A stretch of 64,000 nt of DNA from positions 124,001-188,000 of the forward strand of contig JAQGDQ010000305.1 in NCBI GenBank assembly GCA_030141605.1, given 5' to 3'. This DNA is from Tubiluchus corallicola (Eukaryota > Priapulida > Priapulimorpha > Priapulimorphida > Tubiluchidae). The notes below the pieces were generated by a model that was not told the origin of the DNA, did no database searches, and was given only the letters and a program-made list of their open reading frames with translations. Both the position numbers and the translations under genes were made by a program. Shown here one piece after another: positions 1 to 64,000 of this stretch (its first letter is position 1; every line of letters starts with the position of its first letter).

Positions 1-77
1 TGTAGAATGTGCTGTTCTAAAAATTACTAAATAAATGAGGGATGCGCTTTTTGAAAATTAAATGCATTAATCTACAG

Positions 78-360
78 CACTGCCACTACCATCATCACCA
101 CCACCAACCCCACCATCATCATCAACATCAATATCAAGGACTGTTCATACTGTAATTGTCACCATCGTCATCATCATTATATCATTGTCATCATTACTGT
201 CTCACCATCATCATCATCTCGATCATCAGCATCAAAATCACCATCATAGCCACTACCTTAACCAAATGCACTGTCATAATCATTATTATCATTATCCTTG
301 TTCTAAAAGTTCTAAAATAATTGCCACTATAATAATCATTATTTATCACCATCACCAATA
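78..360. repeat. Imperfect CAT/CAC trinucleotide tract
   Basis: Long run of CATCAT, CACCAC and ATTATC type triplets with interruptions. It lies downstream of the last visible LRRC57 exon, probably in an intron. I found no LRR-coding exon in 1-614. Confidence 0.75.
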
Positions 361-614
361 AGTTTTCAAAATTGGCCTCCTGCTAGATGGAAGTTACTCC
401 ACTCACATTTTCATTACATACAGACTTTCGACAGATTTTATTCTCTAAGTAAATAAAAGCAGACGCTTTTATAGAGTTTATGTTAAAAATTAACAGATGC
501 AAAATCTTTCTGATACTACAGAATAATATCACTGCTGTAGAGAAATAGCAATCAATTTCCTTCTGGATTTTTGTAATTTTTTACAGGCTTAAAACAACTG
601 AATCAATACCGCAC

Positions 615-3600
615 CTAGTGAGTTTGTTATGTGTGATGGATACATTTTTAAGTGCCTGTAGCTTCCGACATTTATTGGGCAACTGCGTCAGTCGGTTGTG
701 GCTCAGGTTTAGTGAGTCCAATCTCTTTAAGTTTACAAAACTGTCAGGCAGAGAAGCTGCAAGAAAACAAATGTTAAAGTGACACTCTCATAAAGTGTAT
801 CTGGCACAACTATGTAATGAGATGAACAATCTATTGCACATAATACAACAATTTACAGTGAAAATCTAAAATGCTCTTGTTATAAACTTTCATATTATAG
901 GCCTACATCAGTGGTGCCTAATTAGCAATTTGCAGGCCAAGCCCAAATCCGCGAATGTGTGGTCTGCCCATGCATACTACTCGCTTTGCTGATCATTTTG
1001 AGCTGTAGATGAACTTAAGTCCGACTTATCATTGCGTAGTTATTAAATTTTAAAATTTACATTGAAAATAAGTCTAGTCTGTTGCTGGTATAGTCTGCTG
1101 CTCATTCTGCTACAGCTACAATAAAGACTAAGTCTCAGTGAGTCATGTAACCTTTGCATGCACACATTCTTCCGTTGCAATTTGGTGTGTACATTCAGTC
1201 AAATTTTCTCATTAAAGGTAAGAACCATTCTTCCATTTTGAAGCACAAAAAGTTTTGTCTAAAAATACTCATTTTCAGCATTCAAAATCATAAAAATCTG
1301 CAACTTTAAGGGTAAAGCACCACTACTGCACCCTAAACGATGGCATCAGTAGCCGCATTACCATTGGCCTGTTCTACTATTTGTTAATTGGGCACAATGG
1401 CCTACATGCTATACCAGCAGACGAAAAATTATTTGTGTAGTCTAACACCTTACTCAAAGTTTAAATTAAAATTTAGAAAACTATTTACCGAAGCATAAAA
1501 GTTCTAATTAATTCTATATAGTTATACAGTTATACTGAGATATGACAGTTATACCAGAGGTCTTCAAAATATTTTATCTAGTTCATTCATAATTACAAAG
1601 AAGCGTTATAACATAAAGTTTGCTAAGTTAAAACACAAGAGAACCAAAAAAAATCATCTTGAAATTTTGTAACACCTACATACTGCCTTATTGCGCGCAG
1701 AGTATTAGTAGTATTTTAGCTGAAAATCTAAACTCCCTCTATCACAGTTAGGCACAGACATTATAAAGGTCAGTCATCTGAAACAGGTTTAGGTGACGTT
1801 TGAAAAAATAATCAGAGCATTCATAGTGCACAGTTCATTAACTAAACCAGGCATAAATTACTACAGCTTGTCAATAAGGTTAAAAATACATTTTTTGTCG
1901 AGCCAGTGGTGCAATATACTAGGACGGTGAGTTACAGTTGATATTTTACCAGTGGGTATGAACAATTTAAATTACTAAAGAATTTTCTTTTCCATTTACA
2001 TAACTTTTTCAAGCAGGTACCGTAAATAACATAACTTGGAAAGTTTCTTGGGTTTTCCAAACTGTAAAATTGGCTTCATTCTCTTTTAAACTTTATTAGA
2101 ACAGTAAAGAAACTTTAAATTTGTTAAATTAAAATCTGATAAAGCTTTTGCTTCTTAGACATAAATAGCAGCAATAAAAGATCAGGATTTAGAAATGACT
2201 TTACAAGTGTTTTACTACACTTAACAATTACTGAAAAAACTCTATTTCTAGAATAAACCTGCTACTAAACTTTTGGAAGCAAACATGGCCAAAAAGTGTG
2301 GAAAAAATCAGCACTGCAAAATATAGGAGTTGCAAAGTTTCCACATTAAAAACCAATGGACCACTCAGTCTCCTAAACATCTAATCAGCTGCATACATAA
2401 AATTCTAAAATGCAAGTCAAACTTCTGCCTCAGTTCATATTTTTTGCATGTTCTTCAACCATGTTTAGTTTCACAAATTTCCTGAAATGCCCAAAGGTGT
2501 ACATGAGTAACAGTTTGAAGGAAACTTTCAACTTTGACTCACCTAAACGATTGTTGTTCAGTTGGAGATTTTTTAAAACTTGAAAATTTCCAAAGTTGTG
2601 TGGCAACTGTGAAATTTTGTTCTCCGAGAGGTCGAGTGTGCGAAGATTTCCAACAAGACGCATTAGAGAAGTTGGAATCTGAAATATGTAAACGAATAAA
2701 GATATTGTAACTTAGTCAATCCACTGTAAATAAACAAAAATTACACGAAGATTCAGGTAATACGTAGATGGTACACTTTTTTGCACAATAGAAGATTGAT
2801 TCAAAATCATGAGAGACAATTTAAAATTTTGAAAAGACCGAATGATATAATCTTTTTCTTTGGAGAGTAGAGAATGAGTAGAACAGTTCAATAAATTTTT
2901 AAAATCATGGCTGTATAACGGTATGTTATTAAAAGTATAAAGCACTATAAAAAGTGCAGGACTATTGAACATATCATTGTTCTGACAAAATTTAATGCAA
3001 TGTATTGTCTGTTAACTTGAGAGGCCATTTTATGGTGCTGTGGCCAGATCCATTAAGTTAACAGTGATGAAAGTACTTCATGCTCTCTCATAAGGAAGGA
3101 GTGTAAGAGCACTATGACTTCAATTGTGCCAACACTCCCCTCTGTCACTTTGATTACATCGTACTTGTGACGTAGGCATTACTACTTAACTACATCAACT
3201 TTAGGTGGTAATGTCACAGCTCGCTTACAACAAGGAAGCCCAGATTGGGCAGGGGCTAACAGTTAAGTAGTAATGCCTACGTCACAAGTAGGATGTAACC
3301 AAAGTGACAGGGAAGTGTTGGCACAATTGAAGCCATAGTGCTCTTAAAATGGTGTTAGTCAAGTCACATTACTATACTAACATCCTGAAGTATTTTCTTT
3401 TGTAATTGAGTCATTGATGTCAGGAACACTCTACTTTATTAAAAGATTGCATACCATTGGACCACGTAGAAGAAAAAATTGGCATTTAGCTGCCACTATT
3501 GTCATGAACGATAGATTCTTCAAGTACTAAGTACGAGGGTCTACAGGGTAAAAATAAAATGCAAGTAAATAAAAGTGCTATTAATTTGAACCAATCATCA

Positions 3601-3930
3601 ATCAGTACGTATAAATATGCAAAGCACTCATACGGTAGGTAGTAGCAGTTAATTTGCTATTTCATTCACAGTCATTCACAGAGCACTTTGCAAATATAAA
3701 ACGTAAATCACGTTATGCGGTCCGACTTTGAATATATCAATTAAACCGTGCTGAATTGAGGTAACCAAGAAGGTACCAAAGTAACTAGCAAAATAGAGTA
3801 ATTCCCGACGTGTAAGCTACTGGTCTAGGCCTTTTAATATTCTTGCCTCTTCTATATTTTGCTTGCTCAGTTGGCACACGCCTGTCTTCTCTGCACTTTC
3901 TATGTGTTGCCGCACAGCTGAGTTTCCCAT
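615..3930 (-). CDS. LRRC57: LRRC57-like leucine-rich repeat protein, 5' part (3 exons)
   Basis: Exons on the minus strand: 3930-3847, 2678-2543, 756-615; the gene continues to the left beyond the window. Exon 1 starts MGNSAVRQHIESAEKTGVCQ, which matches the known LRRC57 N-terminus, including Gly2 for N-myristoylation. Exons 2 and 3 each encode two leucine-rich repeats (LRTLDLSENKISQLP, LKNLQLNNNRLG, LDSLNLSHNRLTQLP, LKNVSITHNKLT), in the same register as LRRC57. Phases join cleanly: exon 1 ends on a full codon, exon 2 leaves one base, exon 3 leaves two. Intron 1 has a GC donor (GAG then GCAAGA) instead of GT, chosen because it gives the expected IEE-IPTSL junction and an in-frame stop follows soon after. 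About half of a usual LRRC57 (roughly 240 residues) is present. Its cellular role is poorly known; a membrane-tethered scaffold is an inference from the family. It is divergent from RAD51C. Confidence 0.85.
3105..3345. mobile_element. Foldback MITE in LRRC57 intron 1
   Basis: Arms of about 86 bases (3105-3191 and 3261-3345) are near-perfect reverse complements, for example AAGAGCACTATGACTTCAAT on the left against ATTGAAGCCATAGTGCTCTT on the right, with a loop of about 70 bases. There is no ORF. This is a non-autonomous inverted-repeat element; the family is not identifiable by eye. Confidence 0.85.
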
Positions 3931-5807
3931 CTTTTATGCATATATTACAAAAACATTGAAGATATTCTAAAAATATTTGACTAGATAAAAAATTATTTTT
4001 CACTGGCAGCCATCGATGTTTTGCCTCTCGAAAAATAATAATCTAAAAAGACTACTATGAGCTTAAATACATAAACATCATTTTTGTTTTTTAAAAGGTT
4101 TTCTTATTTTTATAGTGCAAAAAATTTGGTATGATGTTATAGCACAATGTTCAAATTACTTTATTTTGTAATTTTTGCAGTTGATGTTTTCGATCAGTAG
4201 GGAAAGATGGCTGCTTACTTGTGAGTGTGTGTCGTGTTTACCTTAAGTGCTTATGAATTGTGAGTTTTGAAGTTCCGCGTGCAAAGACTTGCTGCTTGTA
4301 CATTGAATTTGAATAAAATTGTAGGGGTTCTCTTGTCACGGAAAGATGGCTGCAAAATACAATATTTTGCTTTGTAACAGATTAAATATTTTGGGGTTAG
4401 TTACTAATCCATTTTTTGTAGTATAGTATTGTATATTTAGTAGCCTATACGCTATATGGTACAAAGTTAATTTGCTTGCGAAAAATGACAGACCTTACCA
4501 TAAGACGGTCTCTTCTCACTGATTTACGAAACTGAGACAAATTTGATGATTCAACGGCTTCACTATTAAAAGAACTCAAATTGGCTAGAGCGTCGTAGAA
4601 CTAGTTCGGAGTTGTGACTTTGTATTTCACCTAGTAGTCTGGAAAAGAACTTACCACCATGTGAAATATACTTACCACTGGTGATTTTAAAACAGTGAAT
4701 AAGATACAGAGTGTTATGGTATTGTTTGAGAGAAGATACGGAATCTGGTTTAAAAAAAAACTCAAGTTTAGGAAATTAGGAGGTTTAAGGAAATGTTTTG
4801 GGCTGTTATAATGATAAAATTCTTTACTCTTCTTACTAACACGACTTTGCAAGATGCTGCTCATATCATTAGTGAGCAGAATGTTAGGCGGGTTTCAATT
4901 CCTGTAAGAAGCGAGTATTAAGTGAAAGTGTTAAAACACAAACTCCCATAAATAAAAAAATCACAATTAAAAAAAGAATAATAAAAACAATAGTCATGAT
5001 TGTAGTTTTTCTTCAAAAAGACCATAGGAGAAGAAACATGGAATTAAGTACTACAACTCTTGATCTATTTTTTGGCAGTTTTTTGTTTATAGCAATATTA
5101 ACGCCTAAAAAAGGATGTCATATTAAAAAGGATACAAGCATGTAGAAAAAACACAGACCTCTGATAAAAACACACATGTTAATAATACAGAAGTATAAAA
5201 TTACTATTCACAGTCACACACCAGAATGGGACACAGTAGAAATGCGGGTTTGTATGTACATAGTTGTGTATTTCTTCTTTGTGTTTTTTCAACCGTACTC
5301 TGTTTTTTAACGAGCTTATTTTTTGTTATTTTTTTTTGAGGTGTTAATAATATAAACAAAAAAACTCCCAAAAATTAGCTGAGTAATTCGTGTAATTCCT
5401 TGTGATTTTGCCTTTTTAGGTTCATCTTTAGAACTGCCATGGTAGTTTGAAATGCTGTACCCTTCATTTCCTTCTCCTTGTTTTTTAATTGTGGGATTAT
5501 TTTGTTCATTGTCACTAGTCTTATTAAAAAATAATCTTTGTTAAATATTCCATATTTTACTGTAGTATTTAATTTTATATCTGTTTCATTGATGCAAAGC
5601 TTTCTATGTTTTTCACATGGACCTAGTTTAATTGCTACTGAAGTTTTAACAAATTCCTTTTCGAAATATCTGCAACTTCATATAATTCATCTTGGGAGCC
5701 TCATATTTTACTCCGTGCTCCGACATGTAGTTTTATACTTCGGCTAATTCTCTTTATTTAAAAGAGAAAAATTAATAATAAGGCTTAAACTGTTTTTGTT
5801 TTTATAG
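3931..5807. other. Intergenic region between divergent LRRC57 and RAD51C
   Basis: This should hold both promoters or the 5' UTRs. The phrase GGAAAGATGGCTGC occurs twice (near 4200 and 4341), each containing an ATG with only a short frame. No clear TATA box and no exon encoding the missing RAD51C N-terminal domain could be recognised. Short open stretches (for example about 4791-4921 on the plus strand) have no recognisable homology. Confidence 0.5.
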
Positions 5808-5818
5808 GTAGCCTTGAT

Positions 5819-6685
5819 ATGTCAACAGACTTTGGTGCTTTTGCAACAGTTGCTTCCTCAAAAGTAAGACAAGCCTGTCCTGTGACAGCACTTAGTTTGT
5901 TGCAGCATGAACGCTGCTGTCAACCAATTGTTACATTTTGTCAGAGATTAGACAGTTTGTTAGGTGGTGGTGTACCTTTAGAAAAAATTACAGAAATCAG
6001 TGGTGAAGCAGCAGTGGGGAAAACTCAACTGTGTCTACAGCTTTGTGTTGACGCACAAATTCCACCTGAATTTGGTGGCATCGGAGGGCAGGCCTTGTTC
6101 ATTGATACTGAGGGAAGTTTTCGCCCAGAACGTCTAGCAGATGTGGCCACTGCTGCCGTCACACATTGTAAAAACATAGCAAAATCTACAAGCTGCGAAC
6201 CAAGAATTAAGGCATTGGAATCATTTACCACACAAGCAATTCTGTCAGGAGTTCATTACAAGCGCTGCATAGAGCACATTGAGTTAGTTCACGTGGTGCA
6301 ATATCTGCCACAGTTTCTGTGTGACCACCCACGTGTTCGACTCGTCTTAATCGACAGCATTGCCTTTTTGTTCCGTTACGATTTTGACAACTACATTTTA
6401 CGCTCTAAGTTGCTTCACAACATTTCGCAAACTCTCAGAAAAATTGCTGTAGAAAATAATGTGGCTGTTGTGCTCACAAATCAGGTGACAATCAAGTTCA
6501 GTGGTGACAAGGGGCGTGTTGTTCCTGCCCTTGGTGAAACATGGTCATACACCCCATCGATCAGGGTTATGCTGTATAGACAGGAAAACATTAGATATGC
6601 TTCTTTATTAAAGAGTCCATCACGACAAGGTGGCCTTGCACAGTTTCAAGTTCTGAAAGAAGGCATTCGAGATACTGTGACTTAG
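5819..6685 (+). CDS. RAD51C: DNA repair protein RAD51C (RecA-family ATPase core)
   Basis: One uninterrupted ORF of 288 residues that aligns along its length with RAD51C. Walker A is GEAAVGKT (residues 62-69); Walker B is in LVLIDS (about 175-180), followed by the F-rich loop IAFLFRYDFD. Other family signatures are LGGGVPLEKITEI, IDTEGSF, VLTNQVT and VPALGETW. RAD51C works with other RAD51 paralogs in homologous recombination, ATP binding being the key activity. Compared with the usual length of about 370 residues, the N-terminal helical domain and the C-terminal tail with its nuclear signal are absent. The frame stays open (codons S, L, D) up to an AG at 5806-5807 after a T-rich stretch, so an upstream exon or a trans-spliced leader could join there; the ATG at 5819 is the first inside the exon. 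RPAP1 follows 561 bp downstream on the same strand. Confidence 0.93.
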   Translation: MSTDFGAFATVASSKVRQACPVTALSLLQHERCCQPIVTFCQRLDSLLGGGVPLEKITEISGEAAVGKTQLCLQLCVDAQIPPEFGGIGGQALFIDTEGSFRPERLADVATAAVTHCKNIAKSTSCEPRIKALESFTTQAILSGVHYKRCIEHIELVHVVQYLPQFLCDHPRVRLVLIDSIAFLFRYDFDNYILRSKLLHNISQTLRKIAVENNVAVVLTNQVTIKFSGDKGRVVPALGETWSYTPSIRVMLYRQENIRYASLLKSPSRQGGLAQFQVLKEGIRDTVT

Positions 6686-7246
6686 TACATATTGGAAATT
6701 TTTTTAAGTGAGTCATTATCTGTTTTGTTGTGATGCTTTGTAATGTATTGTCATGATTGTATTTATTTACAAATGTGGCATTTTCTGTGGTCTAGTGGTG
6801 TATAGTCTCTGTGTTTCATTCTGGGTACCTTTGAATACGATACTCACTTTTGGCAGTGTCATGTATAAACCTAGGTTGCTTATATATCCGAATTGTGGCT
6901 GAGACACCTTTGCTGGTTTAGTGGCTCATCTCAGAGGTATATTTTTGATAATGAATCATGTACCAGTCATATCACAAACATGCCTTTGAGAAGGCCTTAC
7001 CTTTGATTGCTTTCCAGCATGCAGTGTAGAGTGTCACCATGCATAAAAAATAGGCTTGCCATGCTGGAATTTTAGAAACATGGCTTTCAAGTAATTTGAA
7101 CCAAATGTTCCATATCAGTTTACCTACATGTGATCTCATATTTTTTAATGCCTGTTTTGTGATTTGGTTTACTGTAGCTAACGAAACCATTTTAATTTTT
7201 AATCTTGCCATGTTAATCATGAATTACAGACTATAGGTTCAGAACC
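6686..7246 (+). other. RAD51C-RPAP1 intercistronic region with acceptor-like AG sites
   Basis: I found no AATAAA or ATTAAA here. Just before the RPAP1 ATG lie three AG sites (ending at 7229, 7236 and 7242). The layout is compatible with a trans-spliced downstream cistron, a cis-spliced 5' UTR, or simply a very short intergenic region. Confidence 0.4.
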
Positions 7247-10200
7247 ATGTCGAGACGCCCGAAGCCAGGCGAAACGGAAAACGATCTGCTTCGTTTTCAA
7301 CGCGAGTTTTTTACAGAGCATCCATCTCCTGCAGCCAGTTGCCAAAGAATACAGAGAGATGTTAATTCTTCCAGAGATTCAAACAAACGTGATGTTGTCA
7401 GCATAGATAACACAGGTATTACTAGAACACAGCATAGTACCGAGTTTTAGGTAGTTGGTGTGTCATAAGCACTACACACCGCATTACCTTTTTTGTGTAA
7501 CTTATTTGCGTAATTTTACTTTCCTGATATTTAACTTGTTTAGTTCTTTAGTTATGGCTTACTATAACTTTAGGTTATGTTGACCATTGCATATGTTATT
7601 TTATGTTCGAATGAAAGTTATTGTACAAGCCAGTATAAACACGAAACAATACAAACAACAAAAACAAGTTAACAACACGTAAATGGAATAGTCTTGAAGA
7701 AATCCAGTTGAGGGATTTTAGCCATGTTAGTCAGACTTTCAGGTTTTTCTTGATTCTTAAATTAATTTATTTGTTTATAGTTCATACTTTGAAAATTTTA
7801 GTTCGCAACTCCATTGACGAACCCGATAAGAAGAAGACAAAAATGAAGCACGATGTTAGAAAAATTGTACATTTTGATCCTGCTGACATTGATCGAGATG
7901 CTGAAGAGGAGCTGGATAGTAAGAAGAAATAAACACAATCATATATAGTAATTAAGAGAAGTGTATACTTCACATTTAAAGTGACTCTTGTGATGCATGT
8001 AAATCATTTCATGTATAGTTAAGCTTGCACTAAAAAGTTCCAATTGCCCAACATTACATAAGTAAAAGTATATGTATTAGGTGAGTACTTAAGTGGTTCT
8101 GTGTGTGCTTAGCAAAGTTAAGCAATGCTGAGCCTGGTCATTGTGAGGTTATAGATGGATGACCATCGGGTTCAAAACTCAATTTGTGCACTTCATGAAC
8201 TTCTGTATACCATACTGATTTTGATTGTTTATTGCATAAAAGGTGAATGTATTCTCACATACGACTGTGTATGACTGAGATACTTTTGCCAGTCAGTTTG
8301 CTCTTGGAGGCTTAGCCTGGATAATGATAATAATGAGATTTCAGCTCTGCTTCAGTAGCCTGCATTGTGCATTGGAAATGTGTAAAAAACAGTTAAAATA
8401 TTAAAGACTAATGACTGTCAAACATGCATTCGGATACACCACTTGCATTGTTTTGAAATTCCTGTCTAAATTTTTAAATGATTTCTAAACCTGACTCAGT
8501 AGTATAATTCTGTATTTTTTCCCTTGTTGTGCTACCTTTGGGATGTTTTGATGAGTGTGTAGGCCAGGTTCAATGCCCATTGTCATTAGTATTTAAGGGT
8601 ATAATGTTTTGTATATAAGTATTGTTTGCTATTTGCTTTTTAGAATATGACACTCATTTGACGGCTGTCCTGCCAAAGATATTGGTAAGTGTGTAATTTC
8701 AACAGTGACATACTGTTCACAAAATGCACAGATTTGCCCAAAACTTGATTTTAGCATGGTTGCCATAATTAAATTAAATGACTGTATTTAATTTTTTTAA
8801 TTAAATATCTGAAGTTAATCAACCTTTGCTTTGCTTTTTTTATAAAGAATGGAATTGCTTAGGTTTTTCTTTATTTTTATCATCGTAAGTAAATTAAAAT
8901 ATGGTTGGATACATACCATCTTCGTATATATATATACGTCGTATTAGTAGCCAGTCAAGTTATTTTGGAGTTTAGTTCCCAGTTGTAGGTCTGTCTTGGC
9001 AAACGTTACACATTTGTGTACGTGAAATTGTATTTTATGATTTGAGATTTTTATAAAGTTTAATGAAAAAGAATTTTATTTACACGCCTAAATTAATGAG
9101 TAATAATAATGCATCTGTACATGTTCCCGCATTGTCAGTATTTTTAATAAATATTTTTACCCTTTACTCTTAATACTTTTAGTTTTTTTAATAAACTACA
9201 ATACAATTGAGTACATGTATTTCTATAAACTAGTGATTTATATTGCATATGCATGCATAAAAATATATTGAGAAATTGTGTTGTTAAGTTGAAATTGTGA
9301 AGTTATTGTGAAATTTTTATCTTAGCAATACAGTTATCTAAACTGCTAATATTATGTACCAGTTCAGTTCGGCATCACTTGATTAAATGAAGATTTAAGA
9401 AACCAGTACAGGAATAAGATTAGTTTTGACTTACTTTTAATTTGTGAATCCATTTTTGTCAATGATAGGAAAGAGAGATGGTCAAAACTTCTATTGCGCT
9501 GCCCCGTCCCACCCAGCAAGCATTTCCGACACCCCTTCATAGAGGGAAGCATGCACCATCACAGCCTGGAAAAAAGAAGAGCATTTTCGCACAGCAGATG
9601 GAACATGCAAAGTTGTCAGATTTTGGTGTGTCAGAATTAACTGTTGTGTCTACTGTACCGGCTGCTTTTCCACATGCCGATGGTGAAGACAGTCCCACAG
9701 AAACTGGTAGAAACCACTCTGACACTGGCGAGATGATTAAAGTGGACACAAGCAAAATTGCAGAAGTAGTTGGTAAAATGTTTTTTCTTTTCCTTGATAA
9801 TACACTAGTACTCTGTTTTTTTATTTTTTAGTCCTCTGTTCTTCTGTTTTTTCTCCACAAAGTGGAATAATCAATTATACGAATGGGCAGCCATAGCTGT
9901 CTGAGTCTGAGCTTGGTCTTGATGGAAGCATTCCCCCCATGTCAGCTTCCACCACTGCGATGTTTTCTCGTTTCACTTTTTGCCTCTTGTGAAACTATCA
10001 TTCAAAGCATTGCGCATGAGTTTAATGAAAACTGCTCATACTTTATGCTATGAACTTACTGGCCAGTCTTGTAATTACTGTATTTCTTATTGGGCATAAA
10101 CTTTTTCTTTTTTTCAGTCTTATAGTCAGAATGTTTTGCAGACTTGTTCCATCAGTTGTTGTTTGCTTGAATTACTTGAAATGACAGCGCAGTAATCCTG

Positions 10201-12120
10201 GCGAATTTTTGTTACGTGACTTGCATTTGTAAAACTTACAGAAAATGAGTTGAAGATGCACAAAAATTTTTTTATTTTATTTGATGTTTCAGGACATAAA
10301 AGTTTCATTTTGGAGGGCTCCAGTTTGGGACCGGCTTTTGGGGAAACAGAAATCGCGAGAATTCACGAAGAAAACATTTCAAGAATTGCAAAAATGAACA
10401 CCGATGAGATTTTACAGGAACAAGAAAAGCTCGTCAATTCAATGGGTGAGAGGTTAAGTATTACAATTACGGAGTTTTATGCTTCATGTAACTTAGTGAG
10501 TAGAACAATTATGTTACAGAGAATGTAAGGGTTTAAGAAACTGATACTTCCTTTTTGCAGACCCAAAGATCCTAGAGTTTCTCAGATCACGTCGTAGAGC
10601 TAAATTGCGACCAAAAACTGAAGAGAAGCTCACTTATAAAGAAAGAGACACAAGCGAGAAAATTTTAGATAAAATGAAAGAAGCTATTGGATTAGATGCA
10701 GAAAGAGCCGAGTTGGATGAGACTAAAGAACCAGAAGATAACTCACAGCTAAACAAACTTGCCATTGAAAAGATGGAGATTGAGGAAATGATTGGTAATG
10801 ATCTTTGTAAGGCTGCATGCTTACTGAGTAGATTTTATTTGCAACTATTGTATTGTCCATTTCCATAATGAAAAAGAATCTTAGATGTTTGTAACATATA
10901 ACATCAACCATATAATCCTTGTTAATACAATTCCTTGTAAAGTAAAAATTTATGTCATGTGCACACATAAGCAAGAAAAACTCAAAACACAAAACAAAAA
11001 ATATCTAATTTGATGTTCCTGTGAGCTAAAGAAAAACAAAACAGGTAACAGAAAATGTTTCACAAAACAAAAACAAATGTTTTGCCTGCCATCTGTATTA
11101 GCTAAAATTGCTATGCTTTTATTTGCTTTTATTTTTTACGCTCACTGTGCACTGATTTTTACTTTGTAATTTGCTTTTTGCTTAATCTTTTGCTATATAC
11201 TATTCAATTCGAATAACTGGTACATGCAAAATGTGTAGATTTTGTTTGTGTGTTGCTCACTCACCTGAAACAGGATAAGAAATTGGCACCTATATTAATG
11301 CTTTTCACTTTTTATTTTGTCTGATATATATATGTGTATATACATCATTTATGTTTTTTCTTAATTTTGGTTTTATAAGTTTGTAGTTATATTTGTTGTT
11401 GCTATATTAGTCTAGTTTAGCTTTGTTTTTATAATAATGGTATGTGCAACAGCATTGCTTTAAGGTTAATTTTATTGCATTTTAGAATTCGTTTTTTAAG
11501 TTCATTTTACTCCTTATCTGCTATGTAACTTTATAGTACAAAATAGAATTAAGTCTAATCTTGCTATTAAGAACATTGTCTCTATTCTGTTAACCTCATT
11601 ATAATCTTTAGATCCTGAACTAACGAACAAGTCAGATAAAAAATGGATGCACATGGACAAACCGGAGTATGATAAGATGCAGTGGATGAAACCGCTGCCG
11701 CCTCTCGACAAAGGCAAGGTAAGAGTCCAGAATTTGGTTATTTAATAATACCTAAATCATTTTAATAATTGAGTGTAATTTTTTACTAACTAGTGAGTTT
11801 TTGTTTAGACAAATTATGCAGCTCGATTTGATTTTGAGGGCAACCTAATACCGAGGAGTCTCGAGATTGATGTGTCAAAAGGGTTACACCATCATGGTGA
11901 AGAACCTGAGGTAAGATTGTTTGTATATTTGAGTTATGTAGTTTGCTTAACTTGTGCAATAGGTAACTTAATGAGATAGACTTGTAAATCAGAAGTGCAA
12001 AAGAAAAACTTTTTTTGCAGCATTATTTTCTAGTTATAAAAAATTGCAAGCTGCTAATTTGTCTGTGCTTTATTGGTATATTTAATAACTTCATCATTTT
12101 CAGGCATTGTAAGTTGTTTT

Positions 12121-12184
<64 letters not shown>

Positions 12185-15100
12185 ACCTGCTTTCTGTTTC
12201 TTTTCTTTCGCTTTCTTTCTCTCTTTTCCTCATTTTCTTTTTCTCTCTCCTCTCTCTCTCTCTCTCTCTTTCTAATTTTCTTTCTTTCTCTTTCTCTCTC
12301 TCTCTCTCGTGTGTGTGTGTGTATATGTATTTTGTCTTAAACGATAATTGTTAAAGAGCTAGGTTCCGATCCTGCCACATCCATGCACATTCAGTAGGCA
12401 TTGTTTTCAAGAGCTAGATTTCAGTGGCCTTGTTTTCAAGAGCTAGATTTCGGCTTGCTGTTTTATAAACTATATAATAAGTTAATGGACTATTTTTTAC
12501 TTTATTTTCAATTTAGCTTCTATTCTTGTGCTGTGCTGCATCGTCGTGTCATAATATTATTTTCTACACTAAAATGAAGTATTTATCCTACAGGTAGGCT
12601 AGGTTTCTTCCTCTCTAAGTTTTTTTGGGAGTGTACGATCACATTATATATCTTTGTAAAATATAATGACCTAGATTTTCTTCAAAAGTTGGTTTCTATT
12701 TGTTTTTATGTTGTTTAGGCTGCAGGCTACAGCATCGAAGAACTGTTTCACTTGACAAGGAGTTCTGTCACCCACCAGCACCTATTTGCTTTAGAAATAT
12801 TGACAAAGATAATTAATAGGGTATGCTTGACACAAATCAGTTTTTTTAATTTAAGAACAATAATAATATATTTGTTCATGGGTAATCAACATAAATTATG
12901 GGTACAATTTTTTAATTAATCATTGTTCAACATGCATTTCAATGATCTTCTGAATTTTATTTCTGTAAATTTTAGGAAATAAATTGTGTATTTTGACCTT
13001 TGTATTATTCACGTTTTTAACAACCACTTTTTAACTACTTGTACATTATCTACTTGTATTTACATCAAGTGTGGGCCTGTTTTGGTTGTTTTGCTTTTAT
13101 TTAAAAATCAAAAGCTCATGACTTGATTTACTTGTGGACCTTGAAATTTTTATTTGTCAGAAGTACTCTCAAGATTGCTTTCGCTAATGTAATGTTGTTT
13201 AAATGTTTCAATATTAAGTTTTCTTATCAGTCACATTGGTGAACACAGACTTTACACATAATTAATGAAAACCATTTTAACGTCATTTAATTATACTTGC
13301 TATTTTTTGTATTTTATGTTGTTTTTGTAGCTCTGTATTTTAACTTTCCTTTTACTATTTCGTGAATGAGGTTCTTTTTATAGTTTAATTTTACTATTTT
13401 AGTGAAATTATCATTTTCATTTACTATTCCAACAGACTTGGTGTTATTAGAAATTATCAGTAATACGATGTATATGCTATCAATTTAGTTCCTTAATAAT
13501 TATTGTTAAACTTCCATTTTTAGGCACATTCAGGTAATTACGATGGTTACCTTTCCCAGCCTCTTCTTCCAATGATGGTTGATTCTGGTCTGGCTTTTCT
13601 CTTGCGGTTTTCTCTAGATAGTTCAGCCATGTCTATTGTTAGTGCGGCTATTCAAGGCATTGGAGAGCTGATTGCCCCATCAGCTGATGAGGTATTATTG
13701 CTTTTAAACATGCACATGCATCACAAACTAAGAAAGGTCTTTATTTTTTGGAAAAGTTTTACATAATTTGGCAGAAAGTTAATTTTTTAATACGATTTCT
13801 TTTACTGCAGATGTATGTATTGATAGGTTTTAGCTTCATTAGTGATCTATTAATTGTGGTGTGATCCTGAATTTATGAAGGGGCTTTTTGTTTAAGCTAT
13901 GAGAACACTCTCTGAAACAGTGTTACCAGTATCATTAAATCTCCATCAGGTTTATTTCATACTGCTGAGCACCCTGAACTAGAACTGTTAAACATGCAGA
14001 CAATGCAGTTAGTCATCTGAGCTTACTATTGGTATTATATATAGTGATGGTTTTGGTGCCATTGCATTCACAAGTCTCGAATGCCGAGGGCGCTGATGTG
14101 ATGCCATTAGTGTGGTACACTTCCAATTTTTAGCTATATACGTGAATCATATATAATGTTCTTCATCTCGTAAAAACTAAAACCCATCCTAAAAACTAAC
14201 TACTGCCAGTCCAAACTGTTTAATTAACACCATACTTTACTTATTCCATTTTATAGGTTTGCTTAGACAGTGTATTTGTGTGGTTTCGTGGTACCGAAGC
14301 ACCTTCTAGTTTTGTGCCAGAAAAATGTAGTGAAAATACCAATGAAATTTCAGAAGCATCACAGTCATCTGATGAAGAAATTGTGAAGCATGATCTTATT
14401 AAGGTATCTTTTACATTTTACATTGTGTGTAAACAAAGTGCATGATTCTCAAACATTAATTTAGCAAAATATTTTTACTAGGGTGAGAAGATTACTTTGT
14501 GCATAAAAATATCTAGCAAATTAAACAAATGTGTTTAATTTTTTAAGAAGAAAGCATGTTTCTATTTTTATGCAAAGGTTATAACTAAGGATACATTCTA
14601 CTACTTAATGTCTTGAAAAACTTGATGATATAATTTGCTTTGCAAAATTTAGTGAATTCATAGTCAAAATCAAAACTATCAGTTTAACAGTCCGCTGCTA
14701 TAATATGATGCGGCCATTTAAATTTTGAATAAATCTATTATTTCGACCATGTCTTTGCTTATAATAGGTCTAATTGTTATGTAGCAAATGTGCTTTTTAA
14801 TGTTGAACTACAAATGAGAAAGTTCTTGCACCCTGTGCTATATTTTTTGTATCCACTTATATTATCCACATCCTAATAAACAGTTTCGCAAAAGTAAAAA
14901 ATTACTTTAAATTTTTTTCTAGGGACTATTGAACATGCATCTCTTGTCTCGTTTCCGCTACATTTTTCACAAATGCTCACCTGATGTCACTACCGTGTGC
15001 AAGATGGCTGACATTCTCACTTGCATTGCGAGGCACTCTGCTAGCTCTGCTTACCAAATATTTAAATGCACAGGACTTTTGGATACCATTATTCTAAACT

Positions 15101-18100
15101 ACTTACCTTTATCGTGGAAAGAAACAGGTATCAAACAATTAAAAAGGTACAAAAAATAATGCAAACTGACAAAGTGTAATGGCGGAGAAATATTCATTAA
15201 CAAATACATTTGAGAAGTCACTTGTTTAATTGCATGTTGCAGTTGGATCCTTTTGTATGTGCTGGACTTTCAAACTACAACAGTTGAAAATCCCAGTAGC
15301 TGAAGTAGTTCATATAGTTTTGTGTTTAACATGTGTGTTGCATAAAGATCATTATAATACTGGACAGACATTGCATTTGCTTTTGATATTTCTGAGAAAA
15401 AATAATAGGTAAAATGTAATTTTTTGTTTTAATTAGTGTACTAAGAATCTTCGTTAGCAAACATACCGTTGGTGGCTAAAAACCCACTTTCTCGTCTGTT
15501 TTACATTCATACGCCAAGACTTCATCTCAGCAAAAATCTGTCCAAAATGTTGAACAAGAGCGAGGACAATCTACTCTTGCATTCAGACACGTAGTTCCTA
15601 GAAATAGCAAGAATGTCTTTTTGCTGAACAAGTCTGCGCATCTGAACTTGGTTTTATTGTCTCCTCATTGATGAAAGAAGGTCCTAGTGAGTGTTTTAAC
15701 ACAGTTTGACACACTGCAAATTTTACACCGGGACTCAAGAGGCTGGGCCTACATGATGTAAGTGGTTGTGGCACGAGCAAAACTGGAAAAATAGCTAGAA
15801 TTACTATCAGCAAATAAAGCTATCTGGACAATTAAACAAACTTCACGGTCATCCATTCCTCTACCGATCGTGCTTAACTTCGGTATTTAGCACACACTAG
15901 GGTACTTAAATGCAATTTTAATGATGCCTGAATATTTTGTTTTTCAGCAGTCTAATGATTTGCTATTAGATTATTCTTTGTTTGTAGATAATCAGCTACC
16001 TGAGCACACAGTCCTGAAACTGTTACGGGTTCTGGCAATGGCTGGAAGAAACATGGCATCAATGTTGATCTCCAAGCATTCAGTCATGCAAATTGTGATA
16101 CGATATGTTGCAGTGGAACCAGTGGAGCTCCTTCCGGATCTGGGCGACGGGTTCATACTCAGTAATGAGGCTTTGAGGACATGGATTGTTTTTTGCTCAT
16201 ATGGATTAGCTTGTGATGAATTCCGGTAATTGAGGTTATGCTTAAAAAATCTGAGGATTCTTGTGAATTTTCTTTCAATCTGTCAGAGGCATTTGAATGC
16301 CCAGCTGTGTGATTTATGGTCACAAAAATTATTTAGTTTATTGAGAATAACTTTTGTTTATGGGAAATTTTTCTATTTTTTTGGGGAAACGTCACAGCAT
16401 AAATTGGTTAATCTGTAACAGTATGTAAACTTTACTCTTTACTTTTTTCGAACTCATTAAAGGTTTGTAGCAAATTTATCACCAAGGTGATATACAAACA
16501 TCAACATAATTAGATAATTGATATAATTCACATTTTTACGTGCCCAAATTTGTGCATCGTGTTAGTCTCTGATGTGATTAGCTTGCCCAACGTGAACAAT
16601 TTACTTTAGTGACGAGTTTATTTATTTCTTGCTTGATGACAATTTTCCACCTTTTACCTGTCATACATTAGGTATTTGTAGCTTTGTAGTTAGTTATATT
16701 GCAACTTACCTGCTGTATACCTTTTTGCTATTAACATGAAAGGCTACAAAATTTCACCAAATAGAATAATTTATTTTGGTTAACAACATAAACAACATAA
16801 AAGATCCCAGATGTATTACTAAATAACAAAAAGTGCAGTGCTGAAGACCAAGTACCTAGTTTTATTAAAGTGCAGCATACTTTTACAAGTCTGTCAAACA
16901 GTTGAAGTTGATTATTTGTGAAGCGTATAAGTATTATTTTGGTTTAATCATTCTATTAGCAATAACTGGTTTATCAATAAATATTGTAATTGATCCGTTT
17001 TGAAAGTTCAGAATGCCTGAAGCAAAGAGTTTAGTTAGAAGTTGCATGCACCTCAAAGTAAACACCACAGCTCTTATTAATGTGCTCTGTAGTTTTTGAG
17101 TGGCTGTATAGTACATCGTGCAGCAAGCAAAGTGACCAAACTCACTATCAGTAAGCCCGAGTTGGTGTCTAACCTTATTTGTTTTATTATTTGACGTGTA
17201 GGGAACTATATCCTGTGATTATGAATAATCTTCATCAGTCAGTGGTTCACCATTCTTCTGCTCATCTCTCGCCTGCATATTTGATAAGAGTATCTTTAAT
17301 TATTCACCTGTGTGAGTCTGCAATGCATACAGCTGCAACCAGAGAGCAACTTTTGCAAAATGTGCAAGCTGGGTATGTTTAGTTTTGAGCTTTTATGAGT
17401 ATGAAGCATGATCACAAAGCAAACATCTAACGAGTTGTGAAATGGTGGTACCTGAGCAGTATGAAAATCAAGCTATAATGTACTGTATTCTTCCTCCTTC
17501 TTATTGGCAGCTCATAATTAAAATTAATGGGTGTGATGCTTCAGAAAATTATTAGCAATTGTTTTAGTATTGTGTAAAACGAAACAAACATAAAAAAGGA
17601 AATTTGGTCAAAAACAAAGCAAATATCTAACGAGTTGTGAAATGACAAATACCCTGATAGTACCCGAGCAGTATAGAAATCAAGCTGTAGTGTTCTGTAT
17701 TCTTCCCCTTTCTTAGGGGCGGCTCATATAGCTAAATTATCGGGTGTGCTGCTTCAGAAAATTATTAGCCATTGTTTTAGTATTACGAAGAAACGAAACA
17801 AACATAAAAAAGGAAACTTGGTCAGAAAGAAACACTACCTTATGCTTGCACAACAGGGTCTGCACTTCGTGAGTGACAGTGCTTTGTCTACCTAGTGAGT
17901 AGCTTCTTATCTTGGACATGGTGGCCATGCGTATAACAACCAAACACTGCATTGCTGGAACTATGAAGCACACAGTTCCATACAAGGATTTTTGTAATTT
18001 TTTCATGAACTAGGTAATGGCTTCTGACATTAAGCTTAAGAATTATATAATGTACAAGTATAAAGAAAGAAATACAGACTCATTGCTTTGAATGTTATCG

Positions 18101-21100
18101 ATAATATTGAGTGAAAATAGGGGGTGCGCTACAATTCCGCAGTGCCTTAACACAAGCCGCCATTGCCCTTTCTTTATTAGTAATATCTACGTGGAGATGT
18201 TATGCAAATGTTGAGAAGGATGTGCTGTGACTAATGCATGACCTTACTAGCTTTCAAAAGGATCCAGCGTGAAGATCAATTGTATTCTAGTTATCTTTAC
18301 CTTGGTATAAATTAGCTATGATCCACATAGGATTGGCTTGGCTGCAAAGGCCTTAGAGATGTTATATAGAATCATTAAATGTATGTACAAACATATGCAG
18401 ACTCCGGCATTTTTCGCGAAGGTTGCATTGTAACTCCCACTACACTTTTCTAGGGTGGAGAGTGGAAATAATGTATGAAATTATTTATTTTCAAATGAAA
18501 CAAACTGTCAGTTTTTGGAAAATAAAGCACTTGCCAAAACATTGTCAGTTGGTTTATACTTGGTTGCTCACGTTTTATCATAACTTAAACAGGATGATAT
18601 TGATCACAGTTTATTGCTTGGCTTTTGTCACCTTTTCTTTTTTATCTTTTTGCCAGCTTAATTCCTCATTAAGCTAGTACCGAATAACGCGTATAATTTT
18701 TACAGATATCTACATATCTAGATGGTATAGGGGTAGTTCAGAATCATAAATATACAGTACACATTGTTTACAGATCTGCTATACCATACGTTGTTTACGA
18801 ATGTGTGTGGTATATCAGCTTAGTTTTTTGTATATTTGGAGGACAAGCAACACATATGTACATAATACAGTTATCATTTTGTCAGCAGTCTTCTACTTGT
18901 GTAGCAAGTTTTACTGAATCTTTGGTGGAGTTGCTAAATTGTTTGTGCTATTTATTTATTTGTTTATTTTTCCCTAGTTTACGAAATTCTACTGAGGAAT
19001 GCTTAGTCCCGCCTTCACTGGAATGGAGCGAGGTGATTGGTCTAAGGCAACCAATAGAATCATGGCTGAAGCTCTTGCTTAGAGAATGGTTGCATACTGC
19101 AGATGTTGACTTACCTTCCTTGCAGTTAACAGCTGCTTGTCTTAACTATTTGTCGTCTTTCTTTAAAAAGAGAACTATGCAAGTAAGTGCAAGCCATCTT
19201 TTGTTTTGTTCAGCAGTTGTTTTTTTATTATAGATTTCTTTTATAATATTGTAACATAGGTCTCGATCTTGCAAATCGCATTATTGTTAGCCCTGACAAA
19301 TTAGCAATTAGCAAATTTTTTAGCTCAGAACATATATTTAGTGGCGCATTTGTAAAAAATTAATTTGAAGACATTAGAACTAGACAATTTCTCTTATAAT
19401 GCTGTGAAGAAATTACTCAACTGCTACAAGTGGCACTGCTGTCATGCTTTTTTATCTATTTGTTACTGACTAGTTTACGGTGTTTTATGTGTTAATGTTG
19501 TTGATGAATGTTAATTTATTATTTTTAGTTTTTCCAGCCTTGCTACTGTCATGTAGTCACTCTACCGTTTGCATTGAGATTTTATTGTTATATTTTGCAC
19601 AGTTTGACCTTTCCTATAGCATCTGTTGTACTAATCTTGTATTTATATTATATACTTGCAGTCAAATTATCAAGCAGTAGAGTCATTACAGGAGATTGAG
19701 GTTTTCCATAATGATGTACTTGTGCCTTTTAGTTCTGCTCCCGGTTTCCACACTGCACTGAAACGATTACAGTAAGTATGAGTTTAAAAAGACAACTGTC
19801 CTTTTTTTATTTGTAGCTTAGTTAGCTATTCTAAAATTCGTGGAAGGTGCGACTCCTGTTCGATTTCCGTTCCTGTTGTTACTCGAACAAAAAATACGAA
19901 TATTCCAGGTTAATTCAGCCCCTAAGTTTGTGTGTTTTTCTTTACGGTCCACTCAAATTCCAACTGAAGAGATTGCTGCAAATGAGCAAAGTTAACTAAG
20001 TTGCTACGTACAGTCACCAACAGAGTAATGTTGTATCTGTGATTTCTGAAATTTAGTGCTTGTTCCTTTTTATTTATTGTTTCTTTTCTTGTTGTTTGTG
20101 CATTACTAACAATTAACTGAACCATGTATGTGTATAGAATAGGATAAATAATAAATAATAAGTGTTTCTTTATCTGTACATAGAGTGGACTTTAACTCTA
20201 GCACTTGGATTGACAAATATAAAAGGACACTGGCAGGTGATGGCAAAAATAAAAAGCAGTAGTATAGTACTATGTTCACTGTTGCCAAAATGAGTTTTAA
20301 AAACCACTATTGGTTTCCTGACCAAGTCGCATTCAATTATGCATCTGTATTTGCAGCAGCTGCACATCTTTCAAGAGCAAATCACTTGATGCAATAGCAG
20401 CTTCGTTGAAAAACCTAATGTTGCTTGGATGCTCCCGAAGTGCATCCTTATGTCCTGTTATTCGAGCTGATTCACCGTTTGTTATAGTCACTGCTTATGC
20501 TCGGTTACTGTTTGTCCTGCAGTCGATACATCGTGCATTACAGCCAAAGGTGAGTGCAATAATCCCGGCATTTGTGACATGGTATTTTGCTGTTTGTGTT
20601 ATTTTGAATGTCAAAACTGTTTGCTTACTTGCTTACTGCTTATATTTACAATGCAGTCTAAGCCATTCTAAATTGCTTCGAAAGTTACTGCCTCAATAAT
20701 GTTCCATTATTTTGCATATTTCTCTCGATTCCTGACTTGTGGTCCAAGGGTATGTAAGTTCACTCTGACTGTTTTGGTTTAGAGACGTCCTTGAGCAAAG
20801 TTGCTTTCCTGGTGCTCTTTGGTGGAAAGGAGACATGAGATTGACAGCGAAAGATATTATCTCAGCATTTTAAGCACCTCGTGGTTGTAAACAGCTGCCC
20901 AGGCTCATAAGCTACCCAGGAGTTGAGAGTGTACTGGAGTGAACTGGCCAGTTAATTAGAGGTAGCTTTGCAGAGATGGGCAAGTGTATACATACGTGCA
21001 ACGGCACAATTAGGACGAACAAATATTTGCTTAATTACTGCAGTATGTTTTTCTAATTTCAGATATTTGACAGTCTTTTACAAAACCAAGAGCTCTTAAT

Positions 21101-24100
21101 GTACCTGCAACATGTTGCTATGACAATGAATGAGTGCATTTCCTGGGGATGGTTTTCAAGATACGAAACCCATTTTCTTTATTTTCTCTGCAAACTATCC
21201 GTGATTATGGTAAGTGCTATTAATAACAATTTTGGCATAATGTAAAAAATTTTTCATCTTTTTATTGTTGTATCACTTCACAGCATTTTGCAAAACAAAA
21301 TCAAAGCTCGTATTTAACTTTTATAAATTTACTGATGTATCCTGAAAAGCTTGTGCCCTGGAAAGTATGATACGCTTTAACCTATGTTTGACCTATGACT
21401 GAATCTATGTTTGAATCTAATCTAATTCAAATTTAAAGTAAGGTAAATCTTTTAAAAAGTGGTATAGATTTATTTAAATAAATTTGTTATGAAAGTGCTG
21501 CATGTATTTGCTAGAATAACTGTTGAAACCAATTCAGTTTTTATTGGTGCTTGTAATGGATTTTCATCCACACGAGTGTGCACAATAATTCAAAATTACT
21601 CTGACTACAATTCTTAATTTTTGGCACAATATGTACCAGTTCTAATAAACTCACTGACTTGTTCTGTAAACTTCTGAAAGTGTAACACTACTTTTACTTC
21701 GCCCTGTATTTTGTCTTGGGTTTTGTCTGTCCCTTAATTAAACTTTTTTTCATTTAATTTTACATTTATGACTTGTCACTAAAAAGTACATGCTTACAAC
21801 TTAACAGTTTTTGTGTTTTTACATTGTACCTGTTTCTCTTTCTGTTAGTAAAACAAATTTAATGTTAGCTTGGGCAAATGCCAGGCTATGAAAAGACCCC
21901 GCAGGATGGCACAAGTACCAGCCTGTATGAAATTGTTTATAATGTTACCTGACTAGTTATCCGTCATGATGTAAAGTGGAATGAATTAAAGTATTAAAGT
22001 TTTTATATATGATTTGGTAATACTTTTCTTTTTCTCAAATGATTGTAATTTGGCTTTCAGAAACCAGAAAGATCAATGGCGACATACTGTAGAGTGTCTG
22101 TCAAGCTGCTGCCTAACTTGCTAAATGGTGATGAGTCATATGCTTATGATTTACTTTCCACTGTGATTTTTAATGATGTGGTACGGTAAGTGAAACTGCT
22201 TTTGTTGACGTGTTTTGTTTTTGTTTCACTTTATTTAAATAATTTTTTGTATGATTTTGTAATTCAAAAGGTACAATAAATATTGAATGCCATCAGTCGG
22301 CAATTTCTATTATGCTTCGTTGAGGGGTCCTTGGTGAAACTTATGCATTAATTGCAGTGCTCAGCCTGCTTATTTAGCTCAGTAAAATGTTTGGCTGAAT
22401 TTTTATTTACATATGTACTGGCTGACCTACCTATCTACCTCTGTGAGCCCCTCCTGCTTTCTGTTTACCTTTTTTATACTTTCTCTTTCTCTCTCGATTT
22501 CTGTCTGTCTCTCTCTCTCTCTCTCTCCCTCTCTCCCTCCCTCCATCCATCCATCTGCTCATGGACATGGGCATGCACCAGGGTTATAAAGACTGAAATC
22601 TATCCATTGCTGTTGTATAGCGTTGTCAATGTCTAACAATCTGTGCAACATTATTGTCATTTTGCCCCTGCAAAAGTAGTTGCAAACTAGTTGAACTAGT
22701 CAAGCTGATCTAAAATCATTTAGCAAGAATGCTCAGAGAGCTCCAAATGTATCTTCCAGTGGAATAATTTAACGTTTAGTGATTCCTTTTAGTATACTAT
22801 GGGTAATAATCTCGTCCTTGTGACAGGTTTCACTTCTGTAAATTATATAACCCAAGTGTGAATAAACTTATAGACAGGAAGACTAAAAAGTTTTATATAA
22901 CAGTGTAAAGGTTTACTCTGCACCTATAGTTTCTCATATTTATTATTTTAATAGGTCAGTTTTGATTGACGATGATGTAATTTCATCCAATTTTAATGAA
23001 ATGCAGCTTTCCAATCATGAGGTTATTGAGAGTGCAGCCTTGTTTGAAACTCATGCAACCACATCTGAATTGTTGCGAGATGGCTGCAGTAACTTAGCAA
23101 CCATTCGAGGCACATATATGCAAGCAGCACAGCAGCTTGGTGCTTTAGCAGAGAAGACCAGGTACTTAAGCCAACTTTAAAGCTGAGTGTGTGTGTGTGT
23201 GTGTGTATGTGCGTGTGTGAGTGCGTGCGTGTGTGTGTTGCATTCAGGTGTTTACAAATCACCAGTCTTAGCCATTAGCTGCTCAAATTTCAATAGCTTT
23301 CCAAGATTTTTTTTTGATGAACTACTTTCTCAGTTTTGAAATGATGCAACCTTAATTTTGATTCAAGCAAATAGTAAATTTTTAACCAGGTGCCTTTGTT
23401 TGAAAACTTGTCTGTCTTCTTAAATTTTCTGTGCAGCCTACTTTTCACCATTGTAGATGCTACCTTCAACAGTCAATGGTTACAGAGTAGTGGCTTATAT
23501 TGCTTTTCTTTCTGGCCACTTAATATCATTAAATTATGCATTTTATGTTATACCAACACCGTCTGCAATGCTAGTGTTGCTGTTTCCTAAAATTATTATC
23601 GAACTAACTGGAACTAATGTACTTTTAAAGACTGTGATTGCTAGGAGGTGACTGCTACGAGGATTTGTTAAAAGATTTTGTTGTTTTCAGTAATCAATAC
23701 TGGATAGTATGCTGTGTATGTAGAGTGAAAATTGTACATTTAAACATGGAAGAAATATGATTTCTTTTGTCACATTACAGTGAGGATAATTTACTGGTTT
23801 TATTTTTCCTAGTATGCTAGAATATTACTTCTGATTTGTAGGATGTCCGTGCTTTGGTTTTACTTGAGATTTTTTTTGCGCATTATGCAGTGATATGTTT
23901 TGATAGTATTCACAGGATAGTAGTAAGTCAGTTTCTTTTTTTCACTATTTCAAGCTGAGAAATGAACATTTTTTGCTTTATTTGTAGACCTCTGGCAGAA
24001 CAGATACCATATGCTGTCCAATCACAACTCTTGTTACATTCGGTGCAACCGGTATTACCTCATGACTGGGTCTTTTCACCACTAATTGATCTTCATGCAA

Positions 24101-27100
24101 AAGCCATGAACCTGTAAGCTTACATATTTGACTTCTTTCTGTTGTTATCCTACATTTTGCAAATATTTTTATTCTGATTAGAAGTTTGGTTGTTTAATTT
24201 TCACTCTAGGCCTTAAATAATGGTTGTAGGAATATGGTTAGAAAAAGCAAATAGTAGTGAACATTGTGCCATAAATATTTTGATATTTTATTTGCAATTA
24301 ACAATTTTACTGTGCATTGTGTACCACCAATGCAACGTCTTAAATTAGGCTTGCCAACACAGATGAATCACAGACAAAAGAACCAATATAAACACAAGTT
24401 CATGTTTATAAAATGATTGGTTCTTTTGTTTATGATTTGACTTAAATTAGGTGATTTATTTCCTGTAAACTTGTCGCCTGATGGAATTTAGATTTTCAGC
24501 TTAGAAATGATATATTTCATGTAATAACAAAATTGTGGAAAGAAAAGTTAGCATTAGCTCTATTTGGATTTGATAATGAATTTCCAGTAAAACATGTGCT
24601 TCGTCTTTGTACCTATTAATGGTTTTCTTCATCAGTGACTTTAATGAAATGTTCTGTACTAAAGTCTAAAGTTCTGAAAAAAATGGGTGTTGTGTGCAGG
24701 GAGCAAGCTGGAGAATTTGTCGGTGGTGTCACTTCCGTAGCAGTTGCCATGGTAACAAACTGTTTACGCTGTGCATACCTGTTCATGGAGTGGCATTGTG
24801 GGATATTTGCCAGCGTAAGCCCAGCTTCTGTCTATACTCGCTTAGCCTGTGTTTTTCTCTGTGGTAAGCATTTATGCAAATTCAGATTATAGATTTTATT
24901 ATTTTATAGAATAAGAGGATTACATTGATTTTTATAGGTTTTTGCCTTTACCTGTGCTTTTTAACTTGAGTTTTTTCTCCAATTTTATTAAGCCATGTTT
25001 GTAAATAACATAAAAATTGAAGTAGGTATGTCATTTAGTGATATCAAGGTTTCCTTCATCTTCTAAACTATCCTACTGATTTTTATGATGATTTTTTATA
25101 CAAATGATCCATAAACTCTAAACAAGTAGCTAAGTCAATGTGTGTCTTATTTTGAATTTCAGGACCAGACTTGTTTCTGAATAAAACAGTTAGCTTATAC
25201 ATGAAAGCCCTATTATGGATTTTAGGCAAATCGGATCCATCCAAGCTCGACTTTGACGGGAGCATTCCCGGAGTCCTTTCATTTCCTGACTTGTAAGTTG
25301 TATGCATATCCGTAACTTCAAAAATTCAGTATTTTTTAAGAGACCCAATTTTAAATAATTGCCTTGAATAATTTGCTAAACATTATTTTTAATGTACCTT
25401 TAAACATTGTTTTTCTGCAAGCAGAATAGCTAGTCATCACGTTGTGTGCGTAGCAACCGTAGTTAAACAATGCTGAGTTTCCACAACAAATGATGTGGCT
25501 GCCAAGAAAACTGCTTCCAGATGGTTTTTCCTCTTCTATACTGCTTCTTACTACATTATTGAAGAAGAATGGATGCATGCAACCATGGCAGACATCTGTG
25601 CTGGTTCCGGATCTCATCTTAGTAATTCTTCTTAATACTTAGATAGGAGCTAACCCTCTGCAACCATCAATATAAGAGGAGGTCCATACCTGCATAACTT
25701 ATCTACCAAGATGTAGCTAGCCTTTTCACAGTGCCAGTGATGCATGATGATCTTGAAAAGGTCAAAGGTTAAGTGACCTAACAATGTTATCTGAACCATG
25801 CAACTCATTTGATTACACTTGCCAACACTTTGCAATTCATGCTATTGTATTAGGAACAGTTCTTGGCATTAATTTTGTTAACATGTTAGTTTAAAACTAT
25901 ACACTTGTAGTGTAATAATAAAAAATAACTGTGTTTCACCCGTTTCACCTACATGTTGTTACATACGTAAGGTCACGTGACGGTTGTAGTTAAGTAAGAT
26001 GCAGTTGATTCACTTAATCTTTGACCTGCAACAACTGTGCGTGTGCATAGCAAAACTGTGAACAGGCTTATTTATGTAACTATCAATATAATAAGAAAGC
26101 TGTGCTGTTGATTGCTGGATAACAGTTTGTAAAACAAAGTGAAAATGACATGGAAACTTAGGCATATCATCATTGATGTAATAATGGTCATTGCTGTTAT
26201 AAATATAAGCTTATCTTTAGGTATGCTTTGCTTCTGGAACATTTCGAAAGCATTTCTTTTGGTGACTTGCTGTTTTCTTGCTACGTCTTGTTTCCGCTGC
26301 AACAGCGATTCAGTGCTGAACTGAGAAAAAAACTGTGGGGGGAGCATGTGCAGGCATTGAGAATAATCAAGTTATCTTGGAAACAGGTAAAATTTCGAAT
26401 TTTTGCTTCACTTCATATTGCAGTCACTTCATTCTTTGATAGGCAAGAAACAAGTGGAACAAAATTCAGAAGCTGTGTGGTTAAATTTTGAGTACTTTTG
26501 TGCTTGTTGTTACTTTCATCGCAGAATAAGTGTAACTTTTAGTCGCACATAGCTTTGTTAACTCACGGTGGTATAATGCTACTAATGTATGTCTGTTATT
26601 TCAAAGAAACAAACGTAGTAATCTAGACATCCACTAGCAATTCACTTTCTTGATTTGCAGTTACCAGTGCCATTGAAATTGTTCCTTGAACCGGCAGAAC
26701 AAGATGTTGATCTGCTCACGCTCTATTTCCAATGTCTGATGGGAGAATTTGTGCGACCAGAAACATCGCCCTTGTTGTACCTCATAGCAGTACATCACAC
26801 TTCAAGCTTCTTTAAGCGAATTGCTGAAAACCAGGTTGCCGGGGTTACAGAATTTAGCAATCTGAACCAGGATGAGATTCATGTGCAGCAAAAAATGCTT
26901 AGAGCCTTGACTCGAAGTAAAAATCAAGTACGTGTCGGATAGTTGATCTGCTACCCATGTTTTTATGATTTGCCTATTTTTTGATGGTTAGGAGGTTTCT
27001 TAATTTTTCACAGTTTTTCACACATTTTGGGACATGTACTTGTAACACAAAGAATTGAAATTTGAAATTTCATTGCATGTTAGCAGTAAGGAGACTGTTT

Positions 27101-27723
27101 AGTAAGTTTGGTTGCACCTAAAATGTGTGACAATATGTGTAGCATTGTATGTGTACTTAGTGAGTGAGTAACGAGATATTCTCAGTAAGTAGTAGCATTA
27201 GTTTCAATTATTGGAACTCTTCTTAAATGTGAAATGAGCAAACTGATTAGCTCTTGTAAGGCACTATTAGTTAGAATGCTTCGATGTTTAAGCCGACCAC
27301 CAAGGTAAAGAAATTTAATGCAAAATATAAGAAATAAAAGATCTCTTTATTTGCAGTCATTTGTCATTGATGCTAAAATCTTGAATAACCCAAGAGTCAA
27401 CAGTCAAGTAACTGACGTTTTTTGTATTGATGTATGGCAATTGACCCATACATTAAAATTAATTTTACCTCCTGCTTTCAATTATGTAGCTGTTTGATGA
27501 TTGGTGAAACTATTTAAATGCAGAGGTGAAAGTTCCAAAATTCTTCTAACTAGACATTTCTTGATGAAAGGAATGAACAAGTATACTGATCTTGTCTGTT
27601 TAATGAATGCACTGTCTTCCTTTTTAGATGCTTAAGCAACATCTTCTTCAGTATAAAGAGTTTCTCACGGACAATCCTCTTGGCTTTAGTTTGCACGAGG
27701 ATATTCAAGAACCTCTGTTATAG
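7247..27723 (+). CDS. RPAP1: RNA polymerase II-associated protein 1 (RPAP1), 26 exons
   Basis: Exons: 7247-7415, 7802-7918, 8644-8684, 9469-9772, 10293-10445, 10561-10794, 11612-11718, 11809-11910, 12719-12820, 13524-13691, 14257-14403, 14923-15127, 15970-16225, 17202-17372, 18978-19182, 19662-19771, 20357-20549, 21063-21209, 22061-22185, 22955-23161, 23988-24113, 24700-24863, 25163-25292, 26221-26386, 26661-26927, 27628-27723. All are GT-AG, phases agree and the total is 1403 codons plus stop (human about 1393). The start MSRRPKPGETENDLLRFQ is typical. The RPAP1_N motif (IHEENISRIAKMNTDEILQE, then DPKILEFLRSRR) is near residues 223-270; the RPAP1_C region (ARFDFEGNL, GLHHHGEEPE, GYSIEELFHLTRS) is near 379-443. 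The rest is helical repeat, including LKLLRVLAMAGRN, RELYPVIM and LLEHFESISFGDLLF. RPAP1 helps RNA polymerase II assembly and nuclear import and links it to Mediator. The acceptors at 15970 and 20357 were chosen by phase and homology and are the least certain. Confidence 0.95.
8108..8225 (+). mobile_element. 5S rRNA-derived SINE (RPAP1 intron 2)
   Basis: AAAGTTAAGCAATGCTGAGC, CTGGTCATTG and GATGGATGACCATCGGG follow the order of the 3' half of 5S rRNA, including the internal promoter region. It is diverged and lacks the 5' half, so it is a SINE head, not a functional 5S gene. A second copy is at about 43066. Confidence 0.7.
12120..12325. repeat. (TC)n microsatellite and pyrimidine-rich tract (RPAP1 intron 8)
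   Basis: About 60 bases of nearly pure TC, then degenerate CT-rich sequence ending in a short GT run. The serine-leucine ORFs across it are artefacts of the repeat. Confidence 0.95.
15470..15900. other. Unassigned stretch in RPAP1 intron 12
   Basis: Somewhat higher GC than the surrounding intron, with open frames broken by stops on both strands (minus 15598-15813; plus frame around 15520-15740). It looks like a decayed element or pseudogene fragment, but no motif could be named. Confidence 0.25.
17414..17832. repeat. Tandem duplication of about 200 bp (RPAP1 intron 14)
   Basis: Unit 1 (17414-17613) and unit 2 (17614-17832) share ACAAAGCAAA, ATCTAACGAGTTGTGAAATG, GAGCAGTAT, TGCTTCAGAAAATTATTAGC and ACGAAACAAACATAAAAAAG in the same order. 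The copies have diverged by substitutions and a small insertion in unit 2. Confidence 0.85.
20770..20960 (+). mobile_element. SINE-like fragment (RPAP1 intron 17)
   Basis: CCTTGAGCAAAGTTGCTTTC followed by CTGGTGCTCTTTGGTGG resembles the conserved body found in many animal SINEs. No promoter head was recognised, so the call rests on resemblance only. Confidence 0.3.
22484..22556. repeat. CT-rich microsatellite (RPAP1 intron 19)
   Basis: Runs of CTCTCT passing into CCCTCC and CCATCCATC units; intronic. Confidence 0.85.
23186..23240. repeat. (GT)n microsatellite (RPAP1 intron 20)
   Basis: GT dinucleotide run with scattered GC and TA interruptions just after the exon ending at 23161. Confidence 0.9.
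24366..24437. other. Intronic stem-loop of about 72 nt (RPAP1 intron 21)
   Basis: ACAAAAGAACCAAT (24374-24387) pairs perfectly with ATTGGTTCTTTTGT (24416-24429). The stem extends outwards (AATCA with TGATT) and inwards (ATAAACA with TGTTTAT). Size and shape resemble a microRNA precursor, but a tiny palindromic element would look the same. Confidence 0.35.
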
Positions 27724-28800
27724 TCATGGACTCATATATAGCCGTCATTGTGCGACACTAATCCAAAGAAAGGCAGAGAACAACCAGAGAACTTTCACTG
27801 TATATTCTTATTAATGTATATATGCAATTATATACGTGTGTGTACGTATGTAATGATTTTTGTTTTCACTTCATCCAAGCAACCAAGCAATGCATTTGGT
27901 GATTTTTTGTGTATCTTGTAAACAAATTTAGAAACATTTCCTAAAATTGTTTGAACTGACTTTGTATGCTTCTTTTCAACAATCCTATTCTAATGTACAC
28001 TGTATTTGAAAGCAAACATAAGTTCTGACATGTTCCACAGGTGCTACACTTGTTTGCCAAATCAGCAACAACTGGCAATCACAGCAGCAAATGATTCATT
28101 GAACCATGTGAAGTTTTGCATACCAAATCTTTGCACATCTGATAGGCTAGTTGAAATGCCGGCTATCAGTTTTTCAACTGAGCAGGGCAATTTTCGTGAC
28201 TTTTTCTTCTGACTGTTATACATTGCAGATAACAGATTTTCTGTCTGCTGCATGATTGAGCAGTAAACAGTCAAACATTTATTACTACAACGTGCCCTTG
28301 TAAGCGAAGAAAAGTGACTAAACTTCCAACGAGAATTGGCAGATGGCACTATTTCTGACATCTACATTTTAAGAAGGAAACAGCTAATTGACACATTTGT
28401 AAATATTGTAAAAGAAAGTTTTATTATTGACATATGTTGTAATATCTACATGCTTAAATGATTTGCAATGTTTAGTTCATATTATTGGGGTACTGAAATT
28501 TTCAATGGTATAACTCAATTGCAAACTAAGCCTACATCTGCTTACATAGATACAAAAATTCTTTCTAATGATTATAATAAATACCACATGTTAATTAGCG
28601 ATTTGGCATATTGCGTAACAGTTTTAATAGCAGCAAACATATCTTCCTGTTTGTAATTTTTGACAGTTGTAGTAACATTCTGTTAGCTATACTTTTTAAC
28701 GTTGTATCAAAAATGTGCCATGTTATTTATGTGTAATTCTTCGCCTGCAACTAGAGGCCTATTTATTTAGATATATATTTCAAAATAAAAGATTTATAGT
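27724..28800 (+). terminator. RPAP1 3' UTR with candidate poly(A) signals
   Basis: The stop codon is at 27721-27723. AATAAA hexamers occur at 28576-28581 and 28784-28789, the second followed by T-rich sequence. ORFs on both strands at 28006-28361 overlap each other and show no recognisable domain. Confidence 0.5.
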
Positions 28801-28849
28801 CATTTTCATCATCTCTTTCAAACTGGAGTTGCTAGAAGATGGTAAAAGG

Positions 28850-28915
28850 GATTGCGAGTGAGAGAGAGGGGGAAGGAAATCAGGGAAGGAAAGAGGAGAC
28901 AAAGAGAGATATACC
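28850..28915. repeat. Purine-rich (GA) tract
   Basis: GAGAGAGAG and GGAAGGAAA type sequence downstream of RPAP1; low complexity, no gene. Confidence 0.8.
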
Positions 28916-29274
28916 AGGTGTAGAAATTAGACTTGTTTTTCAGTCATGCATGCGTCTAATATAAATTCATAAAGACGCTTCTCGAAGTAAAATTTTCATT
29001 GAACTCCAAAGCAAACATTCTTACAAAGTATGCACAAAAATTCCACAACAGCTTTAGCAAAATAAATACATACAATTGCTGGCTGCTATATGCATATATG
29101 CACGGGTGTTTTGTGTGTATCCAAATTTTTATAATCATCAAAAAACTATGATTTTGAATTACCAGTCAAGCAGGTAACTTCGTTTTCATTCACTGCTTTC
29201 GTCATATGAGATTAGGCGATCTGAAAATATATGCGAAATTATAAATGCTCTAAAAAATGCAAAATTAGTAAGTA

Positions 29275-29400
29275 TGAAAATTTTCACTCAAATGGGACTC
29301 GAACTAAGACAGTCTGCTTCTCAGGAGCTATACTACCTATCATGACACGAAGGTACTGTTAAGTACACTCTCCGTCACTAGAAGTCTATGAATGTGGAAT
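29275..29400 (-). mobile_element. tRNA-derived SINE fragment
   Basis: On the minus strand, AGTTCGAGTCCCAT is a good RNA polymerase III B box, preceded by GGTAGTATAGCTCCTGAGAA in roughly A-box position. The acceptor stem does not pair well enough for a working tRNA, so a SINE head or tRNA-like relic is more likely. Confidence 0.4.
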
Positions 29401-29646
29401 CACAGCGCGCACCTTAGCAAGACAGTGTGAGATCAATCCAAGAATCGCACGATTTCAAGCAATACTAAATTAGAAAGTCTGGAAGAAAGTTTGCATTTTA
29501 CTTTGACTTGAGTTGTCGGGCAACTACGCTAACTACTACATTACTACTTTACAAGCTCCTGGGAACCACAACTGTGTGAAATCACTGTACGGTGTCAGTC
29601 ATGTCATGAAAGTTACCATCTTTTTGTGGCACATTTATAAGAAAAT

Positions 29647-29887
29647 TCAGCAGTACATACAGAATACTTCACCTTGTCTCACAAAAACGGCACCGAATAT
29701 ACTGCGTAAGCGATACGGAGTTTTGCATAAATGAGATATGGTCACTAGATCCTGAATAAAGAAATTTGGTGTTTCCGGTAGACACTGGTTGTGTAACATT
29801 TGTGCCGCCTGGGCTGCTACTTGAGTCAACACCACATCTTTGTGTGTGGAATAATTTATAAAACTTAGCGGTGTAGTAGGAGGACAA
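29647..29887 (-). CDS. Unassigned exon-like open region
   Basis: Two overlapping minus-strand frames are open here. One reads GGTNVTQPVSTGNTKFLYSG with serine-rich flanks and ends at a possible donor (GAGACAAG then GTGAAG). The other reads LHNQCLPETPNFFIQDLVTI. No family is recognised. It may be an exon of the same unit as the 30135-30647 ORF, as strand and order fit, but this is speculative. Confidence 0.25.
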
Positions 29888-30134
29888 TTTTTTGTGGAAT
29901 TAATTTCGACACAAATGTTCTTCGGTTTTTTTGAATCAGTATGTTATGAATTCCTAATCTAATCGGTATTTTAGAGGTTTGTGTCAGATGTAGGCTTATT
30001 GTCTACGCATGCGTTTGTAGGATACATATTTTCTATGATACATTTTTGGTACAAAGTACGGAAATTGTTACACACATTGCATCTTTAACTTGCATATAAT
30101 CATCATACAAATATTGCCCACATGCCACTATTGT

Positions 30135-30647
30135 TTAATCTAATACTGCCGAATATATAAAAATTCTAGCAAGCTGTACTTTAACATTATCTATAAGAAT
30201 TAACACAAGTAATGAGTCTATTGCTGAATTATCACTCAGAACCAAACGGTTGATCCTGCCGAGAAGGCAGGTCTGTTTTTGCTGAAAATTTGGACTGTAT
30301 ATGGCCTGCGTGAACAGACTGTGGGAACGTCTTGGTTGAGGAGCGTCTTTTAACTGCTTGTCACAGCCGCTAATATATACTTTTCGATTTGGCAGAAATA
30401 TATCAGTCATTAATAACTTGATAACCCCTATAACCAGTATAATTAATTGGTTAACTATACTGAGTTGGGAATATGGATACTTGATTAAAACATCCTGTCT
30501 GTCCTTACTGTTATTGCAAACTAGAATGGAAGCACTAATGTGCTTCGATCCAGCATGCGCTACTAGTTCACTTCCATAAGAAAATCTTGGGAAACATTTA
30601 CGGTTTTCATGATCTGTTTTTTTTTCGTTATAGTTAATATTGCGCAT
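30135..30647 (-). CDS. Hypothetical protein, 170 residues (unassigned ORF)
   Basis: Uninterrupted ORF of 170 codons from an ATG at 30647. In this AT-rich sequence such a length is rare: only RAD51C is longer, and most of the other longest ones contain real exons. The protein has a hydrophobic stretch near the middle (QLIILVIGVIKLLM) and a basic, polar C-terminal half (DAPQPRRSHSLFTQAIYSPN). No motif or family is recognised. Acceptor-like sites inside it could mean it is part of a spliced gene rather than a single exon. It diverges from the 30791 ORF across 143 bp. Confidence 0.3.
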   Translation of the reverse strand: MRNINYNEKKTDHENRKCFPRFSYGSELVAHAGSKHISASILVCNNSKDRQDVLIKYPYSQLSIVNQLIILVIGVIKLLMTDIFLPNRKVYISGCDKQLKDAPQPRRSHSLFTQAIYSPNFQQKQTCLLGRINRLVLSDNSAIDSLLVLILIDNVKVQLARIFIYSAVLD

Positions 30648-30790
30648 TCTTAGGCCAGATTCATTTAACGAGCGCGGTCCATTTAACGGGCATATTTGAT
30701 GGTTGTATTACGAACGTAACAAATCAGGTTCCGATACCACGTAATCGTCCGTAGTATCTTTGCTCTAAATTTCAGGCACCTAAGATAAAA

Positions 30791-31153
30791 ATGCGGCATA
30801 TGATAGCCTTTAATGATAATTGTGCCACCATGATGACACGGGAGCTACCGATATCCAAAAAAACATTGGATTTGTTATATCGGATTGTAATATTACATGT
30901 ACTTCATAGAATGACACACTTGGAATACATACCTAAATATTATGGCATTTTGAATAAACTTGTGTGTAACCAATATCACACACACAGTGATGTTTGTTAT
31001 AAGGATAAGTATTTGAGACGGAATCTTGGTCACAAACGCTGTAGTCATCCACACACTGGGCACTCGTTAGACACTGATCTCCTAAATATGCGTCTGAAAA
31101 GAAAAAAGAAACACGGAGCTGCCAGAGGAAAATTGACCATTTGGTGGATATGA
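30791..31153 (+). CDS. Hypothetical protein, 120 residues (unassigned ORF)
   Basis: ATG-initiated ORF of 120 codons in AT-rich DNA. It has a mid-region rich in aromatic and basic residues, a His/Cys-rich part (residues about 81-92, RCSHPHTGHSL) and a lysine-arginine-rich C-terminus (RLKRKKKHGAARGK). No signal peptide, membrane segment or domain is recognised. An AATAAA lies near 31505. It may be a real small gene or the remains of a mobile element. Confidence 0.25.
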   Translation: MRHMIAFNDNCATMMTRELPISKKTLDLLYRIVILHVLHRMTHLEYIPKYYGILNKLVCNQYHTHSDVCYKDKYLRRNLGHKRCSHPHTGHSLDTDLLNMRLKRKKKHGAARGKLTIWWI

Positions 31154-31739
31154 CGAATTTAAATTACATACATTTTTGCCTTTGGCTAATTATTTTTTGC
31201 CTGAGAGAGTCTTAATAATATGAGCTTTGTGATACAGAAATCAATTTTGAGATGCTAGTCAGGTTATATGTGACACGATTATTGTAACTTGATTGTGTAA
31301 TTCGGAAGATAATCATGAGTTATAACTTTCTTAAAATTTTTATGCGTGTAAAGCGGCAGACTGATTATTAGTGTAGAGTGTCCACTCTATTTTGTAGTAT
31401 GTGTTTAATGTACGCCAGAATCTTCGTATTTAGGTCAGAGTATAGTTTTATTTGTAAAAAGCGTCTTTATTATGTAGAACAAAAATACCGAGTGCACCGA
31501 AATTGAATAAATATTATCTCCGTGACAAAGATTTTGAAAATAAAACATTGAATTGATGAGATGAGAGATTTTCGAGGCTTGCAGTAAATAGAGGGCTTGC
31601 AGTAAAATAGTTTAAACTTTGAACTATGCTTAAATTATATTCTTGCAGGGTGTATTCTGTGTTATTTTCGCCTTCCTTTGACATAAAAAATGTTGGCTAA
31701 AGTTTAAAATTCCCACACATAAGAAATTAGCTCATGAAG

Positions 31740-31806
31740 CGGATTAGGGTTAGGATTTGGAATAGGGTTACGGCTAGGGTTGGGTGGGTTAGGGTTAGGG
31801 TTAGTG
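31740..31806. repeat. Interstitial TTAGGG-type telomere-like tract
   Basis: Degenerate units (TTAGGG, TAGGGT, GGTTAGGA) ending in two perfect GGTTAGGGTTAGGGTTAG copies. It is the metazoan telomere motif at an internal site. It argues weakly against insects, whose usual motif is TTAGG. Confidence 0.8.
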
Positions 31807-32204
31807 TATTTAAGTTGTGTGGGGAATTATAAACTCCTTCCAAAATCTTCCCTTACACATAGATTTTATAATACAAAGAAGCTTTTATATTTACAATTAA
31901 AATACAGTTTAACTTTGATAAGCCAGGGTTAATAAAGTCTATATTCAAGAAGAATTAATCTCAGTAGCCGCGAATGAGTTGGAGAAAGAAGACACCAGAA
32001 ACCAGTTTTACATTTACGCAGTATTTCAAAAGCTTTGCAGACATTGTAGTACCTTACCTACGAAGCTGAATGGCCTTTGCTAATAACCCACACCAATTCT
32101 GTTTATATTGAAAATTAGTTTGTTAATATATTATCGTGAAACAATACACCTGCATAATAATAATAGTTGTGCTAGATATTATTCATAATATTTTTCCTAA
32201 GCTG

Positions 32205-32435
32205 ACCTGCACTAGAATTAATAATAAGTCAAGACAGTAATACTGGTATCAATTAGACCTAAAGTATTTGACACACTATATTAATTAGGTCACAAGATGC
32301 TTCTCCATTTTGGTAATATTTATTCCAGATTAGCTATATACCTAATGGTTTTGGCTACGAAAAATTATTAATAAGACCATACAGGTATCAATTAGACTTT
32401 CTGCATTAATTAGATCGTAAGGCCCTTCTTTATTA
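32205..32435. promoter_or_regulatory. Duplicated ATTA-rich block upstream of the secreted-peptide gene
   Basis: Two copies (about 32215-32295 and 32365-32425) share AATAATAAG or ATTAATAAG, then GGTATCAATTAGAC, then ATTAATTAG followed by GTC or ATC, in the same order. ATTA and TAAT cores are homeodomain-type sites, and the block lies 130-350 bp upstream of the ATG at 32568. A regulatory role is inferred. Confidence 0.35.
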
Positions 32436-32567
32436 GGCAGCAACATAAGGGTGGAAGTCAAAGCAAATGCATTTAAAAGAGGAATTTAACGCAGAGTGGA
32501 TATCATATCACATCTGCTTTCCACCGAGGAAATTCTTCACTGCTCATAGTACATTCGTCTATTCATC

Positions 32568-33901
32568 ATGCACAAATCAGGAGTGATTGCAGTGGCTCTG
32601 CTTGTTATATTCCTTGTGTGTAAGTACAACTACTTTTAATAGTAATACAGGTTCATGCTAATAGGACATTTCTGATAGCTGTGTAATATGCACTGATATC
32701 TAAAGGCAATAAACTACCTGAATTGTCAATATCAATTTGTGGTTTTATACGTGATTTTAGTTATTGAGTTAATAGTAAGACTTGTAGTGCTTTTGAGATA
32801 AATAGACTTGACGCGCAACCGACCTCCGTAGAAATATCTGTTTAATATTCTACATAGCAGAAATTTGCATGGAATTTTTTGTTTCAGTGAGTACACAAGA
32901 GACTGAAGCACGTCGTGTTGTAAGTATCTTTCAGTTGTGAGCTTAGCTGGTTTCATGCAAAGTCTTGTTTTATTATTTATAAATTATTATTGTCTCAATT
33001 CCATAGATTTTATTACTTGTGCATATTTTTGGAGACTTGTAGGTATAGGCCTGCAATATCATAAGTGCACTACGGGTATTGTAAATGCACGTGTTAGTAG
33101 GAATTATAGGAAGTATTAAATGACTGAATTTACCGATTAAATTAATGAATGAATTAATCAACGCACTAAGGAATGAGTGAGGCGAAATTGAATGAGTGAA
33201 TACATGCGTTAATGTACGTTCAGATATATTTGCAAGTGCTCCCACGATGTTGCACTTTTGATCCGTAACAAAAAACTTGGTTGTATGAAAGTACATGTCC
33301 TCTAATAACAAAAACGCTTGCAAATGTAAAAAACAATAGGGTTAAATGGGATGAAGGCTACAAAATGGTAAATACTGAGACTGAGAAGTGAAACTAAGCA
33401 TAGCTGCGCATACAAACGCAGTAGTAATATACCGTAGTATATATAATAATAATTTATTATTTGACAAAAGTTATATACAATCCCTCTATTTGTACGGAAT
33501 GCGTGAATAATGCTAGCGTTAATTAATTAACATTTATAATGCGTTAATTAACTGATTTGCGCAAAAGGAGCAATGATATACTGATTTCAATTTTTTGGCA
33601 TTTTGTAGCATTTTTTGGCATTCTGTGGCATTTTTTGGCCTTATCTCAGTAGTTTCTGAGACGCGTAATGATGTGATAAAATAGATCTTTATTTCCAAAA
33701 GAGAAACAGCATACAACGGAAAATAAATTTCATTTTCATTTTCATTTTTAGGCTGGTCGCAGAACAGTTGTTGCTGGTTCCCGGGGAGCGGCATCCAGAA
33801 CAGTTGTGGGTGGTCGCCGGGGCGTGGCGGCTAGGGGACGTAGAATCTACCGAGACTTGAGCGAACTTGAAGATGAAGACGACTCGTATGAAGATGAATA
33901 G
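32568..33901 (+). CDS. Small secreted Arg-rich/acidic peptide precursor (77 aa, 3 exons)
   Basis: Exons 32568-32619, 32888-32919 and 33752-33901 have good GT-AG sites and matching phases (1, then 0), giving 77 codons plus stop. Residues 1-25 form a signal peptide (core VIAVALLVIFLVL, cleavage likely after TEA25). Residues 26-62 contain 12 arginines and no acidic residue, with a 12-residue tandem repeat (TVVAGSRGAASR then TVVGGRRGVAAR) and Gly-Arg-Arg at 30-32, 49-51 and 57-59. Residues 63-77 carry 10 Asp/Glu of 15. Cationic core plus anionic tail is the layout of several invertebrate antimicrobial-peptide precursors; GRR is also a classic cleavage and amidation site of neuropeptide precursors. 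There is no cysteine. I recognise no family. An AATAAA follows at 34359. The coding assignment is firm, the function open. Confidence 0.8.
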
Positions 33902-34358
33902 TTGCAAAACAGTTTGAACATGGACTGGTTATACATACAACCTCATGGAGAAAAAGTTGGACTTTGACTGGGAAATCTACAATATCAGACATTCTAGCCC
34001 GTATCACCTGTCATTCTAGGCACATCTCACCTGTGTGAATTAAGTTAAATTCATTCTGGTGCAAAGCACCAAAACACGTGAAATACTGTTCACGTAATAA
34101 TACTATCATATTAAAGAAATTTACTGGAACAATTACACTGGTTGGTGTTTTTTTTTTGGGGGGGGGGAGGGCGGAATTGACTGACTATATTTCAATTGTA
34201 TTGCTTTTTGTAATTGTGCATTTAATTTTTATCAAATATATTTTTATAATGATTGACTGTCTATATAGGCCGGCCTATATGTTTTAGCTTTTTCCGTGGT
34301 GTTTTGTCTAATTTTTTAACTACACATTTTTTAGTATTTGTATCTGTATTACTTTATG

Positions 34359-34364
34359 AATAAA
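34359..34364 (+). terminator. Poly(A) signal of the small secreted-peptide gene
   Basis: AATAAA about 460 bases after the stop at 33899-33901, on the same strand. Confidence 0.5.
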
Positions 34365-34555
34365 TAGCTAAATTTAAAATAGTTTCTTATAATGTGTTTC
34401 AATTGATTTCAATATTTGAGTATTTTCAGTATGTCAGATGTTCTATGCATAGGGAACACATGCCCACAAATAAGCTATTAACAAGGTGTCTGAATAACGG
34501 TTATTCCACAGTGATTCAACATAAGCTAGAAGTCGTCCATTTTGAGCATCTTGGC

Positions 34556-34622
34556 CATGAACGTTGGCCATTCATTTTTCATGCATAAGAGGAACGGATG
34601 TTCAGATTCATCAGTTAATGCT
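34556..34622. repeat. Dispersed direct repeat, copy 1
   Basis: GAACGTTGGCCATTC through GCATAAGAG, ACGGATGTTCAGATTCA and CAGTTAATGC matches 36672-36738 in the same orientation. The two copies flank about 2 kb of repeat-rich DNA. Confidence 0.7.
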
Positions 34623-35576
34623 GTGATCAGTGTAATGTCCTGTGGCAATGAAACACCTCTCGCAGAATCAAAGTGAACAGTAAACTCAACAGATAACATT
34701 ACCAAAATTAAACATCACTTTCCAGAAAATAACACAACACTTTACCAAAGCAAGATTTCCAGCACGTTCGAGTGATACAAGGAAACTCGGTCATTAGTCA
34801 TGGTTAACTACATAAGTGTTCTCTTTTGGCCTACTTAGTGGACAGCAGGATTGCCTTAGTCCAATAATGTTCCCAAGGTTCCTATCAAACTGGTAATTCT
34901 TAGATTATAAACTGAAGGAAATTTTCAGAGTTTGCCATAGCAATGACGGCTTCTCGCTTCCAGTCTCCTTTGTGAACGGAAGCGACATAATCCATTATCA
35001 AAGACGAATTCAAGGATGTCGACGTTTTCAACGGAGCAAATGTTATTGTGCCACGAATATTATTTCAGCAATCCGATTATAAGTGAAGGATGATGTTGCA
35101 CCAGTGAGTAAAGATATTATAGTGTTGACCAAGATTGTCCTCAGGCAGCAGGAACAACTCATTAATTGATCGACGCTCATCATAGCAAAAAAACTAAATG
35201 TGATACAATACAGTTTATATTCGACTGTTTCAAACATTGGCTTCTCTACCCTTTCCCTCGCATGCTCAATAACTGTATGTCTAAATCTATCTAAAGATAT
35301 ATAGAATTATCTATATATCTACAAATATTTACATCTGGGCCACGGAAGCTAGTAAACCACTCAGAGATGAGATCTATGTGAGATACCTTCATAGTATAAT
35401 GATAACGATTCACGTTTGGACAAAGTTACATCTGAAAATTGCTACTTTCTATTCATAAGTTATGTACAGACATTGTTAACTTTGCGCAAAGATAGTGATT
35501 TACAAACATAAAAGAATCTGGCTTCGTTTGATAAACTATTGTTTTATAAAGTTTCTCCCAAAAAAAGTATTTCAAA

Positions 35577-35777
35577 ATGTTGAAGATGGAAATTGACATT
35601 TTCACGACAAAAGATAAAGTTCACAATGGCAATTATGAAGAATTAGTTTGCTACTTAATTCATTACTTGCATACAAACTCGGATAAGAGAACTGTAAAAA
35701 GAAATAAACTAAATACGGTTAAACCAACTTTATTACAAGACAACATCAAAAATATAAACTTTGATATAGCAGCGTAG
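35577..35777 (+). other. Short ORF of uncertain status
   Basis: A 66-codon ORF starting MLKMEIDIFTTKDKVHNGNY, lysine- and asparagine-rich like its AT-rich surroundings. It has no recognised domain and is probably chance. Confidence 0.12.
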
Positions 35778-35943
35778 AAAAGCTAACAAAATTATTACTC
35801 TGAGACCTTCACTGATACTCCTCGCTTTTAGGTCGTTCTACTTATTCACTGTTCAATGCATCACCAGCAAAAGATTTTGAGCACCTGCGATATGAATTGA
35901 AGTGTAAAATAATAATGCGGACAAATTAAGTGCCCAGTGACGC

Positions 35944-36668
35944 ACATGTCTTTGCCAGTACGGCATTTTGCCGTTATATTATTTCGCCAGGGTATTATTT
36001 TGCCGGTGGATATTAGAAATAGTACAATACATATTTAAACAGTGCCATCTTCGCCAGTGTAATATACTAAAAATGACCCATGTTTGTGAGAGACTAGGTA
36101 CCTTTCTATAAAATTCTTCGTGAAATACGCACAGTATCGCTTTTTAACCCTTTCATGACTGTGTTTAGAATGTGTTCAACTGCTAATATTCAATGTGTGA
36201 GGTTTACTAGTGTCTTGCAGTTTTTTTTCAAAAAAAGTCTCCTCTCCCATGAAGAAAGACACTAGTAAACCTCACACATTGAATATTAGCAGTTGACACA
36301 TTAGCACATTCTAAACACAGTCATGAAAGGATGAAAAGTGATAAAAGACTGCGTCACACACTCACAGAAAGCGAAATTTAAAACCTATGCAAAAATAACT
36401 TCATCGTTTATATGATGTATGGGACATTCCTGATCATTGTCGAATTAGTTCATCAAGATCACGTTTGATGTTATCGAAATCGGGCGTCAGAAATGATAGA
36501 CTGGCAAAATGATAGACCGACGAAATGAAGCACTAGCAACGAGATAAACTGGCGAAATGATAGAGCAGCGAAATGACATACTGACAAAATAATGCACTGG
36601 TGAGAAAGTAGACTGGCGAAGCGAAATGACAGACCGACGAAACGATGCACTGACGAATTTTACCAGGT
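35944..36668. mobile_element. Composite palindromic repeat with GAAATGATAGACTGGC-type units
   Basis: The right part (about 36480-36668) is a degenerate tandem of GGCGAAATGATAGAC-like units. The left part (about 35950-36060) holds the same units inverted (ATTTCGCCAG, CATTTTGCCG). Between them is a long hairpin: arms 36149-36215 and 36256-36330 are reverse complements (CATGACTGTGTTTAGAATGT and its complement), apart from a small insertion in the right arm. This looks like a non-autonomous foldback element. Another copy of the tandem units is at 58788-58935. Confidence 0.65.
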
Positions 36669-36671
36669 ACA

Positions 36672-36738
36672 AACGAACATTGGCCGTTCACTTTCTAGGC
36701 ATAAGAGTAAACGGATATTCAGATTCAGCAGTTGAATA
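36672..36738. repeat. Dispersed direct repeat, copy 2
   Basis: GAACATTGGCCGTTC, GGCATAAGAG, ACGGATATTCAGATTCA and CAGTTGAATACG parallel the copy at 34556-34622. Confidence 0.7.
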
Positions 36739-37628
36739 CGTTACAAATAGTTACTTATCGATACAGATGCGTCACATCTGTGTTCAGTAATTGTAATGCT
36801 CAATCCTTTCAATTCATATAATAATAACCAATACTAATAAAAGGAAAATGTTACATTCGTGGTGCAGAAGAAAGGATAGACTGTGTGGCTTGTGGATTAA
36901 GCTACACCATGAAAAAGTGTACACTACACTTACAAAATAGCCCCAACCCATTGTTATACAATTAAATTAGCATCCTGGGTATTTCTGATGATGGCGTAAG
37001 AATAAAGCGTATTGTAATTAGGCATTATGTGGGCGTCTGTCCTCTTTTGCATCATTAAGCTGCGGGTTCCCCCAGAACAGGCAATTAAATTGTGGTTTAC
37101 TGACGCATAGATTATGACGCATAGCTAAATTAGTTGTCTTTTTGGCAAATATGGCATAGTTAAATTGGCCCATTTTTTATTGATGATTATGAATTTGCCC
37201 TTAAGCGTTTGTTTGAGGAAATCATTTCAGTTGTAATAACTGTTCGTCTTTTGAACACATTTTCTGCGACATACACAGTGTCATAAATTTATACTTAACA
37301 ACAGGGGGGCTATATATTAAAACTTTCGTTAACGCGTCCCTAGCTGGCGTATACGAATAGCTTTTTCTAAAGCAATTCCTGAAGGACATTATTACAACCA
37401 ACGTTAACTGTTGAAAAAAAACATGTTTATGATATTTATGGGCTCGCTAAACAGTTCCTGGTTGAACACCATTCCGCTCTGTATTTTAGCACAATTACCC
37501 ACATTTTATGTTAGAACTCGTGGGTGGACGTAGTTATACTCTTGCTTTTTATATGTCTCAAAAATTATGAACAAAATCGAGCCATATTTGGCTGAGAGAA
37601 TGTTTGGGCTTTTAACATGTGTTCCACC

Positions 37629-37915
37629 CTGATTTACTGCACGTTAGGTCTATGATCTGTTACCCTAATTTACTGGTTTAGGTCTATGAATACTTGCTCT
37701 GATTTACTAGTTTTAGTCTTACTAAGTTCCCTGACTCACTACTTTAGGTCTATTATAGTTAGTTACACTAAGTCTATGGTTAATTACCCTGATTTACAAG
37801 TTATTCTGATCTAAAATAACATCCTATATTAATTTTATTGTTAATTAACCTGATTTACTAGTCTGAGTCTATGGTTAGTTACATTCATTTTCTAATTTAG
37901 GTATACGGCTAATTA
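37629..37915. repeat. Minisatellite with unit of about 35-45 bp
   Basis: About seven degenerate copies built from CCTGATTTACTAG, TTTAGGTCTATG and GTTAGTTAC or GTTAATTACC. It lies to the left of the ZP exons. Confidence 0.75.
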
Positions 37916-38328
37916 TATAGCATTATTATTTGTATAAGAATATTTACTCACTTTTTAGCCGATTTGCTAGCAAGCTTTTGCGAGCACGTTTCTGGCAAAC
38001 GCCATGTCTATGAAAAAATAATAAATAAATAAATAAAAATGTTGATTAGATGATTATGTTCTCGTCAGTTTATTGTTTTTCCAGATTATTTTTGCCAAGC
38101 AAAATGGAACGCAATTTATTGCGATTTTTTAAACATATTTTGACCGAATTAACATTAAAAACACATCACGCATTTCTTCCATTATTTAATTTTTTTAACA
38201 AATGTGCGTACATATCGGTATAATTAAGATGTCTTAGCTATTTTGTCACAGTCACATACAAACGATGTACACAAAAAATTCTGAAAAACATAGTAATTAT
38301 ATAAATTTTCGATAAGCAACTGACGTAC

Positions 38329-39600
38329 ATATATCGTCCTAACTGTTGATTCTGCTGAAGGTACTTTTTTGGGTGCCTGCATCGTACAACAAATTTCTGT
38401 GGTTTGCCAATACTTTCTACTGAAATGACATTTTCAAAAGATTCTAGACCCTGAAAAATTATAAGCTTTTTATTAGGCCTAATTACAAATAATACACAAA
38501 TGTAGCACGAAACTCTGACAGTTTTCAAAAACTTTGTTTTTGTGACGTCATTGTTATGTAAGTCATATTTTTCAGGTAATGGTGGTTATAAACATGGTAG
38601 ATGTAAGGCATCGGATGATAGTAGTTATAAAGTATAATTTTAGATGATTATAAAGCACACTTTTCAAAAGATTCAAGTTACAGGACATACTTTTACCATT
38701 AACTTATGGGTCAAATTTTCAATTCTTATTCCATGACAACACTTCTTGAACCGTAATGATACATTTAACTGCTGTTTCCTGCATTATGTACATGCCTAGG
38801 TCTTTTGGTATTCTTTAATTATTACAGGTCAATCTGCTTTGCTGAAGGATTTCACACAATATTATGAGATGTAGGTGTTGTTAGCCAATTAAAAACTTTC
38901 AGTAGACGACTCTGGTGATCTTTAGACTTTTTTATATAACTTGCTATATTGAAGACATAAGACCTGATCAATAAATTACATATTTATTCATAGGAGGAAT
39001 GAGACTGTGGTTCAATCTTTTATTTTACCTTTTGAATTCTGAACTTTATAAAATTATTGTGTTTTAGCATACAATAAGTATTTTCATTTTTACTTATCCT
39101 AATAGTGAACTACGTAACTTATGCTGTTGGTTTTAGATTATGAATTTATTTGCTCTGATGGTTTCTTAATGCTCCGTGCCTGTGTGGCTTTCGCTTTCGT
39201 AAATAAAATCCTAAAAAATCTAAAGGAAACGATTCCAAAGAATTGTCAAGGCATCGCACATCATTTACACCACATATAGCGATACCGGACTCAGAACCTG
39301 GCCAAAGTTCGAGTTTTCTGGATTCGAACTTAGACGAAAACTTGTAACAATTAATCAGTGAACTTACTTTGTGGTATGACATTGTTGTTCCGCAACCGTA
39401 ATACGGTATGACCATATTTAGAAACTTTCGACCAGTCCCGTATACAGAACAACGCGGGTCATCTTCATTTGCAGTACTTCCGTGTCCGGTTAGCCTGTTC
39501 AAAGTTAGAGCGTCCGTGCGAACTGTTCCACGGAAATTGCCGTCGAATTTCAATGTCACTTGAATTTGACCGCAGTACATATAACACTTGGCTTCCAGAT
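38329..39600 (-). CDS. ZP-domain protein, ZP-N exon copy A and following exon
   Basis: Exon 39600-39368 (233 bases) starts with two bases of a split codon and ends on a full codon; exon 38450-38329 follows in phase 0. The first encodes KCYMYCGQIQVTLKFDGNF, then RGTVRTDA, a Cys, and YGTGRKFLNMVIPYYGCGT: the ZP-N pattern of Cys, beta strand, F-x-G-x-V, Cys, and CGT at the end. The second reads GLESFENVISVESIGKPQKF then VVRCRH, like the strand before the last ZP-N cysteine. ZP domains make proteins of extracellular matrix, egg coat or cuticle polymerise. Splice sites are good (CTTCAG acceptor, GTAAGT donor); the donor at 38328 (GTACGT) is less certain. ZP-C and the membrane anchor were not found to the left. 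The nearest homolog is copy B at 57213-57442. Confidence 0.7.
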
Positions 39601-39671
39601 CTGAAGATTATAAAATTAAACAATGATCGTTTGTGTATTTTATTTAAATTGAATTCGAATTGAACAGAATC

Positions 39672-39955
39672 GAATTAAAGCGAGTTTTCATCTGGGGTCA
39701 CGGAGTGCTCAAAGCATAGTAAAGAGAATGTTAAGATGGATAGAACATGTTATACGACTTCCAGACGACAGTCCATTAAAATTAGCTTTCAAAAAAGCAC
39801 AGCAGAAAGAAAAGAAACCGCAAGAGGACAGCTGTCGACTTACATCAATTTTATCCAAAAAATCTTATTAACATACCATTAGATATCAAAAATACAGAGA
39901 CATGGAAGGTTGCGGGTGACAGGGCAGCGTAGTCTAAAGTGATTGAAGGGTCATG
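39672..39955 (+). pseudogene. LINE reverse-transcriptase C-terminal fragment
   Basis: The plus strand reads MLRWIEHVIRLPDDSPLKLA followed by a lysine-rich stretch. This fits the W-x-GH-x-x-R-x-P-D-D motif at the C-terminal end of many non-LTR retrotransposon proteins. After that the frame is broken by shifts and stops (a W-K-V-A-G-D-R segment remains). It is only the 3' end and lies just upstream of ZP exon A in the opposite orientation. Confidence 0.55.
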
Positions 39956-40454
39956 TCAGACTACGTGTGACTCCTGAGATGATACGAGCAAGAGTTTGCT
40001 AAATATAGGGCGTTTCAGAAACTCTCACTAATTTTCTGTTTTCTTCTAAATTAATCGACCAACGGCATTCATCTTGCGATAAAGTCTGAAGTCTGTGGCG
40101 CTTACCAGACATGTTGAATTGCGTTTGCGTTATTGCGTATCCAGGTTGTCTATATCTATCGGGCAAATAGCAAGCGCAATTACAGATTCAGGTAAACGCC
40201 TCTAAATTCAATAATTGAGAACTTTTTTGAATCTACATGTGAAGTTTTGCGGCACCGTTTTCGTCTACCAACGTGGAAACTAGTGCACAGGTGAAAAATT
40301 TTTGCAATTGATGCGCAAAAATTTTCATTACTTTTGACTGAGCAACTAAATTCTCATTTCAAATTTCTCAAGAATTAGAATAATTGCTGCTTCAACAATT
40401 TTTGAAAATATAAAATAACTAAAATTCAAACACTAACATGCTTAGATTCAGCAC

Positions 40455-41335
40455 TTTTTACTTGCTACTTTCATGTAAAGTTAACGAAATACAGAGTTAT
40501 GGAAAACGTGTGGGCATAAAGATTTTGAAAACATATTAGTGGGGGAATGTAAAACTAGTGAATGAAACCCCAAGAATATACACGTACGTAGGGCTGATCC
40601 ATTTAACAGGTGTTTTTTGAGGAGCATGTTGGGAAAGTTACGGTATTTTTAAACGTCCGACGTCTGGCACATGCATTTAGTATAAATTTTAATTTCGTCT
40701 TTGTGACCGACAAGCTATGATTAATCACTTTTCTCGCCTCCTAACTTTTGAGATGCTTTTGAATAATGCATTTCAGTGTTTTTATGTTTATCTTGTGATT
40801 TATAGAATATTCCCATTTGAATTTACTTAATTTTAACTACTGCTATTATTAATTTTACAGTCATAACATTGAAACTCGTTCCACCTCTTCAACTTTATTG
40901 ACTTCTCTTGGCTGTTATTGATTGTCTGCTATGAGAATTTCTTTATTTTTAGATCCGCATAGAAGTGCCGGATCCCTAAAGCTTGGATAAGATGTTGTTG
41001 TTGTTTTGGTGGTTATATTGTTGTTGCCACATGTATCTTTGAAAGTTGTCACAGGCGACAATTTTCATCGCAGGAGGCTGGAATTTTGCATTAAACTACC
41101 ACGGAGCAGTGCGCAGGCCGTAACAGACTCCGATTTTTCACTTTCCCAATAAGGCCCTCAAAAATACCCATTAAATAGAGCTGCCCTACGGGTGTGTACA
41201 TTCTTGGGGTTTCTTTTATTCTAATGCATAAATTTATAAGCTCCAGTAATGTGCATTCAAAGTTTTTGCGCGTGAATGCCTCCCATAACTTTCTGGAAAC
41301 CGTTAACTTTACAGGAAAGGAGCAAGTAGGACGTG
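40455..41335. mobile_element. Large inverted-repeat (foldback) element
   Basis: Left arm about 40455-40640 and right arm about 41130-41335 are inverted copies: GAAACCCCAAGAAT, GTAGGGC and TTGGGAAAG occur on the plus strand on the left and as complements on the right. The outer parts share ACTTGCT and TGTAAAGTTAACG. The AGTGCCGGATCC phrase near 40967 and 41332 also repeats. The ORF 41091-41345 lies in the right arm and is not credible as a gene. Confidence 0.65.
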
Positions 41336-41946
41336 CCGGATCCAAGTATATTAGTGTCTGAATTATGGTTAATTTATGAACTGCTAGAATTTATCTTTAC
41401 AAACTAGTTTCTGGTTAGTTTGCCATTTTTAAACCCACAACGTGTTCCACTTTTTGCTACTAGTGAAAATTATGACTTAATAGCTTTTCTATATTGTATA
41501 TTTTACGATTTGACAGAAGTTTAAGAAAAAAACTTGACTATTTTCGTATACTTGTTAAATGCTAAATATTTAAATGTGGGACTTGCTCCATTTTTGCCTT
41601 ATCCAGTCACAGTTAATAAACTTTTTACATTTTTAGTTCTGTTATTTTGTATATCCGAGCGTCAAGGTTTGCAAGGATTAGTAAATAATTAATGCTGTTG
41701 GTAACGTATCCGTTCAAATAAACATACATAAATTACTGACATATTCATTAACTAAATTAAAGCAACTCTAATTAATTAAGTAATAGAGGAATTACTACAA
41801 GTATTTTGTTTTGAAACCAGGACATCCTAACTAATTATTCCAGCAAATTCCAACTGAGGAGTCGAAAAAAGAGTGACGGACTAAGTGAATGATTGAATCA
41901 GACGCTCGGGAATTATTTGTTAGTTAAACACAGTAAAATTATATAC

Positions 41947-42052
41947 GTTTAGCTTTGGCGACGTGTTGGTATCTGGGTTGTCTTGCATAGCTGTTTCCTT
42001 GACCTCTCTCGCTGAACCTGTCGAAACGTGAAGTAAAGCGTCTATTGCCCAT
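41947..42052 (-). CDS. Candidate exon upstream of ZP exon A
   Basis: There is a strong acceptor (TTCCTCTTTTGTTATAG then TTTTCAG) followed by an open frame MGNRRFTSRFDRFSERGQGN, rich in Arg, Ser and Gln like the pre-ZP exons of copy B. The proposed donor (AAAC then GTATAT) leaves one base, which the ZP exon at 39600 needs. Another frame is also open, so reading frame and membership are uncertain. Confidence 0.35.
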
Positions 42053-42679
42053 CTGAAAACTATAACAAAAGAGGAATATCAGCTTTATCGACCATTTCTT
42101 CCTTTACATTCTTTTGCATACTTCGGCAAAATCTTGCAAGCAGGAGCCTAGCATACAATGGCATGGTTAAGGCTTTACTTAGTGTTGACGTTTGTAGCAA
42201 GACGGTGTGGCTTGTTAACAAGACTAGCCTCTCCCCTCTACCAGGTAAACGGCCTAAGTCAGTATGGCGAATGGCGAATATTGAATCCAGGTGATCACGA
42301 ACCATTCATTGACCAGTCTTGGCGTTGTTTTACGAAGCACACGTTATGAACATCCGCCTATTCCACTAATGATATCTCATAACTGAAGATAAAATTTGCA
42401 AATTTTATCTGCCAAACCCAATGATGTTCAGTTGTAGGCCTAAGCAGTTAGTTGAAGCTTCAGACACACATGTGAGAAGGTTTATATTTGTTTCCCGTTT
42501 CTGTTTTTATTTACTCTTGCTAGTAACAAAAAAGTAAAATGACCAGAAGCCAAGGGATAACCACAGTAATTAAGATCAGAACTCATAGTCGAAAGGCGAC
42601 ACCTGGTAAGCTAACATCATTGTGCTTATTCCGAGGCATCTCTGCCGAACACGCCAGAAATGATAGTACCTATTTAGGT

Positions 42680-43020
42680 AATCATATAATTCAAGAAGAT
42701 GTGTGAAAAGGTTTAATTACTTGAGTGGATGTCAGCTCGTTGATTGGTACGTCCATCACAGTGACCACTGAGCATTGCTACAGCACTGTGAATAGACCAG
42801 ACGGTATGATGTAGTTTTAACGCGTTCCCTTTCCACCTGGGAGTTCTTGAGATCGATGCTGCGGCTGGTTCATACCGAAGCCTTCAGAAATGGTACCGTT
42901 TTGCCCTGCCTGGCGCGTCGTATTTAGAGTAAAAGTGGCGTAATAATAGTATCTGGTGTATAAGCGTAGTTCTGATAAAAGCCTCGTGGCAGGCTTGTGT
43001 TATCTGTTGAATTTAAAGGC
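42680..43020 (-). other. GC-richer stretch with two overlapping open frames
   Basis: The minus strand holds two long open frames (one containing GQNGTISEGFGMNQPQHRSQ, the other ALKLHHTVWSIHSAVAMLSG). Neither matches a family I know. It could be a decayed element or exons of the ZP unit; splice phases do not join convincingly to the 42052 exon. Confidence 0.2.
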
Positions 43021-43065
43021 TACTTAAGATCAAGGTTATCATCATTATTACAACAGTTAAATGGC

Positions 43066-43150
43066 CACTGTGCCCCCGAAGTTAAGCAATGCCAGATGTG
43101 GTCAGAAAGTGGATGGATTAGGGGGTTTCACTCGCCATACTGTTTCTAGT
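43066..43150 (+). mobile_element. 5S rRNA-derived SINE, second copy
   Basis: CCCCGAAGTTAAGCAATGCC, then GTGGTCAGAAAGTGGATGGA, follow the 3' half of 5S rRNA. The tail shares CCATACTG with the copy near 8108. Confidence 0.65.
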
Positions 43151-43914
43151 TGCTACTTGTTTAGTGACCCACCTTACAAGATGGCGTTGCTTAATTCACA
43201 TTCCTGACCTACCACAATCAACTACATTAAGGATATCGAATACGTGGTTTACAAATTAATTATATTTAAATTTAAAAATGATTTGTGCAAAATATCTAAT
43301 GAAAGTCATTAATCAAATTTCGTATGAGTTGTAAGAAATTTCTTACTGTTGAAATAACACGTTCGTCAGATAATGCTTGACCAACTTTCTGTTAGCGCCA
43401 ATCTGTTTATACCAACATTTAGGTCAACAGAAATTACTCAACTCAATTGCAATATACATTTTTGACTGTCAGCTGGTGTTACGACCTCCACGCCCATTTA
43501 AGGTTTGTTCATACAAGGAAAGTTCATGTAGCTAGCTAGCGCAAGTCTGTCGCCGCCTGAGGCACTTTTTAATATTATACGTGCCATGTATAAACATTCC
43601 TCATGTATCAAAATGGAGGCGTATGACTGGACAATGCAGATAATTTTATTTGCTTCTTATTAAACATTAAGCATAATGAAATGTCTTTACTGCGACTATA
43701 TGAGGCATAATAGCACAATTCTTTGGAGTTAAAAGCTAAAAAGTTTTAAAGTTCTTAATCTTAAAATTCTCTGGCCTCAGTGATGATTCCTACGTATTTA
43801 TTCTTTCCTGGAAAAGTATTTTAAGCATTTGGAAAAGACATTTCTTTAACGCTACTGACCAGCAGTACCCACAGCAATATGCATAAATTTTACCCTTCCA
43901 CTTAAGCCTTATTA

Positions 43915-44575
43915 AGGTTCATTATGTAACAAAAGGCGTTTTTATGTAACAATCATTATATAATATAAATGATGCATTATGTAACAAACAAATGGGAGTT
44001 GATCGTGGTCTGTGGATAGGCTCTGTCATGGTATGGGTTTGCTCCGACTATTGGGCTGGGTCAGTTCCTTTCTGTTCGTCTCCTGCTTAGCCTGGTCTGG
44101 CTTGTGACACCGGTCTTCCTGGCGTCTGCCTGAAGTCTGGTTTGTTTGATCCGTAGCTGGGGTCTAGTCTTCTTTGGCGGCTCAGTCTGAAATCTGGTCT
44201 CCAGTGATCAGGTCTATCTAGGGTTGGTCTTCAGAGGTCGATAGACAAACATGACCATTGACAGATCGTACTCCATGCAGACCAGCCAGATCAGACTTCT
44301 GAAGATCAGATTCCAAACAGTCTAGCCAAAGCCCAGACTTGCATAATCAATGAGACCTCAGACAGACCAGATTTTGAACAGAGTTGCAGTAGACCTAGCC
44401 AGACCTAGCTGCAGCCAGCCCAGGACTAGAACAGAAAGAAACTGACTCAGTCCACTAATTAGAGCAAACCAGGCCGTGACGAAGCTTCCACAGGCCACCG
44501 GCAACCTCTACATAATGCGTCATTTTTGTTACATAATGACGAATCTTGTGATTTACTGCGTTGTTACGTAAAATA
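43915..44575. mobile_element. Foldback element with TATGTAACAAA ends and GTCTGGT-rich arms
   Basis: The left half is rich in GGTCTGG and the right half in CCAGACC. TTTGCTCC, GGGTCAGTTCCTTTCTGTTC (left) and GAACAGAAAGAAACTGACTC, AGAGCAAACCA (right) are inverted matches. CATTATGTAACAAA at 43973 is mirrored by TTTGTTACATAATG near 44527, so the arms reach beyond 200 bases each. There is no ORF. It is a non-autonomous palindromic transposon of unidentified family. Confidence 0.75.
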
Positions 44576-44729
44576 CAAATGTATAGCGTTTTATGCAAAT
44601 AATAACAGACCCCAATATTTTTATCCGCGACTGCTAGCGTCGCTTATCTAGAAGAACTGCCGTCACTGACTTTTCAACATTCATTATGTTAGGCATCTAG
44701 TTTTTCACTTTTTAATTCATGTTAACTTG

Positions 44730-45480
44730 CGAAACTTGCGGGGTGGATGCCTAGGGTAAAGGCCTTGACAGTGGTGAAAGTTGAAAGTTGGGTGAAATGT
44801 GATCTCGGTTAAATGGACACTGAACTTTGGTCAGGTTTTTGATTGATGTTCAACTCCCGCAAGGACTTTGAGTTAAATTAAATATTTTTTCACGAGTATT
44901 ATAGGGCAGGCGTGTATCTGGACTTTTAAAAAGTTAGGATTCTTTAACTAAGAGCCCGAGATGGTCCACAAAATGCGTAACATTGGGTAACTCTAAAACT
45001 ACAGTTACTAAAGTCACGAAAATCACAGGGATGAGCGGTAGGGTAGAGGCTGAGCCAACAGCATGGTTTAAAAAGGTGGGATAGTTAAAGGGCCCGAGAT
45101 AATAACCAAAATATGAAAATTAGGGCATCCAATTTAAATTCATGTTAACGTCCAAAAGCAGAGGGCTGGAGTAACGAAACTTTCAGGGTAGGTACCTGGC
45201 GTAGGGGTATTGAAAGTGGTGCAGTGAACGTTGAGCAAGATTAAGGACACTGGACATCCCTCGGTTTTTCGATTTCCGTTAAACCCCTCTAGGGCGTAGA
45301 GTTCATATTTATTTACGTGTTGTGAGATGGTACGTGGAGTTTTAACAAAGTTGTGATTTTCAAGGGCCCGAAATAAGATCCAAAATCCATAACAATGAAT
45401 AGCGCTAAACTAATTAGAATCACGAAACTTATAGGGTAGACATCTGGAGCACGGATCACGGACAAGTGGTGACGTGTGAC
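44730..45480. repeat. Degenerate satellite-like tandem repeat (units of about 150-280 bp)
   Basis: Unit starts CGAAACTTGCGGGGTGG (44737), CGAAAATCACAGGGATG (45019), CGAAACTTTCAGGGTAGG (45175) and CGAAACTTATAGGGTAG (45424) recur. Inside units are AAGAGCCCGAGATGG, AAGGGCCCGAGATAAT or AAGGGCCCGAAATAAG, followed by CCAAAAT. Copies have diverged strongly and unit length varies. Confidence 0.65.
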
Positions 45481-46068
45481 AATCACACTCGACTATGTAT
45501 GCTCAGGTGTAAATACGATCATGGCGTCACGCTGGCAGATTTGAATCTGACGCTTGCGCTGGCATAAACTCAACTAACGTAGTGCACTGAGGCAATTCAT
45601 CTTCTAACTTAAATGATGCTAGTGATTTAAGTCGTAAACGTAACGACTTTATATTTGAAGCTAATAATGTAATTAGCAATTTTTTGTTTTCTCAACAGTA
45701 GCATGAAAACAAAGGTATTTATGACCTATTGCCATGCATTTTAAGATAGCCTGGAAACTTCATAATAAAACATTAGTAGTTTTAACATAGCCTGGAATGT
45801 ATCCATCTGTAAACTATAGAACGCACAGGTTCGTTTTACCACACATCAGAAAATTTCTTGCCCAAGTAACCATTTTTAAAAGCTTTCCGTTAAATTTTAT
45901 GTAACTTGCATGAAGAGTGACAACACATTAATTAGTTATTTTGCTAGGCAAGCCGAATTTTTAACAAGATTATGTCATTCGTTATAATCTACAGTTTCTT
46001 AACTTGTGTGCCGTACTTTTATAGTACTAATATCTGTATAGTGATTTTTTCCACTTGACCTTATTTGT

Positions 46069-46142
<74 letters not shown>

Positions 46143-46192
46143 GTGTGTGTGTGTGTGTGCGTGTGCGTGTGCGTGTGCGTGTGCGTGTGCGT
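46069..46192. repeat. (GT)n microsatellite, about 120 bp
   Basis: Nearly pure GT run with a few GC interruptions near the 3' end. The Cys-Val ORF across it is an artefact. Confidence 0.97.
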
Positions 46193-47879
46193 AGATTTTG
46201 TAATCCAATCCTGTAAATTTTTTTCTGTGAAATCTTGTATTTTTATACTGTACTGTTCGAATTTAATGGTATAATTAACACGAAAATGGCTTTTACTAAA
46301 GGTTTAGTATATCTTTTTATTGTTATTATATAAACAACTATTTTGTTTATTACAAAGAAGACATTTTTGCTAAATTGTCAAGGGTAACTGATATACTTCA
46401 ATCTTTATTTCTCCTAAGAACTGAAAAATAGCCAAAAAATTTACAATTTCTTATAAAAAAAACTTTTTAGCGTTCCTAACCTGTTCACCCTGCATTACAC
46501 ATGTACGTTCAATGTGAGCAGGTGTGGCTTAAAAGTGGATAAAACATATAGCATCCAAGTCATTGATCAGTTCCAATGACAAAAATCAGTTATGCCAGTA
46601 TCTGCAGTTTGGCCCTTAGTTCACGAAACCAGAACAAGCATTTTTGTAATAAATAAATAAATTACTCTTTTAAGTCGTGTCTCCGAAACTTGAATGTAAC
46701 TTATATAACTTATAATATAAAGTCATCTCATGAACATAAATTTCATAAATTTTGTTACATTTTTTGTGCCCTACCCTTACGTTCACCTGTTTTAGACGTC
46801 CAGATTCACAATCATTAAACACATTCATTGTTTTCAGTTCTTCAGAAAATCACTAATGCTGAAATTTTCTTCACTATTTTTATCGTACTGCAAGTCACGT
46901 TAAATTCTCTGTTACGTTCGGTTTTTGAAACCTTTACGAATTTGGAATGAAATTTTTTAGTAGAAGTAGTTGTATTTTTTCTTCGAAAAAACTTAACTAT
47001 AAACACGCCGGGCAAACAAGAAAATGAATGGACGTTTTGAAACGATTTGTCGCTTATTCCAAAAAATGTGTCATTGCTATACTAACCTGTGACAAGAAAT
47101 AACAGTATTTAATCATTTCTTTCAATATTATGTGCGTGATATCAAGGTTTTATGTGAAATGTTAAATATTATTACTTGTCGATCTGAATGTTTGTCTTCA
47201 GTGAAAAAGGCCTATCGCCGCAGCAACTTGTTGCAAAAATAAAATTACAGATATTTTGACAAACGTCTGCAGAAAAACTGTTTTCCGATGTCCTGGGATA
47301 AAAGTTCAGCATGAAAATTGAAACTTTATTATGAATCTGAATTCTCCAACAAAAATCTTGCTTGGTGGTAAAAAGCTAATTTGAATTTTAGCTACTGATA
47401 AGGATATTTCAATTATATTTATTTATAGTTAAAAAAATACAAATAAAACGACTTAGACATGACCAGTTTAGAAGACGTATGTAAGCATTACGGTTTTAAA
47501 CAACCTAAGCTGTCCCGTCAAACTTTGTGATTATAATAATAAAGAGGGTCTATTAAGTAACAGTTTTAGTAAATATCATTTTGCCCTCGTACAATAGCAT
47601 CTGGCAACCTCCTGCTGTGCTTGTGCAGTTTATTGTACAGTTCTGAAGTCGGTATATTATATTCTTAATTATAGAACAACGTCAAATTTCAAATTTGAAA
47701 AAATAGAAACTAGAAAGCTAACTATCTTGGAACAGATAGCACGCCGTTTTCATTAATTTTCAAAGGGTTCAGTTTTCGTGACGTGTTTCGCACGTTTGAT
47801 CCATCGGCAACATTTCTTTTCGCAGTATATTTGGTATGTTAAAGTATATTATTCTCCTCGCTCGTTTAAATTGCTGTTT

Positions 47880-48000
47880 ATGAGGAAGCTTCAGAGGTTG
47901 TGGAGCAGTTGAGCCAGTTAAAGCGCCTGACTGGTCATTGTGAGATGGACACCCGCTGGTCCGCTGGTTGACTGACATTTCGCGATCCCGGTATTCTAAC
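47880..48000 (+). mobile_element. tRNA-like SINE fragment
   Basis: GAGCCAGTTAAAGCGCCTGA resembles an A-box region. TTCGCGATCCCGGTA about 70 bases on resembles a B box. It is diverged and the body was not traced further. Confidence 0.35.
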
Positions 48001-49095
48001 TTGGTTTTAAACTAAACTCAAAATTTTACCCTCCAGAATACCCTACAGAACATTTTATTGTCTAAAAATATTGCTTCTTTACCTAATCATTCATGTACTT
48101 TTTCTAATACGGCTTTTTTTATCCCTGATTATTGTTTCTATGGATAATCCTAGTTTTGTCACGAATGTTTTTGTTTTTTCCCCAATTTCAAATAAGTCTT
48201 TATTTCCTGAGATCACTGTTAGTGTAAATGGTGTATTTTCCTAATAAAAATTTAATAAAATTTATTATTACATTTACGAAACAGATATTGTTCTTGTTAT
48301 AAGGAATTTAATAATCTTTTTCAAAGTCATTTATGACGTTAGAATTGCGTCACTGCTACCATAAATCTACTGTAAAAATTTACTCTCTTGTTAAGTAACT
48401 AAAATAAAATCATCATCTTACCTTGGTATTATTAAAACTGATACTAAAATAATTAGAACCTGAAGACAAGATAATTTACTCAACAACAGCATTTTTTAAA
48501 GATTTCTTCCGGACACAACCTATGTGAAAGCGCTGCTATTACGGTCAGTGCAAAAACCAATAATTCCGCGAGAAAGTTTTTCGCATTTCCATAATCTAAA
48601 ATCACAAAGAAAATAGACAACCCATTTTATCCACTCCAAAACGCATTACCCAGAACATGTGGCCCAGATCTAAGCCAGATTTGAACACCATAAATAAAAA
48701 CTATTGCCATAAAAATTATTAACTATGGTGCTCATTTTATAATAAGACGTGAGGTGAATAAAAAATTACATTAAGCCATTGAAAATCATGGCGTCACTGA
48801 AAGGATTAGTCATCTGTTCTATTGGTACAGATGAACCTTGCACGACTATAAGCATAAGAATTATTTAGAGCCCTCAAGGAATTATTCGGATCAGTAGTAT
48901 GCGCATGTAGGTCAGTAAAAATTAATTAACTTTACAAATCAAATTAATGTTAAGTGTTAGGTTAATTGCTTATTACTTGTTATTCACTTTTATTTATATT
49001 ATTGTACATAAATTGTTTTTCTTTAGTAGATCTCGTATTATGTTACAAGAGCTGTTATAAATTAAGTCAAAAGTGCATTACTTGTAAAAATACTA

Positions 49096-49319
49096 AAGTG
49101 GCGTTTACCTGGCACCCGGAATGCGTAGCGTATGCGTTATGTGTTATCCACATGCGAAATAGCTGCACAATAAAAAAAATCAACATGAAATAGCTGCAGA
49201 AAAAATTGCACATAACTCAAATCTAATAAACGGGTGCATTGAAAACAATATAAACCTATTTTACCCATTCCGCTTCCGCATAACGCATACGCATTCCGCA
49301 TGCTAGGTAAACACCACTT
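49096..49319. mobile_element. Foldback MITE with AAGTGGCGTTTACCTGGCA ends
   Basis: The left arm 49096-49141 (AAGTGGCGTTTACCTGGCAC to GCGTATGCGTTATG) and right arm 49279-49319 (CATAACGCATACGCATTCCG to GGTAAACACCACTT) are inverted copies around about 137 bases. No target-site duplication is clear by eye. Confidence 0.8.
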
Positions 49320-51681
49320 GAGAGAAACAGAATAAAACTACTCCTTAGTGAACAACGAATTAATGCACAAAAATAAGAATAAAAACTGTTCAGTTAGTTT
49401 TATAGAACACATGATAAGAATGTATTGGATCATCATGACAAAGTAGTCTATTGAATAATTTGCCCATGGCAATGACAGATAGTCGACTTGAATAAAACAT
49501 CTAAATCTGAATATTAAAACGCTGACCTAAAACTGTTTTTAATTAATGTGAATATTTTATTTGTCAGAGACTAAACAGTGTAAATATTAACATTAGACCA
49601 GTGTAGATTGGCTCACTTTGTTTTCTGATAAAAACCAATTTAGAATGGAGCAAGACCCGTGTGCCTTGCGTTAACGCAAATGTTACATAAATGTAAAAAT
49701 ACTGATTTTCTTTAGTAGCTTAAATGGTTTATCATTATTGAATGGAAACCGTTACAATCAAGACTTTTACTGAAAATAAGAACTTTTTAATGGCGGTGTT
49801 CAATTCGTTCATGGTGAAAGGAGAATTTAAGAGAAGACGCCCGCGGATCACTGGTGTCATTCAACAAACTAACGCTACCCGTTATTGAAATTTGCGTCTG
49901 AAACTAGTTCGTCTCTGAAAAAAGTCATTATAAAAAACTTTGACATAAGTTTTGCGGATCCGTTTAAGTTTGTGAACTAACGTTGCATTACAAATGTTTT
50001 AATTAATCCCTTTTATAATGGCAAACTGTATTAGACAAGTAACAAGTTAGTTAGATTTTCCACTCAGAACGGTTTTAAATGCCTACGTACTACATTTCAT
50101 GTTTAACCGTTAATCTTTGGTTCTCAAGAAATAGACTTATAAATGCATTCCAAATTTCATGGGGATTTTGCTATTGAATAGCAGCTTCACGCGTGAGAAT
50201 TACTGTTTTTAAAATCAAACGCAGTTCAAAATATTTAAAAGAAACCGTGAACGATTTTTAACAGATAAGACGTCACAGAGCTTTCGAATTGCCGTTTATG
50301 AAATTTAACCGAAAACTGTAATGTTGTTTCTCAGTAATAGCCATCCTACTCATCCTGCAGTTATGGCACTGTGAAGATCACTTGAGCAGCATCTTGAAGT
50401 CACATACGAATAGTGTTGAGCAGTATACATAAAGTGTAAAGTGTGGAATGTTTAATGTAAATGTAAAGCACGAAGTGTGTACAGATAGTGCAAGGTGTGT
50501 AAAGCGTGAAGTGACTTCTGAAAATGCCCACTTTTGTTTCCAAATCACATGTGTATTTGCTATGTAGCGCCTGGTCAAGCACAATAAGAGAGAAATCCCA
50601 AGGCGCAAGGATCTTCTGATCCTGGGACTGGTTCATGATTTGTTGAAAGTTCAGTCGTGGGGAGATCAATTGCAGAAGGATAAACCAACTTTATTAGCCC
50701 ACTGTTTGGTCTAAAGAACAGCGTGCTCGAGCAAGCAACAAAAGTAATTGTTTTCCTACTTTTGGCTTAGCAATTCAGCATCAATTTCTACTGACCACTA
50801 TTGGCCTAATTCATCTGCCACCATTATAGATGGTCAGGAATCTTGACTCCTCAATCCAAGCTGATTAATTTCTTGCTTCATGTCATTTAGTGATGCTGCA
50901 TGTACAGTGCGATAGTTAAGGCAACAATTATCATGACAATCAATTTACAAGAAAATATTGTTTAAATTATTACTTATATGCTAGCCAAGGTACCGCAAAG
51001 TTTTTGCTCATAAATATACTTGTAATCAATAATGAGCGAACATCCTACATAGTCTTGCACTTTAATAGGCTGTTAGGATTGCAGTACTGCCTTTATTTAA
51101 TAATGCAACCCTGCAGCATAAATTATATGAACCAGAGTGCAATGGGATGCGTTTCTTCATTGTAGCTTCGAAGCGAGAATCTTTGGAAAATCTCCAGTTA
51201 ACTCGCAGCCGTTCCTGCTGGCAGAGGCGTCCTAAAAAGCGACAAGCATCAAGATAATCGTCCTTCCAAAAAGCTATAAATCTCCTTCCAAGAGCTCCAC
51301 TGGGCGCCGTTTTCTTCTATATAGTATTCAGTTAAATAAACCGTTCTTTCAATAAATGGAGCTCAGTACTAACCTTTCTTATGCACTTTTAAACTAACTT
51401 GTGCTCTTTTTTGAACAGTTTCGTTCTTTTTTGTATAGCCTCATATTGTGTATTATTTTGCTTAGTGTAATACCGTGTAGTACATAACGTTTTGCTAGGG
51501 GCCATAGTAGGGTGTACAAAAACAATAAGTAATAGTACTGAACATTTTATTACATCAAAGTATTGCTGAAACACTAGTGAACCTATAAAGGCCTCTATCA
51601 AAATTTCGTATGACTTGATTGATTTGATATGATTTGATTTAACTCTTTATTGCAAACTCTAGGTTCATATATACAAAAATA

Positions 51682-51991
51682 CATTCAGGACAAAAGTTAC
51701 GTGAAACATTTACAAATGTTTCCAATTACGACTTTTTTTATTATGGCAACTTCACGGGCCTCACACAGCCTACAATACTGAGGGTATGTTTTGAGCAGCG
51801 ACTCGATGGATACAGCACATCTTGAACAAACGTTTTTGTTGAATACTGATCAATGGCATGTTTTTAATCATCTTCACTCCATCTTTCAGGATAGCTCCAA
51901 TGTGTTTGCCGGGGTTGAGGTCCTGTGAGTTTCCAGGCCATTCAGTTCGATCAAAAAAATAAATCCCAGTGTGTTCAGTTCCCTGCACCAA
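51682..51991 (-). pseudogene. Tc1/mariner transposase C-terminal remnant with one terminal repeat
   Basis: The minus strand 51991-51770 encodes EWPGNSQDLNPGKHIGAILK, the well-known segment with the third catalytic acid region of Tc1-type DDE/D transposases (usual form WP-x-x-SPDLNPIEN). The Ile-Glu-Asn is changed to Gly-Lys-His, so the protein would not be active. Downstream, ACATTCAGGACAAAAGTTAC (from 51681, next to a TA) resembles a Tc1 terminal repeat. The N-terminal domains and the other terminal repeat were not found. Confidence 0.75.
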
Positions 51992-52727
51992 TCATAGCTT
52001 CAACATTGCAGGCAGTGCACAAGGCTTTCTCATTAAATATTGAGGGTGCGACTGGTTTTACGTACACACGCGCTACGTACACACCGTAGCAAAATGCTAT
52101 GTACAACCCGATACTACATGTATCGATTTAAAAAATAAAAAGTTGTTCTCTTGTACATCTCTCTGTAGTTAGGCATACTGTGTTTAAATAACGAAAGACA
52201 AAAAATATTTTATTTCCATAAATAGTAAGAATTAGAAATTCGGTATTCATTTTTAAGTAAAAAGATAGGTACAATTATAATTACAGGGCATAACAAAAAA
52301 AGTATAAATATGCAGTATAATTAATTTGTAATTACTACGGACTAGTATGCCATGTATAAATATATAGTACAAAAAGGCTCCGCATTATGTGGTGAAATTG
52401 CAGTATAAACTCCACAAAGAAAGTAGATATCAATAAAATTATCACTATAGTATCTTTCTTTGCATCCTTCTTCTGGAAGACACGCGCCTGAATAAATTTA
52501 TAGGTTTCCTACATGTCACAACCAACTTGACGTCCGATCCCTCTACAAATATGACGTTTTCAAAAACGATGGTATTCTAAAAAATAAAGCACATACATTT
52601 CATTAACAGAGTGTTTCTTCAAACGCTAAAGTCAAGATACAAACTAATATTCGCTTTATTGGTTTATTCTTTTTATGGGTATAATGGTAAACATGATACT
52701 GAAAAACAAACAATGCCAGAGATAAAC

Positions 52728-52945
52728 AGCCAGCCTGGCCAGTCCAGTCTAGTTCAGACCAGCCCACTCAGTGATCCGTTCAAATCCACTCCATCCACCG
52801 AGTCCAGTCCAGTCTAGTCGAGTCCTGTTCAGTTCAGTCAGGTAAAGTCTAGCTTCAGTCCTTTCAAATCCAATATAGTCTATTCCGCTGAATCCAGTCC
52901 AGTCCAGTTCAGCCCACTCAAGTCCAATCCAGTTCAGAAATATCC
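52728..52945. repeat. CCAGT-type pentamer minisatellite
   Basis: Dense degenerate copies of CCAGT, AGTCC and CAGTT (for example GTCCAGTCTAGTTCAG, CCAGTCCAGTCCAGTTCAG). The composition resembles the arms of the foldback element at 43915-44575. Confidence 0.8.
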
Positions 52946-53009
52946 AATCCAGAAATATTTGTGTTTCACTGAATCTCCGTTGTTATATACTTAAAATCCA
53001 GAATTTTGG

Positions 53010-53195
53010 ATTACAATGTACCCCGGAATTCATAGAATCTATTTAAAATAAAGTAAACAGCATGTACATAATTTATGTGTCCACTACATCTCGATATCAA
53101 CGCCACGCCCATCCGGGTTTGATAGTCTTGTTTGTCATTGTCTGGAGTGCGGACACTGGGCATTCGTTTTTGGAAAAACTTAGTTCTGTTCAAGA
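53010..53195 (-). other. Unassigned open stretch
   Basis: A minus-strand frame reads KRMPSVRTPDNDKQDYQTRM and continues GVALISRCSG. It is GC-richer than the flanks. No family is recognised; it may be a mobile-element fragment or an exon of the ZP unit. Confidence 0.15.
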
Positions 53196-53354
53196 CACGT
53201 CGACTTTTTGACGGTTAGGTATTGTTTCAATGAAAAAGATTCTTTGGGCAGCCTGACGTCATTGACGGCATGGTACTCGGTCTAATTAAATGTAGGTATT
53301 TTAGCAGTTCAACAGTTTAATAATAAAGTTCGCCATGCAAACTAAATAACTACC

Positions 53355-53510
53355 ATGGGAGAGAGAGAGGGGAAAGTGAGAGAAAGAGAGGGCGAGAAGA
53401 AGCGTGAAAGAAAGAGAGAGAGAAAAAAAATAGAAAGCAAGAAGAGAAAGTGAAAAAGAAGGATCCTTGGCAGAGAGGTGAGAGAAAATGAGAAGAGTGA
53501 GAGAAAAGAT
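53355..53510. repeat. GA-rich tract
   Basis: Long run of GAGAGA, GAAAGAGAG and AGAAAAA sequence; low complexity. Confidence 0.9.
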
Positions 53511-54262
53511 TATTATTACTATAGCTCTTTAAAAATATATATTGATACGATACATACTAATTACATATACATATGTCTCTATTTGCAAGTGATATTTCTG
53601 TCAGTAGTTGTAAATTTTTTGCTACTGCATGGATTTTTATGCTGCACACAGAATGTATTCAAATTCTAATAGTCAAGAAATAATTTTAGTACCTTTGATT
53701 TTTATAATATTCTCAGTTATTTAAATAATCTCAATTATTTTATATAATGCCTACGCATTTTGGGAAAAGTGTGAAATAAATGTTTTTGCTGTGACACTTT
53801 TCCTCGACGTCTTGTACAATAAATAGGATTTATACAAAATGCGTAGAGTGACTTTGGAAATATGTAAAATGAACATTGAATTAAATTTTTCCTAGCTGTT
53901 ATATACATTACCTAGGCTTTGCATGGAACGCATAATACAACATAGCTAATGCATTAAGTTAAGCAAAGTAATTCAAGTAATTTATTGTAAGTTAACTGTT
54001 TTATTTGCATGGTTGCAACGTCACCATCTCTGACATGCTGCGCGATCAGGTAGATCACTTTCCATTTTGCTGGGTTCACTATTGTTCTTACGAATAATAT
54101 TTTCATCAACTTTTTGTGTGTGTGTAAGAATTTTTTAACGCTATGTACGAATTCTATGCACAGGCCAGTTTTCCTGAAAATCTTCTTAAAGCTTGCGTAA
54201 ACATTGTTTAGCATTTTAGCATATTGTGCTCAGTTTAACTAGTTACACTGGTGTTGTAATGG

Positions 54263-54420
54263 AAGAAGAAGAAGAAGAGGTTAAACTCTCTCTCTCCCCC
54301 TCTCTCTCTCTCTTTCTCTCTCTCTCCCTTTCTCTCTCTCTCGTTTGCCTGTCCAACTACCTATTTATCGCTTAGTCTGTCTGCCTGTCTATCTACCTGT
54401 CTGTCTATTCATCTAGCTAC
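54263..54420. repeat. GAA, CT-rich and CTGTCTATCTA tract
   Basis: AGAAGAAGAAGAAG is followed by TCTCTCTCTC runs and CTGT, CTAC and TATC tetramers; low complexity. Confidence 0.85.
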
Positions 54421-54929
54421 ATAAAATTTATTTATTTATTTGTCTATCCACCGACCAACCGATTGAATTAATTTTTAGATTAACTACGATTTAATCAGCA
54501 TTTCGTAAAATGTCCAGGAAAAACATATTCAAAATCTAAGAATTACACTTTGCCTATACAAACTTATGCATTATATTTAACACCTAGAAAAATGTAGAAG
54601 GAACTATTTAAGACACTTTACCTGGTTTGTTTTGGCACTCTATAAAATGCCTAGACATTCTACAGAATACCCGATTTCACAGCTTGCCAGTAACATATAC
54701 TAATATAAAAAATCTTCGTTAAAATTATTACATAGTATTTGTAATCATGTATGTTGTCAATATAATCTATTGTCAATACATTTTTCTCATTTTCTTAACA
54801 TCAATTATTACACACTGTTGGACTCGTAATTTGCACAGCATCCATGTTTAACAAACGTAGCTCAACTAAGTCTTTTTCACGTTTACTTAGCATTTTTGAC
54901 ATAAATTTTACTTCAATCGTTTTGGTATA

Positions 54930-57050
54930 CTATGTCTAAGCGAAGTACGAAAGTTTGCCCACCATCCAGGCTGTTGACACATACTGAATTATTGGTAAAA
55001 TCAGCATTTTGTAAACCACAGTAACAGTTGACAGAGTTAATCCTTTAAAATCTTGCAACACTTCTTTTTTATCATTAATCATCTGTTCAAGGCAAACTTT
55101 TTAAATTCTTCTGTGTGTTCTACAAAATTTAATTTTTTGTCGATGACTATACGCAAACTTTGCTTTTGTCTACATAACTGATTTCCTCATTACCTATTTA
55201 CCTATTTTGATTTTACTCAATCAATTTAATTCTCGTCACAACTATTTGGAATTATTTCTATTTTGCTTGGTTGGCAATTTACAGTAAGGTGCCATTTATA
55301 GCATCAGTTTTAAAGTTTATCGTAACAAAGCTGCATAATCTGTTGGCAGTTTTGCATTGTTCGACTACAAATAACAATGGTGATAGTATGGAACATTGTA
55401 TTAATCCTGTTTTGATTAGATAATCATTTGGTTCGTTGTTTCTGATTTTCAAGGTAAAAAATTTTCTTATCTAAAAAGTTTTTTATAAGTCCTAATATGT
55501 TTCCTTTTTAACAACCTCTAAGAGTTTGTACAACAGCTCACTTGTCTACACGCTGTCGAAGGCGTTCTGAAAATCGCAGCACAACATCATTGTCTTATTG
55601 CCTTGTAGCATAAAGTCTTGCGCAGTAAAGATTAGTCGTAATTTTCTGAATCTGTTTGTTATCATTTCCTCTATTAGTTTCCATAATATGACGATATGCT
55701 GATTGAGTGATAGGTGGACAGAGAGCTGTGCGATTCTTTACCAAGGAAAAGTGAAATCTTGAAAATCACGTTTTTCTAGGAGAAATCTCTTTCATACAGT
55801 CATACATTTAAGTGCGTGATCTCAAGCATAAATTACTTAATTTTACTTGAAATTTAATTGCAGCATGACGGTCTTAGGCAAAACCCGTTATTCTTTATTA
55901 TAACTGGATGTGAGGCATCTATATCTACACTTTTTCCATTGGTGTTAACTTCTTTTTTGCACACAATACAAAATTCCGATTGATTTCCAATAAACAGTGA
56001 TGCGGACCTTTATATTTTGTTCTCAACGTAAAGCTTCTAGTTTTCATTGAAATTACTATCGTAATCGTCATTGTTATTAAAAAATATTTTGTAAAAGCTT
56101 CGCACTTGTCTTTACTATCACTTAGGTTTTTGTTGTCGGTTTAGGTTGTCGTACTTTCTGATGTTAGTTGCAGAACTCATGTATTGTGTGCGTAATTTAT
56201 GATATCTTTTGCAAAATATGCTTCCACTATGTACATTTTTAATAATCTGGAAAGCTCGGGCAATCAGAAGGTTTCGAATAGCTGCACACTTTCTTGTTTA
56301 ACAAGGTTTCTTCTTTAGTCTCCCCAATCAAGCGCTTGAATAATCTCCACGTTTCTGTCATTCCTTGATTTATGTATTCCACAAACTCGGGGAATACTGC
56401 ATGAACTTTAGTTCTTGACCGATATATCCAATTATTTTGCTTAAAAACATAAACAGTTTACTAGATGATGGACGAGAACCCATTATTTTTATCACAACAG
56501 GGTAATGTCCCAAAGGGTAACTCCACTAAACAACTCTTCGTCTTTTTCTACTTTCTTGCATGATAACGTGGTGCTAAAGTAATGTCTATTTTGTTCTTTC
56601 CGTTATATGTTATAGATGTTTCTTCTGCAATTGCTTTAATGTGCAATGAAGAGTTATTTGCTCTAACTGCATTTATCAGTATACTTCAAAAGTGTATTTC
56701 ACTTGTAGTCCCATTGTATTTAGGTGTCTGGCGTTGTAGTCGCCTATGTTATAGCTATAGTTAATAGGTAGGCAGTAAATCATGTTTGCCCACAAAAAGT
56801 CACTAACTTTTTTGCAACGAACTAATAAAGCTTCACATTTGGCTTTGTGTTTCTGCTGGTGGATAAACAGATGCAACTAGTGTTTTCAGGCCTCTGTTTC
56901 TACCATATCCCAGGTGGAATCAATTGCATTACCCTCTAGCTCGGATATTCTGCTACTGATGCAGATTCTTACTATGAAAAAAGCAGTTCCACCTATTGGG
57001 GGATTTCTAATTAAATTTAGTCATGCAACTTTTGCATTTACATCTTTTAA
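54930..57050 (-). pseudogene. Degenerate non-LTR retrotransposon (endonuclease + reverse transcriptase)
   Basis: Reading the minus strand from about 57050 downwards, pieces occur in the order of an APE-type LINE ORF2: SRISELEGNAIDSTWDM, then GDYNARH near 56740 (endonuclease GD-x-NARH motif), then GHYPVVIKI near 56510 (counterpart of SDH-x-PV), then DFQNAFDSV near 55560 (reverse-transcriptase motif A), then GLIQCSILSPLLF near 55390 (counterpart of the G-x-x-QGS-x-LSPLLF motif), then YKMLILPIIQYVSTAW near 55000. Frameshifts and stops separate the pieces, so it is dead. A YxDD motif was not clearly seen. CR1/L2/Jockey-like by motif style. It lies 3' of ZP exon B, in the same orientation. Confidence 0.8.
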
Positions 57051-57212
57051 TTAAAACTTGTTAGAATATAGTTTGCTTTATTTTAATCTAACTAATGCCT
57101 TTTGTTCCAGGTTCGTTTATTTAAATGCTTGTCTATTTTCCTATTTGAAAATAGTCTGCAGTACTTTATTTAACAGTTATCTGGTTTATAGTAAATAGCA
57201 ATAACAACTTAC

Positions 57213-60200
57213 GCGATGTCGTCGCTTTTTGGTACCACAACTGTGAAAGGGTATGATCATATTTAGATACTCCTTGCCGGTTCCATGGGTTGAACACCTT
57301 GGACGGCCAGCATGTCGGCTGGATGCTCCATTATATGGTTCCTGCTCGTTTAGACTTTCAGCGTCAGTGGAAACTGTCCCATAGAAATTCTTGTCAAACT
57401 TCAGTGAGACTCGTAATTTATCGCAGTATAAGAAACAGTTTGCTACAAGAAACAAAAAAGAGAGACAACACTTATTACTCCATCAAACTCGTGAATTTTA
57501 TTGACATAATCATTACATTTGTTCTAATTTTGGGAAAATTGTATCACTTGCTACGAAATTTCACAAACCTACAGCATTTAAAGAGCCGAACATGATAAAT
57601 TTTAGAATTTGAAGAGGAAATTCATTGCGGATAGCTTTCAAAATGGCTTCCAAGTTTTTCTGTGCTTCTCCAAGGAAAGCTGCTAAATCAACTCTGACAC
57701 CACCATTATTAAGAAAACAGTACTACGTTTTAGGTAGGCCTCGGTGTGTTAGCAGTTTCATTCTGAGGCATCTGACAATCGCTTAGAAAATGTCAGTCGT
57801 AATGAATTTTTTTCAAACCTTAACCTTTATCATGCTCGGTTCTTCAGATTGTATGTCTGTGAAAATTTATAGCAAATGATGGACTTTTTGCAAAATTAAA
57901 ATAAATGTAATGTTTTTTGTGATTCTGCTGGACTTTAGTTTTTGAAAAACAGGACTAGGAAAAAGAGTGCACTGTGATTACAAAATCTGTTGTGAATGCA
58001 CAGTAGAAACGTGATACTATCTCTACGGAAAGTAAAAACGCTTACAGGCATTTTATTCTCACGATAAAAGCATATTATTGCATGTCGCTTATATAAGCGG
58101 AAATCAATTCTATTAAATTATGCTCACCACGAATTGAATACGCTGCATTATTAGCCGACAGAAAATTTGTATTACCATCCTTGTCTACATAATAACTTCT
58201 TGAATTTCTGGAATCATCTCCACGACTTCTGTGAAGGATATTAAGTTAAAAAAATCAAGAAAACAACTGAAACTTTTAAACAAAATAGGTACTAAATGTA
58301 TTGACTGGTGCTTGGGTACAATGTACACTTACAAACAAATTGCTTGCCTCTATTGTTTGAAAAAATTGTGTGTATTTGTAATGATATGGACGAAATTGTT
58401 CGAAATAAAGTAATTCAATCAATCAATCTATCAATCAATGTTCGGTATTGAAACAACTTTTGTTCAATTGTGCACATTTTTCATTTTTGCTGAAAAATGA
58501 CAGTAAGATTTGTCCCCCATTTTTTATTATTTAACTGTGATAATCCTAATTATGGATTTAGATTTTAAAGAAGCTATGTGGATGATCAATAATTCAAAAT
58601 CAGATGTAGATGCTTTTGAAAAGGAAAACATTTTCTGACTACTGGATTTCATTTCTACGTTATTTTTCATGCGCATTCCAATTCGGATTTTTAAGCTAAG
58701 TAAATCAGGCATCCCATAGTGTTTATCTTTTCAAACTAAGGTAATTCTGAATCGTCGTATCTCCAGTCTGTATGCCTTGGGGAAATAATAGATAGCGAAA
58801 TATGGTACACTGGCGAAGTGAACCCTCTCTAAATTTGTATTTGCACTACTTCTATTATATGAATTTACATGCCCAAAAATGCATTAGCGAAATGAAGTGC
58901 TAGTAAAATAATAGACTGACAAAATGATGTATTTGACAACTGCTAGACCGGACTTGTATTCTATCTGTTAGCGATCTGCTAGCTAACTAGACCGTAACTT
59001 AATCGAAAATCTACATTTTAAGATCTTGTCTATAATGTGATAACAACGGTTTTAAAATTCTAAATATGACAACATCAGTAAACCATGATGTAAATCATTC
59101 GTCTCGTGCACGTCATCATGCAAATGTCCACTTTCTTAACTGTTAATGTGTTTTTTAATAGAATAACAATGATTTTTTAGAAACGTCTTATTGTTGAATT
59201 TTAAATCTTAGTTTCTCTAATCAATTCTTTCTTTTTATTTTGAAGATGAACAATTGCTTGTTCAAATCGCATGGCTCTCATATAATATAAACAAATAAAT
59301 AAATAAAATAAAATAAAATAAAATAAATAAATAAATAATGGGCTTTATTAAATACTGAATACAAGACGAATACAATACTGAATACGAGAAAAAGAGTAAA
59401 AAACACAACAAGCAATAAAACATGAAATCCTATTAGAGGCATTGCTTATAAGATAAAAATTTGGAGAAATGGCATCAAAAAGTCAGTAAAACAGTTTAAA
59501 ACCAAATGTGACAATAAATCTTTTACTATAATCTAGAAAGTAGTTTCTCATTACTATTTACTGTTCTAATTACAACAGGTTTGTAAGAATTTTCTAGGAA
59601 CGTGTTTATTATTTCTCAATATCATTTGCTTACCTACCTTAAACTTAACGGATGAATCATGTTCACTTCTCCAGGGATCGTGATATTTTCACTATATTGC
59701 ATTACATTTTTGTCTGCGCTTGCAATACGTGAATCAGAGTTTCTGGTTGTTCCATTTTTTCTTTTACTGTAGGCTAATCGTCCACCAGTGCCGACTTCTT
59801 CGTAAGAGAAATCCATATCACTTCTTTTTAGCAAATTTTTTGCTTTGCGTTGGTCATGGGATTGCGGAGTTTGGTAGAATGGAGCGGTACATCTTCTTTT
59901 GCAAGAATTTCCTCTATGCCTTCTAAAAAGCAATATCATACGTAATTTAATACAAAATGATACGTATGTATACGCAATTGCACATTTGTAATGTACAGGT
60001 GTTATGGTTTTAAGATACATATTCTTACTCAAAATTAAGTGCTCTTTCTTATGGTAAGCAAAATAAAGTGAGTAAGTGATCTCATGGTTTTCTCGTTTGA
60101 TTTTATTTACTCTTTCCATTTCTTTTGACCACGGGAGTGTGTAATCATTTCATGACGCCCTTATAATAATGTGCGTGATACTCGGTGTTTTATGGGCACA

Positions 60201-61593
60201 ATATGCTTTTAAAACAATAGTCGAAAACACTTTCATGTAACGGGTAATGATATTACGCTTAACATAAATGAGTTAAAATGATAATTTTACCAAACGCAAT
60301 TTTACAAAATTTAATAATAATGAAAACAAATTTGTATTCACATTTATCTACCTTAGCGTTGAAAGTTTGAAGACTTCGCCAACTGTGAAAGCTTTTTCGT
60401 CGTCTTCAATGAATGGAATGTTGTCTTTTTTTATTAATGGCTCTCCTTCGTTGTACACAGAGAACGAGTAAGCGTTGTTCTTTGTTGATTTCGTACCTTC
60501 TGCATGTGTGAGACGAGATGTCTGGGCGTTGTTTATTCCAGAATTTTGCTTCAAGTCTTTTGGTGAAGCAGGTGCAGTAAGCAAACTAACGTCATCATCT
60601 CTTTTTCTGTGACTAGCGCTACTTCCACTATCCAGTTTGAGGTTACGTACCTGATGACGGGTTTCGCCTGGCCACCTACTACCCTCACTTGTGCCAGCCG
60701 GGAATGAATCACCTGTTTGAAAACTAAAAATGGCAGTCATTTTGACGTATGTCCCGCGATACCCATTCGTTCCAGAAACTGAAGGCTAGTACAGCTGGAA
60801 CCATGTTCAGTCACAATGATACAAGAGTACGTACAATGACAATGTTCGTGCCATGGTTGGGCCAAAGGAAAGTGTGATCTACATAATCATACCACATCAA
60901 CGTGATTCAGTATAACTAATTGATCACCGTTTTTTTAATTCTAGTATCCTATCGATCCCGTCTTCCCCCAAAGCACACTTTGGTGCTTACTTTGGTACTT
61001 TGGTATTAAGACATATACTACCACCCAATTAAACAGTAATTCCTCCATTATTCCTCCAGTAACCCCCCATTACCCTTCCAAAACACATTTCTTGGCACAC
61101 ATAGTTTGCCTCATCAGTTAGCCTAATATTTAGTTATAAAATGTTGTTCGTTTCATAAATGTTAAAGGGTCGAAAAAATCCCAAGAATGAAAATTGTAAC
61201 TAGAATGTAAGTAACCATAATCAGGCGACGACTTTTGAGCTTGTGCACTTCTTAGCTATCTTCAAAACATATGGACTTAACGATACATATAACAACTATA
61301 ATTACTCACACAAATGTTGGTGTTCGAGGCAAGTACATATTACTTAGAGCTTGTTGGCCATGTTGGTCGAACGATGTACGGAAATTTTGCTTGTGGCGCA
61401 AGTTCGAGGCACTCTTCGCATCGCGAAACCAATCGATGTTGTTGTTCACCGAAAAAGGCGAATTCTTACCATCGGTTGGCGAAAAACTGGTCGCCTGTCG
61501 CATTCTTGGCTGCAGTTTCGCATACCAACTTCGGAGAAAAGGCTGAATATATTTGCCATGAGGACTGTCTAAAATCCGCAAAGATTTAGTCGC
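57213..61593 (-). CDS. ZP-domain protein, five-exon chain with ZP-N exon copy B
   Basis: Exons on the minus strand: 61593-61310, 60723-60352, 59922-59638, 58228-58128, 57442-57213. They total 1272 bases (424 codons) and every junction is in phase (carry-overs 2, 2, 2, 1, 0). The first three exons are polar and basic with Ser/Thr-rich, probably disordered sequence (for example RTSFDQHGQQALSN, TRHQVRNLKLDSGSSASHRK, GTGGRLAYSKRKNGTTRNSD); the fourth reads SRGDDSRNSRSYYVDKDGNT. The fifth is a ZP-N module: NCFLYCDKLRVSLKFDKNFY, GTVSTDA, RPRCSTHGTGKEYLNM, IIPFHSCGT. The frame also extends up to an ATG at 61641 (MYLQLLSDFTILFSFQA), which could be a signal peptide instead of an acceptor at 61594. The 60723 acceptor could be 60712, but then the phase fails. 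The 3' exons (rest of ZP) were not found between 57212 and 54000. Probably a matrix or cuticle-type protein; role inferred. Confidence 0.7.
58250..58442 (+). mobile_element. Retroposon 3' end with (ATCA)n tail
   Basis: Ends GAAATAAAGTAATTC, then CAATCAATCAATCTATCAATCAATG. This is the AATAAA-plus-simple-repeat ending of many LINEs and SINEs. It lies in the intron between ZP-unit exons 3 and 4. Confidence 0.45.
58788..58935. repeat. Copy of the GAAATGATAGACTGGC-type repeat
   Basis: AGCGAAATATGGTACACTGG, ATTAGCGAAATGAAGTGC and AATAATAGACTGACAAAATG match the tandem units at 36480-36668. Confidence 0.6.
59230..59340 (+). mobile_element. Retroposon 3' end with (AAATA)n tail
   Basis: TGAACAATTGCTTGTTCAAA leads into AATAAATAAATAAAATAAA runs; same type of ending as at 58442. 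It lies in the intron between ZP-unit exons 3 and 4. Confidence 0.4.
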
Positions 61594-62616
61594 CTGAAAG
61601 CTGAAAAGAATTGTGAAATCTGAAAGGAGTTGCAAATACATTTTCACTTACTAGTTCAATACTTTTTTTAGTTAATATTAGCTTACTTTCGATATCGAGC
61701 AAGCTTGTATAAATTAAAGTAAAACAATCAGCGTTTAGTACGAAAACAGATTTTTCCAAACTGTTATTTTCTTGTTTGTTTGTCCAGCTTGTGATAATAA
61801 TAGAGTTTACTCCGCTGGTCCTAGTAGCTATTTTACTTAGAAAGGTTACTCGACTAGCTTGCTTACTTCTGCTTAGCGCAGTTTTTTGCAGCTGAGATAT
61901 TTTTAGTAATTAAGTTAAACATTCAACCATTGAAATACGGTGAATTGTGGTGAGTTTTCCTCTTTGGTTACGCAAAAATCTTATTGTTACTGTCTTATAA
62001 TCTAAATGAAGAGGTAATCTAAGGCTTTGCACAATATAAGTAATTAGCACTATTTTCACATTGTCTTCAGCACTTTTTTATATTGGCAGTTTAACTACAA
62101 AGTAAGCACAATTCACGTATGTGATACGTGAAGTCATTATCGAGGTAGATGTAGGTTAAGTGACAGGCAAATGCACCTAATTTTGATAATTAAAATTTTC
62201 GTGTCCAACATGCTGATATGAGTCCATTTAATGTTAACATAAAGAGTTAATTAACATTGTAATTATATAAATTTTTGTGAGACTATATATATTTTGTGAG
62301 AAAAATTGCAGTCTTGCGCAAAGAAAATTCCAAACCTATGCTATTATGTAAATAACAGTCAAGTAAATTTAAGATTAAAGTATGGTTGTACTGTAGTTCT
62401 AAACGAAAATGTAAAGTTAAAGGTAAAAAACTCCTTTAAAGATTACGTTTTAAGATACCTGTTATAGATTCTTGCAACACCGTATATTGTGATATATTAC
62501 AAGTGGATACTACAAAGTTGTATTTCTATAGATATGTTACTTTACTAACACCCCATTATCTGTTTTACTAACACCCTGTTGTCCTTGTAAGCTGTATAGT
62601 TTTATGCGAAATGATC

Positions 62617-62736
<120 letters not shown>

Positions 62737-63029
62737 TGTGTAAAAAATCTTAAAAACAGCTACTTCTGCGGAATCAGTATTTATAATTTTTTGTGCTGTT
62801 AATAAATAATAATATGAAAAATATTTAATCAAAATTTTTATTAAAATTTAATCAGAATAAACCTACAGTTATTAATTTCTTGTGACAAAAGAAGACAACT
62901 TAAGACAAGATTGTACACGACACGCCCACAATTACTTAATTTTTGATATCAAACTTGAAAGAATAAAATGTGTAAAGGAGGAATCCAGCATAGATTTCAA
63001 ACTGGGATTATCAGATTTCAACCAAAAAA

Positions 63030-63200
63030 ACTTCAGCTATGAGATCAGATGAGATGAGACAAGACGAGACCAGACAAGGACAAGACAAGATAAGATCTTT
63101 ATTAAAACTCTATAGCTACAATGAGCCATACGCTCCGTTACATCCAGGTCGAGTGTACTAAAACGATACAAAATATAAGTAAACAAAAACATGCAAAATG
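63030..63200 (-). mobile_element. Retroposon 3' end with pentanucleotide tail
   Basis: On the minus strand TTTTAATAAAGATCTTATC runs into CTTGT and GTCTC pentamers, typical of a retroposed 3' end with a simple-repeat tail. The preceding part (GTAACGGAGCGTATGGCTCA) may be its 3' UTR. Confidence 0.45.
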
Positions 63201-63350
63201 AAATACAAATTAAAACCATACAATCTATGCATGCAGTTACGAAATTATCCAAAAAATAAAAGATTTAAAAGATTTTGTTTTTGAGGTTTAAGTTCGATTG
63301 ATAAAATAAATATAAATTGATTAAAAAGAAAAAATTCACCATATGTAATC

Positions 63351-63367
63351 TGTGTGTGCGTGCGTGC

Positions 63368-63402
<35 letters not shown>
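63351..63402. repeat. (GT)n microsatellite
   Basis: GTGCGTGCGTGCGT passing into a pure GT run. Confidence 0.95.
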
Positions 63403-63404
<2 letters not shown>

Positions 63405-64000
63405 TGTATAAAAAGACCAAATTTATGAATTTAAAAGCACGTACGTAGCAATATAATTGTAAGCTTACAAGCACATAGTCTTGACCACAAATTAATAGTC
63501 AGATAATTTTACTAACTCAAGCTAAAATATTTTATACGCTCTTAGTTAGATAAATGAGTCTGCGGCTGTCTGAACCTGTTTGAAATCAGTGACAAATAAA
63601 ATATCTAAGTAAGTACCATTGTATAATTTCTTGTCGCTTTACTGTTTAATTAACCATGTCAGCCACAGTTTAATTTCCATTTAGTCCAATATTCTGAGTT
63701 TCAAAATAATACGACTAAACACGTAAACAACACAAATAAATAACAACGGGCACAAACACAAAATACATCAAAAGCAAACAGAAAACAAAGACTAAAAAGA
63801 AAACGTAGATGAAAATTTTTGTACGCTCACATGTTACAATTGCAGCGATACACGACAGCAGTCATAGCACGACGCAAGATCTTAAGACAAAGCGCGAAAA
63901 ATTGTTAAACAAATAATTAACTAACAAAATCAAGACCTTTCAGTGGCCGGGAATGGGAAAATCCGTTGAAGCTGCAGCCGGGACTTCTGCAAGTCTTTTT

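Follow-up and report, generated by a model that had tools for sequence, protein, structure and literature searches.

The window, i.e. the whole 64-kb stretch of DNA analysed here, carries a candidate small spliced gene at 32568 to 33901 of the forward strand, among frames of several other kinds. On the same strand, an uninterrupted frame of 289 codons at 5816-6682 belongs to the Rad51 family (Pfam Rad51, E 1.7e-37) and is, we assume, probably RAD51C, and many frames from about 7223 to 27000 look to us like RPAP1 exons; two of these RPAP1-like frames (10545-10865 and 22887-23177) gave no Pfam match. On the reverse strand, a leucine-rich-repeat exon lies at 2433-2711 (Pfam LRR_1, E 2e-5), which we take to be perhaps LRRC57, while two similar frames at 39149-39607 and 57189-57482, with weak ZP-N matches below the Pfam cut-off (E 0.0057 and 0.009), suggest a possible pair of zona-pellucida-type genes. 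A cysteine-containing exon resembling the EB module (30936-31163, E 5.7e-5, just under the Pfam cut-off) precedes the peptide gene by 1.4 kb on the opposite strand, and 31744-31804 is taken up by about 10.7 interstitial TTAGGG units in an imperfect array. The Rad51 and leucine-rich-repeat matches, the weak ZP-N and EB ones and the apparently spliced genes indicate an animal host. The features of the candidate gene are as follows:

32472 to 32479, forward strand: TATA-like box TTTAAAAG, 96 bases 5' of the ATG, a consensus match only
32568 to 32619, forward strand: coding part of exon 1 (52 nt; MHKSGVIAVALLVIFLV) with the core of the signal peptide, ending in phase 1 at a GTAAGT donor
32888 to 32919, forward strand: exon 2 (32 nt), which completes the signal peptide (probably cleaved behind ETEA) and adds RRV, ending in phase 0 at a GTAAGT donor
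33752 to 33901, forward strand: exon 3, cationic core (AGRR to RGRR), acidic tail and stop TAG
33761 to 33832, forward strand: tandem repeat of two in-frame 36-base copies (33761-33796 and 33797-33832), 27/36 identical
33833 to 33844, forward strand: R-G-R-R, residues 56-59 (coordinates by arithmetic), furin-type motif with a possible amidation glycine and presumed processing
33854 to 33898, forward strand: acidic tail DLSELEDEDDSYEDE, residues 63-77 (coordinates by arithmetic), 10 of 15 acidic
34110 to 34115, forward strand: ATTAAA poly(A) signal, with a GT-rich stretch behind it that starts at about 34140

An earlier note on this DNA had proposed three exons joining in phase to 77 codons, and re-translation of the 234 joined bases indeed gave 77 residues, MHKSGVIAVALLVIFLVLSTQETEARRVAGRRTVVAGSRGAASRTVVGGRRGVAARGRRIYRDLSELEDEDDSYEDE, followed by the stop. 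The donor is GTAAGT in both introns and the acceptors end in TTTGTTTCAG and TTCATTTTTAG, each after a T-rich tract. Exon 1 leaves phase 1 and exon 2 returns phase 0, so the frame would be lost if exon 2 were skipped. Since an in-frame TAG stands immediately upstream of exon 3 and no in-frame ATG lies inside it, exon 3 can be coding only through splicing. The G+C content is 42-57% in the coding exons and 31.7% in both introns. At the level of sequence, the gene model, understood as open exons that join in phase, is confirmed as real, and from it we infer splicing in vivo.

Leader residues 1-25 are hydrophobic and end in ETEA, and are judged a signal peptide from this hydrophobicity only. Signal-peptidase cleavage follows the -3/-1 rule, which ETEA presumably fits, placing the likely cut after Ala25. 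The core that follows is composed of Arg, Gly, Val and Ala, is of low hydrophobicity and has no aromatic residue; residues 26-62 include no acidic residue, and the net charge over the acid-free residues 26-59 (34 residues) is +11. In the tail, where 10 of the residues 63-77 are acidic, the segment DDSYEDE would, we assume, suit tyrosine sulfation. The layout of signal peptide, acid-free cationic core and acidic tail described by the earlier note was thus recovered, as was the lack of cysteine, since a composition count found none in the whole precursor of 77 residues. By our own measure of helical moment, which is not that of HeliQuest, residues 26-59 reach 0.12, a value attained by 77.6% of 500 shuffles of the same residues, so the core is not amphipathic. 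The fold predicted for exon 3 residues 29-77 alone, from the single sequence, had a mean pLDDT of 61.3, which is low confidence, and was uninformative.

Two scans of both strands, each with a null of 100 dinucleotide-preserving shuffles of the window, were used to judge how readily such anatomy arises by chance; their cut-offs were chosen post hoc, with the sequence already seen. The first looked for signal exons, taken as exons 36-90 bases long that open with an ATG, encode 12 consecutive residues whose mean hydropathy is at least 2.4 and end in GTAAGT or GTGAGT. Exon 1 was its only match in the whole window, against an average of 0.32 matches and at most 3 in a shuffled window, and by arithmetic about 0.003 such matches are expected on one strand in the 1.2 kb before exon 3. 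The second required an acid-free stretch of 30 residues, 9 or more of them basic, and within 5 residues a stretch of 15 of which 9 or more are acidic; it found exon 3 only (2 overlapping matches) and nothing in any of the 100 shuffles. A looser charge scan gave 14 matches (11 on the forward and 3 on the reverse strand). Of the 11 matches listed, exon 3 accounts for 6, the strongest having charges of +7 and -10, and the other 5 reach 4 on their weaker side. The 36-base repeat that had been noted at 33761 and 33797 is present with 27/36 identical positions and in its best register with 28/36; when 33752-33860 was shuffled 1000 times, the mean was 17.1 and no shuffle exceeded 22. It is unlikely that the gene anatomy arose by chance (0/100 shuffles for the core and tail, 0/1000 for the repeat).

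Relatives were sought in Pfam, NCBIfam, PDB sequences and IMG/VR, libraries in which few short animal peptides are represented. NCBIfam and PDB sequences yielded no match to the precursor, and among IMG/VR viral contigs 79 stretches fitted the peptide pattern and 0 were confirmed as relatives. These results agree with the earlier note, which had recognised no known family. The only Pfam match, of residues 6-41 to Pox_I5, is weak, falling with 14.7 bits (E 0.032) short of the cut-off of 25, and was taken as chance. In the text of open-licence papers, none of the short strings taken from the precursor occurred. No second copy of the gene was found in the 64-kb window, the best non-self tblastn hit among the matches listed having E 1.3 and the loose charge scan agreeing, nor did two kB-site patterns match on either strand in the 2 kb before the ATG.

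The lack of a homologue in these four libraries would be expected if the exons were unrelated pieces, or parts of a decayed or unexpressed gene. The repeat points the same way: its 12-residue copies (RTVVAGSRGAAS and RTVVGGRRGVAA) differ by 3 synonymous and 4 amino-acid-changing codons; synonymous changes are not in excess, so purifying selection is not evident from the repeat itself. We nevertheless regard a chance or decayed frame as very unlikely, given that no shuffle reproduced the bipartite stretch, that the sole signal exon of the window lies 1.2 kb upstream and in phase, and that two GTAAGT donors, a contrast in G+C between exons and introns, and TATA-like and poly(A) signals accompany it.

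GRR triplets start at residues 30, 49 and 57, and had been put forward in the earlier note as marks of cleavage and amidation, as in peptide-hormone precursors. The triplets are there, each of their glycines would suit amidation, and a likely signal peptide precedes them; if all three were cleaved, as in a neuropeptide or hormone precursor, the products would be RRVA-amide, TVVAGSRGAASRTVVG-amide and GVAAR-amide, and the tail would serve as an acidic spacer. The hormone part of the claim has fared poorly, however. The furin motif is R-X-K/R-R, and it occurs once in the precursor, as the R-G-R-R of residues 56-59, three residues ahead of the acidic tail; the first two triplets stand in AGRR and GGRR, which are not furin-type. 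Amidated neuropeptide precursors carry similar peptide copies bounded by cleavage sites, although single-copy precursors exist, whereas the three products predicted here are unlike one another and the acidic part is terminal only and does not separate peptides. The inner triplets are also out of step with the 12-residue repeat, whose copies they do not bound: copy 1 has GSR at the place of the inner GRR of copy 2, and ahead of copy 2 stands ASR in place of the GRR that precedes copy 1. As these sites are not common to both copies, they form no conserved border of repeated peptides, and they have the look of incidental products of a repeat rich in Arg and Gly, not of borders maintained for cleavage. 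We consider such a hormone precursor rather improbable. A secreted polyampholyte of a structural matrix, for instance of shell, tunic or mucus, in which basic repeat and acidic tail act uncleaved, is likewise unlikely; it would suit a repeated low-complexity sequence with opposite charges and no confident fold, but the protein is very short, has one repeat pair only and bears a convertase-type site beside the charge border.

With moderate confidence, we instead propose that this small spliced gene, from an animal, encodes the inactive precursor of an Arg-rich antimicrobial peptide that is linear and free of cysteine. A gene model and anatomy beyond chance, a +11 core lacking acidic residues and cysteine, and a lone furin-type site with a glycine all support this proposal. 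We read the precursor as releasing one amidated cationic peptide from its acidic tail rather than as a multi-peptide hormone precursor. After removal of the signal peptide behind Ala25, the acidic tail would neutralise the cationic core within the secretory pathway until a furin-like convertase makes a single cut after R-G-R-R59, near the charge border; a carboxypeptidase would then trim both arginines and Gly57 would be converted to a C-terminal amide. The mature product would be an Arg-rich peptide of 31 residues (residues 26-56), RRVAGRRTVVAGSRGAASRTVVGGRRGVAAR-amide, which would bind bacterial surfaces or intracellular targets electrostatically and would not act as an amphipathic helix. 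The non-amphipathic core, with its low hydrophobicity and lack of aromatic residues, counts against an antimicrobial function. More tentatively, and with less than even confidence, the gene could represent a lineage-restricted antimicrobial family unrelated to those described, whose amidated, non-helical peptide of Arg, Gly, Val and Ala, free of cysteine and proline, would have been extended through duplication of an RTVV unit in frame. If real, it would add a peptide of unique sequence to the linear antimicrobial peptides without cysteine known from invertebrates, which are readily overlooked for want of a conserved domain, and would indicate that gene anatomy and charge layout can reveal such genes in raw DNA. 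Moreover, its Arg-only, non-amphipathic core would offer a useful test of whether charge alone is enough for activity and, should the host be marine, whether it is so at the salinity of sea water.

The antimicrobial precursor with an acidic pro-part at which the earlier note had hinted appears to be supported by analogy with the myticalins of mussels (Mytilus) and with candidates from the sea squirt Ciona, since both share the order of signal, cationic and acidic parts. In the available part of its description, the myticalin precursor has a signal peptide, a cationic Arg-rich part, a dibasic site with predicted amidation and an acidic C-terminal part, and the mature part comprises 23-42 cysteine-free, Arg-rich residues, the dibasic site often being preceded by Gly (PMC5577615). 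The present gene resembles myticalins and the modiocalins of Modiolus in having these parts in the same order (PMC5577615), the modiocalins being described as myticalin kin whose acidic extension is shorter than 35-75 residues (PMC5577615, PMC12294457). By eye, however, the signal consensus given there for myticalins, MKGXXLLLLTIXXALCMIXECEG, is absent from MHKSGVIAVALLVIFLVLSTQETEA of the window gene (PMC5577615). Myticalin signal and mature parts are reported to share one exon, with a phase-1 intron within the acidic part (PMC5577615), whereas, between the coding exons of the window gene, a phase-1 intron interrupts the signal peptide and a phase-0 intron the early core. In addition, 18 residues follow RGRR59, compared with 35-75 after the dibasic site in the myticalins described (PMC5577615), and the core has no Pro, Trp or Tyr, unlike the myticalins of these accounts (PMC5577615, PMC12294457). 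By our measure the helical moment of myticalin C10 stands above its shuffles (2% reach it), and that of the window-gene core does not (77.6%). On the basis of signal peptide, exon structure and tail length, we reject membership among the myticalins. The genes of that family are clustered according to the accessible text (PMC12294457), and the lack of a paralogue in the window counts against the antimicrobial reading.

Among ascidian peptides, styelins and botryllin are alike in being secreted pre-propeptides with a cationic mature part, as far as the available account goes (PMC9966394); botryllin, with 158 residues and a largely helical mature peptide of 37, is set apart by its description (PMC9966394). 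Tatritin was dropped as a relative because it is described as Cys-rich in the portion available (PMC8984021). The linear cationic candidates of Ciona (Ci-MAM, Ci-PAP, Ci-META and the KH.S921.1 group) are presented in the text at hand as short cysteine-free precursors in the order signal, cationic, acidic, with an acidic C-terminal part in 17 of the 22 candidates (PMC7387483). Measured by the criteria given there, the window gene has 77 residues (range 50-100), no cysteine, a cationic followed by an acidic part, and a signal peptide by hydrophobicity only (PMC7387483). The second Ciona signal consensus in that source, MNKSALLXLLXXGLXVLXEXXXA, shows a gapped likeness to MHKSGVIAVALLVIFLVLSTQETEA by eye (PMC7387483); signal peptides in general are alike in composition. 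The Ciona set was reportedly selected for amphipathic helices (PMC7387483), and the window-gene core, with a moment of 0.12 by our own measure and not HeliQuest, lacks one; conversely, the Ciona candidates were reported to lack a basic processing motif at the charge border (PMC7387483), where the window gene has one. In the same test, the share of shuffles reaching the peptide's own moment was 0.4% for Ci-MAM-A, 0.6% for Ci-PAP-A, 12.8% for KH.C1.365 and 65.2% for KH.C7.94. Like the window-gene core, the last of these has a net charge of +11 and is non-amphipathic by our measure; it is nevertheless reported as active on 3 of 4 microbes, with an MIC of 6.25 uM for each of E. coli, S. aureus and S. 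cerevisiae (PMC7387483), which favours the antimicrobial reading. It was negative against P. aeruginosa and is placed there among the less salt-resistant peptides, and KH.C1.365, partly similar to the window-gene core in composition, had no or weak activity (PMC7387483); the limits of the former in spectrum and salt and the weakness of the latter count against the antimicrobial reading. Membership in the myticalin or Ciona families thus fails or is unproven, and by analogy of layout the gene is filed, as to its kind, as a putative linear cationic antimicrobial precursor.
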